Shown: one piece after another, positions 1 through 64,000 of the stretch
How positions within the stretch are numbered: the stretch's first letter is position 1
How the letters are laid out: every line of letters starts with the position of its first letter
Assembly: GCA_024349765.1 (NCBI GenBank)
Contig: AP026073.1
Span: forward strand, 1,116,001-1,180,000
From: Streptomyces nigrescens
GTDB taxonomy: Bacteria > Actinomycetota > Actinomycetes > Streptomycetales > Streptomycetaceae
Direction of reading: 5' to 3'
DNA length: 64,000 bases
Notes under the pieces: model-generated
The model's input: only the letters and a program-made list of their open reading frames with translations
Told to the model about the DNA's origin: nothing
Databases searched by the model: none
Made by a program: the position numbers and the translations under genes

Positions 1-705
1 GACGCGCCCGACGCGGCGCGCAGCTTCGAGGCGCAGGTCATGGACTGGTCCGACGACGTGGCGTATTCGGTGCACGACGTCGAGGACGGGCTGCACGCCG
101 GGCACCTCGACCCCAACGTCCTGCTCGCCGACGCCGAGCGCGCCGAGATCTTCGCGGTCGCCGCCGAGCGCTACGCCCCGGGCGCCGGCCCCGAGGAACT
201 GGCCGCGGCACTGGACCGCCTGCTGGAGCAGGAGTGGTGGCCGCACGGCTACGACGGCAGCGCGCTCGCCCAGGCCCGCCTCAAGGACGCCACCAGCCAG
301 CTGATCGGCCGCTTCTGCCTCGCCGCGGAGGGCGCGACGCGCGCCCGGTGGGGGAGCGGCCGGCTCACCCGGTACGCCGCGGAGCTGGTGGTTCCGGCCG
401 AAACCCGGCTGGAATGCGCCGTTTTGAAAGCGGTCGCCGACCGGTACGTGATGCAGCGCCCGGACCAGGAAGCACTCCGCGCGGACCAGCGCGTGGTCAT
501 CGCCGAACTGGCCGAGGCACTGCTCGCCCGCGCCCCGGACGGCCTTGATCCGCAGTTCCGTTCGCTGTTCGAGGCGGCCCCCGACGACACCGCCCGGATG
601 CGGGCCGTCATCGACCAGATCGCGGCCTTGACGGACACGACGGCCCGCTCCCTGCACGCCCGTCTCACCCGACGGCCCGGTAACGCGCGGGGCAACCCAG
701 GGTGA
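1..705 (+). CDS. dgt: dGTPase-like triphosphohydrolase, 5' truncated by the window edge
   Basis: C-terminal part of a deoxyguanosinetriphosphate triphosphohydrolase-like protein, an HD-superfamily enzyme that converts dGTP to deoxyguanosine and triphosphate. The frame is open from base 1 and gives 234 residues ending at TGA 703-705. The visible part begins in the conserved stretch [19 protein letters not shown], which carries the last metal-binding Asp region of the family; the earlier His and HD motifs lie outside the window. Actinobacterial members are usually a little over 400 residues, so almost half is missing. The first internal ATG (base 40) is not the start, because family sequence continues upstream of it. 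Cytosolic; typically found just upstream of dnaG in actinobacteria, as here. Confidence 0.88.
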
Positions 706-964
706 CCCTAGGGGGGAAGCCCCTCTTCCCCCCTCACCCTCCGTGCGGGACGCTCGAACCCGACCGTTTTCGAACGGCCCACACGGAGAACCCCGCCAAC
801 ACCGCACACATCTACAGGGGAAAGCACACCGGGACAGCGCATCGGGACAGCACACCCGGTCAGCACACGGGGGAAGGCACACCGGAAAAACCACACCGGG
901 GGCACATCGGGGGCGTTTACGGACGCGGACGCGGACGTACGGCACCGCAACGAGGAGGAAGCAA
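706..964 (+). other. Intergenic leader with short direct repeats
   Basis: The gap between the dGTPase and the reductase gene. It holds several imperfect copies of a GGGACAGC/CAGCACAC-like word between about 815 and 905. No gene is supported here: the reading frame that continues upstream of the reductase through this gap is rich in His, Thr and Gly and looks non-coding. Confidence 0.4.
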
Positions 965-2278
965 GTGGTCGACGCACACCAGACGTTCGTCATCGTCGGG
1001 GGTGGCCTGGCCGGGGCGAAGGCCGCGGAGACGCTCCGCTCCGAGGGCTTCACCGGCCGGGTGATCCTCATCTGTGACGAGCGCGACCACCCGTACGAGC
1101 GCCCGCCGCTCTCCAAGGGGTACCTGCTCGGCAAGGAGGAGCGCGACAGCGTCTTCATCCACGAGCCCGCCTGGTACGCCCAGGCACACATCGAGCTCCA
1201 CCTGGGCCAGCCCGCCGTCCACCTGGACCCGGCCGGCCGGACCGTCCGCCTGGGGGACGGCACCCTGATCGCCTACGACAAGCTGCTGCTGGCCACCGGC
1301 GCCGAACCGCGCCGCCTGGACATCCCCGGCACCGGCCTGGCCGGCGTGCACCACCTGCGCCGCCTCGCCCACGCCGAACGGCTCCGCGGCGTCCTGGCCT
1401 CCCTCGGCCGGGAGAGCTCGGCACCCGGAGACACAGAAGAGAGCCGAGGCGGAGCGAAGCGGAGCGGGCAACTGGTCATCGCGGGCGCCGGCTGGATCGG
1501 CCTGGAGGTCGCCGCCGCGGCCCGCTCCTACGGCGCCGAGGTCACCGTCGTCGAACCCGCGCCCACCGCCCTGCACGGCATCCTCGGCCCCGAACTCGGC
1601 GCCCTCTTCACCGACCTGCACCGCGAACACGGCGTCCGCTTCCACTTCGGCGCCCGCCTCACCGAAATCGTCGGCCAGGACGGCATGGTCCTCGCCGTCC
1701 GCACCGACGACGGCGAGGAACACCCCGCCCACGACGTGCTCGCCGCGATCGGCGCCGCCCCGCGCACCGCCCTCGCCGAACAGGCCGGCCTCGACCTCGC
1801 CGAGCCCGGTACCGGCGGCGGCATCGCCGTCGACGCGGCGCTGCGCACCTCCGACCCGTACGTCTACGCCGCCGGTGACGTCGCCGCCGCCGACCACCCC
1901 CTCCTCGACACCCGCATCCGGGTCGAGCACTGGGCCAACGCCCTCAACGGCGGCCCGGCCGCCGCCCGCGCCATGCTCGGCCAGGACATCAGCTACGACC
2001 GCGTCCCGTACTTCTTCTCCGACCAGTACGACGTCGGAATGGAGTACTCCGGCTACGCCCCGCCCGGCTCGTACGCCCAGGTCGTCTGCCGCGGCGACGT
2101 CGCCAAGCGGGAGTTCGTGGCCTTCTGGCTCGCCGCCGACGGCCGGCTGCTGGCGGGCATGAACGTCAATGTCTGGGACGTCGCCGACACCATCCAGCAA
2201 CTCATCCGCAGCGGCGCCCCGTTGGAGCCCGCAGCGCTGGCCGATCCGGATGTTCCGCTCGCCTCGCTGCTCCCGTAG
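965..2278 (+). CDS. FAD/NAD(P)-dependent oxidoreductase, ferredoxin/rubredoxin reductase type
   Basis: Predicted 437-residue flavoprotein that passes electrons from NAD(P)H through FAD to a ferredoxin-like partner. An N-terminal FAD-binding Rossmann motif (VIVGGGLAG, residues about 9-17) is followed by a second dinucleotide motif (IAGAGWIGLEVA, about 172-183) and a late FAD contact (VYAAGDVA). The C-terminal part matches the Reductase_C domain of putidaredoxin-reductase-like enzymes. I chose GTG 965 because GAGGAGG lies at 952-958 and the homologous sequence starts there; an upstream in-frame ATG would add 74 unlikely residues. A hydrophilic insert of about 20 residues (rich in Ser, Glu, Gly, Arg) sits between the two Rossmann units. 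No partner ferredoxin gene is visible nearby. Confidence 0.87.
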   Translation: MVDAHQTFVIVGGGLAGAKAAETLRSEGFTGRVILICDERDHPYERPPLSKGYLLGKEERDSVFIHEPAWYAQAHIELHLGQPAVHLDPAGRTVRLGDGTLIAYDKLLLATGAEPRRLDIPGTGLAGVHHLRRLAHAERLRGVLASLGRESSAPGDTEESRGGAKRSGQLVIAGAGWIGLEVAAAARSYGAEVTVVEPAPTALHGILGPELGALFTDLHREHGVRFHFGARLTEIVGQDGMVLAVRTDDGEEHPAHDVLAAIGAAPRTALAEQAGLDLAEPGTGGGIAVDAALRTSDPYVYAAGDVAAADHPLLDTRIRVEHWANALNGGPAAARAMLGQDISYDRVPYFFSDQYDVGMEYSGYAPPGSYAQVVCRGDVAKREFVAFWLAADGRLLAGMNVNVWDVADTIQQLIRSGAPLEPAALADPDVPLASLLP

Positions 2279-2287
2279 CGTGCGTAT

Positions 2288-3319
2288 ATGACGCAGAGCC
2301 CCAGCGGCCCCAGCGGCCACCCCCGCCCCGCCGGCCCCGGCACCGGCGCCCCGGACACCGTCACCCTCGACGACGTCCGGGACGCCGCCCGGCGGCTGGC
2401 GGGCGTGGCCCATCGCACGCCCGTCCTGCGCTCCCGCACCCTCGACGCGCTGGCCGGCACCGAGGCCCACCTCAAGTGCGAGAACTTCCAGCGCATCGGC
2501 GCCTTCAAGTTCCGCGGCGCCTACTACGCCCTCTCCCGGCTCGCCCCCGAACAGCTCGCCCGGGGAGTGGTCGCCTACTCCTCCGGCAACCACGCCCAGG
2601 CCGTCGCCCTCGCGGCCCGCGAGCTGGGCAGCCACGCCGTCATCGTGATGCCCGAGGACTCCCCGCGCTCCAAGACGGACGCCACCGCCGGCTACGGCGC
2701 CGAGATCGTCCGCTACGACCGCTACACCGGCGACCGCGCCGCCCTCGCCCAGCAGCTCGCCGAGGACCGCGGACTGGCCCTGATCCCGCCGTACGAGCAC
2801 CCGCACATCATCGCCGGCCAGGGCACCGCCGCCCTGGAACTGCTGGAGGAGACCGGTCCGCTCGACGCGCTGCTGGTGCCCGTCGGAGGCGGCGGCCTGA
2901 TGGCCGGCTCGGCCACCGCCGCCACCGCCCTCGCCCCCGGCATCCGCATGATCGGCGTCGAGCCGGAGGCCGGCGACGACACCCGGCGCTCACTGGCCGC
3001 CGGCCACCCCGTCACCATCCCCGTCCCGCGCACCATCGCCGACGGCCAGGCCGTCGACACCCCCGGCGCCCTGACCTTCGCGATCAACCGGCGCCTCATC
3101 GACTCGGTGGTCCTGGTCAGCGACGACGAGATCCGCGCGGCCATGGCGTTCGCCTTCGAACGGCTCAAGATCGTCACCGAGCCCAGCGGCGCCAGCGCCC
3201 TGGCCGCCCTCCTCACCGGCCGGGCCGGCCCGCTCCCGCCCCGCACCGGCGTGATCATCTCCGGCGGCAACATCGGCCTCGACCGGTTCCTGGCGGTGAT
3301 GGCGGGCGCCGGCGGATGA
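2288..3319 (+). CDS. ilvA: Threonine/serine dehydratase, PLP-dependent, short form
   Basis: A fold-type II PLP enzyme of 343 residues that deaminates threonine (and often serine) to the 2-oxoacid. The PLP lysine is K74 in GAFKFRGA; the substrate loop SSGNHAQ and the phosphate-binding VGGGGL (about 199-204) are present. It ends without a C-terminal ACT regulatory domain, so it matches the short catabolic or serine-racemase-like branch rather than feedback-controlled biosynthetic IlvA; the symbol is therefore approximate. The start lies 9 bases after the reductase stop with no clear Shine-Dalgarno sequence, which suggests translation by coupling. Cytosolic. Confidence 0.85.
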   Translation: MTQSPSGPSGHPRPAGPGTGAPDTVTLDDVRDAARRLAGVAHRTPVLRSRTLDALAGTEAHLKCENFQRIGAFKFRGAYYALSRLAPEQLARGVVAYSSGNHAQAVALAARELGSHAVIVMPEDSPRSKTDATAGYGAEIVRYDRYTGDRAALAQQLAEDRGLALIPPYEHPHIIAGQGTAALELLEETGPLDALLVPVGGGGLMAGSATAATALAPGIRMIGVEPEAGDDTRRSLAAGHPVTIPVPRTIADGQAVDTPGALTFAINRRLIDSVVLVSDDEIRAAMAFAFERLKIVTEPSGASALAALLTGRAGPLPPRTGVIISGGNIGLDRFLAVMAGAGG

Positions 3320-3463
3320 GGGCCTTCCGCGCGGACCCGGCCGGGCCCGACCTGACCTGGCCGGCCCGACCCGGCAGGGATGACCTGGGCCGATGCCCGC
3401 CACCGCGCGCCCGGGCCGCCCGGCCCCGACGCGCACCCGGCCGGGACTGTCCGACCCCGGCCG

Positions 3464-3469
3464 TAGAAT
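3464..3469 (+). promoter_or_regulatory. -10 element of a probable leaderless dnaG promoter
   Basis: TAGAAT ends exactly 7 bases before the dnaG GTG, where transcription would be expected to begin on the start codon itself. There is no Shine-Dalgarno sequence upstream of the GTG. No good -35 hexamer is visible. Leaderless mRNAs are common in Streptomyces. Confidence 0.5.
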
Positions 3470-3475
3470 TCACGC

Positions 3476-5398
3476 GTGGCAGGCAGGATCAACGATGACG
3501 ATGTGAAGGCGGTACGGGACGCGGTCCCGATCGACGCCGTCGTGTCCGAGTACCTCCAGCTCCGCAACGCCGGCGGCGGCAACCTCAAGGGCCTCTGCCC
3601 CTTCCACGACGAGAAGTCCCCGTCCTTCCACGTCAGCCCCGCCAAGGGCCTGTACCACTGCTTCGGCTGCCAGGAGGGCGGCGACACCGTCGACTTCATC
3701 ATGAAGATCGACCACCTCTCCTTCGCCGAGACCATCGAGCGCCTCGCCTCCCAGGCCGGCATCACCCTGCGCTACGAAGAGGGCGGCTACACCCCCGGCC
3801 GCCAGCAGGGCGAGCGCACCCGCCTGGTGGAGGCCCACAAGGCCGCCGCCCAGTTCTACGTCGAACAGCTCGACAGCCCCGAGGCCGAGATCGGCCGCCG
3901 GTTCCTCGCCGAGCGCGGCTTCGACCAGGCCGCCGCCCAGCACTTCGGCGTCGGCTACAGCCCGGCCGGCTGGGACCACCTCACCCGCTTCCTGCGCGGC
4001 CGCGGCTTCAGCGACAAGGAGCTGATCGTCTCCGGCCTCTCCCAGGACAGCCGCAGCGGCAAGCCCATCGACCGCTTCCGCGGCCGCCTGATGTGGCCGA
4101 TCCGCGACATCGCCGGCGAGGTCGTCGGCTTCGGCGCCCGCAAGCTCCGCGACGACGACAACGGCCCCAAGTACCTCAACACCCCCGAGACCCCCCTCTA
4201 CCGCAAGTCCCAGGTCCTCTACGGCATCGACCTCGCCAAGAAGGAGATCGCCAAGGGCAACCGCGCCGTGGTCGTCGAGGGCTACACCGACGTCATGGCC
4301 TGCCACCTGGCCGGCGTCACCACCGCCATCGCCACCTGCGGCACGTCCTTCGGCGAGGGCCACATCAAGATCCTCCGCCGGCTGCTGATGGACAACTCCG
4401 GCTCCGAGGTCGTCTTCACCTTCGACGGCGACGCCGCGGGCCAGAAGGCCGCCCTGCGTGCCTTCGAGGACGACCAGAAGTTCGCCGCGCAGACCTCCAT
4501 CGCCATCACCCCCGGCGGCATGGACCCCTGCGACCTGCGGCTCAACAAGGGCGACGACGCCGTCGCCGACCTCGTCGAGTCCCGTACGCCGCTCTTCGAG
4601 TTCGCGCTGCGGCACGTCGTGTCCCGGCACAACCTCGACACCGCCGTCGGCCGGGCCGCCGCGCTCGACGAGGCAGCGCCCATCGTCGCCCACATCAAGA
4701 ACAGCTCCATCCAGCACGAGAGCGCCGTCCAGCTCGCCGGCATGCTCGGCATCCTGGACACCCAGTTCGTGGTCAAGCGGGTCGCCCAGCTCGCCCGCTG
4801 GGCCCGCGATCGCGGCCGCGACGGCACCGGCCCCGACCAGGGCCGCCGGCCCCGCCCCGGCGCCGCCCCGGCCGCCGCCGAGCCGCCGCACCCGGCCGTC
4901 CCGCGCGGCCCGGCCCTCAACCTCCGCAGCCCCGCCCACCGCGTCGAACGCGAACTCCTCAAGCTCGCCCTGCAGCGCCCCGACCTGGTCTCCCCGGCCT
5001 TCGACGCCTACGGCGCCGACGAGTTCACCGCGCCGCCCTACGCCGTGGTCCGCCAGTGCATCGAGGAGGCCGGCGGCGCCACGGCCGGCGCCGCCGACAA
5101 CGGCTACGTCGCCCGGGTGCGCGAGGCCGCCCCCGACGACACCGTCCGCGCGATGGTCACCGAGCTCACCGTCGAGCCCCTGCACACCCGCCGCGACCCC
5201 GACGAGGCCTACGCCGGCGTCCAGTTGGTCGCGGTCCGCCTCGCCGCCGTCAACCAACGCGTCACCGAAATCCGCGGCACCCTCCAGCGCCTCGGCCCCC
5301 GCGCCGACCCCGACCACCTGGCCGCCGTCCAGAACGAACTCTGGGTCCTCCAGCAATACGGCCAATCCCTCCGCGAACGCGGCTACGCGGCACTGTAG
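3476..5398 (+). CDS. dnaG: DNA primase DnaG
   Basis: Synthesises RNA primers at the replication fork. The 640-residue length is normal for actinobacteria. A CHC2 zinc finger uses C41, H44, C62 and C65 (CPFH and CFGC). The catalytic core follows, with the TOPRIM glutamate in VVVEGYTDVMA and the metal-binding FDGDAAGQKA. A Pro/Ala/Arg-rich linker at about 450-480 precedes a helical C-terminal domain expected to bind DnaB. GTG 3476 is the start: the protein begins at the usual place for the family, and a -10 hexamer 7 bases upstream points to leaderless translation. It lies between a dGTPase-type gene and a primary-type sigma factor, a common actinobacterial order. Confidence 0.96.
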   Translation: MAGRINDDDVKAVRDAVPIDAVVSEYLQLRNAGGGNLKGLCPFHDEKSPSFHVSPAKGLYHCFGCQEGGDTVDFIMKIDHLSFAETIERLASQAGITLRYEEGGYTPGRQQGERTRLVEAHKAAAQFYVEQLDSPEAEIGRRFLAERGFDQAAAQHFGVGYSPAGWDHLTRFLRGRGFSDKELIVSGLSQDSRSGKPIDRFRGRLMWPIRDIAGEVVGFGARKLRDDDNGPKYLNTPETPLYRKSQVLYGIDLAKKEIAKGNRAVVVEGYTDVMACHLAGVTTAIATCGTSFGEGHIKILRRLLMDNSGSEVVFTFDGDAAGQKAALRAFEDDQKFAAQTSIAITPGGMDPCDLRLNKGDDAVADLVESRTPLFEFALRHVVSRHNLDTAVGRAAALDEAAPIVAHIKNSSIQHESAVQLAGMLGILDTQFVVKRVAQLARWARDRGRDGTGPDQGRRPRPGAAPAAAEPPHPAVPRGPALNLRSPAHRVERELLKLALQRPDLVSPAFDAYGADEFTAPPYAVVRQCIEEAGGATAGAADNGYVARVREAAPDDTVRAMVTELTVEPLHTRRDPDEAYAGVQLVAVRLAAVNQRVTEIRGTLQRLGPRADPDHLAAVQNELWVLQQYGQSLRERGYAAL

Positions 5399-5873
5399 GA
5401 GGCGGCTGGGAGGCTGCCGCGGCCAGGCGGTTGACGCGCGGCTAGGCGGCTGACGCGCGGCCGGGCGGTTGACGCGCCTACGCACTGCGCGGCTGCGAGG
5501 CTCCGTGCCCCTGGGCGACCGCGGCTCCGTGCCTGCGAGGCTCCGTGCCTGCGCGACCGCGGCTCCTCAACTCCGCGCGGCCGTGCCGGAATACCTCACC
5601 ACCCCGCCACGTTGTGGCCCCGCAGGGGGCCCTCGCGACCCCTACGGGAGGCGTTCGACCGCCCCCTAGACTAGCTAGGGCCCCCGCCCCCCACCGCGTC
5701 CCCGACCGCGACCCCCAACACCCCCCCGCCACCCCGACGCCCTCCCCGCCACCCCGACGCCCTCCCCGCCACCCCGTAACACCCCGCGGTAGCCGTCCGG
5801 TCACGGACCGGACTCAAAAAGTGGTCGCACGCCCCTCGTGGCGGGAGTGTGTCGTACTCCACACTGAGGAGCG
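5399..5873. repeat. Gene-free spacer with low-complexity direct repeats
   Basis: A 475-base spacer between dnaG and the sigma factor gene. It contains repeats of GGCGGCTGACGCGCGGC (about 5425-5475), of GAGGCTCCGTGCCTGCG (about 5500-5560), and at 5721-5777 three near-perfect 21-22-base units built on CCGCCACCCCGACGCCCTCC. I see no coding sequence and no RNA gene. The repeats look like replication-slippage products of the chromosome rather than a CRISPR array, since units and spacers are not of constant length. Confidence 0.6.
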
Positions 5874-7340
5874 GTGCCTGAGTCCTCGGAGCGCGGCGGG
5901 TCCGGTCGTATGCCACCGGAAACCCCCGCGGAACCGCTCTTGACGTACGGGACGGACGGCGGCTCGGCCGCAACCGTACCCGGCCTTTCTGCCGCCACAG
6001 CAGCGATCACCCTGGAGGTCGCCCCCGTGCAGACCCAGACCCTCGCCGACGCGCCGGCCGCCGCCCCGCAGCTCCCGCCACCCGTCGCGCCACCAGCCGC
6101 GGAGCCGGTCGCCGGGCCGCTGCTCGATCCGTCCGACGAGCCCCTCACGGTCCCGCAGCAGGCCGAACCCCCGGCCGCCGAAATGCTCCTGACCCTCGCC
6201 CCGGACGTCCTCGGCCCCGGCCCCGCCCCCGACCCGGAGCACGGACCGGCCCTCCCCACCGGGCGGGCAGCAGACGTAGAAACAGGCGCAGAAACAGACG
6301 CAGGAGCGGCAGCGGAAACCGACCAGGCAGCGGAAACCGACCCGGAAGCAGAAGCGGAAGCCGCACCGGAACCCGAGTCGGAGCCCGAGCCCGAGCCCGG
6401 CCCCGCGCCCCGTGCCGACACCAGCAGCGGCCCCTCCTCCGACCTCTTCCGTCAGTACCTCCGCGAGATCGGCCGGATCCCGCTGCTCACCGCCGCCGAG
6501 GAGGTCGAACTCGCCCGCCGCGTCGAGGCCGGCCTGTTCGCCGAGGAGAAGCTCACCAACACCCCCGACCTGTCCTCCCAACTCGCCTACGACCTCGACC
6601 AGTTGGTGGTCCTCGGCCGGATGGCCAAACGCCGGCTCATCGAGGCCAACCTCCGCCTGGTGGTCTCCGTCGCCAAGCGCTACGTCGGCCGCGGCCTGAC
6701 CATGCTCGACCTCGTCCAGGAGGGCAACCTCGGGCTGATCCGCGCCGTCGAGAAGTTCGACTACGCCCGCGGCTACAAGTTCTCCACCTACGCCACCTGG
6801 TGGATCCGCCAGGCGATGTCCCGCGCCCTCGCCGACCAGGCCAGAACCATCCGCGTCCCGGTCCACGTCGTCGAGCTGATCAACCGCGTGGTGCGGGTCC
6901 AGCGCCGGATGCTCCAGGAACGCGGCTACGAACCGACGCCCGAGGAGGTCGCCGCCCACCTCGACCTGACCGGGGAACGCGTCAGCGAGGTGCTCCGGCT
7001 GGCCCAGGAACCGGTCTCGCTGCACGCCCCGGTCGGCGAGGAGGAGGACGTCGCGCTCGGCGACCTCATCGAGGACGGCGACGCCGCCTCACCCGTCGAG
7101 TCCGCCGCGTTCCTGCTGCTCCGAGAGCACCTCGACGCGGTCCTCTCCACCCTCGGCGAACGCGAACGCAAGGTCGTCCAGCTCCGCTACGGCCTGGCCG
7201 ACGGCCGCCCCCGCACGCTGGAGGAGATCGGCCGGATCTTCGGCGTCACCCGCGAACGGATACGGCAGATCGAGTCCAAGACCCTCAACAAACTCCGCGA
7301 CCACGCCTTCGCCGACCAGCTCCGCGGCTACCTGGACTGA
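5874..7340 (+). CDS. Primary-type sigma-70 factor (Hrd/RpoD family)
   Basis: Directs RNA polymerase to promoters. After an acidic, low-complexity N-terminal extension of about 180 residues (runs of Glu, Pro and Ala) come region 1.2 ([13 protein letters not shown], about 183), region 2 ([17 protein letters not shown], about 258, and [18 protein letters not shown], about 304, for the -10 element), region 3, and a region 4 helix-turn-helix ([20 protein letters not shown], about 447). The C-terminus ([13 protein letters not shown]) differs from the usual HrdB ending, so this may be an HrdA/C/D-type paralogue; I give no symbol. The start is uncertain: GTG 5874 sits only 2 bases after GAGGAG, and ATG 5910 is an alternative. 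Confidence 0.88.
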
Positions 7341-7465
7341 GCCACACCCGACGGAGCCACACCCGACGGAGCCACCCCGACCGCGCACGGCCCCGGACCG
7401 GCACCACCACGGTGCGCCCGCGGCCCGCGCGCCGGTACGGCCCGCGCGCCGCGCACGCCTCCCGC
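7341..7465. other. Convergent spacer with short tandem repeat
   Basis: Space between the convergent sigma factor and sugar kinase genes. It starts with three copies of GGAGCCACACCCGAC or close variants (7339-7381) and is otherwise very GC-rich. A shared transcription end is expected here, but I cannot point to one clean hairpin. Confidence 0.4.
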
Positions 7466-8947
7466 TCACCCCTCCCGCTGGAACGCCCCCGGATGGGCCT
7501 CGTCCCGTACCGCCGCGTACTGCTGACGCACGGCCTGGCCGACCGGCAGTTCCTCGCCCGGTTCGAAGACCTGGCTCGCGGCGGCCGGCCACTGCGGCGG
7601 ATCGATCCAGGCGGACCCGCCGCCCGGCGCGGCCGGTGCCCCGGCGGCCGGCGTGAGCGTGCCGTGCGCCACCCCCCACGCCCAGGCCGCCTGCCGCGCC
7701 GCGCCCAGCGCCGCGTACTCGGCCGGCTGCGGCACCACGACCTGCACCCCGAACAGTGCCGGCGCGACCGTCTGCACCGCCGCCAGCTCCGCCGCCGCAC
7801 CCAGCAGGAACACCCGGCGCACCGCCACGCCCCGCCCGCGCAGCACGTCCAGCGCGTCGGCGAGCCCGCAGAGCATGCCCTCGACGGCGGCCCGCGCCAG
7901 ATGCTCCGGCTTCATCGACTCGCGCCGCATCCCGTGCAACGACCCGGCGGTGTGCGGCAGATGAGGCGTCCGCTCGCCCTCCAGATAGGGCAGCAGCACC
8001 ATGCCGTACGCACCGGGCGACGACTTCAGCGCCAGGTCGGACAGGCCCTGGAGGTCCGTCCCCAGCATCTCCGCGGCGCCCCGCAGCACCCGCACCGCGT
8101 TGCTGGTGTGCACCACCGGCAGATGCCGTCCGGTGGCGTCGGCGAACGAGGTGATCGTGCCACTCGGGTCGACCAGCGCCTCGTGATGGATGCCGAACAC
8201 CGACCCCGAGGCGCCCAGCGACATCACGGCGTCGCCCTCGCCGACGCCCAGTCCGAACGCGGCCGCCATGGTCTCGCCCGTACCGGCCGAGATCAGCAGC
8301 CCCTCCGGGGTGAACCCGGCGGTCCCGGACGGACCCAGCACCTCCGGCAGCCGCACCTGATGGCCCAGCGACAGCTCGACCAGATCCGGCCGGTACGAGG
8401 CGGTCTCCGCCGACCAGTACCCGGTGCCCGAGGCCGCGCCCCGGTCCGTGGTCCGCCGCGCCGGCCGCCCCAGCAGCTGCCACACCAGCCAGTCGTGCGG
8501 CTGCATGACCTCCGTGATCCGGGCCGCGTGCTCCGGCTCGCTACGCGCCAGCCAGCGCAGCTTGGTCACCGGGTGCGCGGCCTGCGGCACCGCCCCGACG
8601 GCCTGCGCCCAGGCGGTGCGGCCGCCCAGCGAGTCCAGCAGGTCGGCCGCGGCGCTCTGGGCCCGCTTGTCGTTGCCGACCAGCGCCGGCCGGACGAGGT
8701 TGCCGTCGGCGTCCAGCGGCAGCAGCCCGTGCTGCTGCGCCGCGACCCCGATGGCCTGCACGCCCTCCAGCAGCCCGTTCCCCGCCGCCTCCCCGAGTGA
8801 CATCAGCCACGCCTGCGGGTCGACGTCCGGTCCCTTCTCGACCGGGTGCGGGGCATACCCCTGCCTGATGACGGCGCCCGTGTCCGCGTCGCAGACGACG
8901 ATCCGTGTGCTCTCGGACGAACTGTCCAATCCGGCGACTATCCCCAT
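7466..8947 (-). CDS. FGGY-family carbohydrate kinase (xylulokinase/gluconokinase type)
   Basis: A 493-residue sugar kinase. The N-terminus MGIVAGLDSSSESTRIVVCD is the first phosphate-binding segment of the actin-like ATPase fold. Asp in YWSAETASYRPDLVE-type context and the glycine-rich ISAGTGETMAAAFGLG segment fit the second half of the FGGY family, and LLGAAAELAAVQ near residue 380 fits the adenine-binding loop. It most resembles xylulose or gluconate kinases, but substrate cannot be read from sequence alone. It is read toward the sigma factor and stands alone, with no transporter or isomerase next to it. ATG 8947 gives the expected N-terminus. Confidence 0.85.
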   Translation of the reverse strand: MGIVAGLDSSSESTRIVVCDADTGAVIRQGYAPHPVEKGPDVDPQAWLMSLGEAAGNGLLEGVQAIGVAAQQHGLLPLDADGNLVRPALVGNDKRAQSAAADLLDSLGGRTAWAQAVGAVPQAAHPVTKLRWLARSEPEHAARITEVMQPHDWLVWQLLGRPARRTTDRGAASGTGYWSAETASYRPDLVELSLGHQVRLPEVLGPSGTAGFTPEGLLISAGTGETMAAAFGLGVGEGDAVMSLGASGSVFGIHHEALVDPSGTITSFADATGRHLPVVHTSNAVRVLRGAAEMLGTDLQGLSDLALKSSPGAYGMVLLPYLEGERTPHLPHTAGSLHGMRRESMKPEHLARAAVEGMLCGLADALDVLRGRGVAVRRVFLLGAAAELAAVQTVAPALFGVQVVVPQPAEYAALGAARQAAWAWGVAHGTLTPAAGAPAAPGGGSAWIDPPQWPAAASQVFEPGEELPVGQAVRQQYAAVRDEAHPGAFQREG

Positions 8948-9052
8948 GGCCCCAGATGATGCCCCATGGGACGCATAGGGAAAGAGTCAGGGTTTGCCCC
9001 CGGCGACCGCCGCCCGCCGTCCGCCTCGGATGCCGCCGGGCCCGCCCCTATT

Positions 9053-9352
9053 TCAGGTGTTGCTGGTTCCCCACTCGTCCTCGTCGGCGGAACGCTGCTC
9101 CCGCAGGGAGCGCACCCGGTCGCTCACGGACGCCGGAAGCCGGTCCTCGACCTTGGCCGAGACCTTCCCGAACGCCTTGGCCGCCGCGTCCCGCCCGGTC
9201 AGCGCCACCGACTCGGCGCTGTTACGGACGGCCGGGTTCTGTGTGACCCGCTGGGCGGCCTTGCGGAGCTGCTCGTACCGTTCCCGGCCGGCCCGTGCGC
9301 CGAGCACGTACCCCGTGGCCAGTCCCGCGATGAAAGTGAGCCGGTAGCGCAT
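9053..9352 (-). CDS. YtxH-like small membrane-associated protein
   Basis: A 99-residue protein with one hydrophobic N-terminal segment (LTFIAGLATGYVLGARAG, residues 5-22) followed by a basic and then mixed-charge helical tail ending in DEDEWGTSNT. The segment with small residues and the following RERYEQLRK are typical of YtxH-type proteins found across Streptomyces. The role is unknown; such proteins are expected at the membrane with the tail in the cytoplasm. ATG 9352 is preceded on its strand by GGAAAGGTGGAGCG, a good ribosome-binding site. Confidence 0.7.
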   Translation of the reverse strand: MRYRLTFIAGLATGYVLGARAGRERYEQLRKAAQRVTQNPAVRNSAESVALTGRDAAAKAFGKVSAKVEDRLPASVSDRVRSLREQRSADEDEWGTSNT

Positions 9353-9572
9353 CGCTCCACCTTTCCCTGTGTTCGGTCCCGTCCGATGCCGGTACGCACC
9401 GGGATGCCGGGCTGTGCCGCGCGCCTACCCTCCGGGGCCGGAGATCACCCGAGGTGACCTGAGGCGATACCGATTGGCGGAGCACCCCCCTGCTTGCGCT
9501 AATGTATGTGTCGCAGCGAGCGCCCGCCGTCCGGAGGCCCGGACAGCGACGCATTCGAGGCACACGGAGCAA

Positions 9573-9645
9573 TCCCCTGTAGCTCAATTGGCAGAGCAGC
9601 CGGCTGTTAACCGGCAGGTTACTGGTTCGAGTCCAGTCGGGGGAG
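9573..9645 (+). tRNA. tRNA-Asn (GTT)
   Basis: A 73-base tRNA. The acceptor stem TCCCCTG pairs with CGGGGGA (with a G-U at position 6), the D arm carries AGCTCAATTGGCAGAGC, the anticodon stem GCCGG/CCGGC encloses CTGTTAA with anticodon GTT, and the T arm carries GGTTCGAGTCC. The discriminator is G 9645. CCA is not encoded. Confidence 0.96.
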
Positions 9646-9650
9646 CTCAA

Positions 9651-9723
9651 TCCCCTGTAGCTCAATTGGCAGAGCATTCGGCTGTTAACCGGAGGGTTAC
9701 TGGTTCGAGTCCAGTCGGGGGAG
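9651..9723 (+). tRNA. tRNA-Asn (GTT), second copy
   Basis: Near-identical copy starting 5 bases after the first. It differs in the anticodon stem, TTCGG/CCGGA, which includes a U-G pair, and in the variable arm, so the duplication is not recent or has drifted. The anticodon loop CTGTTAA and the T arm are the same. CCA is not encoded. The two genes are probably one transcript. Confidence 0.96.
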
Positions 9724-9733
9724 CAGATCGAGG

Positions 9734-9758
9734 AAGGGTCCCGGAAGGGGCCCTTTTT
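9734..9758 (+). terminator. Rho-independent terminator after the tRNA-Asn pair
   Basis: AAGGGTCC (9734-9741) pairs with GGGCCCTT (9748-9755), closing a six-base loop, and is followed by further T residues, giving a run of five T. It lies 10 bases after the second tRNA. Confidence 0.85.
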
Positions 9759-9903
9759 CGTGTGCCGTGGAACCGAAACCCCGGTGATCGAAGTCCTCTT
9801 GGGCATGCGTGGTCGCGGAACGGCAGCCCTCACGGGCAGCAGATCGTATGAGCGGCTATGCTGCGGCAGACGGCGCGCACAAATGTGCGCGACGCGCCGT
9901 GAG

Positions 9904-9977
9904 GGGGCGGTAGCTCAGCCGGTTAGAGCAGCGGACTCATAATCCGTCGGCCGTGGGTTCGAGTCCCACCCGCCCCA
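9904..9977 (+). tRNA. tRNA with anticodon CAT (Ile2 or elongator Met); prophage insertion site
   Basis: Acceptor stem GGGGCGG pairs with CCGCCCC (9970-9976), discriminator A 9977, and CCA is encoded at 9978-9980. The anticodon stem GCGGA/TCCGT encloses CTCATAA, anticodon CAT. From sequence I cannot decide between an elongator methionine tRNA and an isoleucine tRNA whose C34 is modified to lysidine. An initiator is excluded because the first acceptor pair is G-C. The 3' end abuts the prophage integrase region, so the gene is the likely attachment site and has been kept intact by the insertion. Confidence 0.93.
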
Positions 9978-9990
9978 CCACAAAGTTCTC
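9930..9990 (+). other. Probable attL: prophage junction within the 3' half of the tRNA
   Basis: Inferred. The integrase gene ends about 150 bases to the right and reads toward the tRNA, the standard layout for tRNA-targeting tyrosine integrases, and everything to the right is phage-like while everything to the left is chromosome. The exact core cannot be fixed because the right end (attR) lies beyond the window. Confidence 0.6.
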
Positions 9991-10022
9991 CCACAGAACC
10001 GTTTCTACCTGCGGAAACGCGA

Positions 10023-10060
10023 GAACGGGGGCCACCGCTCCCAGGCGGTGACCCCCGTTC
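10023..10060. terminator. Hairpin between tRNA and integrase stop
   Basis: GAACGGGGG-C-CACCGC pairs with GCGGTG-A-CCCCCGTTC across one C/A mismatch, a stem of about 15 pairs. It lies 69 bases beyond the integrase stop in the direction of that gene and downstream of the tRNA, so it can end both transcripts. No T-tract follows, as is common in high-GC actinobacteria. Confidence 0.7.
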
Positions 10061-10128
10061 ATCCGTTCAGACCAAGATCCAGTGGACACGTAGTGGACAC
10101 GGGAACGATCCAGTGGACAGAAGCGCCC

Positions 10129-12018
10129 TCACGCCGCCTTCCGACGCCCGTTCGGAGCCCGGCGGGCGGCCCGAGCGGCTGCTGGCGGTAGACCCGTGGG
10201 CAGCGTCCAGCCGTCCAGGCCCGGAGACTCGGACCGGGCGACCGTGAAGCGCGTGAGCGAGAAGTCCGCGCGCTGATCCTCCGGATAGCGGTCGTTGAAG
10301 TTCTCTACCCGGACCAGCTCCAGGCCGTTCGCGGCACAGTGGTCGCGTATCCACTTCACGGCCGCGTTGGCGGCATCGTCCTGCCCCCGGCCGCCGAGGG
10401 TGATCATGCCGAGGAGATCGGAGTCGGGTTGGGTCTGTGCTCCGACGGCCCAGGTGTCACCTGACTGCCGTGCGCCGTGGGCGAAGAAGACGGCGACGTC
10501 GTTCTGCCAGGCCGTCTCTGGGAGGGACAGCGGGGTGCGCACTTCGAAGGGGATGTCACGCGGGACTACGGCCATGACCGACTCGGCCTCGGCCCGCATC
10601 ATCTCGGGCAGCACGCTGGTGTAGGTGTCGGAGGTGATCTGGCGCGAGGAGTGCCCCAGCTTCTCCTGGACCACCTTGATGTCGTGGCCTGCGAGCAGGG
10701 ACAGGGTCGCGGCGAGGTGTCGCAGGTCGTGCAGGCGCACCGGAGGCAGGCCGGACAGCTCCACGAGGCGGGTGAAGCGTCGGGATATCCAGTCGGGGTG
10801 CAACGCCTCGCCGTTCTCGTGCGTCCATACCCGGCCGCTCTCGACGTAGGCGGTGCCCCACTCCTGGCGCTTGTGGTCCTGCTTGGCGCGGAAGCTGACG
10901 AGGTTGTCGCCGGACTCCAGGCTCAGGGAGAGGGTGCGGACGCTGTCGGCCTTCGGCGCCTCGCCGTACAGCTTGTAGGCGACCTCGACGATCTGCTGGG
11001 AGATCCGCAGCCAGAGGGCGTCGGTGCTGACCTCCGTCCAGGGCAGCGCGGCCATCTCGCCGCGGCGGGGGCCGAGGAAGATGAAGCTGTGCCACAGCTC
11101 GTAGAGCCAGTCGTCCTTGACGAAGTCCAGGAACTGGCCGGTGAGCTGCGGTGTCCAGACCATGACCGGGCCGGGCTTCTCGCCGGTGCGCTTCCAGTGC
11201 TCGACGCGCTCGGGTGTCCAGACGAGCGGCTTGGGCCGGGTGACGGGTGGCAGCTCCACGAGCTGTGCCCAGTTCCTGGTGAACGCTTGCTCGCGCTTGA
11301 TCCCCCAGGACAGAGCTGAGCTGAGGGTGTCGTTGATGCGGTGCATGGTGGCGGCGGAGGTGATCTTACGCAGCCCCTTCTTGCCCTCGCGCAGCGCAGC
11401 GTTGGCGTCGAGGAAGGCTCGGCGGGCGTCGCGGCGCTCCTCCTTCTTGGCGTAGCCCGCCGTCCTCACCCAGGCTTGGTGTGCGTCGTCGCGGTCCTTC
11501 TGGAGCTGATCGACGCGGAGGCGGTGGAGGATCCGCTCGGCGTTCTCCTTCTCGATCGCGTCGTACATCTTGTCGAGGTGGCGGACCTTGAGGTCGCGAC
11601 GCTTGATGTGGCCGAGGTGAGGGAGCAGGTAGTTGGTGATGTGCTCCTCATAGCCGTGGCGTGTTGTGCGGGCCAGCGACTTCTTCGCCTTGATCCAGCG
11701 AAGGAAGAAGTCTCCGCACTTCTCATCGGACAGCACGTCGGTGCCGGCGGAGGCGGCGTCGTACAGCTCCTTCGCCTTCTTCTTGGCGTCGTCCAGCTTC
11801 GTGAAGCCGCCACGGCGGACTCGTGCGCGCTTGCCGCCCTCGCCGGGTTCGGCCTCGAAGTAGAACGCCCAGGTGCCGTGTCCCTTGCCCAGCTTGGGGC
11901 ACGTCGTCCCGATCGAGCCGATCTTGGGGTTGCCGTCCGCGTCGAGGACGGGTTTGCCGTCCTTGTCCTTGAGTGGCCCCTTGCACTGGCATCGCCGGTA
12001 GTAGCTCGGCTCGAACAT
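10129..12018 (-). CDS. int: Phage integrase, tyrosine recombinase
   Basis: Catalyses site-specific integration and excision. The 629-residue protein has an N-terminal Cys-containing segment (RRCQCKG, then TTCPKLG), a SAM-like core-binding domain from about residue 110, and a catalytic domain with the first Arg in FLGPRRGEMAALPW (about 314), HDLRH (about 427), KLGHSS (about 453) and the Tyr nucleophile in TSDTYTSV (about 465). A C-terminal extension of about 150 residues after the catalytic domain is unusually long, and I do not recognise it. The gene reads toward the CAT tRNA, the presumed attachment site, and is divergent from the small HTH gene at 12181. Confidence 0.95.
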   Translation of the reverse strand: MFEPSYYRRCQCKGPLKDKDGKPVLDADGNPKIGSIGTTCPKLGKGHGTWAFYFEAEPGEGGKRARVRRGGFTKLDDAKKKAKELYDAASAGTDVLSDEKCGDFFLRWIKAKKSLARTTRHGYEEHITNYLLPHLGHIKRRDLKVRHLDKMYDAIEKENAERILHRLRVDQLQKDRDDAHQAWVRTAGYAKKEERRDARRAFLDANAALREGKKGLRKITSAATMHRINDTLSSALSWGIKREQAFTRNWAQLVELPPVTRPKPLVWTPERVEHWKRTGEKPGPVMVWTPQLTGQFLDFVKDDWLYELWHSFIFLGPRRGEMAALPWTEVSTDALWLRISQQIVEVAYKLYGEAPKADSVRTLSLSLESGDNLVSFRAKQDHKRQEWGTAYVESGRVWTHENGEALHPDWISRRFTRLVELSGLPPVRLHDLRHLAATLSLLAGHDIKVVQEKLGHSSRQITSDTYTSVLPEMMRAEAESVMAVVPRDIPFEVRTPLSLPETAWQNDVAVFFAHGARQSGDTWAVGAQTQPDSDLLGMITLGGRGQDDAANAAVKWIRDHCAANGLELVRVENFNDRYPEDQRADFSLTRFTVARSESPGLDGWTLPTGLPPAAARAARRAPNGRRKAA

Positions 12019-12065
12019 CCGATCTGACCCCCTGGTCTGTTGATTGGCTCACAGCCAGCGTTCGG

Positions 12066-12090
12066 TGTGCGTACGTTTCCGTACGTGTCT
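12066..12090. promoter_or_regulatory. Paired CGTACG palindromes in the int/HTH divergent region
   Basis: Two perfect CGTACG hexamers at 12070-12075 and 12080-12085, exactly 10 bases apart and so on the same face of the helix, inside GTGCGTACGTTTCCGTACGT. The position between integrase and the excisionase candidate fits a regulator or excisionase binding site. Inferred from spacing and position only. Confidence 0.45.
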
Positions 12091-12180
12091 GGCGTGATCT
12101 CTTTCGATCTTGCTGGGGCTGTCGGACACTGCTGTAAAGTCGTTTTCCAGTTGGCGCGGGGGAGACAGGCGACCAACGAC

Positions 12181-12429
12181 ATGACTGCTCAGGAAGCGGG
12201 CGGACCGACCGGAGCGATGGGACTGGAGGAGCTGCTAGCCCTCCCGGCAACGGTGAACGTCACAACGGCTGGTCGTGCGCTGGGCATTGGCCGTGACAAG
12301 GCGTATGAGCTGGTTCGGCGGGGCACGTTCCCCGTCAGGACGCTGCCTCTTGGGGGCACGGTCCGGGTTCCTACAGCTGAGCTGTGGCGGGTGCTTGGCG
12401 TCGCGCCGCGCACGGAAGTGAGTCCATGA
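12181..12429 (+). CDS. Small helix-turn-helix protein, excisionase candidate
   Basis: An 82-residue protein with an excisionase/MerR-type helix-turn-helix: TAGRALGIGRDKAYELVRRGTF is followed by a wing and VRVPTAELWRVLG. Such small DNA-bending proteins next to an integrase usually control the direction of recombination or repress the integrase promoter. I chose ATG 12181; GGGGGAG lies at 12158-12164, a rather long 16-base spacing, and an in-frame ATG at 12217 is possible. The longer frame from 12040 is unlikely because it crosses the promoter region. Confidence 0.72.
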   Translation: MTAQEAGGPTGAMGLEELLALPATVNVTTAGRALGIGRDKAYELVRRGTFPVRTLPLGGTVRVPTAELWRVLGVAPRTEVSP

Positions 12430-12536
12430 TCACGAAAAATGTACGATTCTGAGGTGTTCGTTGTTCTATCAACACTGTGACCTATCTCGCTGGTAAATTA
12501 CGTTTAATGGACAGGGGCGGGTAGAGGGGTCGGAAC
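12430..12536 (+). promoter_or_regulatory. AT-rich upstream region of the recombinase-like gene
   Basis: About 100 bases clearly richer in A and T than the surroundings, with TAAATTACGTTTAATGG near 12493 offering -10-like hexamers. It ends in a ribosome-binding site AGAGGGG just before the next start. Likely a promoter; no exact hexamers are claimed. Confidence 0.4.
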
Positions 12537-13511
12537 ATGCCAAGGCTCTACGGTTTTGAAGACATGGCGTACCGGCGCGTGCGCGAGGCGGAGGCGGAGG
12601 GTATCCGGGCCGCCGCCTCGCGGCGGCTGGCGCAGCAGACCTTTTCCGCGATTACGGCGTGGATGAGCGAAGCGGGCTACCGCACCACGCTGGGCAACGA
12701 ATTCAAGCCCGATGTGCTGGCCGGCGTGCTCCATCACCCGGCCATCGCTGGTCTGATGGAGACCGAGGACGGTGAGCTGGTCGACAGCGGAGGTCCCCGG
12801 ATCATCCCTGTCGCAGACTTCCTGGCCATCCGCGCCATGCGGACGGTGAGCGAACCGGACAAGCAGCGGGGCGGCCAGCGGGAGTACCTGCTCTCCGGCC
12901 GCCTCAGCGTGTGCGGCCTGTGCGGTCACACGCTGGGGGTGACGCCGTCGAATGCCGGAACCCGCGGGCACCGCTGTCTTCCGAGTTCGGCACAGCACCC
13001 GGGCGGCTGCGGCAAGGTGCGCATCAATGCCGATCTGTACGAGAAGTACGTCGCAGAACAGGTCCTCGGAGAGCTGGCCAAGCCGGAGGTCGCCGAGCTG
13101 ATCGAGGCCGCGCGAGATGAACTGCTCGCTCAGGCGGAGGAGCTGGACAAGCAGGTCGCGTCGGCGCGCCGACGGCAGAAGACGCTGGGGGCGGACTACG
13201 CGGCGGGGTCAGGGATGTCGCTCGCCGCCTACAAGTCGGCGGACAAGGAGTTGACCAAACTGATCCGGGAGAAGTCGACCGAGGCTCGGTTCCTGAAGCA
13301 GGTCAAGCACGTCCCGGTGGGATCCGTCCCAGATCTCGTGCGCTGGTGGAAGCACGCTCCGCTCAAGGCGAAGAAGGGGCTGGTCGTCCTGCTTTTGGAG
13401 CAGATCGCCGTGTACCCGGCCGCGTCCAGGGGCTCGCGCACCGTGGACGCGGACCGGGTTGCTTTCACCTGGCGGCAGTGGGGTGCCGCCGAGGAGCCGC
13501 GCTCCGCCTAG
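12537..13511 (+). CDS. Serine-recombinase C-terminal protein lacking the catalytic domain
   Basis: A 324-residue protein made only of the DNA-binding half of a large serine recombinase. It begins (MPRLYGFEDMAYRRVREAEAEG) where the Recombinase domain normally follows the catalytic domain, continues with a zinc beta-ribbon (CGLCGHTLG ... C ... C near 120-160), and then a coiled-coil (ELLAQAEELDKQVASARRRQ). The resolvase catalytic domain with its Ser nucleophile is absent, and no remnant of it is visible upstream. The gene has its own GAGGGG ribosome-binding site and an AT-rich upstream region, so it may be expressed rather than a relic. It could bind att-like DNA as a regulator or exclusion factor. 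Confidence 0.75.
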   Translation: MPRLYGFEDMAYRRVREAEAEGIRAAASRRLAQQTFSAITAWMSEAGYRTTLGNEFKPDVLAGVLHHPAIAGLMETEDGELVDSGGPRIIPVADFLAIRAMRTVSEPDKQRGGQREYLLSGRLSVCGLCGHTLGVTPSNAGTRGHRCLPSSAQHPGGCGKVRINADLYEKYVAEQVLGELAKPEVAELIEAARDELLAQAEELDKQVASARRRQKTLGADYAAGSGMSLAAYKSADKELTKLIREKSTEARFLKQVKHVPVGSVPDLVRWWKHAPLKAKKGLVVLLLEQIAVYPAASRGSRTVDADRVAFTWRQWGAAEEPRSA

Positions 13512-14290
13512 ACGTTGACGCTGCGGCGCAGCGGTTGCGAGCGGCGACTGTTGCTGAGTACGGCTATCGACAGCCCGGCCGCCACACCCGCGATGGACAG
13601 CCCCGCCAGTGCGGGGCTGACTACGTTGTCCAGTGCCAGGGGCCAGGCGTGGCCGCTCTCGTACGCGAGGACGTAGCCGCCTCGGCTTACGGCGTACAGG
13701 ACACCGAGCGTCGCCCCGGCCGCTGCCACGGCCAGGCCGATGCTGGCCGTGAGGCCCCGCTCCCATGCGCCGCGGGCGAGCCTGGTGGCGCGCATCGCTA
13801 CCTCGGCCCCGGCTGCTGCGAAGAAGCTGAGGTACGTCAGCATGTAGGTGCGAACGTCACTGACCTGCGCGTACGAGGTCGACAGATCCAGGTTGAGTCG
13901 TGCCGGGTTGGTGCGGCGGAACTGCCAGATCAGCAGGCCGGACACCACGACGACGAAGCCGATGCGGCACGCGATGCTGATGTCGTGGGGCAGCTCGTCG
14001 TACTCCCAGTCGATGATCAGGACCTGGAGGCTCGCGCAGAAGATCACGGCAGCGATGTCCGAGACGAGCGACGACAGTTCGGCAGTCGTCGCTCGGTCTG
14101 CCACGTCCGCCACGGCTGGGATCGCCAGCATGGAGCCGACGAAGCTGCTTGCCAGTGCGAGGACGTGTGCGTGGCGCGCTACGCGGTAGTAGTCGTTGTT
14201 GCGTCTCCGCTGAGTGACGGCTCGAATGAGAGCAATCGCCGTGCCCGCCAGGGTGAGCATCGAGCACAGGCCGAAGATCGGGCCATCCAC
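13508..14290 (-). CDS. Multi-pass membrane protein, MAB_1171c-like
   Basis: A 260-residue membrane protein with about seven hydrophobic segments (for example IFGLCSMLTLAGTAIALI, IAVIFCASLQVLIIDW, GFVVVVSGLLIW and the C-terminal ALAGLSIAGVAAGLSIAVL). Gene order and topology match the MAB_1171c-type putative transporters that pair with XRE regulators in actinobacteria. Start GTG 14290 lies 1 base after the TGA of the regulator gene, so the two are translationally coupled. It overlaps the end of the convergent recombinase-like gene by 4 bases. The function is unknown; in a prophage it might serve in immunity or superinfection exclusion. Confidence 0.62.
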   Translation of the reverse strand: MDGPIFGLCSMLTLAGTAIALIRAVTQRRRNNDYYRVARHAHVLALASSFVGSMLAIPAVADVADRATTAELSSLVSDIAAVIFCASLQVLIIDWEYDELPHDISIACRIGFVVVVSGLLIWQFRRTNPARLNLDLSTSYAQVSDVRTYMLTYLSFFAAAGAEVAMRATRLARGAWERGLTASIGLAVAAAGATLGVLYAVSRGGYVLAYESGHAWPLALDNVVSPALAGLSIAGVAAGLSIAVLSNSRRSQPLRRSVNV

Positions 14291-14291
14291 G

Positions 14292-14834
14292 TCAGCGTCC
14301 TTCCAGGTAATCCGCTGCCCGCTCAGCGGCTTCGTGCATGCTCCGGCGGCGCGGACGCCCCTCGCGGGGTTGGTCGACGCCTGGGGGAGGTGGGGGGATC
14401 GTCGGGACGTCCTCGGGCAGTCCCTTGCGACGACGGATCTCCTGGAGCCTTGATCTGATTTCAAGAATGTCTTGCGCGTCAAGATCCTGCGTTAAACGCA
14501 GGATTTCGCGGACTTCGGGTCTGGACACGAACGCGGAGAGCGCGGTCAGGTCGTCCCACTCGGCCCCCGGCAGGAGGAAGGCGGCCGGCGCACCGAGGGC
14601 GTTGGCCACGGCCTCGATGGTGGAGGCTGTGGGGTTGCGGCTGGATCCGTTGATCAGGCTGGTGACCTGGCCGTGGGAGATGGTTGCGGTGGGCTCCCTG
14701 CGGGTGGTGTCGGCGATGTCTCGTGCACTGGGCGTGAAGCCGTCAGGGTCACGGCGCAGCCGGAGCAGGGCGAGCAGTTTCGCGTGCAGGCTCAGTGGTC
14801 GCCCGGCGTCGTGGGTGTCTGCCATGTCCGTCAT
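14292..14834 (-). CDS. XRE-type helix-turn-helix regulator
   Basis: A 180-residue regulator with an N-terminal Cro/C1-type helix-turn-helix (SARDIADTTRREPTATISHGQ, then VTSLINGSSRNPTASTIEAVANALG, residues about 38-85) and a C-terminal helical tail with a Pro-rich stretch (TIPPPPPGVDQPREG). It is coupled to the membrane protein gene downstream. Its place near the integrase, divergent from the small gene at 15075, makes it a candidate prophage repressor, although this XRE/MAB_1171c pair also occurs outside phages. ATG 14834 was chosen because the family N-terminus fits; ATG 14825 is also possible. Confidence 0.72.
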   Translation of the reverse strand: MTDMADTHDAGRPLSLHAKLLALLRLRRDPDGFTPSARDIADTTRREPTATISHGQVTSLINGSSRNPTASTIEAVANALGAPAAFLLPGAEWDDLTALSAFVSRPEVREILRLTQDLDAQDILEIRSRLQEIRRRKGLPEDVPTIPPPPPGVDQPREGRPRRRSMHEAAERAADYLEGR

Positions 14835-15074
14835 CTCTGGCTGTGTCGTATGCTCCCGCCGGTGCGACCGGCCGGTAACAACTGCGAAGATCACAGTACA
14901 TCGCAGGTGGGCGGGGGTTATAGGGTTCGTCTCACAGTTTCTCGGCGGAGCAGCGATCGGTGGGCGGGCACCGGTTCTGCTCCCGTGTGCCTGTCGTTGG
15001 CGGGCGCCCCGAGGGAGTCGCAACAGGGCGAGCGGAGCGGCGCGCACGCCGTGCACGGGAGGAACCGCATATCC

Positions 15075-15260
15075 ATGTCCGAGTCCATGTCCGAGGTTGA
15101 CGAACGGGCGATTGATGAGGTCGCAAAGGGGGCCCCGAGAGTCCGGCGACGCGCGCCGGGCCGGGCAGCAGCACAAGACGACGCCCACAGGGTGGTCGAG
15201 GTGCTGGCGTACATGCACAGGCGGGAGCAGGGCGGCGCAGACGGTGGGGATGAGCCCTGA
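15075..15260 (+). CDS. Small hypothetical protein, 61 residues
   Basis: A highly charged small protein (SEVDERAIDEVAKG near the start, VVEVLAYMHRREQGG near the end). I recognise no domain. GGGAGGA at 15057-15063 lies 11 bases before ATG 15075, which decides the start. It is the first gene divergent from the XRE regulator, the position of a cro-like or antirepressor gene, but no helix-turn-helix is visible. Confidence 0.6.
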   Translation: MSESMSEVDERAIDEVAKGAPRVRRRAPGRAAAQDDAHRVVEVLAYMHRREQGGADGGDEP

Positions 15261-15293
15261 TGCTCCGTGAGGGAGGCGCGCCCTCGTCCATCG

Positions 15294-15312
15294 AGATAGG
15301 TGCCATTCTTGA
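15294..15312 (+). promoter_or_regulatory. Motif B copy 1 (AGATAGGTGCCATTCTTGA)
   Basis: One of four near-identical copies in the prophage (others at 17928, 58901 and 62880), each in a short gap just after a stop codon. ATAGGTGCCAT is an imperfect palindrome. It lacks hexamers typical of promoters, so a repressor or processing site is more likely. This copy follows the 61-residue gene by 33 bases. Confidence 0.6.
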
Positions 15313-15606
15313 TCCTCTACGGTATGTTGTGGCGTGCCGGGCGGGTACAGCAGCCGCAGGAAGCCTGCACGGCAGCGTCGCGTGAGCGGCGTCCTTCCCT
15401 ACTCCTCGCCGGGTGGAACGACCCCCCGCGCCCCGCCCGGCGGGGAGTCGGCCGTCAGGTGCGGCCGTCGGGGTGTGTGACGGGGGCAAGCCCGCCGCGA
15501 CCGCTCTGGTCGTGGCGGGCTCTCTCGTATCTGCACCCCAAAGCGAGGATGCGGAAATGCCGCTGAATTTCCTTTTGAATTCCCTTGAATTAAAAGAGTT
15601 CTGAAC
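15313..15606. terminator. Gene-free stretch with strong hairpin at 15489-15521
   Basis: A stretch of about 290 bases without a convincing gene. AGCCCGCCGCGACC (15489-15502) pairs with GGTCGTGGCGGGCT (15508-15521) with one mismatch around a five-base loop, a clear terminator for the immunity-side transcript. A second GC-rich hairpin lies near 15420-15445. The sequence then turns AT-rich (15555-15606) toward the next promoter. Confidence 0.7.
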
Positions 15607-15639
15607 TTGCTTTGGCGGTATTCGCCATTAAGATATAAG
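15607..15639 (+). promoter_or_regulatory. Motif A copy 1: phage promoter before the ParB-like gene
   Basis: GCCATTAAGATATAAG at 15624-15639. TTGCTT (15607-15612) and TAAGAT (15629-15634) are 16 bases apart, fitting -35 and -10 elements, and a small inverted repeat TGGCG-GTATT-CGCCA lies between them. Further copies of the motif lie at 16969, 58575 and 62524, each upstream of a small phage gene. Confidence 0.65.
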
Positions 15640-15690
15640 TGTAAGAACAAAGGGAAACACCTTAACGGAATTCACGAAAGGCGCGGGGAA

Positions 15691-16833
15691 ATGACCGACA
15701 CCAACAAGATCGAGTTCATCAGCCTCAAGGTCAGCGAGATCGCTCCCAACCCGGAGCAGCCGAGGAAGTTCTTCTCGGAGGAGGCGCAGGATGAGCTGAC
15801 CAACAGCATCAAGGAGAACGGCCTCCTCCAGCCGGTCGTCGTCCGGCCGGTCGAGGGCGAGAAGGCTCCCTACATGCTGATCGCGGGCGAGCGGCGCTGG
15901 CGCTCCTGCCAGGCGGCCGGCCTGGAGGTCATCCCGGCCAAGGTGGTCGCGGGCGCCACCGAGGAAGAGGCGTACGTCCTCAGCATTGCTGAGAACGTCA
16001 ACCGCGCGGACATGACGATCATGGAGGAGGCCGGTGCGTACGCCGACCTCAAGGCCGCTGGATGGGCCCCGGGCAAGATCGCCAAGCAGTTCGGCAAGAC
16101 CGAGACCCACATCACCTGGCGGCTGGGCCTGCTGACCCTGCGCCCCGAGGTGTCCGAGATGGTCGACCAGGGGCAGATCAAGTCCAACCTGGCCTGGCAC
16201 ATCGCTCAGCTCAACCCGGCGAACCAGATGGTGGCCGCCATGCGCTACGTGCGCGGCGACTTCGACTCCGAGGCGGAGGCGCAGCACTTCGCCAACGGCC
16301 TCAAGATGATGGAGAACCAGACCTCCCTCACGGGCGAGAAGGCTCCCACGGCCGAAGAGCAGGAGAAGCAGAAGAAGGCCAAGGCCAAGGCGAAGGACGG
16401 ACTCGGCAAGGCCGAGGAGGTCCTGATCCCGCTGCTGGAGGAACTGGCCGAGAAGAAGCCGGAGGATCTGGCTGTCATCCTCGGCGACGACCTCGCCCGC
16501 CACCTGCGGGTCGTCGGCCGCCTGTACGCCAAGGTCCAGATGGTGCGGAACCTGCTGAGCAAGGCGCAGGGCATCCAGCGTGCTCAGGCCGAGGCGTTCA
16601 ACAAGGCGGCCGTCGAGGTCCAGCAGGAGGCCGCGGCGAAGAAGGCCGAAGTCAAGCCCGAGGAGGCCAAGCCCGAGGCGGCCGAGGTCGCCAAGCCGGT
16701 CGCCAAGCCCGCGCCGAAGCCGCAGCCGACGGCGAAGAAGGCGGTCGCCAAGCCCGCGGCGAAGACGGCAACCAGCGCCAAGCCCACCGTGCGCCGGACG
16801 CCCGCCAGGAAGGCCGCCGAAGCGGCGAAGTAG
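15691..16833 (+). CDS. ParB-like partition/nuclease-fold protein with histone-like tail
   Basis: A 380-residue protein with a ParB N-terminal domain: NPEQPRKFF near residue 18, GLLQPVVVRP, then LIAGERRWRSCQAAGL (about 67-82) and SIAENVNRADM, followed by a KorB/Spo0J-like helix-turn-helix (KIAKQFGKTETHITWRLGLL). The last 70 residues are almost only Lys, Ala and Pro, like histone H1 tails, and should bind DNA non-specifically. No ParA partner is visible. It may serve as a phage DNA-binding regulator, or help maintain an extrachromosomal form. ATG 15691 follows GCGGGGA; promoter motif A lies about 55 bases upstream. Confidence 0.82.
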   Translation: MTDTNKIEFISLKVSEIAPNPEQPRKFFSEEAQDELTNSIKENGLLQPVVVRPVEGEKAPYMLIAGERRWRSCQAAGLEVIPAKVVAGATEEEAYVLSIAENVNRADMTIMEEAGAYADLKAAGWAPGKIAKQFGKTETHITWRLGLLTLRPEVSEMVDQGQIKSNLAWHIAQLNPANQMVAAMRYVRGDFDSEAEAQHFANGLKMMENQTSLTGEKAPTAEEQEKQKKAKAKAKDGLGKAEEVLIPLLEELAEKKPEDLAVILGDDLARHLRVVGRLYAKVQMVRNLLSKAQGIQRAQAEAFNKAAVEVQQEAAAKKAEVKPEEAKPEAAEVAKPVAKPAPKPQPTAKKAVAKPAAKTATSAKPTVRRTPARKAAEAAK

Positions 16834-16890
16834 AGCGGAGGGGGCGCGGCCGAGCCCGTGCCCCACCCCTCCCCCGGAAGGCGAAGGGAA

Positions 16891-16924
16891 GGGCGCAGCC
16901 GGAAGCCCCGGCTGCGCCCGCTTT
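16891..16924 (+). terminator. Terminator after the ParB-like gene
   Basis: GGGCGCAGCCGG (16891-16902) pairs perfectly with CCGGCTGCGCCC (16908-16919), a 12-pair stem with a five-base loop followed by GCTTTC. It lies 57 bases after the ParB-like stop. Confidence 0.88.
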
Positions 16925-16939
16925 CATCTGAATTCCCTT

Positions 16940-16984
16940 CCAAATTCCATGTTCATGGAATTGTAAATGCCATAAGATATAAGC
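16940..16984 (+). promoter_or_regulatory. Motif A copy 2: phage promoter
   Basis: GCCATAAGATATAAG at 16969-16983, one T shorter than the other copies. The -10 is TAAGAT (16973-16978); the -35 is weak. A perfect inverted repeat TTCCATG-TT-CATGGAA lies where an operator could overlap the promoter (about 16945-16960). It serves the gene at 17024. Confidence 0.6.
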
Positions 16985-17023
16985 ACGGAAAGGGAAATTC
17001 CCTTCGGGATTGGAGAGAAGGAA

Positions 17024-17344
17024 ATGGCGGACCTCGAAAAACTGGACTCTGTTGGATTCCATCAGGTCAGGTCGGAGTACGTGGACTGGGGAAGTAAGTC
17101 GGCATCCCCTGACATTCGTCAGTTCACGGACCACCTCTCCTACCTCCTGGCGGAGGCCCGTGGCCTGGTACCCGGCCCGGCCTCGGAAATGATCTCTGAG
17201 GTGGAGGAGACCACGGCTTCCCAGTTCTCCAACGAGACCAACAGGGTCATACGAGTCACGGCCAACTGCGCTGGCAACCCGGTGGAGTTCGACATCATCG
17301 TCCAACTCGCGGCCCCGACCGCCTTCGTCTTCCCGGGCGAGTAA
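17024..17344 (+). CDS. Hypothetical protein, 106 residues
   Basis: Acidic small protein beginning MADLEKLDSVGFHQVRSEY. I recognise no family. No signal peptide or membrane segment is seen; the alternation in RVIRVTANCAGNPVEFDIIVQL suggests a beta-rich second half. GGAGAGAAGG stands 6-10 bases before ATG. It forms its own unit between motif A promoter and a strong terminator, so it is probably expressed independently, perhaps in the lysogen. Confidence 0.7.
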   Translation: MADLEKLDSVGFHQVRSEYVDWGSKSASPDIRQFTDHLSYLLAEARGLVPGPASEMISEVEETTASQFSNETNRVIRVTANCAGNPVEFDIIVQLAAPTAFVFPGE

Positions 17345-17357
17345 CAGGACCTGGCCC

Positions 17358-17390
17358 GGGTCCGTAGGGAACTCGTTTCCCTACGGACCC
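17358..17390. terminator. Perfect 14-pair hairpin after the 106-residue gene
   Basis: GGGTCCGTAGGGAA (17358-17371) pairs with TTCCCTACGGACCC (17377-17390) around the loop ACTCG. It lies 14 bases after the stop. Confidence 0.88.
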
Positions 17391-17493
17391 GGCGCCATCA
17401 AGCCCCGCCCCAGGTAGCGGGCGGGGCCGGCAAGACCCTGGCCACCAGCACCACGCGCACGGCCGGGGGATCGGCAGTAAGGAAGGAAGCAGC

Positions 17494-17907
17494 GTGCTCA
17501 CCCTGTTCACCAACCGGTTCCAGGCGTTCCAACCCCCGCAAGGGGTGCCGGTGCGCATCACCCTGGGCGGCGTCCGGTTCAAGCTCCCCTACTCCCTCAC
17601 CCACTCGGTGCGGGAGCTCGCGCCACGTCGGGACTACCTCAACGCGCCCGAGCCCGAGTTCGCGAAGGCGTACCGGGGCGACCTCGACCAGCTCGGTCCC
17701 GAACGGATCGCGGCGCGGCTCCGGCAGATCGCAGAGGCCGAGGGTGACCATCGTCTGGTGCTGCTCTGCTTCGAGGACCTGGCCAAGCCCGGCCTGTGGT
17801 GCCACCGACGGACGTTCGCGGCGTGGTGGAAGGACCGCACCGGGGACGAGGTGCGCGAGCTGTCCCCGATGGAGGACGGCCACTACCAGCAGGGAACCTT
17901 GATGTGA
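17494..17907 (+). CDS. DUF488-like protein
   Basis: A 137-residue protein. The segment LVLLCFEDLAKPGLWCHRRTFAAWW (here residues about 88-112) has the Cys-...-CHR pattern of DUF488 proteins, whose function is unknown. GTG 17494 is preceded by AAGGAAGGA. Short proteins of this type are frequent accessory genes of Streptomyces phages. It is followed by motif B copy 2. Confidence 0.62.
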   Translation: MLTLFTNRFQAFQPPQGVPVRITLGGVRFKLPYSLTHSVRELAPRRDYLNAPEPEFAKAYRGDLDQLGPERIAARLRQIAEAEGDHRLVLLCFEDLAKPGLWCHRRTFAAWWKDRTGDEVRELSPMEDGHYQQGTLM

Positions 17908-17927
17908 GCGTCGAAACCGCCCCCGGA

Positions 17928-17946
17928 AGATAGGTGACATGATTCC
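17928..17946 (+). promoter_or_regulatory. Motif B copy 2 (AGATAGGTGACATGATTCC)
   Basis: The most divergent copy (GTGACAT in place of GTGCCAT). It lies 20 bases after the DUF488-like stop, in a 130-base gap before the methyltransferase-like gene. Confidence 0.5.
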
Positions 17947-18037
17947 AAGGGGCTGCGCGCTCCTTGTGTAGGTTCCAGCGCAGCGCCCGGCCCGGCTCCC
18001 GCCGAGGCCGGGCGTTGTCGTTCGTTGGGAGGCGAAG

Positions 18038-19372
18038 ATGTTCCAGGGCACCATCCCGGGCCCCATGCGCTCGATCGTGCGCGAGACCGCCAGCCTGTGG
18101 CCGAGCGGCCCGGTGTACGTCCCGTGCTGCGGGAACTTCACCATCGAACGGTCGCTGGCCGGCATGGGCTTCGCCCTCCACTCCTCTGACGTGTCCATCT
18201 ACACGAGCGCGGTTGGCCGGTGGCTCACCCGGCAGCCGGTCGGCATCCAGCTCCGCGAACAGAGCGCCGACGAACTCGGCTGGCTCGCGGACTCCTTGGA
18301 CGACGGGGTGGGCACCGTGGCCACGCTCATGCTCGGCACGCGGTTCCTCGCCAGCGTCGGACGCGAGGGGCTGTGGCACGAGCGGGTGGTGCGCTCCTAC
18401 CGGGAGCAGTGGAAGGCCAAGCACGCGGAGACCGTCGAGCGGCTGTCCGGCTCGGACATTGAACTGGCCTCGTACGAGGTGGAGGACGTGCGCTCCTGGC
18501 TCCAGAAGGTCCCTGGCGACGCTCCTGTGTGCTCCTTCCCTCCCTTCTACGGCGGCGGCTACGAGAAGCTGTACGAGCCGCTGGAAGCCCACTTCACCTG
18601 GGACGCCCCGCAGTACGAGCCGCTGTCCGATGACGACGTGGTCAGCGTGCTCGGCGCGATCACGGACCGGCCGTACTGGCTGACAGCCTCCAACCACAGC
18701 GTGCCCGAGCTGCACCGGTACCTGCGCGGCGTGATCAAGGCGACGCCGCGCGCCGCCCCCTTCTACGTGTACGCCAGCGAGGCCCGGACGCGGATCGTCG
18801 CTCCACGCCAGCCGATCGACCCGGTGAAGATCCCGCGCCTGCGCGAAGGCGAGGAACTGGTCGGCCCGCTCACGCTCTCGCTGCTCAAGCCCGGCCAGTT
18901 CAACGCGTTGCGGTCCCGGTACCTCAACCCGAGGATCGCTCCTGGGGCGGCGAACCTGGCGGTCGCGGTCCGCGACGGCGGCGGACGGCTGCTGGGTGTC
19001 TTCGCGATGGCTCCGAGCACGTTCACCCCGGACGAGGCGTACGTGCTCTCGGACTTCGCGGTCGCGCCAACCGACTACCCCCGGTTGTCGAAGCTGATCG
19101 TGCTCGCGGCCACGAGCGCCGAGACGCAGTTGCTGTGCCAGCGGGCGTTCTCGCGGCGGATCCGGCGGGTGGCGACGACGGCGTTCAGCAACAACCCGGT
19201 GTCGATGAAGTACCGCGGGCTGCTGCGGCTGAACAAGCGCAGCCCGTCGAACGAGGACGGCTGGAAGTTCCAGCTCCAGTACCAGGGGGCGATGGGCCAG
19301 CACACGCTGGCCGAGGGCCTTGAGATGTGGGCGAAGCGGTGGGGCGCCCCGACGACGAAGACGGGAGTCTGA
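18038..19372 (+). CDS. Putative antirestriction adenine methyltransferase
   Basis: A 444-residue protein resembling the phage family named putative antirestriction adenine methyltransferase. VYVPCCGNFTIERSLAGMGF (about 26-45) takes the place of the SAM-binding glycine motif, and SFPPFYGGGYEKLY (about 165-178) the place of the amino-methyltransferase DPPY catalytic motif. The C-terminal half resembles an acetyltransferase-like fold (VLSDFAVAPTDYPRLSKLIVLAA). It ends two bases before the ATG of a ParB-fold gene and lies just upstream of terminase, a pairing known from actinophages. It may modify phage DNA against host restriction. No experimental role is inferred beyond the family name. Confidence 0.62.
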   Translation: MFQGTIPGPMRSIVRETASLWPSGPVYVPCCGNFTIERSLAGMGFALHSSDVSIYTSAVGRWLTRQPVGIQLREQSADELGWLADSLDDGVGTVATLMLGTRFLASVGREGLWHERVVRSYREQWKAKHAETVERLSGSDIELASYEVEDVRSWLQKVPGDAPVCSFPPFYGGGYEKLYEPLEAHFTWDAPQYEPLSDDDVVSVLGAITDRPYWLTASNHSVPELHRYLRGVIKATPRAAPFYVYASEARTRIVAPRQPIDPVKIPRLREGEELVGPLTLSLLKPGQFNALRSRYLNPRIAPGAANLAVAVRDGGGRLLGVFAMAPSTFTPDEAYVLSDFAVAPTDYPRLSKLIVLAATSAETQLLCQRAFSRRIRRVATTAFSNNPVSMKYRGLLRLNKRSPSNEDGWKFQLQYQGAMGQHTLAEGLEMWAKRWGAPTTKTGV

Positions 19373-19374
19373 TC

Positions 19375-20280
19375 ATGGAGACCGAGTCCACGAGGCTCGC
19401 CCCGCCGCAGATGGTGCAGGGCGACCCGCGCACGCTGACGCTGCTCGACCATAACGCAAGGTTCCTGCCGCACGAGCAGTTCCGGCAGCTCGTGGCGAAC
19501 ATCGAGCGGGACGGGCACCTGACCTCGACGCCGCTGGTGTGGAACGACCGCGAAGGCGGACGGCTGGTCGTCCTGTCTGGTAACCACCGCACGCTCGCCG
19601 CGGTCGAGGCCGGGCTGTCCACGATCTGGTGGATGCAGATAGACGAGCCGCTGCCCCGCCAGCGGCAGATCGCGCTTCAGCTCTCGCACAACGCCATCGC
19701 GGGTCAGGACGATCCGGCGATCCTCAAGGAGCTGTACGACGAGCTGGAGTCGGTGGAGTGGCGGCAGTACACGGGCCTGGACGACAAGGCCCTTGACCTG
19801 CTGGAGAAGGTAGACGTGGCCTCTCTGGGTGAGGCGAATCTCGACTTTGCCAGCGTGCAGTTTATGTTCCTGCCCGCCGAGCTGGAGAGCGCAGAGGCGG
19901 CGTTCGACGCGGCACGCTCCACGGCGACGGCGGACCAGCGGTGGGTGGCCGGGCTGGAGCAGTACGAGCCGGTACTCGATGCGCTGGAGACCTCCCGGGC
20001 CGCGTACAAAATCGGCAACTCGGCGACGGCGCTCGGCGTGATCCTCGCGGTGTTCGAGCGGCACCTATCGGAGTTGGCCGAGGGCTGGTTCGACGCGGAG
20101 ACCGGTGAGGCAAGCCGGGCCGGGACGGCGCCGCTGGAGACGGTGTTCGGCGTGCGGGACCTACCAGTGGAGACAGCGGCCGTTGTACGGGCGGCGATCG
20201 ACCGGATGGTGCAGGACGGCACCGTGCCGGCGGACGAACCGTGGCGCGCGCTGGAAGTCCTGGCCGCACAGAGCAACTAG
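19375..20280 (+). CDS. ParB/Srx-fold nuclease domain protein
   Basis: A 301-residue protein with an N-terminal ParB-type nuclease fold: RFLPHEQFRQLVANIERDGHL, then the core motif LSGNHRTLAAVEAGL (about 66-80), then LQLSHNAIAGQDDP. The rest is helical. It is coupled to the preceding methyltransferase-like gene and precedes terminase. Phage proteins of this arrangement are often paired with DNA methyltransferases. ATG 19375 follows CGGGAG with 8-base spacing. Confidence 0.75.
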   Translation: METESTRLAPPQMVQGDPRTLTLLDHNARFLPHEQFRQLVANIERDGHLTSTPLVWNDREGGRLVVLSGNHRTLAAVEAGLSTIWWMQIDEPLPRQRQIALQLSHNAIAGQDDPAILKELYDELESVEWRQYTGLDDKALDLLEKVDVASLGEANLDFASVQFMFLPAELESAEAAFDAARSTATADQRWVAGLEQYEPVLDALETSRAAYKIGNSATALGVILAVFERHLSELAEGWFDAETGEASRAGTAPLETVFGVRDLPVETAAVVRAAIDRMVQDGTVPADEPWRALEVLAAQSN

Positions 20281-20304
20281 GGGCCGTCGGCCAGGAGGTG
20301 AGCG

Positions 20305-20838
20305 GTGACTGAGGGCACCGTGGAGTCCTGGGAGCGGCAGAGCGGGGAGTCGGTCCAGGCGTTCGAAGCGTTCGCTGTGTACCGCGATCTCGGCCCGGTG
20401 CGGAGTGTCACGAAGGTGGCACGGGAGTTGGATAAATCCCGCACGCTGGTGGGCCGGTGGTCGCGGCAGTTCGCATGGGTGATGCGGGCCACGGCGTACG
20501 ACCGTGAGCAGGACCGGCTGTTCCTCGCGGAGCAGGCGCAGGCGCGGCGGGACATCGCCCGCAGGCACGCGAAGTTGGCGCAGGCGGTGCAGAGCAAGGC
20601 AGTCGCCCGGCTGCAGACGCTGGACCCGCGGGAGCTGTCGCCGTCGGAGCTGCTGCGGTACATCCAGGTCGCGGCGGAGATCGAACGCCGCGCCGTGGGC
20701 GAGGCGCCGGTGGCCGGTTCGGTTGAGGACCGGGACCAGGGCGCGGACGTGGCGGCGCTGTCGGACGAGGAGCGCCGGGCCCGGATGGACCAGCTGCGCC
20801 GGGAGCTGGAGCGGCGGCTGTCGGAGGGCGGGCAGTGA
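20305..20838 (+). CDS. Small terminase subunit-like protein
   Basis: A 177-residue protein just before the large terminase, overlapping it by 4 bases. The N-terminal part has a helix-turn-helix (SVTKVARELDKSRTLVGRWSRQF, residues about 35-57) suited to recognising the packaging site, followed by long charged helices for oligomerisation. Assigned by position and architecture. GTG 20305 is preceded by AGGAGGTGAGC, a strong ribosome-binding site. Confidence 0.75.
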   Translation: MTEGTVESWERQSGESVQAFEAFAVYRDLGPVRSVTKVARELDKSRTLVGRWSRQFAWVMRATAYDREQDRLFLAEQAQARRDIARRHAKLAQAVQSKAVARLQTLDPRELSPSELLRYIQVAAEIERRAVGEAPVAGSVEDRDQGADVAALSDEERRARMDQLRRELERRLSEGGQ

Positions 20839-22328
20839 GCCGGGGTCGGGCCAAGCGCAGCATGATCGAGGGGTTCGCGGATCCTTCGGTGATGAGCGAG
20901 GAGCAGCTGAGGGCCGAGGTCGCTGCGCTGATGCGGGCCGATGAGGTGTCGGCGCGGCGGTGGGCGTGCGAGGTGCCGGATTGCGATGGGCTGCCCCATG
21001 CGGGGTGGCTGCATCACCATGCCCGTGCGGCGCAGCGGCGGCCGGTGTGGCTGTGGACGGTGTGGATGCTGCTCACCGGCCGTGGCTGGGGGAAGTCGAG
21101 GACGGCGGCGGAGGCGGTGCGGGATTGGGCGCAGACGCCTGGGCAGCAGATCGCGGTGGTGGCGAAGAACGCGACGCTCGTGCGAGACATCTGCTTCGAG
21201 TCCCCCAAGTCCGGGTTGCTGTCGGTGTTCCCGCCGGAGGAGATCGCGAAGTACACCTCGTCGCTGGGCGAGACGACGCTGCGGCTGAAGAACGGCACGC
21301 TGATCCGGGGGTTCGGGGCGGAGACGCCCGACAACCTGCGTGGCTGGGCGTTCGACAAGGCGTGGGCGGATGAGTACGCGGCCTGGTCGCGGCACACGGC
21401 GCAGGAGGTCTACGACATGCTGTGGTTCTGCCTGCGTGAGGCGGATACCCCGCAGGTCGTGATCTCCACGACGCCGAAGCCGCTCCCGCATGTCAAGCGG
21501 CTGGTCGAGCGTGGCCGTGCACAGGAGAAGGCGCACCGGGAGGGTGGGGCTCCGCCTCGGGTGGTGCTGACCCGTGGGCACATGCGGGAGAACGACGCGA
21601 ACCTGAGTATGGCGGCGCGGGAGGAGTTGGAGGAGGAGTACGCCGGCACCAGGCTGGGACGGCAGGAGCTGTCCGGCGAGCTACTCGAGGATGTGGAGGG
21701 GGCGCTGTGGCAGGGCTGGATGCTGGAGGTCGAGGGCTTTCGGTGGCGGCCCGAGCATCTGCCGGACCTTCAGCGGGTGGTGGTGGCCGTTGACCCGGCC
21801 ACGAAGTCGCACGAGAACGCGGACATGACGGCGTTCACTGTGGCGGGGCGCGGGTTCGCGGTGGAGTCGATGTTCGGGGATGACCGGCCCCGCGGGTATC
21901 TGCTGCATGCGGAGCAGGACCGGTACACGCCGACGCAGGCGATGAAGCGGGCCGCGAGGCTGTATCACGAGCACCGGGCCGACTGCGTGGTGATCGAGGC
22001 GAACAACGGCGGCGACTATCTGCCCGCGCTGCTGGAGCAGGTGGATCCGACAGTGAATTGGCGAATCGTTCATGCGACGCGTGGGAAGCGGGCGCGGGCG
22101 GCTCCGGCGGCGCAGTTGTATGAGCAGGCGCGGGTGCATCATGTCGGGTCGGCTCGGGTGTTCGCGGAGCTGGAGGAGCAGATGACCACGTTCGTCGGTC
22201 AGGGGGAGACGGAGGATTCCCCGGACCTGTTGGACTCGGCGGTGTGGGCGCTGTGGGATCTGTTCCTGGATCCGACGATGCCGCCTCCGCGTGGTGGGGA
22301 TGATCAGCGGTTGAGTGGTCGGCGGTGA
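20835..22328 (+). CDS. terL: Terminase large subunit
   Basis: The ATPase and nuclease motor that packages phage DNA, 497 residues. Walker A is GRGWGKSR (about 83-90), Walker B lies in FDKAWADEYAAW (about 172-183), the ATPase coupling motif follows in VVISTTPKPLP, and the RNase H-like nuclease begins at VVAVDPATKSHENAD (about 316) with further acidic residues in CVVIEANNGGD and LLDSAVWALWDL. It starts on a GTG overlapping the small-subunit stop, so the two are coupled. Confidence 0.94.
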   Translation: MSRGRAKRSMIEGFADPSVMSEEQLRAEVAALMRADEVSARRWACEVPDCDGLPHAGWLHHHARAAQRRPVWLWTVWMLLTGRGWGKSRTAAEAVRDWAQTPGQQIAVVAKNATLVRDICFESPKSGLLSVFPPEEIAKYTSSLGETTLRLKNGTLIRGFGAETPDNLRGWAFDKAWADEYAAWSRHTAQEVYDMLWFCLREADTPQVVISTTPKPLPHVKRLVERGRAQEKAHREGGAPPRVVLTRGHMRENDANLSMAAREELEEEYAGTRLGRQELSGELLEDVEGALWQGWMLEVEGFRWRPEHLPDLQRVVVAVDPATKSHENADMTAFTVAGRGFAVESMFGDDRPRGYLLHAEQDRYTPTQAMKRAARLYHEHRADCVVIEANNGGDYLPALLEQVDPTVNWRIVHATRGKRARAAPAAQLYEQARVHHVGSARVFAELEEQMTTFVGQGETEDSPDLLDSAVWALWDLFLDPTMPPPRGGDDQRLSGRR

Positions 22329-22354
22329 GGGGGTGGCTGAGGGGGCGTCCTCTG

Positions 22355-22525
22355 TTACCGGAGGGGGCGGCGACGAGAGCGCCGGGTCCAGTGCACGCCG
22401 ATGAAGGCCAGAGCGATGACGAAGACGACGATGCCGATGATCAGCAGGTAGGACAGTCCCTTTGCCACCACGCCGATGATTCCCAGTACGACGGCCACAA
22501 GGACGAGGAAGAGGAAGAGGGCCAT
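22355..22525 (-). CDS. Small hydrophobic membrane protein, 56 residues
   Basis: On the reverse strand, ATG at 22523-22525 to TAA at 22355-22357. Two hydrophobic segments (MALFLFLVLVAVVLGIIGVV and LLIIGIVVFVIALAFIGV) are followed by a very basic tail (TRRSRRRPLR). A strong GGAGGTG precedes the ATG. It matches the short 'hydrophobic protein' type found in Streptomyces. It follows the PRC-barrel gene by 34 bases on the same strand and so forms a two-gene unit opposite to the late phage genes. Confidence 0.72.
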   Translation of the reverse strand: MALFLFLVLVAVVLGIIGVVAKGLSYLLIIGIVVFVIALAFIGVHWTRRSRRRPLR

Positions 22526-22559
22526 GGCGCGAACACCTCCTTCACGGTGAGCACGGGCG

Positions 22560-22916
22560 TCAGCGGCGCGCGAGTTGCCGTTCGCCGCCTGCGCCTGGTT
22601 GGTAGGGCAGGTCGTAGTGCTGGAAGATCGCTTCCTCTGCGTCGGCGGGCAGGATGTCGTCCATGCCGACTGAGGGCGCCTTCTTCACCAGCGCCTTGGC
22701 GTAGGAGACCTTGACGTAGTCAGGCCCGAGGATCACGTCGTTGAGGGGGACGAAGGCCAGCTGGTGGCGGGTGGGGAGTCCGGTCCGGACCGTGGCCATG
22801 GCTGGTTCGTCGGTGGTGGTGTCCACGTAGATCGCTTCGAGCATGCCGATCTTGTGCCCCTTCGGGTCGACCACCTGGTGGTTGCGCCACTCACGGATAT
22901 CGGCTGCCTGGATCAT
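22560..22916 (-). CDS. PRC-barrel domain protein
   Basis: A 118-residue protein with one PRC-barrel: IREWRNHQVVDPKGHKIGMLEAIYVDT, then PAMATVRTG and LAFVPLNDVILGPDYVKVSYAK. PRC-barrels often occur in RNA-processing or stress-related proteins; Streptomyces has many small free-standing ones. It is not a virion gene and sits as cargo between terminase and portal, antisense to them. AGGAGGA precedes the ATG. Its role in the phage or host is unknown. Confidence 0.8.
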   Translation of the reverse strand: MIQAADIREWRNHQVVDPKGHKIGMLEAIYVDTTTDEPAMATVRTGLPTRHQLAFVPLNDVILGPDYVKVSYAKALVKKAPSVGMDDILPADAEEAIFQHYDLPYQPGAGGERQLARR

Positions 22917-23513
22917 CGCCTGTCCTCCTGAGCCGTCACCCGGCCGGTGCGGCCATGGATGGCCGCCGAGGCTGTTAGCCGTTTACTCTTCCAGGCTATC
23001 CGGGAACCTCTGTATCGCGTCCTTGGGCGGTGGCGGTACTAACCGTGGTAGTCGACAGCTATGCCGATGACGCCTTCCAGCAGCCGTGCACGTACGGATA
23101 CGCTAAGTGATTATCCGTTCTCTGCCCCGCCTGTCACATGCGCTGAGTGACGGCAGGTGGCTTCCCTGCTTGTTCGGGTGGCGGTGCGGGCTGGGATGTA
23201 GCCGCCAGGGTGTGAGCGTTGCGCAGCTGGGCACACCACACGCACTCGTCCTGGTCGCGGACGGGGGAGTCGAGCCAGTAGGCGCCGCTGAGTTGCGCGG
23301 CGTGGGCACGGGGCGCGTCGGGGGCGTGGGGGTCGGGCATGGAGTGCTAACGATGAAGTGGGCGGCGGGAGACGCGAGTTGTCACCTGCGTAGTGTGGCT
23401 TCACTCATGGTGGCGGTTGTGCGGCGGCGGTCTTGTGCTGGTGGTGGGCTTTGTACGTGTGGGGTGGCGGGGCGCATAGGCTGAGGTGACGGCGCGGGGC
23501 CGAGCTTCCTGGA
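22917..23513. other. Long spacer between PRC-barrel gene and portal
   Basis: About 600 bases. On the reverse strand it must hold the promoter of the PRC-barrel pair, and forward the promoter or read-through for the portal gene. A local inverted repeat CGGATACG...ATTATCCG lies near 23095-23120. One possible small gene (23134-23340, reverse) is listed separately; the other frames look random. Confidence 0.45.
23134..23340 (-). CDS. Possible small CxxC protein, 68 residues
   Basis: Reverse-strand frame with VRDQDECVWCAQLRNAHTL, a pattern that looks coding (a CxxC in a helical context) in an otherwise empty spacer. There is no good ribosome-binding site before ATG 23340, so it might be leaderless, start elsewhere or not be a gene. 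Confidence 0.3.
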   Translation of the reverse strand: MPDPHAPDAPRAHAAQLSGAYWLDSPVRDQDECVWCAQLRNAHTLAATSQPAPPPEQAGKPPAVTQRM

Positions 23514-25283
23514 GTGGATGTGGGCCTGCGCCAACTCGTGATCGATGCATGGTCGTGGCTGAACTACAAGCCCGTGATGGCGGAGGCCGGTCGTCCGGGT
23601 AGCCGCGCCTTCCCGGAGCTGGCCAAGACGTGGGTGCCGCCGCACGAGTTGCGGCGGCTGGCCGCGTACAAGGTGCTGGCGTCGTACGACAACAACCAGG
23701 CCGGGCAGCTCGCGGCGGCCGGTGGTGATGCGAGCGCGCTGGAGCGGCGGGAACTGGGCGACGCGGCGAACCTGGTGGACACCGCGCTCGGCTACCTCCT
23801 GGGTTCGGAGCAGAAGGTCACGGTCGAGGGGGCGGAGCACGCCGACGAGGAGACGCCGACGCCGGGGGCGGCGGAGGCCGCCGCGGTGCAGGACCGGTTG
23901 CGCAAGTGGGCGGACAAGGAGCTGCTGACGTTCCGGGTTCAGCAGGCGGAGCGGGCGGCGGTGCTTCTCGGGGACAGTGTGATGGTCCTGGCGTGGAACC
24001 CGCAGAAGCAGCGGCCGACGCTGCGGGTCTACGATCCCGGGTTCTTCTTCCCGCAGTGGGATGACGAGGACGACGACTTCCCGACGCGCGTGCATCTGGC
24101 GTGGGAGCTGCCGGCGGACGACGAGGCGGGGTTGAAGGCCAGGGTGCGTCGGGTGACGTACGAGCTGGGGCCGATCAACGAGCTGGACGAGCAGCAGGTT
24201 GACGGCGGGGCGGCGGCCGGTGGGCGGACGTATCCGTGGGAGCCGGGGCGGACGTCCAACGTGACGTGCTACCTCACGGACGCCGAGTGGTTGCTGGAGG
24301 ACCTGAAGAACGGCGAGATGCTGGACCAGCTGCCGATGGACAAGGCGAGCTTCCGGGTGCGGCCGGACGGCACGGAGCTGGACCGGCTGGACCTGATGAT
24401 CGACTTTGTGCCGGTGGTGCACATCGCGAACACGATCCCGGACGGCGGGGAGCACTGGGGGCGGTCTGTCCTGGCGCGGGTTTTGCAGGCGCTGGATGAG
24501 CTTGCGGCCACGGACTCGGACAGCTCGGCGGCGTCCGCGACGACGGGCACGCCGATCATCGGGCTGGCGGGGGCGCGGCTGCCGGTGGATCGGGCGACGG
24601 GCAAGCCCCAGGAGCTTCAGGTGAAGGCCGGGGCGGTGTGGCAGCTCGGTGAGACGGGGCGGATGGATGCGTTGGACACGTCGCCGCAGTTGGCGGAGCT
24701 GCGGGCGCGGGTGGATCACCTGTTGGAGCGGATCGCGTCGAACAGCCGGGTGACGGCGGCCGGGCTGGGGACGCTGGATGCCACGGAGGTGCCGTCGGGG
24801 TACGCGTTGAAGCTGGCGCTGGGGCCGCTGGATGCGCTGATCGGGATGATGAGGCTTGCGCGGGAGCACAAGTACCGGGTGCTGTTCAAGATGGTGCAGC
24901 GGTTGTACCAGGCCGGGCGGGCGGAGGGTTGGACGGCTGGGGAGACGCTGCCGGCGCGGCTGGCGTGGGCGCCGCACACGCCGACGGACCGGGCGGCGGT
25001 GCTGGAGGAGGTCGTCACGGCGTATGGGGCGGGGGTGCTGTCGTTGGAGACGGCGGTCCAGATGCTGTTGGAGGCGGGCTATCCGATCAAGGACGCCTCG
25101 CAGGAGGTGGAGCGGATCCGGGCGAAGGTGGAGCAGGAGGCTGCGGTGCGGATGGCGGAGGCTGCTGCTCGGCGCGGGCCCGGGGAGGACCAGGTGGGCC
25201 CGAGGGAGGGGAGTGGGCCGGGTGCGGCCGAGGCGAAGAGGCCGGTGGAGAGAGAGGGGGAGCCTGTGGCGGCGGGCCGGTGA
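23514..25283 (+). CDS. Phage portal protein
   Basis: Forms the dodecameric ring through which DNA enters the head; 589 residues. The length, the position after terminase, and segments such as LVDTALGYLLGSEQKVTVEG, AVLLGDSVMVLAW, PVVHIANTIPDGGEHWG and DATEVPSGYALKLALGPLDALI match portals of actinobacterial siphoviruses. The C-terminal 40 residues are charged and disordered. GTG 23514 is taken as start; GTG 23520 (after CTGGAG) is equally possible. Confidence 0.85.
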   Translation: MDVGLRQLVIDAWSWLNYKPVMAEAGRPGSRAFPELAKTWVPPHELRRLAAYKVLASYDNNQAGQLAAAGGDASALERRELGDAANLVDTALGYLLGSEQKVTVEGAEHADEETPTPGAAEAAAVQDRLRKWADKELLTFRVQQAERAAVLLGDSVMVLAWNPQKQRPTLRVYDPGFFFPQWDDEDDDFPTRVHLAWELPADDEAGLKARVRRVTYELGPINELDEQQVDGGAAAGGRTYPWEPGRTSNVTCYLTDAEWLLEDLKNGEMLDQLPMDKASFRVRPDGTELDRLDLMIDFVPVVHIANTIPDGGEHWGRSVLARVLQALDELAATDSDSSAASATTGTPIIGLAGARLPVDRATGKPQELQVKAGAVWQLGETGRMDALDTSPQLAELRARVDHLLERIASNSRVTAAGLGTLDATEVPSGYALKLALGPLDALIGMMRLAREHKYRVLFKMVQRLYQAGRAEGWTAGETLPARLAWAPHTPTDRAAVLEEVVTAYGAGVLSLETAVQMLLEAGYPIKDASQEVERIRAKVEQEAAVRMAEAAARRGPGEDQVGPREGSGPGAAEAKRPVEREGEPVAAGR

Positions 25284-25459
25284 CGCGGTGCGCGGGGGGT
25301 GTGTGAGGGGTATGCCGCTCGGTGACGCGTCTGGGTACTCGGTGTGCTCGTACGGCGGGCGGTCGGCGTAGAGGTTTGTCTCACCGATAATGGGTGAACT
25401 GGGTTTCAGGTGTTTCCCGACTGCGGTCCCAGCAGGCGGTGTCGAGGGGGTGGCACATC

Positions 25460-25780
25460 GTGGACGAGGCGGTTACGCGGTGGGCCTTCGTCACCAATCA
25501 TGCCCGTGTTCTCGTGGCCATTGCTCGCGATCCAGCGGTGCGCATCCGTGACATCGCCGCGGCCTGCGGCATCACCGAGCGTACCGTTCTGCGCGTCGTC
25601 GCCGACCTTGAAGAGGGCGGTTACCTCAGCCGGGAACGGCGTGGGCTACGTACGCACTACACGGTCCACCTGGATGGCATGTTGCGTCATCCCGCCGACG
25701 GCCACGTGTCCGTCCGGACACTGGTAAGTCTGTTGTCCGACCAGGAGTCCTGTAATGGAGTAGCGCGGCTGCGGTACTGA
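25460..25780 (+). CDS. Winged helix-turn-helix regulator in the head module
   Basis: A 106-residue MarR/ArsR-like winged helix protein: NHARVLVAIARDPAVRIRDIAA, recognition helix region ITERTVLRVVADLEEGGYL and wing SRERRGLRTHYTV. GTG 25460 is chosen for GAGGGGG at 25444-25450. It is a single gene, on the late strand, between portal and scaffold, where prohead protease or minor head genes are usual. It may be host-derived cargo that acts on host or prophage genes. Confidence 0.75.
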   Translation: MDEAVTRWAFVTNHARVLVAIARDPAVRIRDIAAACGITERTVLRVVADLEEGGYLSRERRGLRTHYTVHLDGMLRHPADGHVSVRTLVSLLSDQESCNGVARLRY

Positions 25781-25861
25781 ACGGCGATGAGCGCATGGTG
25801 GCATGGGCGGTGCCGGTGGCTACACTGATCGTCAGCGCGGGGGCGCGCACTGGAGGAATGC

Positions 25862-26569
25862 ATGGTCCGGCCCCTGCCGCCTCGCCGTCCTGTCGGCATC
25901 CGCCGTGACGGACGACCGATCTATCCGATTCTCGGTGCCTCGTCGGAGGACGAGACGAACGACCAGCTCGATGACACCGTTGGGAGCGGTGAGCAGGAGC
26001 ATCAGGTCACGGTCACCCAGGACCGTCTGGGCAAGATGCTCACGCGGGAGAAGGCGCAGGGAGAACGGGCCGCGATCAAGCGCCTGTTGTCCACGCTGGG
26101 GTTCGATACGCCGAAGGCACTGACGGAGTTCGTGACCATGCAGCGGGAGGCCGAGCAGGCCGCGCTGTCGGAGGTGGAGCGCCGGGAGCAGGCAGCCCAG
26201 GAGCGCGAGTTGCAGGCCGCGCGCCGGGAGGAGCTGGCCGCCGAGCGGGAGCGGGCGGCACTTCGACGTGCCGCGCTGGTGGCGCTCGGCGCGGAGGGCG
26301 ATGACCTGGTGGACGCGGAGCGTCTGCTGGCCGTGGACGACGAGGACGCGGATGAGGCGCAGGTCCAGTCGGCGGCCGAAGCCCTTCGAGCCCGGCGTCC
26401 GGAGCTGTTCGGCGAGGTCCGCATGGCGGTGCCGGCGGCCCCTGCGGGCGCACCGGCCGGGCGCGGCCCTACCCGTACGACTCCGGTGTCGAAGCCGGGT
26501 TCGGCCGGTCTGGAGATGGCCAAGCGGCGGGGCCTGATTCCGGAGTTCAGCGACACCGCCGCCCAGTAG
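25862..26569 (+). CDS. Scaffolding-like protein
   Basis: A 235-residue protein with a long charged coiled coil in the middle (EAEQAALSEVERREQAAQE and following Glu/Arg-rich helix, residues about 98-150) and a Pro/Ala linker before a short conserved C-terminus (GLEMAKRRGLIPEFSD). This architecture, together with its place just before the decoration and capsid genes, is that of an internal scaffold for head assembly. GGAGGA precedes ATG 25862. Confidence 0.75.
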   Translation: MVRPLPPRRPVGIRRDGRPIYPILGASSEDETNDQLDDTVGSGEQEHQVTVTQDRLGKMLTREKAQGERAAIKRLLSTLGFDTPKALTEFVTMQREAEQAALSEVERREQAAQERELQAARREELAAERERAALRRAALVALGAEGDDLVDAERLLAVDDEDADEAQVQSAAEALRARRPELFGEVRMAVPAAPAGAPAGRGPTRTTPVSKPGSAGLEMAKRRGLIPEFSDTAAQ

Positions 26570-26675
26570 CCCCAGCCTAGACCTTGGGGGACCACGCCCC
26601 CTTGAACTTCGTGGACGACATCGCCTCCGTGGGCGGTGTGCGGACAGTGACCGCAGCGTCCATGGAGACACGCAC

Positions 26676-27092
26676 ATGACCATCCAGCCCGTTTCCAAGT
26701 CCGAGTACACGACCGCCAACCGTGAGTGGCTGGCTTCCCTGCACGGCACCGATTCCGTCGACACGATCACCCTCGACCTGAACCTGTTCTGTGAAGGCAC
26801 GCACTACGTGTGCGGCGACGGGTGCGAGCCGTACGGCCGGGTGCTGTCGGGTGTGCCGGTCGGCAGGGTCGCGGAGTCGGGTCTGTACGGGCCGTATGAC
26901 CCGGAGGCGCACTGCGGCCGTCAGATCCTGCGCGGCTTCGTGATCGCGGAAGCGCCGTTCGCGCCGGGCCAGACGCGGGTTCCGGCGGCGCTGCTGTGGC
27001 ATGGCGCGGTGAAGGCGTCGAAGGTGCCGGGCGGCATCGATGTGTCTGAGCTGGTGTGGCACCCGCGTGCCGCGCAGATCCGTTTCGTCTGA
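26676..27092 (+). CDS. Head decoration protein, lambda gpD-like
   Basis: A 138-residue protein that should bind the outside of the capsid at three-fold axes. The pattern VLSGVPVGRVAESGLYGPYDPEAHCGRQ (residues about 53-80) followed by LRGFVIAE is the typical gpD-family core. It lies directly before the gpE-like capsid gene. The start ATG 26676 has ATGGAGA at 26660 as ribosome-binding site. Confidence 0.85.
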   Translation: MTIQPVSKSEYTTANREWLASLHGTDSVDTITLDLNLFCEGTHYVCGDGCEPYGRVLSGVPVGRVAESGLYGPYDPEAHCGRQILRGFVIAEAPFAPGQTRVPAALLWHGAVKASKVPGGIDVSELVWHPRAAQIRFV

Positions 27093-27107
27093 GCGGCGGT
27101 GTGAGCT

Positions 27108-28157
27108 GTGACGATTCAGGACCTGCTCAAGGACGTCTCGGTCATGGACCTGACGACGTTCGCCAGGGCTATCCCGTCTCCGAAGGACTTCCTCCTCACC
27201 CAGTCGATCTTCCCGAATGTGGAGATGCGGGAGGTGAAGTGGCGTACGAAGGATTCTGGCCGGTACGTCAACGTCGCGAAGTACCGGGCGTTCAACGCGA
27301 GCGTGCCGTTCGCGACGCGTGAGGCGTGGCAGACGTCCCGTGAGGGTGCGCTGCCCGCGCTGGGTCAGAAGCTCGTCGTCTCCGAGCAGGAGCAGATCCT
27401 GCTGGAGGCGTCGCACGGCTCGGATCAGGACAGGCTGATCGAGCTGCTGTATGACGATGTGGAACGCCACGTCGAGGCGATCCGGTCCCGGCTGGAGCTG
27501 GCGGCCGGTGACGTGCTCCTGGACGGCCGGTTCACGCTGGAGCAGGAGAACGGGCTGACGCTGGAGGTGGACTGGAACGTCCCGGCCGCGAACATGCCGG
27601 TCGCCTCGCGGCCGTGGTCGGACCCGGCCTCGGACCCAATCGCGGACGAGCTGCGGTGGATCCAGCACCTGGACGACATCGGCGCCCCGGAACCGGAGCT
27701 GGTGATCACCAGCCGCAAGGCGTTCAGCTACCTGGCGGCGAACAACGCCTACAGGGCGGCGTACTACGGGAGCGTGAGCCCGTCGACGACGCCGACGGCG
27801 ACGCTCACCCCGCAGCAGATCAACGTGGTGCGCGGCAACTACTCGCTGCCGCCGATCACCTTCTACAAGGCCCAGGTCCGGGTGGACGGCAAGCCCCGCA
27901 AGGTGCTGCCGGAGGACCGGTGGATTCTGGTGCCGCCGGAGCGGGAGAAGTGGGCGCAGACCATGTACGGGGTGACGGCGGAAGCCCTGGTGCTGTCGCG
28001 CGGGTCGAACCCGGAGATCATCCGCGAGGACGCTCCCGGCCTGATCATCACTCGTGGTGTGCAGGATGACCCGGTGCAGATCTGGACCAAGGGCGCTGCT
28101 GTTGGGATGCCGGTCATGCACACCCCGGATGCGCACATTGTGGCGAAGGTCCTGTGA
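27108..28157 (+). CDS. Major capsid protein, lambda gpE-like
   Basis: A 349-residue capsid protein with the HK97 fold as found in the phage major capsid E family: LLTQSIFPNVEMREVKWRTKDSGRYVNVAKYRAFN near the N-terminus, the spine region LEQENGLTLEVDWNVP, and the late segment PITFYKAQVRVDGKPRKVLPEDRWILVPP. GTG 27108 lies 15 bases after the decoration gene. No separate prohead protease gene is visible in the module. Confidence 0.88.
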   Translation: MTIQDLLKDVSVMDLTTFARAIPSPKDFLLTQSIFPNVEMREVKWRTKDSGRYVNVAKYRAFNASVPFATREAWQTSREGALPALGQKLVVSEQEQILLEASHGSDQDRLIELLYDDVERHVEAIRSRLELAAGDVLLDGRFTLEQENGLTLEVDWNVPAANMPVASRPWSDPASDPIADELRWIQHLDDIGAPEPELVITSRKAFSYLAANNAYRAAYYGSVSPSTTPTATLTPQQINVVRGNYSLPPITFYKAQVRVDGKPRKVLPEDRWILVPPEREKWAQTMYGVTAEALVLSRGSNPEIIREDAPGLIITRGVQDDPVQIWTKGAAVGMPVMHTPDAHIVAKVL

Positions 28158-28456
28158 TGGCGGGTCGTGGGCGGCTGAAGGCCGCGGTGTACGTACAGGA
28201 CCCGACAACGAGGGAGGAGCTGATCCTGCTGCCGGGCGAGTTCCCGGAACCGGAGGTGGCCGTGCTGATCACCAACCCGGACGCGTGGGCGGAGCCGCCG
28301 GACGACGGCGACGAGGCTGACGTGCCCGTCTCGGTAGAGAAGGAGGAACCGTCCGGGAGTAAGGACGACGGCCAGGAGGAGACGGCCGGCGCGGGCGGGG
28401 CGAAGAAGTCCCCGCCGAGGCGGGGCGGGGGCCGGTCGGCGTCCGCGTCGTCGTGA
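28157..28456 (+). CDS. Hypothetical head-module protein
   Basis: A 99-residue protein. A folded N-terminal part (LKAAVYVQDPTTREELILLPGEFPEPEVAVLITNPDAW) is followed by an acidic then basic disordered tail. The ATG overlaps the capsid stop (TGATG). Similar small proteins sit after the capsid gene in actinophages; their role is not known to me. Confidence 0.72.
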   Translation: MAGRGRLKAAVYVQDPTTREELILLPGEFPEPEVAVLITNPDAWAEPPDDGDEADVPVSVEKEEPSGSKDDGQEETAGAGGAKKSPPRRGGGRSASASS

Positions 28457-28527
28457 CCAACTGGAGGCGGCCCGCTGCCGGGATCAGTCCGGAGGCGGGC
28501 CGTCCCGCGTGGAGCAGGGAGTAGCGG

Positions 28528-28860
28528 GTGGACGAGTTCCAGAGGTCCTGGTTGCTGGCCCAGCTCGGCCCGGATGCAGACCCGGCCGACCTGGAGCGTC
28601 GCTACTTCCGGCTGCGGTCGGTGCGCGGGGTCGCGCTGGAGGTGCTGGGCGAGCGGCGCGCGAAGCTCCTCGCTGATCCGCTGAAGGTCACCGTGGACGG
28701 CGTGGTGACCATGGACTTGCAGGAGAACCTGCGCGGCATCGAGCGGCAGATCGCACAGGTCCATCAGGGCCCGTCCCCGGACGATCCCGGGGACGAGGAA
28801 GACGAGGGGGACACGGCGATGGAGGTGACGTGGCTGGTGCCCGCGCGCCGCTACCGGTAG
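28528..28860 (+). CDS. Head-tail connector-like protein
   Basis: A 110-residue mostly helical protein (QLGPDADPADLERRYFRLRSVRGVALEVLGERRAKLL). Size, helical make-up and position after the capsid gene fit a gp6-type adaptor under the portal, but this is inference. GTG 28528 follows GCAGGGAG. It is the last head-module gene before the cargo block; the next structural gene is 15.7 kb away at 44542. Confidence 0.6.
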   Translation: MDEFQRSWLLAQLGPDADPADLERRYFRLRSVRGVALEVLGERRAKLLADPLKVTVDGVVTMDLQENLRGIERQIAQVHQGPSPDDPGDEEDEGDTAMEVTWLVPARRYR

Positions 28861-28867
28861 GGGCGGG

Positions 28868-29251
28868 TCAGGCAGCAGCCGAGGGGAGCCGATCGCGCCA
28901 CTGCTCCAGGCTGATCGTCGCCTGCCGCAGGTTGTGGATGAGCTGGTCCAGGTCCTCGGCGGACGGCACGGGGGTGTAGTCGAACAGGGGCATGCCCTGC
29001 TCGTTCACCGTGCCCAGCTCGACCTGGACGGGGCCGCGGCCTCGGGCGGGGTCGTTGTAGTCCTCGCCAGCGGTGGTGGCGAACGCGAGACGGAGGCGTT
29101 CGCCGTTCACCTGAGGCGGCAGCTCGACCGAGATGGTCGGGGACTCGTGCACGATCGCGTCGTGCTCAGGGTCCTCGTCGGCGTGATCGCCTGCACACCA
29201 CTCCGGGCAGTTCTCGCCCGTTACTGACAGCTTCCAGTCTTGCGCGTTCAT
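28868..29251 (-). CDS. DUF6907-like protein
   Basis: A 127-residue acidic protein. NCPEWCAGDHADEDPEHDAIVHES near the N-terminus and the C-terminal helix EDLDQLIHNLRQATISLEQWRD resemble DUF6907 proteins common in Streptomyces, of unknown function. It is convergent to the connector gene with a 7-base gap and marks the left edge of the cargo block. I prefer ATG 29251; an in-frame ATG at 29281 would add 10 residues. Confidence 0.62.
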   Translation of the reverse strand: MNAQDWKLSVTGENCPEWCAGDHADEDPEHDAIVHESPTISVELPPQVNGERLRLAFATTAGEDYNDPARGRGPVQVELGTVNEQGMPLFDYTPVPSAEDLDQLIHNLRQATISLEQWRDRLPSAAA

Positions 29252-29361
29252 GATTCGGATTTTGCCACGAGACCGGAACATGCAATTCCGGATGATCTGT
29301 GATCCTGGACATGCGAGAACGCCCGCCTCGGCGCGTGTGGGTGGCTTGTAACGTTAACGGC

Positions 29362-29916
29362 ATGTGTGTGGATATCCGTGCCGTGCTGCGCAAGCAGGAG
29401 GAAGACCTGCGACGCTTTCGCCAGAGCTTGTTCTCCATGGGCCCCGCCGATAGCGGCCTGGCCTCCGTACTGCCCACAACCGTGCTGGAGCAGCTCCGGG
29501 CCGATGGAAGGACGTTGCCGCGCCGATTCGGGCCGGTGCGCTCGGTGACCGACCGGCATGCTGTCCTCAGCGTCGTCGGGGACGTCACCGACCAGGCCGT
29601 ACTCCTGGAGCGGCCGGGCCGGGAAGGGAGTGTGCTGACGCTGTCGGTCGCCGCGCAGCACAAGCAGCTCGGTACTCGCCAGGCGGTTGACCCGGCGGAG
29701 GCGCGGGCCTGGGTGGAGGCGATTGTAGGCCCCCGCTGGCTGCCGCACGTCTACTCTGCGGGAACGCTGAGCGGCCTTGCCAAGGGCGGTTCCTCCACAT
29801 CGAGGCCGTTGACGACGCGGTACTTCTACCTGTTCCTGGGCGCGGACGGTGTCCCGCACGCCGAGCCAGAGCATCAGCTCGGCATGCAGCTGTCCCCGCT
29901 CGTCGATACGCCCTGA
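29362..29916 (+). CDS. Hypothetical protein, probably leaderless
   Basis: A 184-residue soluble protein of unknown family. It starts with a charged helix (CVDIRAVLRKQEEDLRRFRQ) and later has mixed alpha/beta sequence such as AVDPAEARAWVEAIVG and TRYFYLFLGADG. TAACGT (29349-29354) ends 7 bases before ATG 29362 and no Shine-Dalgarno sequence is present, so transcription probably begins on the start codon. Confidence 0.6.
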   Translation: MCVDIRAVLRKQEEDLRRFRQSLFSMGPADSGLASVLPTTVLEQLRADGRTLPRRFGPVRSVTDRHAVLSVVGDVTDQAVLLERPGREGSVLTLSVAAQHKQLGTRQAVDPAEARAWVEAIVGPRWLPHVYSAGTLSGLAKGGSSTSRPLTTRYFYLFLGADGVPHAEPEHQLGMQLSPLVDTP

Positions 29917-30030
29917 CGATCACCAAGCCGGCTATAGCGTGCCAGCTTGGTCGAACCGAATGACCTGGATGCTGAGATGCGGGGCTCATCTTGTTGATGG
30001 GTCTGGCCGAGGGTAGACATGCGTATTGAC

Positions 30031-30067
30031 GAGTCCCCCTCCTCACTGTGACTGAGGAGGGGGACTC
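30031..30067. terminator. Bidirectional terminator, perfect 15-pair stem
   Basis: GAGTCCCCCTCCTCA (30031-30045) pairs with TGAGGAGGGGGACTC (30053-30067) around a seven-base loop. It sits between the convergent genes at 29362 and 30085 and should end transcripts from both sides, including any late phage transcript coming from the head genes. Confidence 0.9.
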
Positions 30068-30084
30068 AACGAGGCGTGGGTGAA

Positions 30085-30300
30085 TCAGGCGTCGAACTCC
30101 CCGCGCTTGACTGTGTCGATGAACTGGGACCAGGAGGCAGCAGGGAACACGAAGGCGGCACCGTGGGGGTTCTTGGAGTCGCGGACTGCCATCGAGCCGT
30201 CGCCCATCTTCCCTCCCTGGACGCACTGGCCACCCTGATCGTTGCTGTAGCTCGATGAGAACCAGTCGACGCTCAGGTCATCGGCTCGGATTTGCATCAA
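30085..30300 (-). CDS. DUF397 protein
   Basis: A 71-residue DUF397 protein: WFSSSYSNDQGGQCVQGG, then VRDSKNPHGAAFVFPAASWSQFIDTVKRGEF, the full domain. In Streptomyces DUF397 proteins are encoded next to WhiJ-like XRE/DUF5753 regulators and act as their small partners. Its ATG overlaps the stop of the upstream regulator, so the two are translated together. Confidence 0.92.
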   Translation of the reverse strand: MMQIRADDLSVDWFSSSYSNDQGGQCVQGGKMGDGSMAVRDSKNPHGAAFVFPAASWSQFIDTVKRGEFDA

Positions 30301-31199
30301 AACTCCTTGCTTGCCGTGTTAATCATGCTCAGGGACTCCTGATAGCCCGGAGCAAGTGCTTGGAGGTCGCTGAACGCTTCCTCGTACTTCTTCACGTCGT
30401 CCTCTCGGCGCGAGACACCCGCGCCACCGAGGTTTTCGAGGTACACAATCGGCTTGAGCGAGGGCATCCCGAACTTGAGGACCGTAAACGGTCCATTCAT
30501 TCCTGGATGTGCTCCGATCTCGAAGGGCACGACCTGGATCTTGACGTGGGGATTGGAGCTGGCGAGGTCCGCGATGTGACGAAGCTGCTCCTTCATCACC
30601 TCGGGGCTCCCGATTACGCGCCGGAGGACCGCTTCGTTGATGATTGCGGTGAACTCCAGCGGCTTGACCTTTCGATGTAGGGCTTCCTGCCGCGTCATGC
30701 GCACAGCCACCAGTCGATCGATCTGCTCGGCGGGCAGGCCCGTGTGGGCCCGCTGGTGGATGGCTCGAATGTACGCCTCTGTCTGGAGGAGCCCCGGAAT
30801 GTATTCGCTCTCGTAGTTCTCCAGCTTCTCGGCCGTGGCTTCAAGTCCGAGGTACGCCTTGAAGCCGGGCGGAATGACGTCGCGGACATCTGGTGACTGC
30901 CACCAGTCCTTCTTGGTCTTCGTGACGGTGGCGTACCCCGTAAGGGTTCGCTGCTTCTCGGAAGTCGCCTCGTAGATCTGGCAGAGAGCGATCACATCTG
31001 CGGGCTCGACGATCCCGTTGTCCGCCGTCTCCAAGCGCGTGAGCTTCGACCCAGCCCAGGAGAGTATGCGGCACACCTCTGCGGCCTTCATGCCTGACTG
31101 TGTTCTCAACTGCCGCAACTCGCTGCCGAGCTGGAGCCGGCACAGGGCAGGTGTTGCTGCCTCGAACGCTGGTGTAGCCGACTCGGCCGTCTCGATCAT
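30297..31199 (-). CDS. WhiJ-like XRE regulator with DUF5753 domain
   Basis: A 300-residue DNA-binding regulator. The N-terminal helix-turn-helix is LGSELRQLRTQSGMKAAEVCRILSWAGSKLTRLET (about 27-60). The C-terminal DUF5753 (Scr1 antitoxin-like) domain includes YLGLEATAEKLENYESEYIPGLLQTE, VAVRMTRQEAL and the ending GMPSLKPIVYLENLGGAG. Paralogues such as WhiJ and AbaA-locus regulators control development and antibiotic production in Streptomyces. AGGAGGG precedes ATG 31199. It is divergent from an HATPase gene across a region with two strong palindromes. Confidence 0.92.
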   Translation of the reverse strand: MIETAESATPAFEAATPALCRLQLGSELRQLRTQSGMKAAEVCRILSWAGSKLTRLETADNGIVEPADVIALCQIYEATSEKQRTLTGYATVTKTKKDWWQSPDVRDVIPPGFKAYLGLEATAEKLENYESEYIPGLLQTEAYIRAIHQRAHTGLPAEQIDRLVAVRMTRQEALHRKVKPLEFTAIINEAVLRRVIGSPEVMKEQLRHIADLASSNPHVKIQVVPFEIGAHPGMNGPFTVLKFGMPSLKPIVYLENLGGAGVSRREDDVKKYEEAFSDLQALAPGYQESLSMINTASKEF

Positions 31200-31263
31200 C
31201 CCCGCACCCTCCTACACGTTGCACCACAGTCTGACGGCGAACGTTCCGCCTTGGCAACGCACC

Positions 31264-31281
31264 TTGCGCGATCTCGCGCAA
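31264..31281. promoter_or_regulatory. Inverted repeat TTGCGCGA-TC-TCGCGCAA
   Basis: An 8-base inverted repeat with a 2-base centre, 65 bases upstream of the XRE gene. Related half-sites (CTTGGCAACG, CTTGCGGCAAC) lie on either side, all showing TTG...CAA. This fits an operator array for the adjacent XRE regulator; inferred. Confidence 0.55.
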
Positions 31282-31331
31282 CGTTCGAGCCCTTGCGGCA
31301 ACTTCCGTACACAGAACGAAAGTTCGGGACA

Positions 31332-31365
31332 GAAGTCCTCTCGCAGAATTCTGCGAGAGGACTTC
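31332..31365. promoter_or_regulatory. Perfect 34-bp palindrome in the divergent promoter
   Basis: GAAGTCCTCTCGCAGAA (31332-31348) is followed without a gap by its exact reverse complement (31349-31365), centred on GAATTC. It is midway between the XRE/DUF5753 gene and the HATPase gene. It could be a dimer or tetramer operator; as RNA, the lack of a loop makes it a poor terminator. Confidence 0.75.
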
Positions 31366-31502
31366 CACCGTAGCGGTTCTGCTGCCATGCTGGCTCTGGG
31401 CCGCCACTGTGAGTGCTTCCTGGCAACTCTCAGTGCTCGTGGCTCGTGACGTGGTGTTGACCGTTCGCTATGCGCCGTTCCCCCCGGGGCGCTGGAGGAG
31501 CC

Positions 31503-31925
31503 ATGACCGTCATGGCAGAGGCAGGCACGCAGCAGTACAGGCAAGAGTTGACCGTTCGCCCGAAGTTGCTCGCGGGCGTTCGTCGGATCGTGGCCGCGCA
31601 CCTGCGGCTTTGGGGCCGTGAGGAGATAGTGGCTCCCGCGGCCCTGTGCACCACGGAGTTGCTGAGCAACGTGGTCAAGCACGCGGGCTCACCGGAGTGC
31701 GTGCTCACACTCCAGAGCAATCCCCACGCAGTGAGGATCACGGTGAGCGATGTCAGCACCGCGATGCCCGTGGTCAAGGAGCCCGACTGGATCAGCCAGA
31801 ACGGGCGCGGCATGTTCCTCCTCAGCGCGACGGCGGACGCCTGGGGCGCCGAGCCCACGGAGTCGGGTAAGGACGTCTGGTTCGAGATCTGCTCCCGCGC
31901 CACGTCTGGGGAGGTCGCTCCATGA
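31503..31925 (+). CDS. ATP-binding protein, anti-sigma-like HATPase
   Basis: A 140-residue GHKL-fold protein of the HATPase_c_2 type: LCTTELLSNVVKHAGSPECVL carries the N-box Asn, ITVSDVS the G1 Asp, and GRGMFLLSATADAWG the G2 loop. Such proteins, related to anti-sigma factor SpoIIAB, form part of whiJ-like loci with the XRE and DUF397 genes here. GGAGGAG precedes ATG 31503. It opens a run of forward genes with overlapping starts that leads toward the lanthipeptide genes. Confidence 0.88.
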   Translation: MTVMAEAGTQQYRQELTVRPKLLAGVRRIVAAHLRLWGREEIVAPAALCTTELLSNVVKHAGSPECVLTLQSNPHAVRITVSDVSTAMPVVKEPDWISQNGRGMFLLSATADAWGAEPTESGKDVWFEICSRATSGEVAP

Positions 31926-32509
31926 GCGCGCTATCTACCCACCCGCCGCTCTCCAAGCGTGACGACGGCACCAGACGCGAAGTTTTCGCTGAGCCTGCGC
32001 AGTTAGTAGACGGCGGGACGGTTCGCCGCATGACCTACGCACCCACCAGACTTCCCATGGAGGAGTTCGCTCCGGGCGCGCGGGGCCTCATCGGATTGCT
32101 GCAAGACGCATTCCTGCGTGACGAGGATCTGACGAACGACCTGGACGCGGTTCTCGGTGCTTCAGTAGGGCCAACTGGCGTGGCTGGTGCGAAGCGCCAG
32201 CTGAGGCGGCGGCGCAAGATGTTCCGCCGTGGTTCCCCCAATCCTGGCAGCGGAACGGTGGCCGAGTTAGGCCGCTGCGTCACCCGCCTGGACCGAACGC
32301 TCGTCCGTCTCGTGGACATTGCCCGGGAACGCGAGTGGAAACCCCCGTACCCGAACGTCGCGGAAGCCATCGCACGGGCCGAGGGCGTACGGGCCAAACA
32401 GACGGCGCCAGTTGGCGAGTTCACGGCAGACCGAGCTCATCTGCGGCGGCTGGCGATGGCGGCCTCCGACCTCCTCGACCTGCTCGCCGACGAGGGAGCA
32501 GACGGATGA
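31922..32509 (+). CDS. Hypothetical protein with two TTA codons
   Basis: A 195-residue mostly helical protein that I cannot place with certainty; the helices LGRCVTRLDRTLVRLVDIARE and LRRLAMAASDLLDLLADEG recall small helical proteins that accompany Streptomyces natural-product clusters. It starts on ATGA overlapping the HATPase stop. In-frame TTA codons at 32003 and 32267 (codons 28 and 116) would make translation depend on the bldA leucine tRNA. Confidence 0.62.
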   Translation: MSALSTHPPLSKRDDGTRREVFAEPAQLVDGGTVRRMTYAPTRLPMEEFAPGARGLIGLLQDAFLRDEDLTNDLDAVLGASVGPTGVAGAKRQLRRRRKMFRRGSPNPGSGTVAELGRCVTRLDRTLVRLVDIAREREWKPPYPNVAEAIARAEGVRAKQTAPVGEFTADRAHLRRLAMAASDLLDLLADEGADG

Positions 32510-32892
32510 CGACCCTGCCGCGTAGTTACTGGTGCCATCGGGACTTCGACGGGCCGGGCCGAGGACGCCTCGAACTTCAGAGCATGACGACGCCCTACCC
32601 GGGCCGAGCCGTCACCTGGATGCGTGAGTCTGTCCGCGACGCCTTGACCGGCCTCGACCGTCCAACCTTCGGCATCGCGTGGGCATGGCTCGGTAATCAC
32701 CAAGCCTCCGGAGCCGCCATCAGAGAACTGCGTCAGGGACGGCCCTACACCTTCACGCTCCCGGCGCCCGATGGCCACTGGACGTGGAGCGCCCATCCCG
32801 TCTCAGTCCTTCCGGTCATCGAGACCTGCGCCAACGCTCCCTCTTCGCGCCAGCAGTTAGTGCCCGCCCACGCGAATGGGGACCCTCCGTAG
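32506..32892 (+). CDS. Hypothetical protein, 128 residues
   Basis: Starts with ATG overlapping the previous stop by 4 bases. The sequence (PRSYWCHRDFDGPGRGRLEL, FGIAWAWLGNHQASGAAIRELRQGRPYTF) gives no family I know. It has one in-frame TTA at 32857 (codon 118). The coupled start and absence of overlap with other good frames support a real gene. Confidence 0.58.
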   Translation: MTTLPRSYWCHRDFDGPGRGRLELQSMTTPYPGRAVTWMRESVRDALTGLDRPTFGIAWAWLGNHQASGAAIRELRQGRPYTFTLPAPDGHWTWSAHPVSVLPVIETCANAPSSRQQLVPAHANGDPP

Positions 32893-32942
32893 AGCAGCGA
32901 CGCCCGGTGTCCATCACTCGCGAACGACTGCCCGGAGACCAA

Positions 32943-33527
32943 ATGCCCCGCAACACCACCCTCTTTAGGTCTCGACCCACCCGCCAGGAGACAGCCACGG
33001 CCGCCTCCGCCCTTGAACGCGAGCTACGCGCTGCTGGACTCAGCGGCCTCCGGCCCGCCCTCGGCGGCGATGACGAGGAACCGCACGTCACGCTGAACGG
33101 GATCGACGCGGTCACCGCGGCGGAGCTCGCGCGGCTTCTCCGCAAGGGCATGCGGCGCACCTACAAGATCGCCTCCGACCTGCATGCCGCGCTGCTCTCG
33201 CACGGCCTGGAGGACTTCCCTACCCCGTACGTCCACAACGCATCGATCCACCTTGGTGACGTCTCGGTCTCCACCGCGGACCGGCTCGCCCTCATCTTGG
33301 GAGCCCCGCCCCAGCCGGACCTGCCTGACCTGCCGGACTGGCCGGAAGCGCAACAGGTCTACGAACGCCTCAACACTGCCTTCGTGAAGGCCACCCGGGG
33401 CGGATTCATGGACATGCACCTGCACCCCTACTGCCAGCGATGCGACCACGATCCTGCCATCACCCTGGGAGAGCTCAAGGTGCGCACCGCCCGGCGACTC
33501 GTAACGGCACTCCAGTACGGAGCCTGA
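32943..33527 (+). CDS. Hypothetical protein, 194 residues
   Basis: A soluble helical protein of unknown family. Segments LLRKGMRRTYKIASDLHAALLSHG and YVHNASIHLGDVSVSTADRLALILG look structured, and MHLHPYCQRCDHDPAITLGEL near the C-terminus has a His/Cys cluster that could bind a metal. ATG 32943 is preceded by CCCGGAGACC. It lies 50 bases after the preceding gene. Confidence 0.58.
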   Translation: MPRNTTLFRSRPTRQETATAASALERELRAAGLSGLRPALGGDDEEPHVTLNGIDAVTAAELARLLRKGMRRTYKIASDLHAALLSHGLEDFPTPYVHNASIHLGDVSVSTADRLALILGAPPQPDLPDLPDWPEAQQVYERLNTAFVKATRGGFMDMHLHPYCQRCDHDPAITLGELKVRTARRLVTALQYGA

Positions 33528-33529
33528 CC

Positions 33530-34141
33530 ATGACCTCCGAACCCCTCCGGCCCGACATCGCCCGCGGCCTCCTTGAGCGCGCCGAGAAGGCGCGCGAGCC
33601 GCGCAGCAAGCTCTCGCGGGGCCTGCTCAGCGAAACCGAGATCGACATGAGGCGTCACGCCGATCATGCGAACGCCCAGGTTCTGCGCCGGGTCGTTGCT
33701 GACCACGGGTGGCCCGGCCGGAGCCTTGTCGGTGAAGAAGCCGCCGAGGCGGCGTGGCAGATCGCCCTGCGCGCCGATCACCTCCCCGACTTCCAGCGCC
33801 TCGCGCTCCGCCTGATGGCCACGGCCGTAGAACGGGGCGAGGCGACCATCCAACAGTGGGCGCACCTGCACGATCGGTGCAGCATCAACGCCGGCGCGGC
33901 CCAGCTCTACGGCACCCAGTACCGCCTCGGCCCCAACGGGGCGGAGATCCTGCCGATCCGCGAGCCAGAGAACCTCGACGCACGCAGGGCCAGCGTCGGG
34001 CTCGTGTCGTTCGCCTCGGCGCAAGAGGCCCTTCGTCGTCGGCAGACCCGCGAGCCGGAGAGCGATTCGGCCGACGAGCCACGGGATGACGAGCCACATC
34101 GGGACGCGGCAACGGCGGAGTTCGTGAGGAGCGCGGCGTGA
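33530..34141 (+). CDS. DUF6624-like protein
   Basis: A 203-residue protein. LRRVVADHGWPGRSLVGEEAAEAAWQIALRADH, then AVERGEATIQQWAHLHDRCSI, AQLYGTQYRL and ENLDARRASVGLVSF follow the DUF6624 pattern, a family of unknown function. ATG 33530 lies 2 bases after the previous stop. The last four codons overlap the methyltransferase start. Not known to me as a tailoring enzyme. Confidence 0.7.
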   Translation: MTSEPLRPDIARGLLERAEKAREPRSKLSRGLLSETEIDMRRHADHANAQVLRRVVADHGWPGRSLVGEEAAEAAWQIALRADHLPDFQRLALRLMATAVERGEATIQQWAHLHDRCSINAGAAQLYGTQYRLGPNGAEILPIREPENLDARRASVGLVSFASAQEALRRRQTREPESDSADEPRDDEPHRDAATAEFVRSAA

Positions 34142-34737
34142 GCACAATCCAGGTACCGACAGACGAGGCCCGGCGGGCGCCGAGCGCAACCACCTGGGAC
34201 GCGTGGCAAGAGGACGGTCGTGGCTATCAGATCGTCACCGACACCGAGCTGATGAAATTCGCCACCCACTTCCCCATACGGTGCGGCCATGTCGCGGTGG
34301 ACGTCGGCTGCGGCAACGGCACCTTCAGCCGACAGCTCCACCGATTCGGCTATGACGTCACCGGTCTGGACTTCTCCGACCTCGCCCTGACTGCGGCACG
34401 ACGCACACCACTGCCCGGCGTGCAGTACGTGCACCACGACCTCAACCAGGGCGATCCACCCGGCCTGCCACCCCATGGCATCGACCTCGTAGTGTGCCGC
34501 CTCGTCCTGCCCTTCCTCCACGATCCGCTTGCCTGGGTTCGACGGGTCCGCGACCTCTGGCTGCGCCCCGGCGGCCGGATGTACCTCGTGATCCCCATCG
34601 TCGGCGAGGACGCTGACCAGCCCGGAGGGATGACCGAAGCGCAGATATCCGATGTCGCACACGGGTGGGCCCAGACCGTCCGCTACGACCTGAACAGATC
34701 GAGTGCGGCCCTCGCCCTGCGCAGCGCAGCGACGTAG
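34138..34737 (+). CDS. Class I SAM-dependent methyltransferase
   Basis: A 199-residue methyltransferase with motif I VAVDVGCGNGTFSRQL (about 53-68), the acidic end of strand two in VTGLDFSD, and motif IV region GIDLVVCRLVLPFLHDP. Substrate unknown; by location it may belong to the lanthipeptide cluster or be a separate accessory gene. GTG 34138 overlaps the previous stop by 4 bases, giving a coupled pair. Confidence 0.8.
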   Translation: MSTIQVPTDEARRAPSATTWDAWQEDGRGYQIVTDTELMKFATHFPIRCGHVAVDVGCGNGTFSRQLHRFGYDVTGLDFSDLALTAARRTPLPGVQYVHHDLNQGDPPGLPPHGIDLVVCRLVLPFLHDPLAWVRRVRDLWLRPGGRMYLVIPIVGEDADQPGGMTEAQISDVAHGWAQTVRYDLNRSSAALALRSAAT

Positions 34738-34948
34738 TCGGCCGCTCGGTGGCCCGGCGGCGGGGCTCGGCCATCGAGCGGCAAGGCGGTGGTCCGGTCA
34801 ACGCCGCGGTGGAGATGGCTCTGTTTCGGTCATCTCTGATCCTGCCCGTGCCCCCGGCGCGCGCAGCCAAGAAGGATGAAGGTCAATGACTAACCTCACT
34901 CGCCGCAACTGACTAACTCCCGTATGCAGCAAGGGAAGGAACTGACAT
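34738..34948 (+). promoter_or_regulatory. Spacer before the FxLD genes, probable promoter region
   Basis: A 211-base gap, the largest in the forward run. The last 70 bases are lower in GC and include direct repeats ACTAAC-N-ACTAAC-like (TGACTAACCTCACT and TGACTAACTCCCG, about 34887-34922), which could be regulator sites or a promoter of the core cluster. Frames in the gap are not convincing as genes. Confidence 0.4.
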
Positions 34949-36163
34949 ATGACTGTCGACTCCGATCGTGCGGCGGAGCTACGCGACAAGGTCGTCGACC
35001 AACTCAAAGAGGACGGCACGATCGTGTCGCCCAGCGTCGAGGCCGCCATGCGCAAGGTGCCCCGGCACCTGGCCGTACCAGAGGCGCCGCTCGACGACGC
35101 GTACAGCACCTACAACGCCGTGATCACCCAGGAGGACGAGCACGGCAACCACATCAGTTCCGTGTCCGCTCCGCAGATCCAGGCGATGCAGCTGGAGCAG
35201 GCCGAGATCCGCCCCGTCAACCACGTGCTGGAGATCGGCACCAACGGCCCCAATGCCGCCTACCTCGCGGAGCTGACAGGACCGACCGGACACGTCACGA
35301 CAGTCGACATCGACCCCGCGCCCGCCGCCCGCGCCGAGCAGTTCCTCACCGAGACCGGTTACACAAACGTCCACGTCATCGTCGCCGACGCCGAGCACGG
35401 CTTTCCCCAGCGCGCCCCGTACGACGCGATCGTGGTGACCGTCGGGGCGTGGGACATCCCCCCGGCCTGGATCGACCAGCTCAAGGATGGCGGCCGGCTC
35501 GTCGTGCCGCTCCGCATCAACGGCCTGACCCGCACCTACGGCTTCGTCCGACAGGGCGACCACCTACTCGCCACCAGCGCCCACGTGTGCGGCTTCGTCG
35601 CAGTGCAGGGAACCGGTTCCCACCCCCAGCAGTCGATGCAGCTGCCTGGAGACAAGGGCGTCACTCTGCACTTTGATGAAGGGCTGCCCGCCGACCCGGC
35701 GTTGCTGGACGGCGTCCTGGACACCCCCCGCGCCGAAACGTGGACCGGGGTGACCGTCGCCTACAGGGAACCCATCGGCACCCTCCAGATGTACCTGGCG
35801 ACGCACGTGCCGACGTATTGCAGCATGTCCATCGACCCCGAACTGGCCACCGACAAGATCGGCCCCACCCACCTCGGGTTCTCCATGGTCGCGATCGACG
35901 GCCCGAACTTCGGCTACGTCGTGTTGCGCCGCAACCCGGAGAAGCAGAACGCGGAATACGGATTCCACGCCTTTGGCCCCGACGGGGAAGCCTTCGCCGA
36001 GCGGCTGGCCGACATTGTCCGCACTTGGGGCAAGGAGCACCGCGGCACCACTGGCCCTCGCATCGCCGTCTACCCGGCGGGCACGCCCGATGACCGGATC
36101 TCCGGTGCCCGGATCATCGACAAGAAGCACAGCCGGATCTCGGTTTCCTGGCCGGTCGCGTAG
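34949..36163 (+). CDS. FxLD-system methyltransferase (stand-alone)
   Basis: A 404-residue protein related to protein-L-isoaspartate O-methyltransferase, of the family called 'methyltransferase, FxLD system' that accompanies FxLD lanthipeptides. N-terminal KVVDQLKEDGTIVSPSVEAAMRKVPRH and the SAM-binding segment VLEIGTNGPNAAYLAELTG (about 91-109) are visible; GTNGPN replaces the more usual GAGTGFN of the second copy at 41300. The C-terminal 200 residues are a family-specific domain. It may methylate an aspartate or isoaspartate of the peptide. GGAAGGAACTG precedes ATG 34949. It is 56 bases before the first precursor gene. Confidence 0.86.
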   Translation: MTVDSDRAAELRDKVVDQLKEDGTIVSPSVEAAMRKVPRHLAVPEAPLDDAYSTYNAVITQEDEHGNHISSVSAPQIQAMQLEQAEIRPVNHVLEIGTNGPNAAYLAELTGPTGHVTTVDIDPAPAARAEQFLTETGYTNVHVIVADAEHGFPQRAPYDAIVVTVGAWDIPPAWIDQLKDGGRLVVPLRINGLTRTYGFVRQGDHLLATSAHVCGFVAVQGTGSHPQQSMQLPGDKGVTLHFDEGLPADPALLDGVLDTPRAETWTGVTVAYREPIGTLQMYLATHVPTYCSMSIDPELATDKIGPTHLGFSMVAIDGPNFGYVVLRRNPEKQNAEYGFHAFGPDGEAFAERLADIVRTWGKEHRGTTGPRIAVYPAGTPDDRISGARIIDKKHSRISVSWPVA

Positions 36164-36219
36164 AACGCGGCGCCTGGCCAGGTCGTCCTGCACCATCCCA
36201 CCGATCAGGAGGACTTGCC

Positions 36220-36396
36220 ATGACTCCCAGGGTGACGGACCAGCACACGACCGCGTCGGTCCCTGCCGCGCAGGACCCGTTCGATCTCGACATCAGCGTC
36301 GTCGAGTCCGGCGGGACCGTCGCGGCGAGCGCCGCTTCCGACGGCGGCTGCGCCGCGACGTGCGGCGGCAACGCCTGCGTATCGAGCGGGTCCTGA
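36220..36396 (+). CDS. FxLD lanthipeptide precursor 1
   Basis: A 58-residue precursor. The leader carries FDLDISVVES (residues 21-30), the FxLD box recognised by class I LanB enzymes. The C-terminal core holds three cysteines (C44, C48, C53) with Ser/Thr at S37, S40, T47, S55, S56, S58 as potential dehydration sites. CAGGAGG lies 8-14 bases before the ATG. It differs from the other two precursors outside the leader box, ending in CVSSGS rather than CATNVA. Two hairpins follow before precursor 2. Confidence 0.93.
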   Translation: MTPRVTDQHTTASVPAAQDPFDLDISVVESGGTVAASAASDGGCAATCGGNACVSSGS

Positions 36397-36409
36397 CCGC
36401 ACCAGACCA

Positions 36410-36478
36410 CCGGCACGGTGCCCATGCCGTGCCGGCGCCGCCCACGCGGCACGTACACCGCGGCTCGCTCGGAGCCGC
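36410..36478 (+). promoter_or_regulatory. Two hairpins between precursors 1 and 2
   Basis: CCGGCACGG (36410-36418) pairs with CCGTGCCGG (36427-36435), and GCGGCTC (36460-36466) pairs with GAGCCGC (36472-36478). They could act as partial terminators or stabilise the 3' end of the precursor 1 message, changing the ratio of peptide to enzymes. Confidence 0.5.
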
Positions 36479-36502
36479 GCACAGCGATGGAGGAATCAGC
36501 AC

Positions 36503-36634
36503 ATGGAAGCCGACGAGTTCGACCTCGACATCAGCGTCCTGGAGTCCGGTGACGGCCAGGCCACGCTGATCAACCTGACCGACGACGGCTGCGGCAGCAC
36601 CTGCTCCAGCCCCTGTGCCACCAACGTGGCCTGA
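36503..36634 (+). CDS. FxLD lanthipeptide precursor 2
   Basis: A 43-residue precursor, the shortest. Leader box FDLDISVLES begins at residue 6, only five residues from the start, so the leader lacks the usual N-terminal stretch. The core has C30, C34 and C38 and ends DDGCGSTCSSPCATNVA, with Ser/Thr partners T21, T26, S32, T33, S35, S36 and T40. TGGAGGA precedes ATG 36503 by about 9 bases. Confidence 0.93.
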   Translation: MEADEFDLDISVLESGDGQATLINLTDDGCGSTCSSPCATNVA

Positions 36635-36671
36635 GCGTCTTCCCACACACGACGAGTAGGGAGAGCACCGT

Positions 36672-36851
36672 ATGAGCGCCAACACGATCAAGGACCGGGC
36701 ACAGCCCCCGAGCGCCACGGCGGGCGGCGACGCGTTCGACCTGGACATCAGCGTCCTGGAGTCCGGTGACGGGTCCGCTTCGCTGATCAACCTGACGGAC
36801 GACGGGTGCAAGCCCAGCTGCAACGGGTCCTGCGCCACCAACGTGGCCTAA
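36672..36851 (+). CDS. FxLD lanthipeptide precursor 3
   Basis: A 59-residue precursor, clearly a duplicate of precursor 2: both share FDLDISVLESGDG, then LINLTDDGC and CATNVA. Its leader has 16 more residues before the box. Cysteines are C46, C50 and C54 in DDGCKPSCNGSCATNVA. The Shine-Dalgarno sequence is GGGAGAG near 36659. The intervening residues differ, so the family is under diversification rather than being a simple repeat. Confidence 0.93.
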   Translation: MSANTIKDRAQPPSATAGGDAFDLDISVLESGDGSASLINLTDDGCKPSCNGSCATNVA

Positions 36852-36937
36852 CCGCCAGCACGGCCGGTGTGTCAGCCCGCGCGGTCACCCGCCGCGCGGG
36901 CTGGCACCTCCGGCACTTCACGGAACAGGGAGGGTGC

Positions 36938-39900
36938 ATGGATTCCAGGAACGGCGGACCGTTGTACCGGTGCGCGGACACGGCGCTCGTGCGCGCCGCC
37001 CGTTACTCGAGGCTGCCGCTGCCAGCGTGGCCGGACCTCACCGACGCCTCCCGAGCCGGACGGAGCCGGTGGCAGACGTGGCTGCGCGACGTTTGGTCGG
37101 TGGCCGAGGTTCCCGAGACCATCGAGCAGGCCAGCCCTCTGCTCGCACAGCAGGTCGATACCTTGTGTGCGGCGGCCCGGCCGGAAGCTCGTCAGCTCCG
37201 CCGTGCCCTGGTGTCCGTGATCCGGTACGTGCTGCGCATGACGGGCCGGGCGACACCTCACGGCCTGTTCGCCGGAATCGCACCAGCCTCGTTCGGGGCT
37301 CGGCCGGAATGGACCTGGGGCGAATGGCACCGCGCCGTCGTACGTGCCGACGGCGACTGGATCGCGGACATGATCAGCCGCCTGGAAGCGTCCCCGGATC
37401 TGCTGCGGCAGCTGTCCGTGATGGCCAACAACACCGCCTACGTACGCGGCGATCGGCTGATCGTGCCCTACCCGCCGCGATCGCGCCGTACCGAGAACCG
37501 CCCTGCTGCGGAAGTGTCCCTCCGCTACACCGCCGCTGCTCGGATTGCCGTCGAAGCCGCCGCCGCGCCCATCGCCTTCACCGCACTCGTGGAGAAGGTG
37601 CAGGCCGAGTTCCCCGACGTGCCCACGCCCCGCGTGGAGGGCCTCGTCACCAGCCTGGTCCAGCGCGGCGTGCTCATCAGCAGCCTGCACGCACCGGCCG
37701 CCACCCTCGACGCCCTCGACCACCTGGTCCAGCAGGCTGAGACTGCCGACGTGTCACAGGCCACGGACCTCGTGGTGGAACTGCGGCTTGTCCGCGACGC
37801 CATCGCGCAGCACAACCAGGTACTCGCCCCGGCAGACGGGCGGCGCCTACGCACAGCCTTGCGGCAGAAGATGACGTCCCTGAGCCCCGTCAAGGACCAG
37901 CCCTTAACGGTGGACCTGCGCATGGACTGCTCAATCACCCTGCCCGCACTGGTCGCCCGTGAGGCGGAGAAGGCCGCCACCGCGCTGGCTCGCCTCACCG
38001 CGTACCCCTTCGGCACACCCGCGTGGAAGGACTTCCACAACCGGTTCTTCGAGCGGTACGGCATCAACTCCCTCATCCCTGTCCGGGACGTCGTGGACTC
38101 GGATGTCGGGCTCGGGTTCCCGGCCGGATACCGGGACGCGGAACCCGAACAGCGAGAGGCCCTGACCTCCCGAGAACAGCAGCTACTCTCCCTCGCCCAG
38201 GCCGCCGTGCTCGACGGCCGTGACGAAATCCACCTGGACGAGGAGCTGATCCACGCCTTGACCGTCGGGGACCCGGACGCGGTGCAGGTTCCGGCGCACA
38301 CGGAGCTGCGCTTCCAGATCCACGCCACGTCACAGGCCGCCCTCGACGGCGGCGACTTCACCCTCCACGGCATCGCCCCCTCCCGTGGCATCGGCACGAC
38401 AACCGGCCGAAGCCTGGCGCTGCTGAATCCGGAGGAGCAGGCCCGTGCGGCCGCCGTGCTGGAGAAGCTGCCGGTCAACGCGCCCGGTTCGCTGCCCACC
38501 CAGGTCTCCTTCGCCCCGCTCAACCGCGGCGACGCCAACGTGACCCGCGTGCCCGAACTTCTGCCGGCCGTGATCAGCCTGGCCGAGCACCGTCCGGTGG
38601 ACGAGCGCACCATCATGCTCGATGACCTCGCGGTGGGCTGCGACCGCCGCAGGCTCTACCTCGTCTCACTCTCCCGCGGGTGCCTGCTGGACCCGATGAC
38701 GTTGCACGCGCTTGACCTGCGAGCCCACACGCCGCCGCTCGCACGATTCCTCACCGAGATCAGCCGCTCCCAGTGCGCGGTCCTGACCCAATTCCCGTGG
38801 GCGTCCGCCACCGCCCTTCCGTACCTGCCGCGCGTGCGCTACGGCCGCACGATCCTCGCCCCGGCCAGGTGGCGGCTGGACCGGTCGGAACTGCCCGACC
38901 GTCGCGCCTCCTGGGAGGAATGGCACACGGCCGTCGACGAGTGGCGCACGCGCCGCCGAATTCCGGACGAAGTCGCGCTGACCGAGGGCGACCAGCTGCT
39001 CCCGCTGGACCTTGCCGAAGGCGCCCACCTCGCGCTGCTGCGCGCACACCTGGACACCAGCAACTCGGCCACCTTGACCGAAACCGTCTCGGACGGCGGG
39101 TGGTGCGAAGGACGGGCCCACGAGATCATCGCCCCGATGACGGCCGCGCGCGCACCCCAGTGGCCGACGGTCCCGCCCGTGACCGCTGACCGGCTCCTCA
39201 CCCGCGACCACGGGTACCTGCCGGGAACCGCTCCGTGGCTGCTGGTCACGCTGTACGGGCACCCCGACCGGCAACCCGAGTTCCTTGCCCGCCACCTTCC
39301 CGTGCTCCTCGGCCAGTGGGACAAGCCGCCGACGTGGTGGTACATGCGCTACCGCGACCCCCGATCGCATCTGCGCCTCCGCATCGCGGTCCCCGATCCG
39401 CAGGACTTCGCCCCCGCCGCGCAACGTGTGAGTGCGTGGGCGGCCGGACTGCGCCGCGCCGGACTGCTGGCCGACATGAAGTTCGCCACCTCCTACCCCG
39501 AGACCGGCCGGTGGGGCACCGGGCCGCTGATGAGCCTGGCCGAAGACGTCTTCGCCGCAGACTCCCGCGCCCTGGCCGTCCAGTTCGCCCAGAACGAACG
39601 CCCCCACCAACAGGCCCTCACCGCAGCGAACTTCGTCGCGCTCGCTGCCGCCTTCACCGGCAGCACAGCAGGCGGCATGAGCTGGCTGATCACCCACGGC
39701 AGGATCACCGGCCCGCGCCCCTTGGACCGCACGGTGCTCGGCGACGCCGTACGCTTTGCCGATCCGACCGGCGACTGGGCCGCCCTGCGCGCGGCCCCCG
39801 GCGGCGCGGCCATAGCTACCGCCTGGAACGAGCGTGCCGAGGTCATCTCCCGCTACCGGGAGCGGCTGAACGACGCCGCGGGCATGGACCCGAACCTAGT

Positions 39901-40036
39901 CCTCGACTCCCTGCTGCACGCCCACCACATCCGCGCCGCCGGCATCGACAAAGACGACGAGCGCATGTGCATACGGCTGGCCCACGCCGCCGCAATGGCC
40001 TGGACTCACCGAGGAGATGACCATGGACCTGCGTGA
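36938..40036 (+). CDS. Lantibiotic dehydratase LanB, full length
   Basis: A 1032-residue class I dehydratase that activates Ser and Thr of the precursor with glutamyl-tRNA and then eliminates glutamate to give Dha and Dhb. The N-terminal glutamylation domain starts PLYRCADTALVRAARYS and includes RMTGRATPHGLFAGIAPASFG, the family's conserved Arg/His region. The C-terminal elimination domain (SpaB_C-like) begins at WLLVTLYGHPDRQPEF and includes WWYMRYRDPRSHLRLRI. ATG 36938 follows GGGAGGG; the longer frame would read back through precursor 3. One in-frame TTA codon is at 37904 (codon 323). It overlaps the cyclase gene by 14 bases. Confidence 0.93.
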   Translation: MDSRNGGPLYRCADTALVRAARYSRLPLPAWPDLTDASRAGRSRWQTWLRDVWSVAEVPETIEQASPLLAQQVDTLCAAARPEARQLRRALVSVIRYVLRMTGRATPHGLFAGIAPASFGARPEWTWGEWHRAVVRADGDWIADMISRLEASPDLLRQLSVMANNTAYVRGDRLIVPYPPRSRRTENRPAAEVSLRYTAAARIAVEAAAAPIAFTALVEKVQAEFPDVPTPRVEGLVTSLVQRGVLISSLHAPAATLDALDHLVQQAETADVSQATDLVVELRLVRDAIAQHNQVLAPADGRRLRTALRQKMTSLSPVKDQPLTVDLRMDCSITLPALVAREAEKAATALARLTAYPFGTPAWKDFHNRFFERYGINSLIPVRDVVDSDVGLGFPAGYRDAEPEQREALTSREQQLLSLAQAAVLDGRDEIHLDEELIHALTVGDPDAVQVPAHTELRFQIHATSQAALDGGDFTLHGIAPSRGIGTTTGRSLALLNPEEQARAAAVLEKLPVNAPGSLPTQVSFAPLNRGDANVTRVPELLPAVISLAEHRPVDERTIMLDDLAVGCDRRRLYLVSLSRGCLLDPMTLHALDLRAHTPPLARFLTEISRSQCAVLTQFPWASATALPYLPRVRYGRTILAPARWRLDRSELPDRRASWEEWHTAVDEWRTRRRIPDEVALTEGDQLLPLDLAEGAHLALLRAHLDTSNSATLTETVSDGGWCEGRAHEIIAPMTAARAPQWPTVPPVTADRLLTRDHGYLPGTAPWLLVTLYGHPDRQPEFLARHLPVLLGQWDKPPTWWYMRYRDPRSHLRLRIAVPDPQDFAPAAQRVSAWAAGLRRAGLLADMKFATSYPETGRWGTGPLMSLAEDVFAADSRALAVQFAQNERPHQQALTAANFVALAAAFTGSTAGGMSWLITHGRITGPRPLDRTVLGDAVRFADPTGDWAALRAAPGGAAIATAWNERAEVISRYRERLNDAAGMDPNLVLDSLLHAHHIRAAGIDKDDERMCIRLAHAAAMAWTHRGDDHGPA

Positions 40037-41282
40037 AAGCGCACGGGTCGCCGCCGACACGATCGCGGAGCGGCTGGCCTCGCCGCAGGACGTACGGACG
40101 TTCCACCACCGCCAGGGCTGGTGGCCGCAGTCCCTCGCGCACGGCGCCGTGGGCGTGGCGCTGCTGCACATCGAACGAGCCCGCACGGACCAGGGGCCGT
40201 GGCAACGTGCCCACGACTGGCTTGCTTGCGCCGCAGCAGAGCCCGCCGTCGGGGGCCCCGACAGCCACCTCTACTACGGGGCGCCCGCCCTCGCCTTCGC
40301 GCTGCAGGCCGCCGCCGACCGGCCCGGACGCTACGCCCGTGCCCTGAACACCCTCGACCAGTACGTCACGACGGCGATCCGTGACCGGCTGGACAGCGCC
40401 CACGCACGCATCGACCGCGGCGAGACGCCCGCGCTGGCCGAGTTCGACGCGATCCGGGGCCTGAGCGGGATGGGCGCCCTCCTGCTGCACCGCGATGTCC
40501 ATACCGACCTGCTTCGGGAGATCCTGGCGTACCTGGTCCGGCTGACCGAGCCGGTCAAACACGACGGCGAACTCTTACCCGGCTGGTGGAGCCACCTCGC
40601 TCCCTCCGGCGAAGCCTCCCCGGACTATCCGGCAGGGCACGCCAACAACGGCGTTGCCCACGGCATCGGCGGCCCCCTGGCCGTGCTCTCCCTGGCCGAA
40701 CGCCACGGCGTCACTGTGGAAGGCCACCGCGAGGCGATCACCGGGATCTTGGCCTGGCTCGACCAGTGGCAGCAGGACGGTCCCGCTGGTCCGTGGTGGC
40801 CGTACTGGATTACCCGTGAACAGCTACGGTCCGGCGTGCCCGGCCACGGGCCGTCCCGGCCGTCCTGGTGCTACGGGACAGCCGGGTTCGCTCGCAGCCA
40901 GCAACTCGCCGCCCTGGCCCTCAACGACCCGGCACGCCAATGCGTGGCCGAGACCGCCCTTCTCCGCGCGATGACGGATCCCTGCCAGCTCGACGCGACC
41001 GTGGACCTCTCCCTGTGCCACGGATTCGCGGGACTGGCGCACATCACGCAGCTCGTTGCCGCCGACGCCATCACGCCCGGCCTCGCCGAGTGCCTGCCCC
41101 GGCTCCTGGCCCCGATCACCGACACCGCGCCCGGCACGCTGGCGGACTCCCTGATCGACCCGCCCGGCGGTGGGGACATCGGGCTCCTCGAAGGTGCCGC
41201 AGGAACTGCCCTTGCCCTCCACTCCTTCCACACCGGGACGCCGTCCGCGTCCGGGTGGGACACCTGCTTCCTGATCAACTAG
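40023..41282 (+). CDS. Lanthionine synthetase C-like cyclase LanC
   Basis: A 419-residue zinc enzyme that adds cysteine thiols to Dha/Dhb to close lanthionine rings. Zinc ligands are C283 (WCYGTAG), C332 and H333 (CHGFAG), and the catalytic His region is NNGVAHGIGGPLAVL. The last domain ends DIGLLEGAAGTALALHSF, as usual for LanC. ATG 40023 has GAGGAG six bases upstream; ATG 40017 is too close to it. An in-frame TTA lies at 40575 (codon 185), so translation may need bldA tRNA. It follows LanB with overlap, and precedes the fusion enzyme by 17 bases. Confidence 0.94.
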   Translation: MDLRESARVAADTIAERLASPQDVRTFHHRQGWWPQSLAHGAVGVALLHIERARTDQGPWQRAHDWLACAAAEPAVGGPDSHLYYGAPALAFALQAAADRPGRYARALNTLDQYVTTAIRDRLDSAHARIDRGETPALAEFDAIRGLSGMGALLLHRDVHTDLLREILAYLVRLTEPVKHDGELLPGWWSHLAPSGEASPDYPAGHANNGVAHGIGGPLAVLSLAERHGVTVEGHREAITGILAWLDQWQQDGPAGPWWPYWITREQLRSGVPGHGPSRPSWCYGTAGFARSQQLAALALNDPARQCVAETALLRAMTDPCQLDATVDLSLCHGFAGLAHITQLVAADAITPGLAECLPRLLAPITDTAPGTLADSLIDPPGGGDIGLLEGAAGTALALHSFHTGTPSASGWDTCFLIN

Positions 41283-41299
41283 CCTTGAAAAGAGGGAAC

Positions 41300-43390
41300 A
41301 TGGCAGCGGACGAATGGCCGCAACGCCTCATCCGGTTCACCGACTGGAGCCGTGCGGAGACCACCGCCGTCGAGCATCTGCTCCCGTTGCTGACCGCCCA
41401 GGAGGCGGAGCTGACCCAGTGGTCGTTCCTGCGGAAGTTCCCCTGGTGGCGGTTGCGGTACCGCCCCGTAGGCCCGGACTCCGCTGAGGAACTGGACGCT
41501 GCCCTGGACGAGCTGGTCGCTGCCGGCGTCCTCGCCTCCTGGACGCGGGGCATCTACGAGCCGGAAGAGACGGCCTTCGGCGGTCCGGCCGCCATGGAGA
41601 TGGCGCACACCCTGTTCCACCACGACAGCCGCCACCTGCTGAACCAGCTGGCTCGCGAGCAGGGCGCGAGCGGCCCCGGGCTCGGACGCCGCGAGCTGGG
41701 GATCCTCCTGCTCAGCGTGGCGATGCGCGCAGCGGGACTCGACTGGTACGAGCAGGGCGACGTCTGGGTGAGGATCGCAGCCGAACGCCCCGGCGACGAA
41801 ATCCGCGGTCCGCAACAGAACAGGGCCGCCGTTCACCGGCTGATGACGGTCGACGTCAGCACCACCAGCCGCAGCGTCACCTCGGGCCGACTCGCGCCGC
41901 TGGCCGAGTGGATAGCCACGTTCGAGTGGTTCGGCCAGCAGCTCGCAGACCTCAACCGTCAGGGCCGCCTGGAACGAGGACTGCGGGCCGTGATCGCCCA
42001 CCACGGCATCTTCCACTGGAATCGTCTGGGCCTACCTGCGGAGGACCAGCACACCTTGTCAACACTCGCGAAAGAGGTAGTCATGGGAACGAGCGACAAC
42101 GCCGCGTCCACCCGAACTGAGGGCGCGCCGAGCACTACGGTCAACGGGGTGAACAGTGACACCATCGAAGCCAGCACCGCCGACCGCCTGCGCACCCAGC
42201 TGATCGACCATCTGGTCCAGAAGGGATACGTGCGTACGCCACGCGTGGAGGAAGCCATGCGGACGGTTCCCCGCCATCTCTTCGTCCCGAACGCCCCGCT
42301 GGAGAAGGCATACGGGAACGCCCCCGTGAACACCAAGCTCGACGAGTCCGGCGTCTCCATCAGCTGCGCCTCCCAGCCCGACATCGTCGGCATGATGCTG
42401 GAGCAGCTGGACGTCGAGCCCGGCCAGAAGATCCTTGAGCTGGGCGCGGGCACCGGCTTCAACGCCGGTCTCCTCGGCTACCTCGTCGGGGAGAAGGGGC
42501 ACGTCACCACGATCGACGTGGACGAGGACATCGTGGACGGGGCCCGTGCCGGACTGGCCGCCGCCGGCATCCACAACGTGGAAGTGATCCTCGGAGACGG
42601 CGCGGTAGGCCACGCCCCCAACGCGCCGTACGACCGCATCGAAGCCACCGTCGGCGCCCACGCAGTGCCCCACGCCTGGCTCGAACAGCTCGCCCCCGGC
42701 GGACGGCTCCTCACCCCGCTGCGCCTGCGCGGCAGCGTCTCGCGTTCGATCGCCTTCGAGCACCAGGACGGCGCCTGGCGCAGCGTCGGCAGCCAGATGA
42801 ACACGTTCATGCCGCTCCGCCAGGGCATCGCCGACGACCCGCGCGTCTTCGTTCCCCTGGACCCCGACAACACCGTCACCCTCGTCACCAACGGAGATCA
42901 GAAGGTCGACGCGGACGCCCTGAGCGACATCTTCCGCAAGCCGCGCGCCGAGGCGTGGACGGGCGTCAACTTCCGGGGCCCGGAGTCGGCGGAGTACCTG
43001 GAACTGTGGCTCGCCTGCGCCATGCCCAACGGCCTGAGCCGGATGCCCGCCAAGGACGAGGCCATCAAGAAGGGTCTGGTCACCGCGCCCTACCCCTCCT
43101 CCACCGCCGTCTTCGAGGGCGACACCCTCACCTACCTCACGCGGCGTCCGGCCGCCGAGAAGGCCCCCGACGGCGCCACCCTGTACGAATTCGGCGTCAT
43201 CGGCCACGGCCCCGACGGCAAGGCACTCGCCGAAGATGTCGCCGACCAGATCCGAGCCTGGGACCGTGACTTCCGGGCGCTCGAAGTCGGGTTCGAGATC
43301 CAGCCTCTCGACACGGCGCCGCCCGCGACGAAGCCCGGTCGCTTCGCCTTCGACAACGAGCTGAACCGCATCGTCATCGAATGGCAGTGA
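41300..43390 (+). CDS. Fusion: thiopeptide-type biosynthesis domain + FxLD methyltransferase
   Basis: A 696-residue protein. Residues 1-260 match the small thiopeptide-type bacteriocin biosynthesis (SpaB_C-like) proteins: EWPQRLIRFTDWSRAETTAVEHLLP, then FLRKFPWWRLRYRP and GIFHWNRLGLPAEDQHTL. From about 262 on it is an FxLD-system methyltransferase with VPRHLFVPNAPLEKAY and the SAM motif ILELGAGTGFNAGLLGYL. These are usually separate genes. A good Shine-Dalgarno sequence and ATG at the junction (42083) suggest the methyltransferase may also be made alone. ATG 41300 follows AAAGAGGG. Confidence 0.88.
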   Translation: MAADEWPQRLIRFTDWSRAETTAVEHLLPLLTAQEAELTQWSFLRKFPWWRLRYRPVGPDSAEELDAALDELVAAGVLASWTRGIYEPEETAFGGPAAMEMAHTLFHHDSRHLLNQLAREQGASGPGLGRRELGILLLSVAMRAAGLDWYEQGDVWVRIAAERPGDEIRGPQQNRAAVHRLMTVDVSTTSRSVTSGRLAPLAEWIATFEWFGQQLADLNRQGRLERGLRAVIAHHGIFHWNRLGLPAEDQHTLSTLAKEVVMGTSDNAASTRTEGAPSTTVNGVNSDTIEASTADRLRTQLIDHLVQKGYVRTPRVEEAMRTVPRHLFVPNAPLEKAYGNAPVNTKLDESGVSISCASQPDIVGMMLEQLDVEPGQKILELGAGTGFNAGLLGYLVGEKGHVTTIDVDEDIVDGARAGLAAAGIHNVEVILGDGAVGHAPNAPYDRIEATVGAHAVPHAWLEQLAPGGRLLTPLRLRGSVSRSIAFEHQDGAWRSVGSQMNTFMPLRQGIADDPRVFVPLDPDNTVTLVTNGDQKVDADALSDIFRKPRAEAWTGVNFRGPESAEYLELWLACAMPNGLSRMPAKDEAIKKGLVTAPYPSSTAVFEGDTLTYLTRRPAAEKAPDGATLYEFGVIGHGPDGKALAEDVADQIRAWDRDFRALEVGFEIQPLDTAPPATKPGRFAFDNELNRIVIEWQ
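42083..43390 (+). CDS. Possible internal start: FxLD methyltransferase alone
   Basis: In frame within the fusion gene, ATG 42083 is preceded by AAAGAGG (42071-42077) with six-base spacing. Starting here gives a 435-residue protein beginning MGTSDNAAST, close to the natural N-terminus of stand-alone FxLD methyltransferases. Either the long fusion, both forms, or mainly the short form is made; sequence cannot decide. Confidence 0.45.
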   Translation: MGTSDNAASTRTEGAPSTTVNGVNSDTIEASTADRLRTQLIDHLVQKGYVRTPRVEEAMRTVPRHLFVPNAPLEKAYGNAPVNTKLDESGVSISCASQPDIVGMMLEQLDVEPGQKILELGAGTGFNAGLLGYLVGEKGHVTTIDVDEDIVDGARAGLAAAGIHNVEVILGDGAVGHAPNAPYDRIEATVGAHAVPHAWLEQLAPGGRLLTPLRLRGSVSRSIAFEHQDGAWRSVGSQMNTFMPLRQGIADDPRVFVPLDPDNTVTLVTNGDQKVDADALSDIFRKPRAEAWTGVNFRGPESAEYLELWLACAMPNGLSRMPAKDEAIKKGLVTAPYPSSTAVFEGDTLTYLTRRPAAEKAPDGATLYEFGVIGHGPDGKALAEDVADQIRAWDRDFRALEVGFEIQPLDTAPPATKPGRFAFDNELNRIVIEWQ

Positions 43391-43391
43391 C

Positions 43392-44498
43392 ATGGACGTC
43401 AGCCAGATAGCGCAGCGGTTCCCGCTCGTCGCCCGTCCACGCCCGGCCTGCCCGCCCCTCGCCGATCGGGTCCGAGAGATCAGCGACCTCGCTCGCGCCG
43501 CCCAGCGCGAGGACAATGTGAACTCCGCGACCGTCGCCCTGAACAAGGCGGCGCTGATCGCGAGCGACTGCGGCATGCCGGACCTGGCGCGCGCTCTGTG
43601 CTGGCGTCACGCCGAGGTCTTCCTGCGCGCTCAACCCCTGAGCGCGCAGGAAGCCCGGTATGCCCTGGAGCCCCTGGTCAACCTGGCCCGGCTGCGTATC
43701 CGCGACAGGGACGGGCACGGCGCGTACGTCCTGCTCGACGCCTTGAACCGAGCGGTGAGATCGAAGGAGGAAGCGGTCATCGACGGCCGCCCCATGTCCT
43801 TCCAGCACCTCACACAGTCGGCGGCCGACCACCAGACGGTGCGCCAGTGGCTGTGGACTGTCCTCCTCGGTGACGGAACCCGCGCCCTCGTCGCCGCCGG
43901 ACAATGGGACCGCGCACGGGCACACGGCGAGCAGCACCGCGGCGTAGGCCAGCGTCTCTTCGACGGGCGTCAAGTAGAAGTGCTCGTCCGCTGCCTCGGC
44001 GGGCAACCCAGCGAAGCACTGAAATTCCTGAACGAGAGCACCCTGTCCGAGAACTGGGAACACCCGGTCGCTGCGTGCCTCGCAGTGCTCTGCCTCACCG
44101 CAGCCGGAGAACGCCCCGTCGGCCCCGTCGGGACCATGGTGAAGCACTACCTGGCCCTCGACGCGGCCCCGGAGCTTGCCGTCTTCCGCTGCCGGGTCGG
44201 ACTGGCCGTGCTTGACCTCTCCCCACGTACCCGGCAGGCCGCAGCGTTGAGCCGCCTCACCCACGAGGCAACGACGTACGGGGACGGATACGTCGCGCGT
44301 GATGTCCTCGCTCACCCCGTGTGCCGCGATGAGATGAGCCGCGACGAGCTCGGCACGCTGTCGGCCGCCGTCGCCTCGGCCGGCCTCGGTCAAGGGCACA
44401 TCCCCGCACCCCTGGAGCAAAACCTCCTGGACGCCGTCACGGTCAGCGCGGGCGTAACGGAACGACACCTGACTCAGCGGCTCCCTGCCGACTCATGA
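43392..44498 (+). CDS. Alpha-solenoid-like protein of the lanthipeptide cluster
   Basis: A 368-residue almost wholly helical protein with TPR-like periodicity (SATVALNKAALIASDCGMPDLARALCWRHAEVFLR, residues about 36-70; ALVAAGQWDRARAHGEQH later). I do not recognise a named family; similar repeat proteins accompany FxLD and other RiPP clusters. It starts one base after the fusion gene stop, so the two are coupled. It is the last cargo gene: the next gene is the first tail-side structural gene, 43 bases on. Confidence 0.65.
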   Translation: MDVSQIAQRFPLVARPRPACPPLADRVREISDLARAAQREDNVNSATVALNKAALIASDCGMPDLARALCWRHAEVFLRAQPLSAQEARYALEPLVNLARLRIRDRDGHGAYVLLDALNRAVRSKEEAVIDGRPMSFQHLTQSAADHQTVRQWLWTVLLGDGTRALVAAGQWDRARAHGEQHRGVGQRLFDGRQVEVLVRCLGGQPSEALKFLNESTLSENWEHPVAACLAVLCLTAAGERPVGPVGTMVKHYLALDAAPELAVFRCRVGLAVLDLSPRTRQAAALSRLTHEATTYGDGYVARDVLAHPVCRDEMSRDELGTLSAAVASAGLGQGHIPAPLEQNLLDAVTVSAGVTERHLTQRLPADS

Positions 44499-44528
44499 CG
44501 ATCCCCTCGGTCTGTCCGACACCGGCCA

Positions 44529-44534
44529 TAGCGT
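44529..44534 (+). promoter_or_regulatory. Possible leaderless promoter for the tail module
   Basis: TAGCGT ends 7 bases before ATG 44542, the spacing of a leaderless start, as for dnaG and the gene at 29362. No convincing -35 and no Shine-Dalgarno sequence are seen. If real, it would let tail genes be transcribed independently of the cargo block. Confidence 0.35.
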
Positions 44535-44541
44535 CGGGCGA

Positions 44542-44913
44542 ATGGAACACCACGACAACTCCCAGCACCACGTACAGATCACCGCTCACGGAGGCAAGGC
44601 CGACGTCGAGATCGACGGCAAGCCGGTGGACCCGCGCGCCGTCAAGGCGTACTCCGTCACCCATTTCGCGGGCGAACGGCCGGAGGTCCTGCTGCACGTC
44701 GCAGACCGCGGCGACACCCAGTGGTCCGGGATGGCCCGCGTCGCGGTCGCCGACCTCCCCGACCCCGGCCCCGCCGCGGCCGTGTTCCTTGAGGCGATCG
44801 ATCCGGAGACATTGGAGCGTGCGACGCTGGCCCGCCCCGATCTCGGAACCGAGCCGAACTCGCTGACGAAGGCGATGCTCACCCAGCTCGGGGAGTGGGC
44901 ACGTGGCCTTTGA
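44542..44913 (+). CDS. Hypothetical head-tail region protein
   Basis: A 123-residue soluble protein (VQITAHGGKADVEIDGKPVDPRAVKAYSV, then LLHVADRGDTQWSGMARVAV), probably beta-rich at the N-terminus. It overlaps the next head-tail gene by 11 bases, so it belongs to the structural operon that resumes here. Family unknown to me. Confidence 0.65.
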   Translation: MEHHDNSQHHVQITAHGGKADVEIDGKPVDPRAVKAYSVTHFAGERPEVLLHVADRGDTQWSGMARVAVADLPDPGPAAAVFLEAIDPETLERATLARPDLGTEPNSLTKAMLTQLGEWARGL

Positions 44914-45334
44914 CGTGGACGGTGCGCGCCGCGTTGTCGACCGCATCATGGATGACCAGCTGGAGGTATGGCGGGATAGCGCGGGCCGTACGGATGATGT
45001 GCTGGACGAGACCACGGGCAGACTCGTGCAGCCTGCGCCCGATGAGGAGCTGGTCTGGGACGGACTCGGCGCGGTGATGCCGATCAGCCGACCTGCCATC
45101 ACACAGCCGGTCGGGGGATCGCTCGCCGTCGAACCGCCGACCACCGACTATCAAGCGGTGCTGCCGGTCAGCGTCCCGCCGCTGCGCCGCGACGACGTGA
45201 TCCGCGTCGCCGGATCCATCCGCCCCGAAGGCCCACGCGATCCGCAGCTGGTGGGCCGCCGCTTCCGTGTCTCCGACGAAGCCGTGGGCACCTACAGCGT
45301 GGTGCGCATCGTCCGAGTCCAGGTGATCGACTGA
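44903..45334 (+). CDS. DUF6093-like head closure protein
   Basis: A 143-residue protein. The segments MDDQLEVWRDSAGRTDDVLDETTGRL, then TDYQAVLPVSVPPLRRDDVIRVAGS and VGRRFRVSDEAVGTYSVVRIVRVQ follow the small beta-rich DUF6093 family, found at the head-closure (neck) position of actinophages. GTG 44903 lies within the previous gene; the stop overlaps the next ATG (TGATG). Confidence 0.72.
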   Translation: MAFDVDGARRVVDRIMDDQLEVWRDSAGRTDDVLDETTGRLVQPAPDEELVWDGLGAVMPISRPAITQPVGGSLAVEPPTTDYQAVLPVSVPPLRRDDVIRVAGSIRPEGPRDPQLVGRRFRVSDEAVGTYSVVRIVRVQVID

Positions 45335-45762
45335 TGGCCACGGCCAACCCGCACCCCAACGCCCACCCGGACGCCACTGCCTTCCGCGACCCGATCGCGC
45401 TGGCCGCCGCACTGGCCCGGATGGGCCCGGCGGCCCGCGCCCGCACTCGGACGATCACCCGGCACTACGCCATGCTGCTGCGGGTCCGCATCCAGCGGAA
45501 CGCGAGCGGCAGGCCGGGCCCGAACGTGATCACCGGGCAGTACCGCGCCTCGTGGGACGTGCGGATGCGCACCGGCGGCGGCGAGGTCACCGCCGAGGTG
45601 TTCTCCGATGCACCGCAGGCGAGGCGACTGGAGTACGGGTTCGTGGGCGTGGACTCGATCGGACGGCACTACCGGCAGCCACCGTTCCCGCACGTCGAGC
45701 CCGCGTTCCGACAGACCGAACCGGCGTTCATCCAGGCGCTGGCGGACGGGGTCCTGCCGTGA
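45334..45762 (+). CDS. HK97 gp10-like neck/tail completion protein
   Basis: A 142-residue protein: ALAAALARMGPAARARTRTITRHYAMLLRVRIQRNASGRPGP, then ITGQYRASWDVRMRTGGGEVTAEVFSD and RRLEYGFVGVDSIGRHYRQPPFPHVEPAF. The basic helix, the central GxYR and the RRLEYG...PHVEPA ending are the usual features of HK97 gp10-type minor neck proteins. It overlaps both neighbours. Confidence 0.78.
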   Translation: MATANPHPNAHPDATAFRDPIALAAALARMGPAARARTRTITRHYAMLLRVRIQRNASGRPGPNVITGQYRASWDVRMRTGGGEVTAEVFSDAPQARRLEYGFVGVDSIGRHYRQPPFPHVEPAFRQTEPAFIQALADGVLP

Positions 45763-46202
45763 CCGCCCGGCTCCCCGTCACCCGGGCACTCGCCGCATTG
45801 GTCGAGCACACCACTGGCCGCCCGTGCGGCGTCGGTGAACTCCCGCGCGTGCAGAAGACGTCAGGCTGGGAACCCGCAGCCGCCCCCTACACGATCCTCG
45901 ACTCGCTGCCCGCCGAGTTCAGTGGCCCGCCCCTGTGGGACTGGCACGCGGACGCGGCCTGGTCCTACCAAGTCACCTCGGTCGGGGAACGGGGCGATCA
46001 GGTGGAGTGGCTGGCCGACCGTGTACGCGCCGGCGTCGTCGGCCGGAGCGACGGCCTCTGGACCCATGACCTGTATGTTGCCCAATTCCGCGTCATAGAC
46101 CGCGAGCTGACCTACGACGCTGGAGGAGAGCCCTCCGTGACGGCGGCAGGCGCTATCGTGTCCTACGTGCAGCGGTTCACGATCACCGTGACCCCTGCCT
46201 GA
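45759..46202 (+). CDS. Tail terminator-like protein
   Basis: A 147-residue protein placed between the gp10-like and tail-tube genes, where the tail terminator is normal. YTILDSLPAEFSGPPLWDWHADAAWSYQVTSVGERGDQVEWLADRVR (about 46-92) fits the mixed alpha/beta fold of these proteins. GTG 45759 overlaps the previous stop. Confidence 0.68.
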   Translation: MTARLPVTRALAALVEHTTGRPCGVGELPRVQKTSGWEPAAAPYTILDSLPAEFSGPPLWDWHADAAWSYQVTSVGERGDQVEWLADRVRAGVVGRSDGLWTHDLYVAQFRVIDRELTYDAGGEPSVTAAGAIVSYVQRFTITVTPA

Positions 46203-46333
46203 AGAAACGTTTTATCTCATCCTCACCGCGGAGGCCCGCGCGGACGCTAGGCCCCAGGCCAGGCGAACCCCCTTTGAACCTCAAGGGGCAGGGCCTCGGC
46301 ACGGGACGCTGCCCCAGAAGTGGGAGCGGACCT

Positions 46334-46981
46334 GTGTCCACGAGCACGAAGAAGACCCAGACCCGATTTCTGCGGCGCGGCATCTCCAAGATCCTCTGGG
46401 TGAAGGATCTGGGTGACCCGAAGTACCCCAGCCGCCGGGAGATCAACGGCGCCTACGGCCTGACCGATGCCGTCTCGGACATCGAGGGCTGGGCGCTGGA
46501 GAACGACCCCATCGAGACCCCCGACATGGGCTCGACCTTCAACTCCTCGATCCCAGGCAACGACAAGGCCGACAAGTCCAGCCTGACCTTCTACGAGGAC
46601 CGGTTCTCCGACGCGATCGAGCAGCAGCTCACCAAGGGCGCGAAGGGCTACGTCGTCCTGCTGCGCAAGGGGGACCTTCCCGGTTCCCGCTCCGTGGACG
46701 TCTTCCCCGTACAGGTCGCCACCCGCGCCGCGACCTACTCGACCGGCAACGAAGCGGCCAAGTTCAAGGTCGACTTCACGATCACCGACGAGCCGTCGCT
46801 CGACCGCCCCGTGCCGCAGGCACAGCACCGCCCGCTGCCGGACGAGGACTGCGACGAGGGCCACGAGCACGGGCACGGCCACCACGACCACGACGGTGAC
46901 CACCTCGATGTGACCGTGGTCAGCACCACCAAGACCAAGACCGAGGCCACGGTCAGCGAGCACGACGCTGACGAGGGCTGA
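46334..46981 (+). CDS. Major tail tube protein with His/Asp-rich C-terminus
   Basis: A 215-residue protein. GISKILWVKDLGDPKYPSRREINGAYGLTDAVSDIEGW, then SSLTFYEDRFSDAIEQQL and YVVLLRKGDLPGSRSVDVFPVQV fit the tail tube subunits of actinobacterial siphoviruses. After the fold, the tail DEGHEHGHGHHDHDGDH (about 178-194) is nearly all His, Asp and Gly and could bind metal ions on the outside of the tail. GTG 46334 follows GGGAG with 7-base spacing. Confidence 0.82.
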   Translation: MSTSTKKTQTRFLRRGISKILWVKDLGDPKYPSRREINGAYGLTDAVSDIEGWALENDPIETPDMGSTFNSSIPGNDKADKSSLTFYEDRFSDAIEQQLTKGAKGYVVLLRKGDLPGSRSVDVFPVQVATRAATYSTGNEAAKFKVDFTITDEPSLDRPVPQAQHRPLPDEDCDEGHEHGHGHHDHDGDHLDVTVVSTTKTKTEATVSEHDADEG

Positions 46982-46983
46982 TC

Positions 46984-47538
46984 ATGTCGCGCCCCGCACA
47001 GGCCAAGCGCCCGTCCCCCTCCGCCGCACCGGTGGAGGGGGCGTGGTCGGCCAAGATGGATCGCCTGCGTCGCCGAGCCCGGCCGCAGAACCGGCTCCGC
47101 GTCTGCGACGCCGACGACCTGCGCCAGAGGTACGAAGAGGCCGAGCAGACAGCCCGCCGCGCACGGTTCGTCGCCGAGGCCAACCCAGGTGACGAGCTGG
47201 CCGCCCGCCAGGCTGCCGACGCCGACGCCGCGAGGGACACCGCCCGCGAGGAGCTGGACGCGGTCTCAGAGTTCCTGACCTTTCGCGCCCTGCCGCGGCC
47301 GGTGCTGGAGGAGCTGATCTCCGAGCACCCGCCCACCGAACAGCAGGCGGAGGAGGGGGCGATCTTCAACGCCGACACCTTCCCCGCCGCCCTGGTCTCC
47401 GCGGCCTCCGTGGACGGCATGAGCCGTGAGGACGCCGAGGAGCTGCTGAACGGCTGGTCGGCGCCAGACGCGAACGCCCTGTGGGACGCGGCCTGGCAGA
47501 TCCAGCAGGAAAGCCGGGTCGAGCTGGGAAAAGGTTGA
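46984..47538 (+). CDS. Tail assembly chaperone, short (gpG-like) form
   Basis: A 184-residue helical protein between tube and tape measure genes, the standard position of the lambda gpG homologue that guides tape measure folding. Its end (VELGKG, stop 47536-47538) lies just after a slippery heptamer, so a fraction of ribosomes should continue in the -1 frame. ATG 46984 follows the tube gene by 2 bases. Confidence 0.8.
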   Translation: MSRPAQAKRPSPSAAPVEGAWSAKMDRLRRRARPQNRLRVCDADDLRQRYEEAEQTARRARFVAEANPGDELAARQAADADAARDTAREELDAVSEFLTFRALPRPVLEELISEHPPTEQQAEEGAIFNADTFPAALVSAASVDGMSREDAEELLNGWSAPDANALWDAAWQIQQESRVELGKG

Positions 47539-47879
47539 GCCGTGATGCCGGCCTGCGCGCCGAACTGGAGCTGTGTGAGCGGTTCCAGATCCCGCACTCG
47601 CAGCTCCTGGGCGGCGACGGCCGCTGGTCCGACCTCGACCGGGCCAAGGCGCTGGCCTGGGCGGAGTGGCAGCGGGCGGTGTGCCCGGAGTGCCGCACCC
47701 GGCTGGAGGAGTGGGACCGCGAACGCGGAGGCGATCCCCACGCCTACGTCACCGACACCCTGCGCTGCCCCGGCTGCGAGCTGATCGAGCAGGAACGCGA
47801 CCACGTCCCCCAGGACCGGTCCGGCTACGGCGTGAAGATCCAGCTCCTGCCGCGCGAGCAGTACGAGCCGCATCCCTGA
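46984..47879 (+). CDS. Tail assembly chaperone, frameshifted (gpGT-like) form
   Basis: If ribosomes slip by -1 on G-GGA-AAA (47526-47532), the first 183 residues are joined to 115 more read from AGG 47532 to the stop at 47877-47879. The added part has two Cys pairs (CPECRTRLEEW and CPGCELIEQE, a zinc-ribbon-like pattern) and ends LLPREQYEPHP. It has no good start of its own. A gpG/gpGT pair is expected for siphoviruses of this type. Confidence 0.8.
47526..47532 (+). other. Programmed -1 frameshift site GGGAAAA
   Basis: The heptamer is phased as G GGA AAA in the zero frame (codons GGA 47527-47529, AAA 47530-47532), the canonical X-XXY-YYZ form. It lies 3 bases before the zero-frame stop codon. 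Confidence 0.85.
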
Positions 47880-47912
47880 TCAACCCCCGCATCATGTAAG
47901 GAGGCCGCCGCG

Positions 47913-50900
47913 GTGGCCGGGTTCACCCTCACGGTCGCGATGCGCGCCGAGGTCCGCGACCTGATCGCGGGAACCCGGGCTGCCTCCGCGCAGATGCGGA
48001 CCCTGGGGGAGCGGACCGATGCGGCGAACCGGTCCCTGGCCCGGCTCGACGCCAACGGGGCACGCCTCGCGAGCCAGTTCACCGCACTGAACCGGTCCAC
48101 GCGCGCTGCCGTCGGCGAGCTGAACCGGATCTCCGCCCGCGCCGCAGCTGCCCGCGCCAGCCTGCGCGCGGCCGGGGACGACGGGGCCCGATCCATGACC
48201 CGGCTCCAGCGCGTCACGGCCGGCGCGGGCAGGCGGGGCCTGTCCGCGACCAGCATGCTCGCCGGTGGCGGCCTGCTGCTCGGCGCGGGCGAGATGATCC
48301 AGGAAGGCAACCGCTACCAGAAGCAGATGAATCTGTTCCGGGCGGTCACCTCGGCCACCGCCTCACAGATGAAGCGCGCCTCGTCCGTGGCGCAGGAACT
48401 CGGCAACGACCTGACGCTGCCCGGCTCGACGGCGGCCGACGCCGCCGAGGGCATGGTCGAGCTGAGCAAAGCCGGTTTCAAAGCTGACCAGTCCATCGAC
48501 GCGGTGCGGGCCTCGCTCCAGCTTGCCTCGGCGGCTGACGTCAACGCAGCCACGTCGGCAAAGTATTTGGGCGACGTCATGGACCAATTCGGTCTCGGCG
48601 CTGATCAGTCGTCCCGCGCCGCAGACACCTTGGCCGCCACCGCCAACAGCGCCTCCGGCTCCATCACCGACATCTACTACTCGATGCGGTATGCGGGGCC
48701 GGTCGCCCACGCGCTCGGGGTCTCCCTCCAGGACACGGCCGCCGCGGTCGGCATGCTCGGCAAGAGCGGCATCCTCGGGCAGACGGCCGGTACGAGCTTG
48801 CGCGGGATGTTCGCCAATCTCGCCGCGCCGACGCCCCAGATGAAGGGTGCCCTCAAGGACCTGGGGATCGAGGCATGGGACGCCCAGGGGCGTTTCCGGG
48901 GCCTGCGCACGGTCATTGACGGGCTGTCGAAGGCCGAACACTCCATGTCCCAGAAGGACTTCGCGGCCGGAGTGACCCGAGCGTTCGGGAAGCCCGCGCT
49001 CAGTGGCGCGGTGGCCCTCGCTCACCAGGGCACCGCGTCCTTCGACGCCCTGTCGATGGCCGTACGGCAGACCGGCGCCGCCGCCTCGATCACCGCTTCG
49101 CGCGGCCAGGGCCTCACTGGCGCGATGACGCAGCTGCGCACCCAGGCCCGCCAGACCGGTCTCGCCCTGTACCAGGGCATGGCACCCGGCCTGGAGTGGG
49201 TGACCCGGCTGCTGACGCGCGGCATGGCCGGTGCCACGCCGTACCTGACCACGGCTTTGGAGTACGGACGCAACCTCGCCGTGCTGTACGGGCCCGAGCT
49301 GAAGGCCAAGACGAGCGCAGGGCTCGGCGGGCTCATCGATGAGGCGAAGGCCCTGATCGCCCCGCTGAAGGAGCTGGGCGAACACACCCTGGCCACCGGC
49401 CTGAACCTGCTGATCAACGCGGGCCGCACGCTCGGCGTCGTCCTTGGCCATGCAGCCGACGGCGCAGAGCCGATCCTGAAGGCACTGTCCGGAATCGGAA
49501 AGGACGGCGGCGCCGCAGCCGGCACGCTCGACATCATCGCGACCGTCGCCAACCTGGCCATGGACGCAGTCTCCGGCCTGTCCGCCGTCCTGGTCCCCAT
49601 CGGCCACATGGTCGGCACTCTCGTCAGCGCCTTCGGCGCGCTACCCGCGCCCATCCAGTCCGCTGCCCTGGCCATGCTGCTGTTCCGCCGCGCGCAGCCG
49701 GGCCTGACCAGCCTCGCCAACACCCTCACCGGCCCCGTGCGCAGCGGCTTCGCCAGCTTCAACCAGCAGATGCGGGTGCAGCAGTCCTTGGCTGCCACGT
49801 CCGGCGTCGCCCTGTCCCGGTACGGAGCGGCGTGGGCCGCTGTTCAGGCGCGCGTCGGGTTCCTCGGCAACATGACCAGCGCGTTCCGCAGCGCGAACGG
49901 AGCCGGGGTCACGTTCACCGGCACCTTGAACGGAGTGGGCAGGGCCGCCGGATCGGGACTGCGCTCGGCGCTCGGCGGCGTGACCAATGCCCTGGGCGGC
50001 CCGTTCGGCGTCGTCATGGCGGGCGTGTCGGTTGGCCTGGGGCTGCTCGCCGCCCGCCAGCAGAAGGCAGCGCAAGCCGCAGCCGAACACCAGCAGCGGA
50101 TATCCACGCTGACCTCCGCGCTGCGCGAGTCCGGCGGGCAGATCAACAGCAACGTGCGCAGCGCGGCGGCCCAGTCACTGCTGGACACGAAGACGGAACA
50201 GGGCCAGCTCACCAAGGTCATGGAGCAGGCCGGGGTGCCGCTCTCCTCGCTCACCGACGCGTATCTGGGGCAGGGCACCTCGCTGGACGCGCTGCAGAAG
50301 CAGCTCCAGGCCACCGCCGACAAGCACAAGGTGTGGAAGGACCTCGCCGGAGGCAAGGCGACCGTCCGCGACTACTCCGACGTCGGCCAGCAGTACAAAG
50401 ACGCCGCCGATGCCCTCGGGTCGGTGAAGGGCGAGATGGCCGGGGCGGTGAAGAACGCCAAGGAGCTGGCGCAGGCGACGAAGGGCGCGGGGGATGGCAC
50501 GTCGGCGTATGACCGGCTGAAGGCGGCCGTGGGCGGCCTGGCCGATCAGACCGCCGACGCCGACACCCGCACCCGTTCCCTGAAGTCGGCGCTCGACCTG
50601 CTGTCGGGCGGCCAGATCTCCCTCCAGGCCGCCGAGGCCAAGGTCAACTCTGCCGTCCTCGACGCCCAGGAGGGCAGCAAGAACGTCAACCGCGGCCAGG
50701 GCTACGGCGGCAAGCAGCTCGTCAACCAGGACAAGACCCTCAACACCACGAGCCGCAACGGCCAGCAGCTCTACACCCAGCTCACCGCCCTGTCCGACGC
50801 GGCGGCCGACGCTTCCGTTGCGACATTCGACCTGGCCCAACGCAACGGCGAGACCCTGCCGGCCGCATTGGCGAAGGCTCGCGAGCAGATGAGCCGCGCC

Positions 50901-52181
50901 CGCACCGAAGCGATCCGGGCAGCCCAAGGCTACGGACTGACCAAGACCGAGGCCGAGGGCGTCGCGGACAGCCTGGGACTGCTGCCCTCGAAGGTGTCCC
51001 TGCTGCTCCAGACGAAGGGCATGGACAGCACCCTGGCGAACCTCATCGCTGTGCAGAGCGAGTTCCAGCGGCTCCCGAAGGCCAAGACGATCAAGGTCGA
51101 TTCGCTGTCCGACGGGGCGCAGAAGAAGCTCCGCGACCTCGGGTTCACCGTCAAGACGGTGCCGGGCACCCGGCAAATCACGATCACCGCGCCGACCGCG
51201 GGTGCGAAGAAGAACCTCGACACCCTGATCGACAAGCTCGGCCGGACCCCCAGCAGCAAGAACGTGAAGGTGTCCGCGCCCACTGCCGCCGCAATCGCGA
51301 GCCTGGAGGCGGTCCAGGCGAAGATCCGCGCGACGCCGGGAGCAAAGTCCGTCGTCGTACGGGCTCCCACGGCTGAGGCGCGCAAGCAACTGGAGGCGCT
51401 GGGTTTCCGGATCGAGCAGGTACCTGGATCGAAGGACGTGAAGGTCACGGTGCCCACGGGCGGTCCGCGCAAGGCGGCGGACTCCATCCAGCAGCGCATC
51501 GACGCCCTGCGCGGCAAGGAGGTGACGGTCACCACTCGGCACGTGACGATCTTCGATCAGCTCGCCGAGACGAACAACAACATCGCGGACGCCATCCAGA
51601 AGCAGGCCGACGCCCAGGCACGCGCCGCCAAGAAGCACGCCGACGGCGCGGTTGTCGACTACTTCGCGGACGGCGGCATCACTGGCGCACCGCGCCGGGA
51701 GAATCACGTCGCTCAGATCGCACCGGCCGGAAGCTACCGCATCTGGGGGGAGCGGGAGACGGGCGGAGAGGCATACGTGCCTCTTGCCGCCTCTAAGCGT
51801 GACCGCAGCAAGGCGATCGTGGAGACGGTGGTCGACCGGTTCGGCGGCCAGGTCGAGTGGTACGCCAACGGCGGCATTCGAGGCTCCCGCACCCGCGATT
51901 ACAACCCGCTGCTCGCCAGCTCCTTCAAGCAGGCCCGCAGCGTCGAGGCCATGGCGGGCGTCGTGCGTTCCTTCGACCTGCGCACCGGCACCGACCACGC
52001 CCGCACCCGGGTGGTGGATGCCCGCGCCGGCGGCCGGGTCCAGGTCGTCGTCGTGCGCGAGCAGCAGCCGCTGATCGGCTCCATGCCGGTCACCGTCACC
52101 GACAGCGCCGCCACCCCTGAGCAGATCGGCAACGAGATGATGCGCACCCTGCGCAACGCGCAGCGGGGCGGGAGAGTGTGA
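47913..52181 (+). CDS. Tape measure protein
   Basis: At 1422 residues, the largest phage gene. It sets tail length and is expected to be ejected with the DNA. Features: helical N-terminus (DLIAGTRAASAQMRTLGERTD), hydrophobic segments at about 550-590 (ATVANLAMDAVSGLSAVLVP) and 690-710 (GVVMAGVSVGLGLLAARQQ) that could insert in membrane, long coiled coils, and four tandem repeats of about 30 residues near 1090-1200, each with a core like TAPTAGAKKNLDTL, SAPTAAAIASLEAV, RAPTAEARKQLEAL. AAGGAGG precedes GTG 47913. Its last base is the first of the next gene's ATG. Confidence 0.92.
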   Translation: MAGFTLTVAMRAEVRDLIAGTRAASAQMRTLGERTDAANRSLARLDANGARLASQFTALNRSTRAAVGELNRISARAAAARASLRAAGDDGARSMTRLQRVTAGAGRRGLSATSMLAGGGLLLGAGEMIQEGNRYQKQMNLFRAVTSATASQMKRASSVAQELGNDLTLPGSTAADAAEGMVELSKAGFKADQSIDAVRASLQLASAADVNAATSAKYLGDVMDQFGLGADQSSRAADTLAATANSASGSITDIYYSMRYAGPVAHALGVSLQDTAAAVGMLGKSGILGQTAGTSLRGMFANLAAPTPQMKGALKDLGIEAWDAQGRFRGLRTVIDGLSKAEHSMSQKDFAAGVTRAFGKPALSGAVALAHQGTASFDALSMAVRQTGAAASITASRGQGLTGAMTQLRTQARQTGLALYQGMAPGLEWVTRLLTRGMAGATPYLTTALEYGRNLAVLYGPELKAKTSAGLGGLIDEAKALIAPLKELGEHTLATGLNLLINAGRTLGVVLGHAADGAEPILKALSGIGKDGGAAAGTLDIIATVANLAMDAVSGLSAVLVPIGHMVGTLVSAFGALPAPIQSAALAMLLFRRAQPGLTSLANTLTGPVRSGFASFNQQMRVQQSLAATSGVALSRYGAAWAAVQARVGFLGNMTSAFRSANGAGVTFTGTLNGVGRAAGSGLRSALGGVTNALGGPFGVVMAGVSVGLGLLAARQQKAAQAAAEHQQRISTLTSALRESGGQINSNVRSAAAQSLLDTKTEQGQLTKVMEQAGVPLSSLTDAYLGQGTSLDALQKQLQATADKHKVWKDLAGGKATVRDYSDVGQQYKDAADALGSVKGEMAGAVKNAKELAQATKGAGDGTSAYDRLKAAVGGLADQTADADTRTRSLKSALDLLSGGQISLQAAEAKVNSAVLDAQEGSKNVNRGQGYGGKQLVNQDKTLNTTSRNGQQLYTQLTALSDAAADASVATFDLAQRNGETLPAALAKAREQMSRARTEAIRAAQGYGLTKTEAEGVADSLGLLPSKVSLLLQTKGMDSTLANLIAVQSEFQRLPKAKTIKVDSLSDGAQKKLRDLGFTVKTVPGTRQITITAPTAGAKKNLDTLIDKLGRTPSSKNVKVSAPTAAAIASLEAVQAKIRATPGAKSVVVRAPTAEARKQLEALGFRIEQVPGSKDVKVTVPTGGPRKAADSIQQRIDALRGKEVTVTTRHVTIFDQLAETNNNIADAIQKQADAQARAAKKHADGAVVDYFADGGITGAPRRENHVAQIAPAGSYRIWGERETGGEAYVPLAASKRDRSKAIVETVVDRFGGQVEWYANGGIRGSRTRDYNPLLASSFKQARSVEAMAGVVRSFDLRTGTDHARTRVVDARAGGRVQVVVVREQQPLIGSMPVTVTDSAATPEQIGNEMMRTLRNAQRGGRV

Positions 52182-53137
52182 TGACCACAGCACCGAACAA
52201 GACCAGCCGCCCCGAACTGGCCCCGTGGCAATACGAGATCGGCGGCGTCGTCCTGGGCACCGGCAGCTACGTCCCGGTCGGCAACGTCGAAGGACTTGGC
52301 GCACCCGCCACCCGGCCGCAGGACGCCGACAACCCCAACAGTGACGGCACGTCCCCGGGCCGGGACTTCTACGGCCCGCGCCCCCTGCGCTTCGAGGCGG
52401 GCATCAAGACACCCGGCGACCCGGTCAAGGCCGCCGACATCCTCGCCCGGCTGGAGCGGGCCCTGGACGCCCCCGACGCCCGCACCAACCCTGACGGCCG
52501 CCACATCCTGCGCGGCCGGTGGCCCGGACACACAACGCGGCGGATGTACGGGCGGCTTCGCCGTGCCGAGGCCAGCAGCACCACCACCGCGGTGCACGGG
52601 TGGATACCGATGGATATCGAGTTCGTCGGCCTGGACAGCCCGCGCTGGTACGACGACGAGCTGTCGAAGCTGACGCTCGGCCTCGACCAGGCCGCCCGCG
52701 GCGACGGCGCGGACCGCACGGTCGATGAAGCGATGGGCCGCCCCGCCGCGTGCCCTCGCCCGCACGACGCGGAGCACCGCCCCGCCGACGACCGCCCCGG
52801 CTGGGTTACCAACTCCGGCGACGTGCCGACGTACCCGAGCTTGCGCGTGCACGGCCCCGTCGCCGGCCCGCGGATCTGGAACACCGTCACCGGCCGCGTG
52901 CTCGAACTCGACCTGTCGCTGCGCGAGGGCGAGTGGGTGGAGATGGAGACCCGGCCCGGCACCTGCTGGGCGCTGCGCAACGGCACCGTCAACGTCGCAG
53001 GCGCCCTCAGCCCCGCCTCCCGTCTCGACCTGTTCACCCTCCCGCCCGGACGGTCCGAGATCGCCTGGAGCGCGAACGACCCCTCCGGCACCGCGCGCCT
53101 CGAGGTGGCGTGGCGGTCCGCGTACACCACCTTGTGA
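52181..53137 (+). CDS. Distal tail protein-like
   Basis: A 318-residue protein directly after the tape measure, where the distal tail (Dit) hub is normal. ELAPWQYEIGGVVLGTGSYVPVGNVEGLG and DFYGPRPLRFEAGIKT, then DIEFVGLDSPRWY and a C-terminal beta-rich galectin-like half (GPRIWNTVTGRVLELDLSLREGEWVEMET), fit Dit proteins. The ATG overlaps the tape measure stop (TGATG). Confidence 0.75.
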   Translation: MTTAPNKTSRPELAPWQYEIGGVVLGTGSYVPVGNVEGLGAPATRPQDADNPNSDGTSPGRDFYGPRPLRFEAGIKTPGDPVKAADILARLERALDAPDARTNPDGRHILRGRWPGHTTRRMYGRLRRAEASSTTTAVHGWIPMDIEFVGLDSPRWYDDELSKLTLGLDQAARGDGADRTVDEAMGRPAACPRPHDAEHRPADDRPGWVTNSGDVPTYPSLRVHGPVAGPRIWNTVTGRVLELDLSLREGEWVEMETRPGTCWALRNGTVNVAGALSPASRLDLFTLPPGRSEIAWSANDPSGTARLEVAWRSAYTTL

Positions 53138-53150
53138 ACGGAGAGCACTC

Positions 53151-54077
53151 GTGACGCTGCAACCCCCGATGATGGTGCGCGGGGCCGACCACTCTGCCCG
53201 CGCGATGCGCCTGATGATCCGCGACCTGGCCCGAGGCCGGCAGGGTGTCGCGGGCGGTGAGGATCTGAAGGTCCGCCCCCTGGAGACCCCCGGCTCCGGC
53301 GTTCGCGTCGGCGACGGCTCCGCTCTGATCCACGGTGCCCGGCCGTGGCAAGGGGCCTACACCCAGTCCAACATCGGCGACACCGTGGTCGACGTGCCGC
53401 CCACCGGGGCGTTCGCCCGCACCGACCTGCTCGTGCTGCGCATCGAGGATCCGGAGTTCGAGGGGGACCGCGACCCGGGCCGTCAGGAGATCGGCTACTT
53501 CCACCTCCTCCAGAACATCGACTCGCAGGACTCAGCCGTGCTGCGGGAGATGACGGCGATCCCGCTGGCCCGCCTCACCATCCCCCGGAACACCGCGACG
53601 ATCACCGCCGAGATGATCACCGATCTGCGTCGGCTGGCCAACCCGCGCACCGAGCGCACGCTGCGCACCGTGCACCCCCAGTCCACGGAGAAGGTGCCCG
53701 GCAAACACGGCCAGTGGGCGGCCTGGCCCAAGGAAGCCGCCTGGGACATCGACATCCCGGCATGGGCGACGACCGCCGCCATCGTCGTCACCCTCTCCGG
53801 CCTGCGCGCCGAGGCCGGATCCGTCTACGCCGAACTGCGCACCCGGCTCGGCGAGAGCGCCGCGAAGCCGACCGTCGTGGACGACGACGGAACCACCACC
53901 CGCCGCTCCACGGTGACCCTGGCCGACACGCTCGCCGTACCGCCCGCCTACCGGGGCACCCGCCAGCACCTGGCAGTCCAGATCAACCAGAGCGACAAGT
54001 ACGGAGACGGCGATCTGACCGTCGCCACGGGTACGACGGTCACCCTCGACGTCGCCTTCACAGAAGGGCCCGCGTGA
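53151..54077 (+). CDS. Tail/baseplate protein with C-terminal beta domain
   Basis: A 308-residue protein. The first half (LETPGSGVRVGDGSALIHGARPWQGAYTQSNI, then RTDLLVLRIEDPEFEG) resembles the short conserved units seen in phage tail-tip or fibre proteins; the second half (DIDIPAWATTAAIVVTLSGLRAEAG) looks like a beta-sandwich, perhaps a receptor or carbohydrate contact. GTG 53151 follows GGAGAG. I would not name a closer family. Confidence 0.65.
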   Translation: MTLQPPMMVRGADHSARAMRLMIRDLARGRQGVAGGEDLKVRPLETPGSGVRVGDGSALIHGARPWQGAYTQSNIGDTVVDVPPTGAFARTDLLVLRIEDPEFEGDRDPGRQEIGYFHLLQNIDSQDSAVLREMTAIPLARLTIPRNTATITAEMITDLRRLANPRTERTLRTVHPQSTEKVPGKHGQWAAWPKEAAWDIDIPAWATTAAIVVTLSGLRAEAGSVYAELRTRLGESAAKPTVVDDDGTTTRRSTVTLADTLAVPPAYRGTRQHLAVQINQSDKYGDGDLTVATGTTVTLDVAFTEGPA

Positions 54078-55186
54078 CGATGGCCGACTACCGCTACATC
54101 GTCGCGCGGGCCGCGACCGGGGAGGTCCTGCACTGGAACCTGCCGCTGAGCGAAGTCGAGTACGGCCCGGAGATATCCGGTCCCGGCTCGCTGAAGGGGA
54201 CCCTGCCCACATCCTTCCGCCGCTCGCTCAGCGCCATGCTCGACGCCGGGGACACGGTGCTCCTGGTCGAGCGCAACGCCCGCCTGAACTGGGGCGGGCT
54301 GCTGTGGCGCGCCGAGCCGGAGGGCAACACCCTTCCCGTAGAAGCCTCCGGATTCGGCAGCTACCTCCACCGCCGCTTCGACCTGCACGGCAACCTCGAC
54401 GGCCGCGGCCCGTACATCGAAGCCGACCCGTGCCAGGTCATCCGCGACGTGTGGGCCTACGCGCAGGCCCAACCGGACGGCGACCTCGGCGTGAGCGTGG
54501 ACGACACGAAATCGAAGGCGAAGACCGGCACCGCGAAGGACCCCTACACCACCTCCAAGACCGACCCGCGCAACCTCGGCGAGATGGTGGACGAGATGGC
54601 CAAGATCGATGACGGCATGGAGTGGTCGGAGACCGTGGCCTGGCGCGGGCGGCGCGCCGAGCGGCGCATCATCCTCGGCGCACCGCGCCTGGGCCGGCGG
54701 CGCGAGGACCTGACGTTCACCACCGGCGCGAACGTGGTCGGCACCCCGCACGTCATCAAAGACGCCGACTCCTACGCCCAGTGGGTCGTCGGGCTCGGCG
54801 CGGGCGAGGGCAAGAAGCGCAAGGTCGTCGTGGACGGAGAACGCAACGGTCGCCTGCGCCTGGAACACCGGCTGGAGACGAGTGAGAAGGACGAGGCGAA
54901 GCTGAAGCAGCGGACCCGCCGCGAGAGGCTGGCCCGCCAGATCCTGCCGTCGCTGACCGAGCTGGAGATCATCGACCACCCTGCGGCCCCGGTCGACGCA
55001 CTGCGTATCGGGGACGACGTACGCATCCGCCTGTTCGAGCCACACACCGAGTACGACGGATGGTGCCGGATCGTCGGCTGGAGCGTGCGGCCCGGCGAAG
55101 GCGAGACGGCTGAGCGCGTGACGCTGAAGCTGGAGCGCACCAATAAGCCCGAGGACGAGACGGGCGAGGAAGGAGACGGGCAGTAA
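54074..55186 (+). CDS. Tail-tip protein, hub-like (Tal-type)
   Basis: A 370-residue protein: YIVARAATGEVLHWNLPLSEVEYGPEISGPGSLKGTLP is the N-terminal beta domain found in ReqiPepy6 Gp37-like/Tal hub proteins, followed by RLNWGGLLWRAEPEG and an extended middle. It closes the tail tube. Start GTG 54074 overlaps the previous stop; ATG 54080 is an alternative. The stop overlaps the next ATG by one base. Confidence 0.72.
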   Translation: MTMADYRYIVARAATGEVLHWNLPLSEVEYGPEISGPGSLKGTLPTSFRRSLSAMLDAGDTVLLVERNARLNWGGLLWRAEPEGNTLPVEASGFGSYLHRRFDLHGNLDGRGPYIEADPCQVIRDVWAYAQAQPDGDLGVSVDDTKSKAKTGTAKDPYTTSKTDPRNLGEMVDEMAKIDDGMEWSETVAWRGRRAERRIILGAPRLGRRREDLTFTTGANVVGTPHVIKDADSYAQWVVGLGAGEGKKRKVVVDGERNGRLRLEHRLETSEKDEAKLKQRTRRERLARQILPSLTELEIIDHPAAPVDALRIGDDVRIRLFEPHTEYDGWCRIVGWSVRPGEGETAERVTLKLERTNKPEDETGEEGDGQ

Positions 55187-55620
55187 TGCCGGACACGATC
55201 GCCGATCTCGGCCGCCGACTGGCCCGGCTGGAGAAGCGGGTCACCACCCTGGAGCGCGCCAGCCGCGCACCGTACCCGCAATGGCGCAACCTGCCGCTGA
55301 CCGGCGAGGCCACCGTCCCCGACCCGGAACAGCCACCGCAGTTGCGGGCAAACCCCTGGGAGACGACGGAACTGTGCGGACGCATCGGGCTCACCGGCGG
55401 GCGGGCAGCCGACGAACAGCTGATCGCGCTGCTGCCCGAGGGCTACTGGCCAGAGGCGCCCCGCACGGTCGACGTGGCCTCCGATGCCGCGCGCCGCGCC
55501 CTCCAGCTCGACATCGACCCCAAGGGCCTGGTGCGGCTGCGTGTTCAAGGGGGCGGCAGCGTACGCGTGAGTTGGATCAGCCTGGATGGCACGTCGTTCA
55601 GGACCGACCGCGACGACTGA
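55186..55620 (+). CDS. Hypothetical tail-tip protein
   Basis: A 144-residue protein with an N-terminal coiled coil (TIADLGRRLARLEKRVTTLERASRA) and a beta-rich C-terminus (VRLRVQGGGSVRVSWISLDG). This trimeric-fibre-like build and its place last in the tail operon suggest a minor tail component. Family unknown. Confidence 0.62.
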   Translation: MPDTIADLGRRLARLEKRVTTLERASRAPYPQWRNLPLTGEATVPDPEQPPQLRANPWETTELCGRIGLTGGRAADEQLIALLPEGYWPEAPRTVDVASDAARRALQLDIDPKGLVRLRVQGGGSVRVSWISLDGTSFRTDRDD

Positions 55621-55631
55621 TGACCGGCCCC

Positions 55632-55656
55632 GTGCTCCGGCCACTGGCCGGAGCAC
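55632..55656 (+). terminator. Hairpin ending the tail operon
   Basis: GTGCTCCGGCC (55632-55642) pairs perfectly with GGCCGGAGCAC (55646-55656) around the loop ACT, 11 bases after the last tail gene. TAGCAT at 55663-55668 may be a -10 for the lysis genes. Confidence 0.8.
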
Positions 55657-55771
55657 CGCAGGTAGCATGACACCCGGGTGACCCTCCACCCGCTTCGCAC
55701 TCCCGAGGGACCGGACCGCCCAGGCGGCCACGGCCGACTGCCATCCGGCGCAGGGGAGAAGGACGGAGCGC

Positions 55772-57007
55772 GTGGCTACACCGCTGAGCGCGGACAGGTT
55801 CCTGTCCGTGCTGAAAGGCGCCGGGCTCGGCGTGGTCGAGCACGGCACATGGCGCACCCACAACCGCAACACCCACGGCAACTGGGGCCCGCTGAACGGG
55901 GTGATGATCCACCACACGGGCCCGTATTCGTCTGAGTCCGACATGGTGGAGCTGTGCCGCGTCGGCTACCAGGACCTCCCCGGCCCTTTGTGCCATGGGG
56001 TGATCGACCGGTCCGGGACGATTCACCTGGTCGGCTACGGCCGGACCAATCACGCCGGGATGGGCGACACGGACGTCCTGCTCGCTGTCATCGCGGAGAA
56101 GAACAAGCTTCCGCGTGCCAACGAGGAGGACACAGACGGCAACCGGCACTTCTACGGCTTCGAGTGCATCAACACCGGTAACCAGCCGTGGCCTTCGGCG
56201 CAGCTGGACGCGATGGCGCGAGCTGCCGCGGCAGTGTGCCGTGCGCATGGGTGGAACGAGCACAGCGTCATCGGCCACAAGGAGTGGAAGCCGTCGAAGC
56301 CGGACCCGAGTGGCATCGACATGGACGACTTCCGCGCCCGGGTCGCCCAGCACCTCAAGAGTGGCGGCAAGCCGAAGACCGACCCGAAGCCGAAGCCTGA
56401 GCCGAAGCCCAAGCCGGAACCGAAGCCGACGCCCACCCCGACCCCCAAGCCTGCGCCGACACCGAAGTTCGCGGCCTACCCGGGCCCGCAGTTCTTCCAC
56501 GAGGGGCGCTCCTCGCCGGTGATCGCCGCGATGGCGAAGCGGCTGATCGCCGAGGGCTGCGACTCCTACGACACGGCGCCCGGACCGGTGTGGAACGAAG
56601 CGCACCGGCGGTCCTACGCGGCCTACCAGATCAAGCGCGGCCACCACGGCGCCGACGCCGACGGCATCCCTGGGCCCGAGACCTGGGCGGCCCTGCGCGT
56701 CCCGCACCAGGCCGGCGCCGCCGAGCAGACCCCGACCACCCAGAGCCAGGAGCACGACCCCATGCCGCAGGCCCTTGCCGATGTCGCCGAGCGCACCGTT
56801 GCCACCTACCTCCAGTCCCTGCTGGGCCTCATGGCCGCCTCCAGCACAACGGACATGGTGTCCCTGTCGGCGTGGCAGGCCGCCGCCGTCTCCGCGATAC
56901 CCGCCGCGCTCAGCGCCTTGAAGTCCACCCTCGGCACCGCCCTGGGCAGGCCGGGAACGGCGTCGTGGCTGCCGGCCAAGCGCGACCCCGCCACGCCGAA
57001 ATACTGA
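55772..57007 (+). CDS. Endolysin (amidase) with C-terminal holin-like domain
   Basis: A 411-residue lysis protein. Residues 1-195 form an N-acetylmuramoyl-L-alanine amidase (Amidase_2): zinc His in GVMIHHTGP (H47/H48) and HSVIGHKEWKPSKPDPSG near 163-180. A Pro/Lys-rich linker follows (about 198-230), then a peptidoglycan-binding domain (HEGRSSPVIAAMAKRLIAEG ... YAAYQIKRGHHGADADGIPGPETW, about 245-310). The last 81 residues (from M331) look like the r1t-type holins of actinophages: VAERTVATYLQSLLGLMAASS and AAAVSAIPAALSALKSTLG. A ribosome-binding site precedes M331. Start GTG 55772 follows GGACGGAG. Confidence 0.88.
   Translation: MATPLSADRFLSVLKGAGLGVVEHGTWRTHNRNTHGNWGPLNGVMIHHTGPYSSESDMVELCRVGYQDLPGPLCHGVIDRSGTIHLVGYGRTNHAGMGDTDVLLAVIAEKNKLPRANEEDTDGNRHFYGFECINTGNQPWPSAQLDAMARAAAAVCRAHGWNEHSVIGHKEWKPSKPDPSGIDMDDFRARVAQHLKSGGKPKTDPKPKPEPKPKPEPKPTPTPTPKPAPTPKFAAYPGPQFFHEGRSSPVIAAMAKRLIAEGCDSYDTAPGPVWNEAHRRSYAAYQIKRGHHGADADGIPGPETWAALRVPHQAGAAEQTPTTQSQEHDPMPQALADVAERTVATYLQSLLGLMAASSTTDMVSLSAWQAAAVSAIPAALSALKSTLGTALGRPGTASWLPAKRDPATPKY
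56762..57007 (+). CDS. Probable nested holin from an internal start
   Basis: In-frame ATG 56762 has AGGAG at 56748-56752, nine bases upstream. It would give an 81-residue protein consisting of exactly the holin-like part of the endolysin frame, with two hydrophobic helices and a charged tail (WLPAKRDPATPKY). Separate r1t-like holins normally follow the endolysin gene in related phages and are of this size. Confidence 0.6.
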   Translation: MPQALADVAERTVATYLQSLLGLMAASSTTDMVSLSAWQAAAVSAIPAALSALKSTLGTALGRPGTASWLPAKRDPATPKY

Positions 57008-57038
57008 CCAGCCGGTGATGAGGCAGGAGGAGGAACCC

Positions 57039-57281
57039 GTGCCCGAGGGACAGGTCGCTCTGGCTCTGGCGGAGCTCCGCGCGGCACTGGAGGTCGGCTT
57101 GGCTCGCATCGACGGCCAGCTCGCGCTGCTCGTCCAGCGCAGCGATCAGACGGACAAGGCCGTGGAGGAGCTGGAGGAACGGGTGAGCGCGCTGGAGAAG
57201 ACGCGCTGGCCGCTGCCGACCGTCGCTGTCCTGGCCAGCATCACCGCAGTGGTCCTCACCGTCGTCAGTCTGGCCCGTTGA
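57039..57281 (+). CDS. Small coiled-coil/membrane protein, second holin-like
   Basis: An 80-residue protein: amphipathic helix (ALAELRAALEVGLARIDGQL), coiled coil (SDQTDKAVEELEERVSALEK) and one C-terminal membrane segment (LPTVAVLASITAVVLTVVSLA), the layout of XhlA-type haemolysin/holin partners. GTG 57039 is chosen because AGGAGGAGGA (57025-57034) lies 4 bases before it; GTG 57015 or ATG 57018 would place that site inside the gene. Confidence 0.72.
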   Translation: MPEGQVALALAELRAALEVGLARIDGQLALLVQRSDQTDKAVEELEERVSALEKTRWPLPTVAVLASITAVVLTVVSLAR

Positions 57282-57365
57282 GAAGAACGCTCAGGTCGTC
57301 ATGAGACGTTGTCCGACAGTGCACTTAGCGTGAGGGCGCACTGTTTCTGCGGCCTGGGGGTCTTG

Positions 57366-57815
57366 ATGGACACGACGAATCTGCTTGTCACCGACTTGGA
57401 GGTGGACACCGCTCTCGCGGACCAGACGGTCCCGTCTGCCGTTCGTGTGGTGTGGCAGCTGCTGTGGGAGTCGGACGTGAGGCTGGAGGAGGTCCTGGCG
57501 CTCGATGTGCCGGACGCGGAACTGGACGACCGCTTGGTCGTCATCAGGGACGCGAAGGAGGGCGGGTTGTTCGAGGCCGGCGTCAGCTTGGCGGCTGCCG
57601 CCCTGCTCCGCGAGCTGATCGGACCGCGTACCGAAGGCCCCCTGTTCACGCTGGATGGGCGGCGGCTGACCAAGGCGAGGGTGGCCGCCGCGTTCCGCGT
57701 GGCGACGGGGGGACGCACTGTCCACGCCCTCCGGTTCACGCGGCAGGCGAAGGAACGCAGCGCGGTTCGGCTCGGCTCGGTTGCGGCTGACCGGCACGAG
57801 GGACGGACCGCGTAG
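57366..57815 (+). CDS. Tyrosine-recombinase-like fragment protein without nucleophile
   Basis: A 149-residue protein whose order of motifs follows the catalytic domain of tyrosine recombinases: WQLLWESDVRLEEVLALDV (Arg I region), IRDAKEGGLFEAGV (beta-sheet Lys), LFTLDGRRLTKARVAAAFR, and VHALRFTRQA in place of HxLRHT. It stops before the GH and Tyr motifs, so it cannot cleave DNA. It may be a DNA-binding regulator or an old remnant. It lies between the lysis genes and a terminator. The ribosome-binding site before ATG 57366 is weak (GGGGGTCTTG). Confidence 0.55.
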   Translation: MDTTNLLVTDLEVDTALADQTVPSAVRVVWQLLWESDVRLEEVLALDVPDAELDDRLVVIRDAKEGGLFEAGVSLAAAALLRELIGPRTEGPLFTLDGRRLTKARVAAAFRVATGGRTVHALRFTRQAKERSAVRLGSVAADRHEGRTA

Positions 57816-57830
57816 CCCGCGGGTATGCAC

Positions 57831-57856
57831 ACGGCCCCCGCCGAGGCGGGGGCCGT
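57831..57856 (+). terminator. Terminator between lysis and early regions
   Basis: ACGGCCCCCGCC (57831-57842) pairs with GGCGGGGGCCGT (57845-57856), a 12-pair stem with a tiny GA loop, followed by TTTGG. Confidence 0.85.
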
Positions 57857-57862
57857 TTGGTC

Positions 57863-57926
57863 CTCTTGGAGAGAAAGACCGCCGCCACCATAGCAGCGAC
57901 CGCCCTGCACGCAGGCGTCCGCCTGC
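57863..57926 (+). promoter_or_regulatory. CTCTTGGAGAG element copy 1 and 16-bp palindrome
   Basis: CTCTTGGAGAG at 57863-57873 is the first of six copies in the early region, here 7 bases after a hairpin but without a start codon right behind it. A perfect palindrome GCAGGCG-TC-CGCCTGC follows at 57911-57926, 45 bases before the next ATG, and could be an operator for the HTH protein encoded downstream. Confidence 0.5.
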
Positions 57927-57970
57927 GGCTACGCTGCCCTCTGCATCCAGAACGGACAGCGGAGGACGGG

Positions 57971-58543
57971 ATGAGTCGGCGCAAGCCGTATCTGGTCGGG
58001 CACCAGGAGTTCGCCGCGTTGTACCGCGTCGATCCCAAGCAGGTCGCGCAGTGGCTGGCCCCGAGCCGTGGCAGCGTGCTGGACCCCTCGACCGCCGTCG
58101 TCGTCAGCGGGGTGCGGTACTGGCCGCTGGGTTTCGCGGCCGGGTGGGGCGCGACGACGGCCCGATTCCGGCAGGTCGATCTTGAGGTGAAGGCGCGCAT
58201 CATCGCCGAGCAGGGCGAGGGCTGGGAGCCCTCTGACGCGGCCGAGCTGCCGCCGATCGTAGGGCAGCACGAGATCATCCAGATTTTCGACCTCCCCGCC
58301 CAGGGGACCCTGGCCACGACGATTGCCAGTGGGCGGTTTCCGGCGCCCGACTGGCTGCTGTCGGGCTCGATGCTCTGGATGCTGGAGACCGTCCTCGACG
58401 CCGCTCCGATGCTGCGCGAGAGCGCGCGGAGCCTGCCGTGGGAGGTGGACCAGGCGGTGGTCACCGCCCTGCGTGAGGGCACCTACGACGGTCCGGGCAG
58501 TCGCATCCTCACCCGTGGCCGCCATGCCCGAAAGGGCCTCTGA
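57971..58543 (+). CDS. Phage protein with two helix-turn-helix-like units
   Basis: A 190-residue protein with two related segments, YLVGHQEFAALYRVDPKQVAQWL (about 7-29) and PPIVGQHEIIQIFDLPAQGTLATTIASGRFPAP (about 96-128), each resembling an excisionase-type helix-turn-helix used to bind DNA. ATG 57971 follows GGAGGACGGG. Similar double-HTH proteins occur at the start of early regions of Streptomyces phages. Exact role unknown; autoregulation through the palindrome upstream is possible. Confidence 0.65.
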   Translation: MSRRKPYLVGHQEFAALYRVDPKQVAQWLAPSRGSVLDPSTAVVVSGVRYWPLGFAAGWGATTARFRQVDLEVKARIIAEQGEGWEPSDAAELPPIVGQHEIIQIFDLPAQGTLATTIASGRFPAPDWLLSGSMLWMLETVLDAAPMLRESARSLPWEVDQAVVTALREGTYDGPGSRILTRGRHARKGL

Positions 58544-58556
58544 CCTGCGCAAACAC

Positions 58557-58590
58557 TGTACTTTGCCCCGAATTGCCAATAAGATATATG
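58557..58590 (+). promoter_or_regulatory. Motif A copy 3: early promoter
   Basis: GCCAATAAGATATATG at 58575-58590, with -10 TAAGAT at 58580-58585 and a weak -35 (TGTACT, 17 bases upstream). It precedes the gene at 58631. This is the most divergent copy. Confidence 0.55.
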
Positions 58591-58630
58591 TAATCCCCTT
58601 TGCGGGGGCGGCAGTTCGAAGGAGGCAGCA

Positions 58631-58834
58631 GTGCAGTTCATCGTCACACCGGGCGGCGACGAGATCGCGATCATGAAGGCCGATGAGGCCCTGATCATGG
58701 AGGGGGCCCTGTCGCTGTACGTCATGAAGAACCCCAACTCGAACATCGCGATCCGCATCCTGCGGGAAGTCTCGTCGGCCAACGAGTCCCGCGAGGCGCG
58801 CATGGAGGCGGAGGCCGAGCGGGCCTGCGCCTGA
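58631..58834 (+). CDS. Small early phage protein, 67 residues
   Basis: An acidic protein: QFIVTPGGDEIAIMKADEAL, then IAIRILREVSSANESREARMEAEAE, the second half an amphipathic helix. No family recognised. GAAGGAGG gives a strong ribosome-binding site for GTG 58631. Confidence 0.72.
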   Translation: MQFIVTPGGDEIAIMKADEALIMEGALSLYVMKNPNSNIAIRILREVSSANESREARMEAEAERACA

Positions 58835-58900
58835 ACGGAGTTGAGGGCGCGAAGTCACGCCTGTTCTCGGCGGGGTTGATCATCTGACCGCCAAGCCGCA

Positions 58901-58919
58901 AGATAGGTGCCATTCTTGA
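58901..58919 (+). promoter_or_regulatory. Motif B copy 3 (AGATAGGTGCCATTCTTGA)
   Basis: Identical over 19 bases to copy 1. It lies 66 bases after the preceding stop and 25 bases before the next start. Confidence 0.65.
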
Positions 58920-58944
58920 AGTCCTCGGTCACCAGGGGGTTGGC

Positions 58945-59289
58945 GTGGCATCCGTCCAAGACGAGCTTCCGGGGCTGGTCATCCACACCGTGCGGCAACC
59001 GGACGGCCAGCCCGCCTCGATACAGGCCCAGTTCGAGACGTTCCACCAGCTCAACCCGTGGGTCCTTCGGGCCCTGGAGACCCTGACCGCCGACTACTTG
59101 AAGCGCGGCGCACGCCGTGTCGGCATCGGGATGCTCTTCGAGGTTCTGCGCTGGCGCTACGTCACGGCGACCGAGGGCGATGAGTTCCGCCTCAACAACA
59201 ACTTCCGCAGCCGGTATGTCCGGCTGCTCATCGAGCGCCACCCCGACTGGGCGTGCGCATTCGAAGTCCGCAGCCTGCGGACCGACTGA
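58945..59289 (+). CDS. Conserved early phage protein of unknown function
   Basis: A 114-residue protein: QFETFHQLNPWVLRALETLTADYLKRGARRVGIGMLFEVLRWRY, then EFRLNNNFRSRYVRLLIERHPDWACAFEVR. The pattern is common next to recT genes of actinophages, and no function is known to me. The compact helical fold and the RLNNNFRSRY patch suggest nucleic acid binding. Start GTG 58945. Confidence 0.7.
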   Translation: MASVQDELPGLVIHTVRQPDGQPASIQAQFETFHQLNPWVLRALETLTADYLKRGARRVGIGMLFEVLRWRYVTATEGDEFRLNNNFRSRYVRLLIERHPDWACAFEVRSLRTD

Positions 59290-59301
59290 TCTCTTGGAGA
59301 G
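59266..59301 (+). promoter_or_regulatory. Hairpin and CTCTTGGAGAG copy 2
   Basis: GTCCGCA (59266-59272) pairs with TGCGGAC (59276-59282) over the end of the preceding gene; CTCTTGGAGAG (59291-59301) follows 8 bases on and serves the GTG at 59305. Confidence 0.55.
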
Positions 59302-59304
59302 AAA

Positions 59305-60279
59305 GTGACCGACGAACCATCCGCCGAGCCCGCCGCCGTCGAGGGCACGGTGGTCGAAAAGAACCAGGCGGCTAGCACGGCCGTCCGGCCCAGCGCCATC
59401 GTCCTGCGGGCCGACCAAGACGAGTTCGACCACAAGCAGCTCTCGACGCTGGCCCTGATCAGTCCCGGCCTGGCCGGTGCTCCGCGCGGCCACCTGGCGA
59501 TGTTCTTCCACTACTGCGTCAGGACCGGCCTCGATCCATTCGCGCGGCAGATCTACATGATCGGCCGCACCAACTGGAAGGCGGCCGACAACCCCGACGA
59601 GCCCGAGAAGACCTGGACCATCCAGACCGGGATCGACGGCTTCCGCACCGTCGCCCACCGGGCGGCAGCGAAGGCCGGGGAGTCCATCTCCTACGAGGAC
59701 ACCGTCTACTACGACTCCGAGGGCAACGCCCACGACGTCTGGCTGTCCAAGGCGTACCCGTCCGCCGTCAAGGTCACCGTCCTGCGCGGCACCAGCAGGT
59801 TCCCCATGATTGCCCGCTGGGATGAATTCGCCCCGACCTACTACGACCGCAAGCAGGGCACGTACGTCGTGGCCAAGATGTGGCAGCAGATGCCCGCCCA
59901 CATGCTGCGCAAGTGCGCAGAGGCCGGCTCGCTGCGCATGGCCGCGCCGCAGGACCTGTCCGGTGTGTACGTGGACGAGGAGATGGAGCGCGCCGACGCC
60001 GAAGCCGTCGTGCGTGAGGCGGAGGAGGTGACCCGACGCCTGCGCGCCGCCGCCGGGCTCGAAGCGGGCGACGACGCAGCCGACGGCGCGAAGAGCGAAC
60101 CCGTGGCCGAGGGCCAGGACGCGGACGCGGCGAAGCCAGAGCCGAAGAAGCGAACGCGTGCGGCGAAGAAGACACCCGCGCCTGCACCGCAGGAGGCGTC
60201 CGCCGCCGAGTCCGACGAGACGCCGGCCGCGGCGAAGCGCAAGCCGCGCAAGACCGCCGCGTCCCGCGCCGCCTCCTGA
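59305..60279 (+). CDS. RecT/Bet-family recombinase
   Basis: A 324-residue single-strand annealing protein that pairs with the exonuclease encoded next. YCVRTGLDPFARQIYMIGRTNW, TIQTGIDGFRTVAHRA and MWQQMPAHMLRKCAEAGSLRMAAP are the conserved core of the Bet family. The last 90 residues are a disordered Lys/Ala/Glu-rich tail (EPKKRTRAAKKTPAPAPQ). GTG 59305 follows the phage-specific CTCTTGGAGAG element. Confidence 0.92.
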   Translation: MTDEPSAEPAAVEGTVVEKNQAASTAVRPSAIVLRADQDEFDHKQLSTLALISPGLAGAPRGHLAMFFHYCVRTGLDPFARQIYMIGRTNWKAADNPDEPEKTWTIQTGIDGFRTVAHRAAAKAGESISYEDTVYYDSEGNAHDVWLSKAYPSAVKVTVLRGTSRFPMIARWDEFAPTYYDRKQGTYVVAKMWQQMPAHMLRKCAEAGSLRMAAPQDLSGVYVDEEMERADAEAVVREAEEVTRRLRAAAGLEAGDDAADGAKSEPVAEGQDADAAKPEPKKRTRAAKKTPAPAPQEASAAESDETPAAAKRKPRKTAASRAAS

Positions 60280-60291
60280 CCTGACGACACC

Positions 60292-60336
60292 GGGTGCCGC
60301 CCGCTGTCGGCGGGCGGCACCCCATCCTCTTGGAGA
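60292..60336 (+). promoter_or_regulatory. Terminator-like hairpin and CTCTTGGAGA copy 3
   Basis: GGGTGCCGCCCG (60292-60303) pairs with CGGGCGGCACCC (60311-60322). CTCTTGGAGA follows at 60327-60336, six bases before ATG 60342. Confidence 0.75.
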
Positions 60337-60341
60337 ACACC

Positions 60342-61484
60342 ATGACCACCCTGGCCATCGCGCCGGAGCGGCCCGTCAGCCTGTGGCCCGCCGCCCACGC
60401 GGCGGACGCACGCCGTCCCCGCTCCCAGCAGACCAAGCTCGGCGCAAGCGACACCGTATGCGCACGCCGTGCCGGGTACCTCCTGCACGGCCGCACCCCG
60501 ACCGACACCGGAGAGAAGCGCAAAGCGATCCTCGGGACCTGGCTGCACGCCGGGATACTCGACGCCGCCCGTGAGGAGTACGGCTGGCTCGTCGAGCGCC
60601 GCGTCGAGGACCAGTCGGTCCGGGGCCACATCGACGCGGTCCAGCTCGACCGCGCCACCGCCGCCCGTCTCCCGAAGCGGCTGCGCCCCACGCTCCCCGC
60701 CGAGGAGACGACCGTCGAGGACGTGAAGACCAAGAGCACCTACCAGTGGGACAGCGTTCTGCGGTACGGGGCGAGCGAGGCCGAGCTGCGGCAGGTGTAC
60801 CTGTACGCCGACCTGCTCGGCACGGAGGGCTTCGCCAGCGTCCGGGGGCAGCGCCAGCTCGCCCACCTCGGACCGGTGCCGGTCGCCCGTATCCGCTTCC
60901 GGTTCATCAACCGGGACAACGGCGACGACCACGTTCAGGAGATCGCCTACGAGGCCGACCGCGCCCGCCGCGCCCGCTGGTGGGTCCAGCAAGTGCGCTC
61001 CGCCGCCTCCCCGGAGGAGCTGCCCCGCACCTTCCAGGGGCCGGGCATCTCCGCGATCTGCGACCACTGCCCGTTCCGCACCGCGTGCTGGGGGCCGATC
61101 GTCGCCGGGCACTCCCCGCAGAGCCAGCTCATCCACGACGATGCGGAGCGCGTCGAGGCGCTGGCCGAGTACGCCGAGGTCTCCGAGCAGATCAAGCCGC
61201 TCAAGGACCGGCTGAAGTTCCTGCGCGCCAAGCTCGACGGCTCCGAGCCGGGCATCTACGGCGACAACGCGCTCAAGTGGAGCGGCGGCAACCCGACCAA
61301 GGTCGATGACGTCGAGGCGATGGTCTCGATGTACCGCCGGGCGGGGCTGGAGGTGCCGATGGCGCCGGACGTGGCGGCCATGAAGGCGACGCTCAAAGAG
61401 GTGGGCATCCCGGTGCCCACCCGTCTCGACCACGACCGGCGGACCGCGGTGAGCATCAACGTCACCGCCAGCAAGAAGCCCTGA
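60342..61484 (+). CDS. PD-(D/E)XK exonuclease, RecT partner
   Basis: A 380-residue nuclease of the Cas4/RecB-like type that resects DNA ends for the RecT protein. The active-site residues are in GHIDAVQL (Asp) and TTVEDVKTKS (Glu-x-Lys replaced by EDVKTK). Cysteines at SDTVCARRAGYLLHG near the N-terminus and CDHCPFRTACWG near 240-252 could hold an iron-sulfur cluster, as in Cas4-type enzymes. ATG 60342 is fixed by the CTCTTGGAGA element; the frame upstream is non-coding. Confidence 0.85.
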   Translation: MTTLAIAPERPVSLWPAAHAADARRPRSQQTKLGASDTVCARRAGYLLHGRTPTDTGEKRKAILGTWLHAGILDAAREEYGWLVERRVEDQSVRGHIDAVQLDRATAARLPKRLRPTLPAEETTVEDVKTKSTYQWDSVLRYGASEAELRQVYLYADLLGTEGFASVRGQRQLAHLGPVPVARIRFRFINRDNGDDHVQEIAYEADRARRARWWVQQVRSAASPEELPRTFQGPGISAICDHCPFRTACWGPIVAGHSPQSQLIHDDAERVEALAEYAEVSEQIKPLKDRLKFLRAKLDGSEPGIYGDNALKWSGGNPTKVDDVEAMVSMYRRAGLEVPMAPDVAAMKATLKEVGIPVPTRLDHDRRTAVSINVTASKKP

Positions 61485-61493
61485 CGCGCCACC

Positions 61494-61529
61494 GGGCGTG
61501 GGCGGGGTCGTCGTGCCCCGCCCACGCCC
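61494..61529 (+). terminator. Perfect 14-pair hairpin after the exonuclease gene
   Basis: GGGCGTGGGCGGGG (61494-61507) pairs with CCCCGCCCACGCCC (61516-61529) around an eight-base loop. Confidence 0.85.
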
Positions 61530-61568
61530 CGAAGCGGCGCGAGCAGGACGTGACACAGAGAGGTGCGG

Positions 61569-62483
61569 GTGAGCATCCAACTGATGGTGGTGGCGGCCTA
61601 CTTGCCCAAGGAGGTGATCAACACCACGCAAAAGCTCGTCCTCATGAAGATCGCGGACAGCGCGGACGACCAGACGCGCGTGTCCCGGCCGGGGCTGGAG
61701 CGGATGATGGCCTGGGCCGGCGTAGGCGAGAAGCAGGTCATCACGGTCGTCACGCAGCTCGTCGGTCTCGGCCTGGTCGAGCGGGTCACGGTCGGCCGCG
61801 TGGGCCTTCGGGCCGAGTACCGGGTGTTCCCGTACGGCGTGCCGCCCATCCCGTCCACGGAGGAGCTGATCGAGCGCCGCCGGGCGGCGCAGCGTGCTCC
61901 GAAGAACCCTCGGCTGGCGCGGAAGACCCCGCGCCGTAAGCCGACGGCGGCGGCCCGCACCCAGCGGGACGTCGCCGCGCGGGAAGAGGCGCGGACGGCT
62001 GCCGAGTCCGTTCCCGAGGCAGGGTTGCCCCAGGGGAACCCTGATCCGGCCCCGGGCAGGGTTGCCGCAGGGGAACCCAGTGGGTTGCCGCAGGGAAACC
62101 GGGCGGGTTCCCCTGGGGAAACCCCTTCTCTTCCCCCTTCTTCCTCTTCTCTTCCTAACCCCCCTACCCCCACGGCTGACGCCGCAGGGGAGCCGGGTGC
62201 GGCGCCGGGAGGGCAGCAGCGGGCGAGTTGCCCGAAGCACGCCGAGCCCGTTGCGAACTGCCGGGGGTGCGGTACGAACCCCCGTGCGGGGCGCGAGGAG
62301 GCGCGGCGTGAAGCGGTCGGCCGTGAGCATCGCGACCAGCAGGACTGGCTGCGGGAGTTCTTCGCCGACCAGCAGCGCCGTGTGGCCGAGACCGACCCTG
62401 CGGCCCTGGAGATGGCCCGCCAGCGGGCGCGTGAGCTGGCCCGCATGGGGCGGGAGCGGGGGGCCAATTCCCGGCGCAGATAG
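61569..62483 (+). CDS. Replication initiator-like protein (winged helix, O-like)
   Basis: A 304-residue protein with an N-terminal winged helix (LVLMKIADSADDQTRVSRPGLERMMAWAGVGEKQVITVVTQLVGLGLVERV) as in phage replication initiators. The middle is a repetitive Pro/Gly/Gln region (GLPQGNPDPAPGRV ... GLPQGNRAGSPGE) encoded by DNA that itself forms four iterons. The C-terminal part has CPKHAEPVANCRGCGTNPRAG, a zinc-knuckle-like cluster, and a charged helix. By analogy with lambda O, the N-terminal domain would bind the iterons inside its own gene. GTG 61569 has AGAGAGG 6 bases upstream; GTG 61563 is too close. Confidence 0.72.
   Translation: MSIQLMVVAAYLPKEVINTTQKLVLMKIADSADDQTRVSRPGLERMMAWAGVGEKQVITVVTQLVGLGLVERVTVGRVGLRAEYRVFPYGVPPIPSTEELIERRRAAQRAPKNPRLARKTPRRKPTAAARTQRDVAAREEARTAAESVPEAGLPQGNPDPAPGRVAAGEPSGLPQGNRAGSPGETPSLPPSSSSLPNPPTPTADAAGEPGAAPGGQQRASCPKHAEPVANCRGCGTNPRAGREEARREAVGREHRDQQDWLREFFADQQRRVAETDPAALEMARQRARELARMGRERGANSRRR
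62022..62124 (+). repeat. Four ~20-bp iterons: probable phage replication origin
   Basis: GGGTTGCCCCAGGGGAACCC (62022-62041), GGGTTGCCGCAGGGGAACCC (62059-62078), a 19-base variant (62082-62100) and GGGTTCCCCTGGGGAAACCC (62105-62124). Each is an inverted repeat GGGTT..AACCC; the starts are 37, 23 and 23 bases apart. A polypyrimidine tract follows directly. Number, length, location inside the initiator gene and the adjacent skewed tract all parallel the lambda origin. Confidence 0.7.
62125..62172 (+). other. Polypyrimidine tract next to the iterons
   Basis: About 48 bases that are almost entirely C and T on the + strand (CCTTCTCTTCCCCCTTCTTC and on), broken only by AA and A. It encodes the Ser/Pro-rich stretch of the initiator and could serve as the unwinding or triplex-forming part of the origin. 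Confidence 0.6.
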
Positions 62484-62506
62484 GGAAGTTCGCACGATCG
62501 GCAACA

Positions 62507-62539
62507 TTGACGCCCTGGTGTACGCCATTAAGATATAAG
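62507..62539 (+). promoter_or_regulatory. Motif A copy 4: strong early promoter
   Basis: TTGACG (62507-62512) and TAAGAT (62529-62534), 16 bases apart, in GCCATTAAGATATAAG (62524-62539), which is identical to copy 1. It precedes the gene at 62586. Confidence 0.72.
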
Positions 62540-62570
62540 CATCAGTTCGGAACTGGCCGAACTCACCAAC

Positions 62571-62581
62571 CTCTTGGAGAG
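62571..62581 (+). promoter_or_regulatory. CTCTTGGAGAG copy 4
   Basis: Ribosome-binding element for the TTG start at 62586. No hairpin precedes this copy; a motif A promoter does, so the element is not simply the foot of a terminator. Confidence 0.6.
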
Positions 62582-62585
62582 CACC

Positions 62586-62864
62586 TTGACCGACACCCTC
62601 ACCCCGGCCCCCGACGCCTATCTCGTGGTCGCCGAAGTCATCCACGGCTCGCACCTGGCTCCGCGACTCGGCGGCAACCTCTACTGCTCCGCCGAGTGCG
62701 CCGAGTACGGCGTACGGGAGCTCGTCAGCAAGCTGATCGAGGAGGAGGGCGGCAGTGGCTTCGTCCTGCCTCACGAGGGCCGCATGATCGGCTGCGTCGT
62801 CACGCCCAGCCGTCGCATGTGGTCGGTGCAGATCCTCGCCCGCAGCGAACTGCCCACCGCCTGA
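62586..62864 (+). CDS. Small early phage protein, 92 residues
   Basis: A soluble protein: TPAPDAYLVVAEVIHGSHLAPRLGG, then YCSAECAEYGVRELVSKLIEEEGG and MIGCVVTPSRRMWSVQILA. The CSAEC pair could bind a metal. Family unknown. The start is TTG 62586, fixed by CTCTTGGAGAG 4 bases before it; there is no ATG or GTG in the right place. Confidence 0.68.
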   Translation: MTDTLTPAPDAYLVVAEVIHGSHLAPRLGGNLYCSAECAEYGVRELVSKLIEEEGGSGFVLPHEGRMIGCVVTPSRRMWSVQILARSELPTA

Positions 62865-62879
62865 CGGCCACTGCGCCTG

Positions 62880-62898
62880 AGATAGGTGCCATTTCTCA
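62880..62898 (+). promoter_or_regulatory. Motif B copy 4 (AGATAGGTGCCATTTCTCA)
   Basis: It lies 15 bases after the preceding stop, followed within a few bases by a hairpin. It matches copies 1 and 3 over the first 14 bases. Confidence 0.62.
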
Positions 62899-62900
62899 AC

Positions 62901-62946
62901 GGCGGGCGCGCCTTCTGTGCGCCCGCCGTGCACACCCTCTTGGAGA
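62901..62946 (+). promoter_or_regulatory. Hairpin and CTCTTGGAGA copy 5
   Basis: GGCGGGCGC (62901-62909) pairs with GCGCCCGCC (62919-62927); CTCTTGGAGA lies at 62937-62946, eight bases before ATG 62954. Confidence 0.7.
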
Positions 62947-62953
62947 CCAGAAC

Positions 62954-63574
62954 ATGACCACCACCATCGCGGCTCTGCCCGATCACAACCGGCTCAACGA
63001 CCCGCTGTGGCAGCGGCTGTTCCACAGCTACAGCCACGTCATCACCCCGCTGCGCTACGCGGGCTGGGTCACCGACATCGAGACCTGCGGCGGCGAGTTC
63101 GTCGTCCGCGCCGACCTGCGGGACGGCACGGAAGTGATCATCGCCTCCGAGGACAGCCTGCCCGCCGACCCCCATGAGGTGACCGGCTGGACGGCCATTC
63201 GCCAGGACGCCGAGGACGCGAGCAGGCACACCGTCCTGTACGACTCCACACCGAACGGACCGCAGCGCCACCACGGCACCAGCCTGATCCCGCTCATGGC
63301 CCGCATCGATGGTATCGACGTCCCCGGCCGCGCACCCCGGCTGATCGTGTCGGCCACGCACACCGCCCCCTACGGCGCGAACCACAACCAGACCGCCGGG
63401 ATCGAGACCCCGGCCACCGCCGTCGCCCGCTTCGCGGAGTGGTCGTGGCGACTCACCGACCACGAGGGCTACCGCCGCGTGTGGCAGCGGCCCGAGTACG
63501 AGGGCTACCCGCTGGCGCTGTTCGAGAGCGCCGGGCACATCACCACCGTCCGCGTCACCCGCAGCAATGACTGA
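62954..63574 (+). CDS. Hypothetical early phage protein, 206 residues
   Basis: A soluble alpha/beta protein: DPLWQRLFHSYSHVITPLRYAGWVTDIETCGGEFVVRADLRDGTEVIIASEDSLP, then GWTAIRQDAEDASRHTVLYDSTPNGPQ. I recognise no family. It contains no helix-turn-helix, membrane segment or nuclease motif. The start ATG 62954 is supported by the CTCTTGGAGA element. Confidence 0.7.
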   Translation: MTTTIAALPDHNRLNDPLWQRLFHSYSHVITPLRYAGWVTDIETCGGEFVVRADLRDGTEVIIASEDSLPADPHEVTGWTAIRQDAEDASRHTVLYDSTPNGPQRHHGTSLIPLMARIDGIDVPGRAPRLIVSATHTAPYGANHNQTAGIETPATAVARFAEWSWRLTDHEGYRRVWQRPEYEGYPLALFESAGHITTVRVTRSND

Positions 63575-63616
63575 CCCACAGCGCCGCGTGCCCCGCCCCA
63601 TGGGGGGCGCGGAGAC

Positions 63617-63724
63617 GTGATCTGGCTGCTGATCGTGTGCGCCCTCGGACTGCTGGGGTTCACCGCCCTCGGCATCGAGGACAGCCGCCACCACCGCGCG
63701 TTACGCGCCTTCGACCAGTCCTGA
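63617..63724 (+). CDS. Tiny membrane protein, 35 residues
   Basis: GTG 63617 to TGA 63722-63724. One hydrophobic segment (IWLLIVCALGLLGFTALGI) followed by a short charged tail (EDSRHHRALRAFDQS). GCGGAGA lies directly upstream. Such tiny single-pass proteins are frequent in phages. It contains a TTA codon. Confidence 0.55.
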   Translation: MIWLLIVCALGLLGFTALGIEDSRHHRALRAFDQS

Positions 63725-63729
63725 CCCAC

Positions 63730-63776
63730 GGCCGCCCGGCCCGCGAACCGGGCCGGGCGGCCCCACCTCTTGGAGA
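63730..63776 (+). promoter_or_regulatory. Hairpin and CTCTTGGAGA copy 6
   Basis: GGCCGCCCGGCCC (63730-63742) pairs with GGGCCGGGCGGCC (63750-63762), 13 pairs; CTCTTGGAGA follows at 63767-63776, nine bases before GTG 63786. Confidence 0.78.
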
Positions 63777-63785
63777 CCTAAGACC

Positions 63786-64000
63786 GTGCCCCGATCCATC
63801 CACCTGCTCTGCGGAGCAGGCGGAGACGCCACCGGCCTGTTGGAAGCCGGTTTCGACCCCATCCTCGGCATCAACCACTGGCAGACCGCCGTCGACACCT
63901 TCGGGCTCAACCACCCGACCGCATCGGCGCGCTGCGCCGACATCCAGAACTACCCCATGCGCTGGCTCCCGAAGGCCCTGGTGCTGTGGGCCTCGGTCAT
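63786..64000 (+). CDS. C5-cytosine DNA methyltransferase, 3' truncated by the window edge
   Basis: The first 71 residues of a DNA (cytosine-5) methyltransferase. HLLCGAGGDATGLLEAGFDP is motif I with the SAM-binding FxGxGG-like pattern, ILGINHWQTAVDTFGLNHP is motif II/III, and LPKALVLWASV begins motif IV just before the catalytic Pro-Cys, which falls outside the window. A phage copy probably protects its DNA from host restriction. GTG 63786 is supported by CTCTTGGAGA upstream. Confidence 0.88.
   Translation, partial: MPRSIHLLCGAGGDATGLLEAGFDPILGINHWQTAVDTFGLNHPTASARCADIQNYPMRWLPKALVLWASV

Follow-up and report, generated by a model that had tools for sequence, protein, structure and literature searches.

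A variable cargo slot between the head and tail genes of a Streptomyces prophage carries an FxLD class I lanthipeptide cluster

In P2-like phages and their satellites, prophage defence hotspots are fixed slots that carry exchangeable defence systems. Class I lanthipeptide clusters have already been reported in Streptomyces prophages, the published account giving biosynthetic gene clusters (BGCs) in 13 of 2112 (PMC10023795). Lanthiphages, defined in the published text as LanBC class I clusters of Actinomycetota (PMC12715929), include lanthiphage_Sco (SCO6927-SCO6938; Shomar et al.), the name given to the product of the S. coelicolor lan cluster (PMC13343842), in which SCO6932 (43 aa) and SCO6931 (59 aa) accompany LanB SCO6930 and LanC SCO6929 (PMC3091789). 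According to these accounts, SCO6931/6932 are part of anti-phage defence (PMC12175524), peptides of this type are active inside the cell (PMC12360287, PMC13343842, PMC12175524), and lanthiphage blocks late phage transcription, with phage GNATs as the escape locus (PMC12360287).

The window analysed here, a 64,000-nucleotide stretch of the Streptomyces nigrescens chromosome, contains a LanBC class I cluster of this actinomycete kind. As far as the published description of lanthiphage_Sco allows the comparison, both are LanB-LanC clusters in which a pair of precursors, of 43 and 59 aa, is arranged in the same order; the window cluster differs in lying within a prophage late operon and in having an additional, third precursor and a further FxLD methyltransferase that stands alone, and no cvn system was seen in the window cargo. 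The cluster of S. coelicoflavus has the same precursor lengths and order, a LanB 79% alike and an identical stretch of 24 residues at the end of precursor 2. Unlike P2-like hotspots, the slot considered here, which we call the cargo bay, sits inside the virion operon, takes up to 57 kb and has a promoter-like restart motif at its end. Streptomyces phage ZL12 (GQ919031) shares the head-neck-tail gene order and a head protein 50% identical, but has only two genes between the flanks and no exit motif. No description of a virion-operon cargo bay was found in the literature searched.

The prophage spans 65.4 kb, and the att repeat at its ends, exact over 47 bp, lies in tRNA-Met. Its framework is as follows.

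9933..9979, plus strand: attL core, 3′ part of tRNA-Met (9904-9980)
10129..12018, minus strand: tyrosine integrase (phrog_1 integrase, 1e-42)
18038..19372, plus strand: phage protein with DAM-like and GNAT-like domains (PF22555 7e-80, PF22559 2e-47)
20305..28157, plus strand: head unit with TerS, TerL, portal, scaffold, decoration and major head protein (PHROG matches)
28528..28860, plus strand: final head-unit gene, whose stop codon is the left bay edge
28861..44512, no strand: cargo bay content, 15.7 kb
44513..44541, plus strand: promoter-like element at the bay exit, TGTCCGACA ... TAGCGT, 7 nt upstream of the 44542 ATG
44542..57007, plus strand: neck and tail unit, then endolysin (PHROG matches)
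57310..57333, plus strand: second copy of the exit motif, with 2 mismatches, upstream of gene 57366
59305..61484, plus strand: RecT-like annealing protein and PD-(D/E)XK nuclease
75370-75416 in window coordinates, beyond the window end: attR, exact 47-bp copy of the attL core

The gene set of a tailed phage is complete, comprising integrase, att repeat, terminase, portal, head, neck, tail and lysis genes, and the element is best explained as a temperate tailed Streptomyces phage with a late operon that falls into two parts. The major head protein belongs to phrog_29, and gene calls place two small minus-strand genes at 22355-22916 within the head unit; to the right of the cargo lie neck (phrog_5), tail tube, tape measure, distal tail and endolysin genes. 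The preliminary description had set an FxLD class I cluster inside a prophage, with head genes to its left and neck and tail genes to its right, and family and PHROG matches agree with it on the named cluster parts and on both flanks. Two of its labels, 'connector' (28528) and 'chaperone' (46984 and 47535), followed from position alone, these three genes having no match to any family of known function. On the left the cargo reaches further than it stated, occupying 28861-44512. Contiguity with the phage genes is not an artefact of one assembly, because a cluster of this kind stands at the same place in the same phage in Streptomyces sp. DvalAA-43.

The junctions of 10 distinct elements, the window included, place the left edge at the stop codon of 28528, directly past which the sequences diverge, except that the window and L163 have the first cargo gene in common (G and L numbers are our labels). 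The exit motif upstream of 44542 is common to the window and four sister elements, with two more found later. In a first scoring, TANNNT stood 6-7 nt upstream of the first right-hand gene in 23 of 31 elements, four of the 23 (G276, G228, G025 and G167) having it at an upstream in-frame start with no intervening stop. G014, in which 44542 was not found, was scored at 45334, and G265, G090, G097, G279 and G120, with no right anchor in the fetched DNA, were left out. For later loci, starts came from tblastn alignments and upstream in-frame starts were permitted. The motif is present in 28 of 28 elements with an interval above 4.5 kb (the window included and the right side found; G240, where it precedes a gene only 27% like 44903, was set aside here and retained among the FxLD bays), and in one of 14 with an interval below 2 kb, which amount to 13 distinct elements because L177 is 99.6% the same as L176. 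L173, in which 44542 was not detected, is outside this count and has no motif at its 45334; G301 and G304 are closely related (87-97% at the DNA level). Among 811 genes, the background is 10 when called starts are used and 19 when starts are flexible.

On a 41-row phage core tree the motif requires a single change (97/96 support; 98% of 200 bootstrap trees); G304, whose head gene falls outside the DNA used, L177 and all elements without a score are absent from this tree, and six of its rows, G240 among them, have only one or two of the three proteins. The motif would act as a leaderless promoter for 44542. The second copy, at 57310..57333, has no start codon at a leaderless distance, and sigma-70 consensus promoters and terminators in 28400-45000 numbered 0 and 3, not above shuffled sequences. 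Transposition or site-specific insertion was rejected as the source of the cargo, since edge repeats are no better than random pairs: the longest words shared between the bay edges of five prophages are 6-9 bases, a length that 18-100% of random pairs reach.

In the window, the bay holds regulators and small genes followed by the FxLD cluster (34949-44498).

30085..31091, minus strand: small gene (DUF397-like by eye) and HTH_31/DUF5753 regulator (Pfam for 30297-31091)
31503..31925, plus strand: HATPase_c_2 regulator
33530..34141, plus strand: DUF6624 protein
34138..34737, plus strand: SAM methyltransferase
34949..36163, plus strand: FxLD-system methyltransferase 1, PCMT-like (TIGR04364 496 bits, cut-off 320; PF01135)
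36220..36396, plus strand: FxLD precursor 1, 58 aa (TIGR04363, 38.6 bits)
36503..36634, plus strand: FxLD precursor 2, 43 aa (TIGR04363)
36672..36851, plus strand: FxLD precursor 3, 59 aa (TIGR04363)
36938..40036, plus strand: LanB dehydratase (PF04738, PF14028; Lant_dehydr_N 2e-219), probably starting at ATG 36938
40017..41282, plus strand: LanC cyclase (PF05147 7e-56), with visible SWCYG and LCHG, which we take to be LanC motifs
41300..43390, plus strand: SpaB_C-type domain (TIGR03891) fused to FxLD methyltransferase 2 (TIGR04364 521 bits, cut-off 320)
43392..44498, plus strand: TPR-like all-helical solenoid, last cluster gene (AlphaFold model, pLDDT 88.7)

All three precursors score above the TIGR04363 cut-off, and a search of the genome found no others above it. 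The solenoid gene has no Pfam or NCBIfam match, and candidate PDB relatives were rejected as unconvincing, with no PDB sequence match at E up to 0.1 and no Foldseek match at E up to 0.001. Homologs of the genes at 30085..31091 adjoin the FxLD cluster of G225, and the DUF6624 gene is also found upstream of FxLD clusters outside phages.

The bays of related elements contain up to 57 kb of unlike cargo. Among the 58 genomes with a head-protein match, 23 were left out, mostly for identity below 35% or as fragments. Ten bays carry FxLD clusters; others carry Dpd (DpdB/E/J), Ssp (SspA/C), CRISPR-Cas I-E (Cas3e and Cas6, with a repeat period of 61 nt) or Lamassu (LmuA/LmuB) genes. An amino-acid permease, a glutamine synthetase and an AspRS-like protein also recur, so that the cargo is partly non-defence. 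With one site, conserved flanks and unlike defence cargo, the slot fits a prophage defence hotspot that takes non-defence cargo as well. PADLOC covered 134 hand-picked proteins of the 546 counted as bay, a count that in six elements extends to the end of the fetched DNA; for 10 proteins of the window cargo, its sole matches were mad2 to three methyltransferases, which we take as generic.

Bay cargo is not fixed but turns over. The same slot holds different cargo in phages whose cores are very similar, and FxLD presence requires eight changes on the phage tree as resolved; because of these two observations, the earlier proposal that placement in mid-operon argues for stable carriage is unsupported. 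On the LanB tree the bay label requires seven changes, six of them forced; clustering as strong as that of the labels arose in 10 to 17 of 500 shuffles, and G024 sits on a long branch. The non-bay labels, assigned for some genomes from 10-kb flanks together with absence of the head protein and for others from head-protein coordinates, may include short contigs. As had been anticipated, FxLD clusters are mostly found outside these phages: LanB matches occur in 88 of the 295 Streptomyces genomes, within a bay in 5 of the 88 by coordinates. The nearest FxLD clusters (G281, G256, G160, G195, G225 and G013) have no head or tail gene of the window phage in the 40-80 kb around them, or, on one side of the G160 cluster, in less than 6 kb.

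We put at roughly 60% the reading that the window holds a phage with a split late operon, an exchangeable cargo bay and a prophage-borne anti-phage cluster of the lanthiphage type. The head unit would end at 28528 and the neck and tail unit would restart at 44542 from its own leaderless promoter, so that up to 57 kb of cargo could ride between head and tail genes; the bay would accept DNA of widely differing length with the virion gene order unbroken. Cargo would be swapped among relatives, most likely via homologous recombination in the conserved flanks, with the phage's own RecT-like protein and PD-(D/E)XK nuclease as candidate drivers. It is plausible that the phage mobilises the FxLD cluster, as the preliminary description had proposed; among the roles offered there (lysogeny benefit, weapon, anti-phage or virion-modifying factor), the anti-phage one fits best. 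By analogy with lanthiphages, the window peptides may act inside the cell and shield the lysogen from other phages. On balance, we would also favour the broader history in which a phage clade evolved the bay once, with the promoter restart and cargo of up to 57 kb, took up lanthipeptide clusters repeatedly and is split by provirus callers. If so, an anti-phage natural product would have gained a vehicle and a reason to move, rival phages would be excluded chemically, and a late operon would have been rebuilt for large cargo.

A less likely explanation, to which we give perhaps one chance in four, is that the prophage is grounded or domesticated, chromosomal DNA having piled up in the bay and the virion genes being remnants or reused. 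The phage core measures about 49-50 kb against elements of 65.4, 66.7 and 98.4 kb, the last of which (G117) may exceed one head; deposited phages offer only two distant LanB matches; and broken elements do exist, given that the FxLD-bearing G240 has no neck or tail gene detectable up to its contig end. However, the virion genes are open, the att repeat is intact, the exit motif is kept in all loaded elements scored, and dN/dS is below 0.45 in every sister comparison across 18 virion genes and the endolysin. Head capacity was dropped as an argument for dead phages, because ZL12, with its related head protein, has a genome of 90 kb and large elements may fit. Virion and cluster genes alike are under purifying selection (dN/dS 0.08-0.11 for the head protein, 0.06-0.14 for TerL and 0.17-0.32 for the cluster genes), and the prophage can presumably still make particles.

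That the FxLD product is instead a secreted antibacterial with which lysogens kill competitors strikes us as improbable. Prophage-borne BGCs have been discussed in print as weapons between bacteria, reportedly by Dragos in 2021, but neither an exporter nor a leader protease was found among the cargo proteins scanned (an immunity gene might escape a family search), and the closest published cluster is, by its description, anti-phage, with peptides active inside the cell. Least probable of all is that the lanthipeptide or the PCMT-like methyltransferases act on their own prophage (on the virion, or on late transcription via the GNAT-like protein) and so hold lysogeny: the cluster does lie between two late units, and the peptide might hit its own phage because the prophage has a GNAT-like domain in 18038-19372 and GNAT escape mutants are reported for the late-transcription block of lanthiphage (PMC12360287), but related clusters (LanB 57-82%) occur in 10 genomes without a relative of this head protein, the cluster is absent from sisters whose virion genes are similar, and a search of 31 records failed to find the GNAT gene in 12, six of them FxLD-bearing and some of them partial elements. 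A candidate set of FxLD-linked residues in the GNAT-like protein was rejected: 2 of 444 positions differ, and nothing is read into them because the FxLD side consists only of G000, G295 and L161, the last being the same DNA as G295.

Returning to the split-operon phage with its anti-phage cargo, the proposed search for LanB beside phage genes succeeded in prophages, with the ten FxLD bays, and failed in deposited phages, where 50,697 records gave no close LanB and only two matches, at 22% identity. A single window protein as query found no LanB in viral contigs; an alignment query gave five matches, three being bays already seen and two (L225 and L226) having no match to the window phage head protein. 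Provirus callers seem to break the phage into two pieces at the bay slot, and this would help explain why surveys find few prophage BGCs. A blind spot is likely, with bay cargo perhaps listed as chromosomal, because 20 of the 35 IMG/VR loci with this head protein come from records that stop within 5 kb past the left bay edge and have no right-hand anchor. The exit motif together with the flanks would provide a simple search for further anti-phage systems. Seven of those 20 records end exactly at the left bay edge.

The window (bases 1116001-1180000 of contig C1, in a genome of 9.33 Mb on two contigs) carries a prophage of 65.4 kb, with the following features in window coordinates:

9933-9979: att core at the 3′ end of tRNA-Met, where the prophage starts
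Left part: integrase, ParB-like protein, protein with DAM-like and GNAT-like domains
Head genes: terminase small and large subunits, portal, scaffold, decoration and major head protein, with the cargo next
28861-44512: cargo
Cargo, left of the FxLD cluster: DUF5753/HTH regulator with a small partner gene, ATPase-domain regulator, DUF6624 gene, methyltransferase
Cargo, right part, the FxLD lanthipeptide cluster in order: methyltransferase (34949-36163), three precursors, LanB, LanC, fused SpaB_C-methyltransferase, solenoid gene
Right of the cargo: neck, tube, tape measure, distal tail, endolysin, RecT-like protein, PD-(D/E)XK nuclease
75370-75416: second att copy, an identical 47 bp, past the window's right edge

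The protein at 12564-13511, with relatives at 38-88% in six sister prophages, has serine-recombinase Recombinase and zinc-ribbon domains and no catalytic-domain match in the called frame. The GNAT-like phage domain (18038-19372) lies immediately left of the terminase.

Of 295 genomes from the genus, 58 match the window's head protein. Across the class, 394 genomes from 137 genera yielded relatives at E ≤1e-60 in three, one being the window's genome and all belonging to this genus. Window proteins were mapped onto the DNA around the head protein from 34 matching genomes besides the window's own. Among the elements mapped, the interval between the homologs of 28528 (the last head-unit gene, named by its window start) and 44542 (the first neck/tail gene), here called the bay, spans roughly 1 to 57 kb. 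Twelve left junctions were compared, ten of them distinct because locus L150 duplicates G006 and L161 duplicates L140. Past the stop codon of 28528 the sequences diverge at once, the one exception being the pair formed by the window and L163, whose first cargo gene is in common (65%); L154 terminates at that stop. On the right, TGTCCGACA-N5-C-N-TA(A/G)CGTCG abuts the ATG of 44542 in the window and four sisters, and with ≤3 mismatches this pattern occurs twice in the window (44513 and 57310) versus 0.10 expected.

A TANNNT hexamer stands 6-7 nt upstream of the first right-hand gene in 23 of the 31 elements scored, at the called start in 19 and, in the remaining four, at an in-frame start further upstream without an intervening stop. 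The eight elements without it (G069, G220, G224, G277, G180, G248, G283 and the Streptomyces phage ZL12) all have an interval below 2 kb. As background, 10 of 811 other genes have it when the called start is used and 19 of 811 when starts are flexible. For 309 other virion genes the corresponding counts are 2 and 3; both called-start cases are 45334 homologs, one in G289, past a second interruption, and one in G014, as that element's own first right-hand gene. In G289 (L046, L071), this second interruption separates the homologs of 44903 and 45334 and likewise has a leaderless motif. Among later-fetched elements, the motif is present in all seven loaded ones, those with a long interval (G295, G296, G297, G298, G301, G302, G304), and in none of five short ones (L176, L177, L180, L181, L182). 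With G240 set aside, it marks all 28 intervals longer than 4.5 kb and one of the 14 shorter than 2 kb; because this single short element, G278 (1.15 kb), bears it, the motif tracks clade more than load. On the core tree (41 rows) it changes once (97/96 support; 98% of 200 bootstrap trees). Published S. coelicolor data give TANNNT as the -10 motif for 80.4% of start sites, with 21% of primary starts being leaderless (PMC4895711). We infer that the motif is a putative restart promoter, the late operon of this phage clade having probably been split once.

FxLD clusters occupy ten bays, namely those of the window's own element (G000), G240, G024, G011, G253, Streptomyces sp. DvalAA-43 (L140/G295), S. 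aureocirculatus NRRL ISP-5386 (L146/G296) and the IMG/VR records G301, G302 and G304 (G301 being closely related to G304). G240 is a weaker case, since no neck/tail side was found before its contig ends. Nine of 41 core-tree rows have FxLD, a distribution that takes 8 changes given the tree's resolution, in which the fork of G240, G259, G301 and G302 is left open. Very similar cores carry unlike cargo, FxLD in G301 and G302 and LmuA/LmuB in G259. On the LanB tree of 46 rows (10 bay, 36 non-bay), the bay label changes seven times, six of them forced by supported branches, with moves counted without direction; the window, L140 and L146 sit at separate places amid non-phage clusters, and G011, G240 and G253 form one bay clade. 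Since no repeats exceeding random were found at the bay edges, recombination in the flanks would be the simplest route of cargo exchange, and the phage RecT and nuclease may carry it out.

LanB relatives at E ≤1e-100 are present in 88 of 295 genomes, with the cluster inside a bay, by coordinates, in 5 of the 88; FxLD methyltransferase matches extend to 128 of 295. The closest relatives of the window's LanB (77-82% identity) include two bay copies (L140 and L146, 81%) and non-phage clusters. Relatives of the regulators (in G225) and of the DUF6624 gene (in G281, G256, G160 and G195) accompany non-phage FxLD clusters, so the window cargo looks like a chromosomal cluster together with its control genes. 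A LanB 78% identical to the window's is encoded on a 510-kb Streptomyces plasmid (NZ_CP109471.1, 97373-100468). Two IMG/VR records of 129 and 124 kb (L225, L226) also contain FxLD clusters, with LanB at 47% and 40%, and no match to the head protein.

The virion genes are intact as ORFs and under purifying selection relative to loaded sisters, with dN/dS of 0.08-0.11 for the head protein, 0.06-0.14 for TerL and 0.14-0.19 for the tape measure, the highest virion value being 0.43 (distal tail versus G030); the cluster genes are likewise under purifying selection (0.17-0.32). Element and bay lengths are 65.4 and 15.7 kb in G000, 66.7 and 17.1 kb in G006, and 98.4 and 49.2 kb in G117, leaving a constant 49-50 kb outside the bay. 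Against a live phage stand the LanB matches in 50,697 phage records, two only and at 22% identity, and the missing right side of G240.

S. coelicoflavus has precursors of 43 then 59 aa, as in the window, and the two 43-aa precursors are identical over their C-terminal 24 residues. The aspartates in TDDGC might be a target of the PCMT-like enzymes. The S. coelicolor LanA peptides, SCO6932 (43 aa) and SCO6931 (59 aa), with LanB and LanC next (PMC3091789), are alike in length and order to the window's 43- and 59-aa precursors. Those peptides are described as part of anti-phage defence, their product being called lanthiphage_Sco (PMC12175524 and PMC13343842). According to a review (PMC12360287), all anti-phage lanthipeptides discovered to date work intracellularly and block late phage transcription, and phage GNAT mutants escape them. 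Scans of the cargo proteins other than 30085, with 28868, 29368 and 32258 compared against PADLOC or PHROGs only, turned up neither an exporter nor a leader protease. Given the likeness to lanthiphage_Sco, the reported intracellular action and the lack of an exporter or protease in those scans, we read the cluster as a predicted anti-phage system of the lysogen. Because phage GNATs are the reported escape locus for lanthiphages (PMC12360287), the prophage's own GNAT-like domain raises the question of self-harm. To the full explanation, a split-operon phage with an exchangeable bay and anti-phage FxLD cargo, we give a probability of roughly 60%, slightly reduced because G240 is without its right side.

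Prophage carriage of class I lanthipeptides as such is not new, since a published survey (PMC10023795) identified 13 BGC-bearing prophages among 2112 from actinobacteria, several with class I lanthipeptides in Streptomyces. No paper on the bay was found in the literature searches, some of which addressed prophage cargo, with subscription papers mostly outside coverage. Among 35 IMG/VR loci carrying the window's head protein, seven contigs end precisely at the 28528 stop and 13 more within 5 kb past 28528 without a right anchor (one, L178, being a 6-kb metagenome fragment); eight continue for over 9 kb with no anchor in the DNA examined, six have the right anchor within 2.5 kb, and one has no 28528. 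Provirus callers may have caused these ends, which would help explain why the bay may have been missed.

Among bay proteins, 134 of 546 were included in broader scans, and a separate HMM check matched nine of ten: DpdB, DpdE and DpdJ in the G117 bay, SspA and SspC in G025, Cas3e and Cas6 in G014 (with CRISPR-like repeats spaced 61 nt), and LmuB and LmuA in G259. Some bay cargo is unrelated to defence. Eleven bays share an amino-acid permease and a companion that has no Pfam match, eight a glutamine synthetase, six an AspRS-like tRNA synthetase and three a pair of radical SAM proteins. A recurrent module (L079 2290-6664, L029 11014-15756, L042 845-3840) combines the AspRS-like gene with the two radical SAM proteins, a 119-aa protein and, by eye, a cupin-like one; also by eye, it resembles a RiPP cluster that carries a spare version of the enzyme targeted. 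By eye, the G289 bay (L046, L071) contains kinase, S8-protease-like and type VII secretion-like genes, and the right end of the longest bay, that of G284 (L082 2800-13529), encodes Rhs-like proteins of 2124 and 1382 aa.
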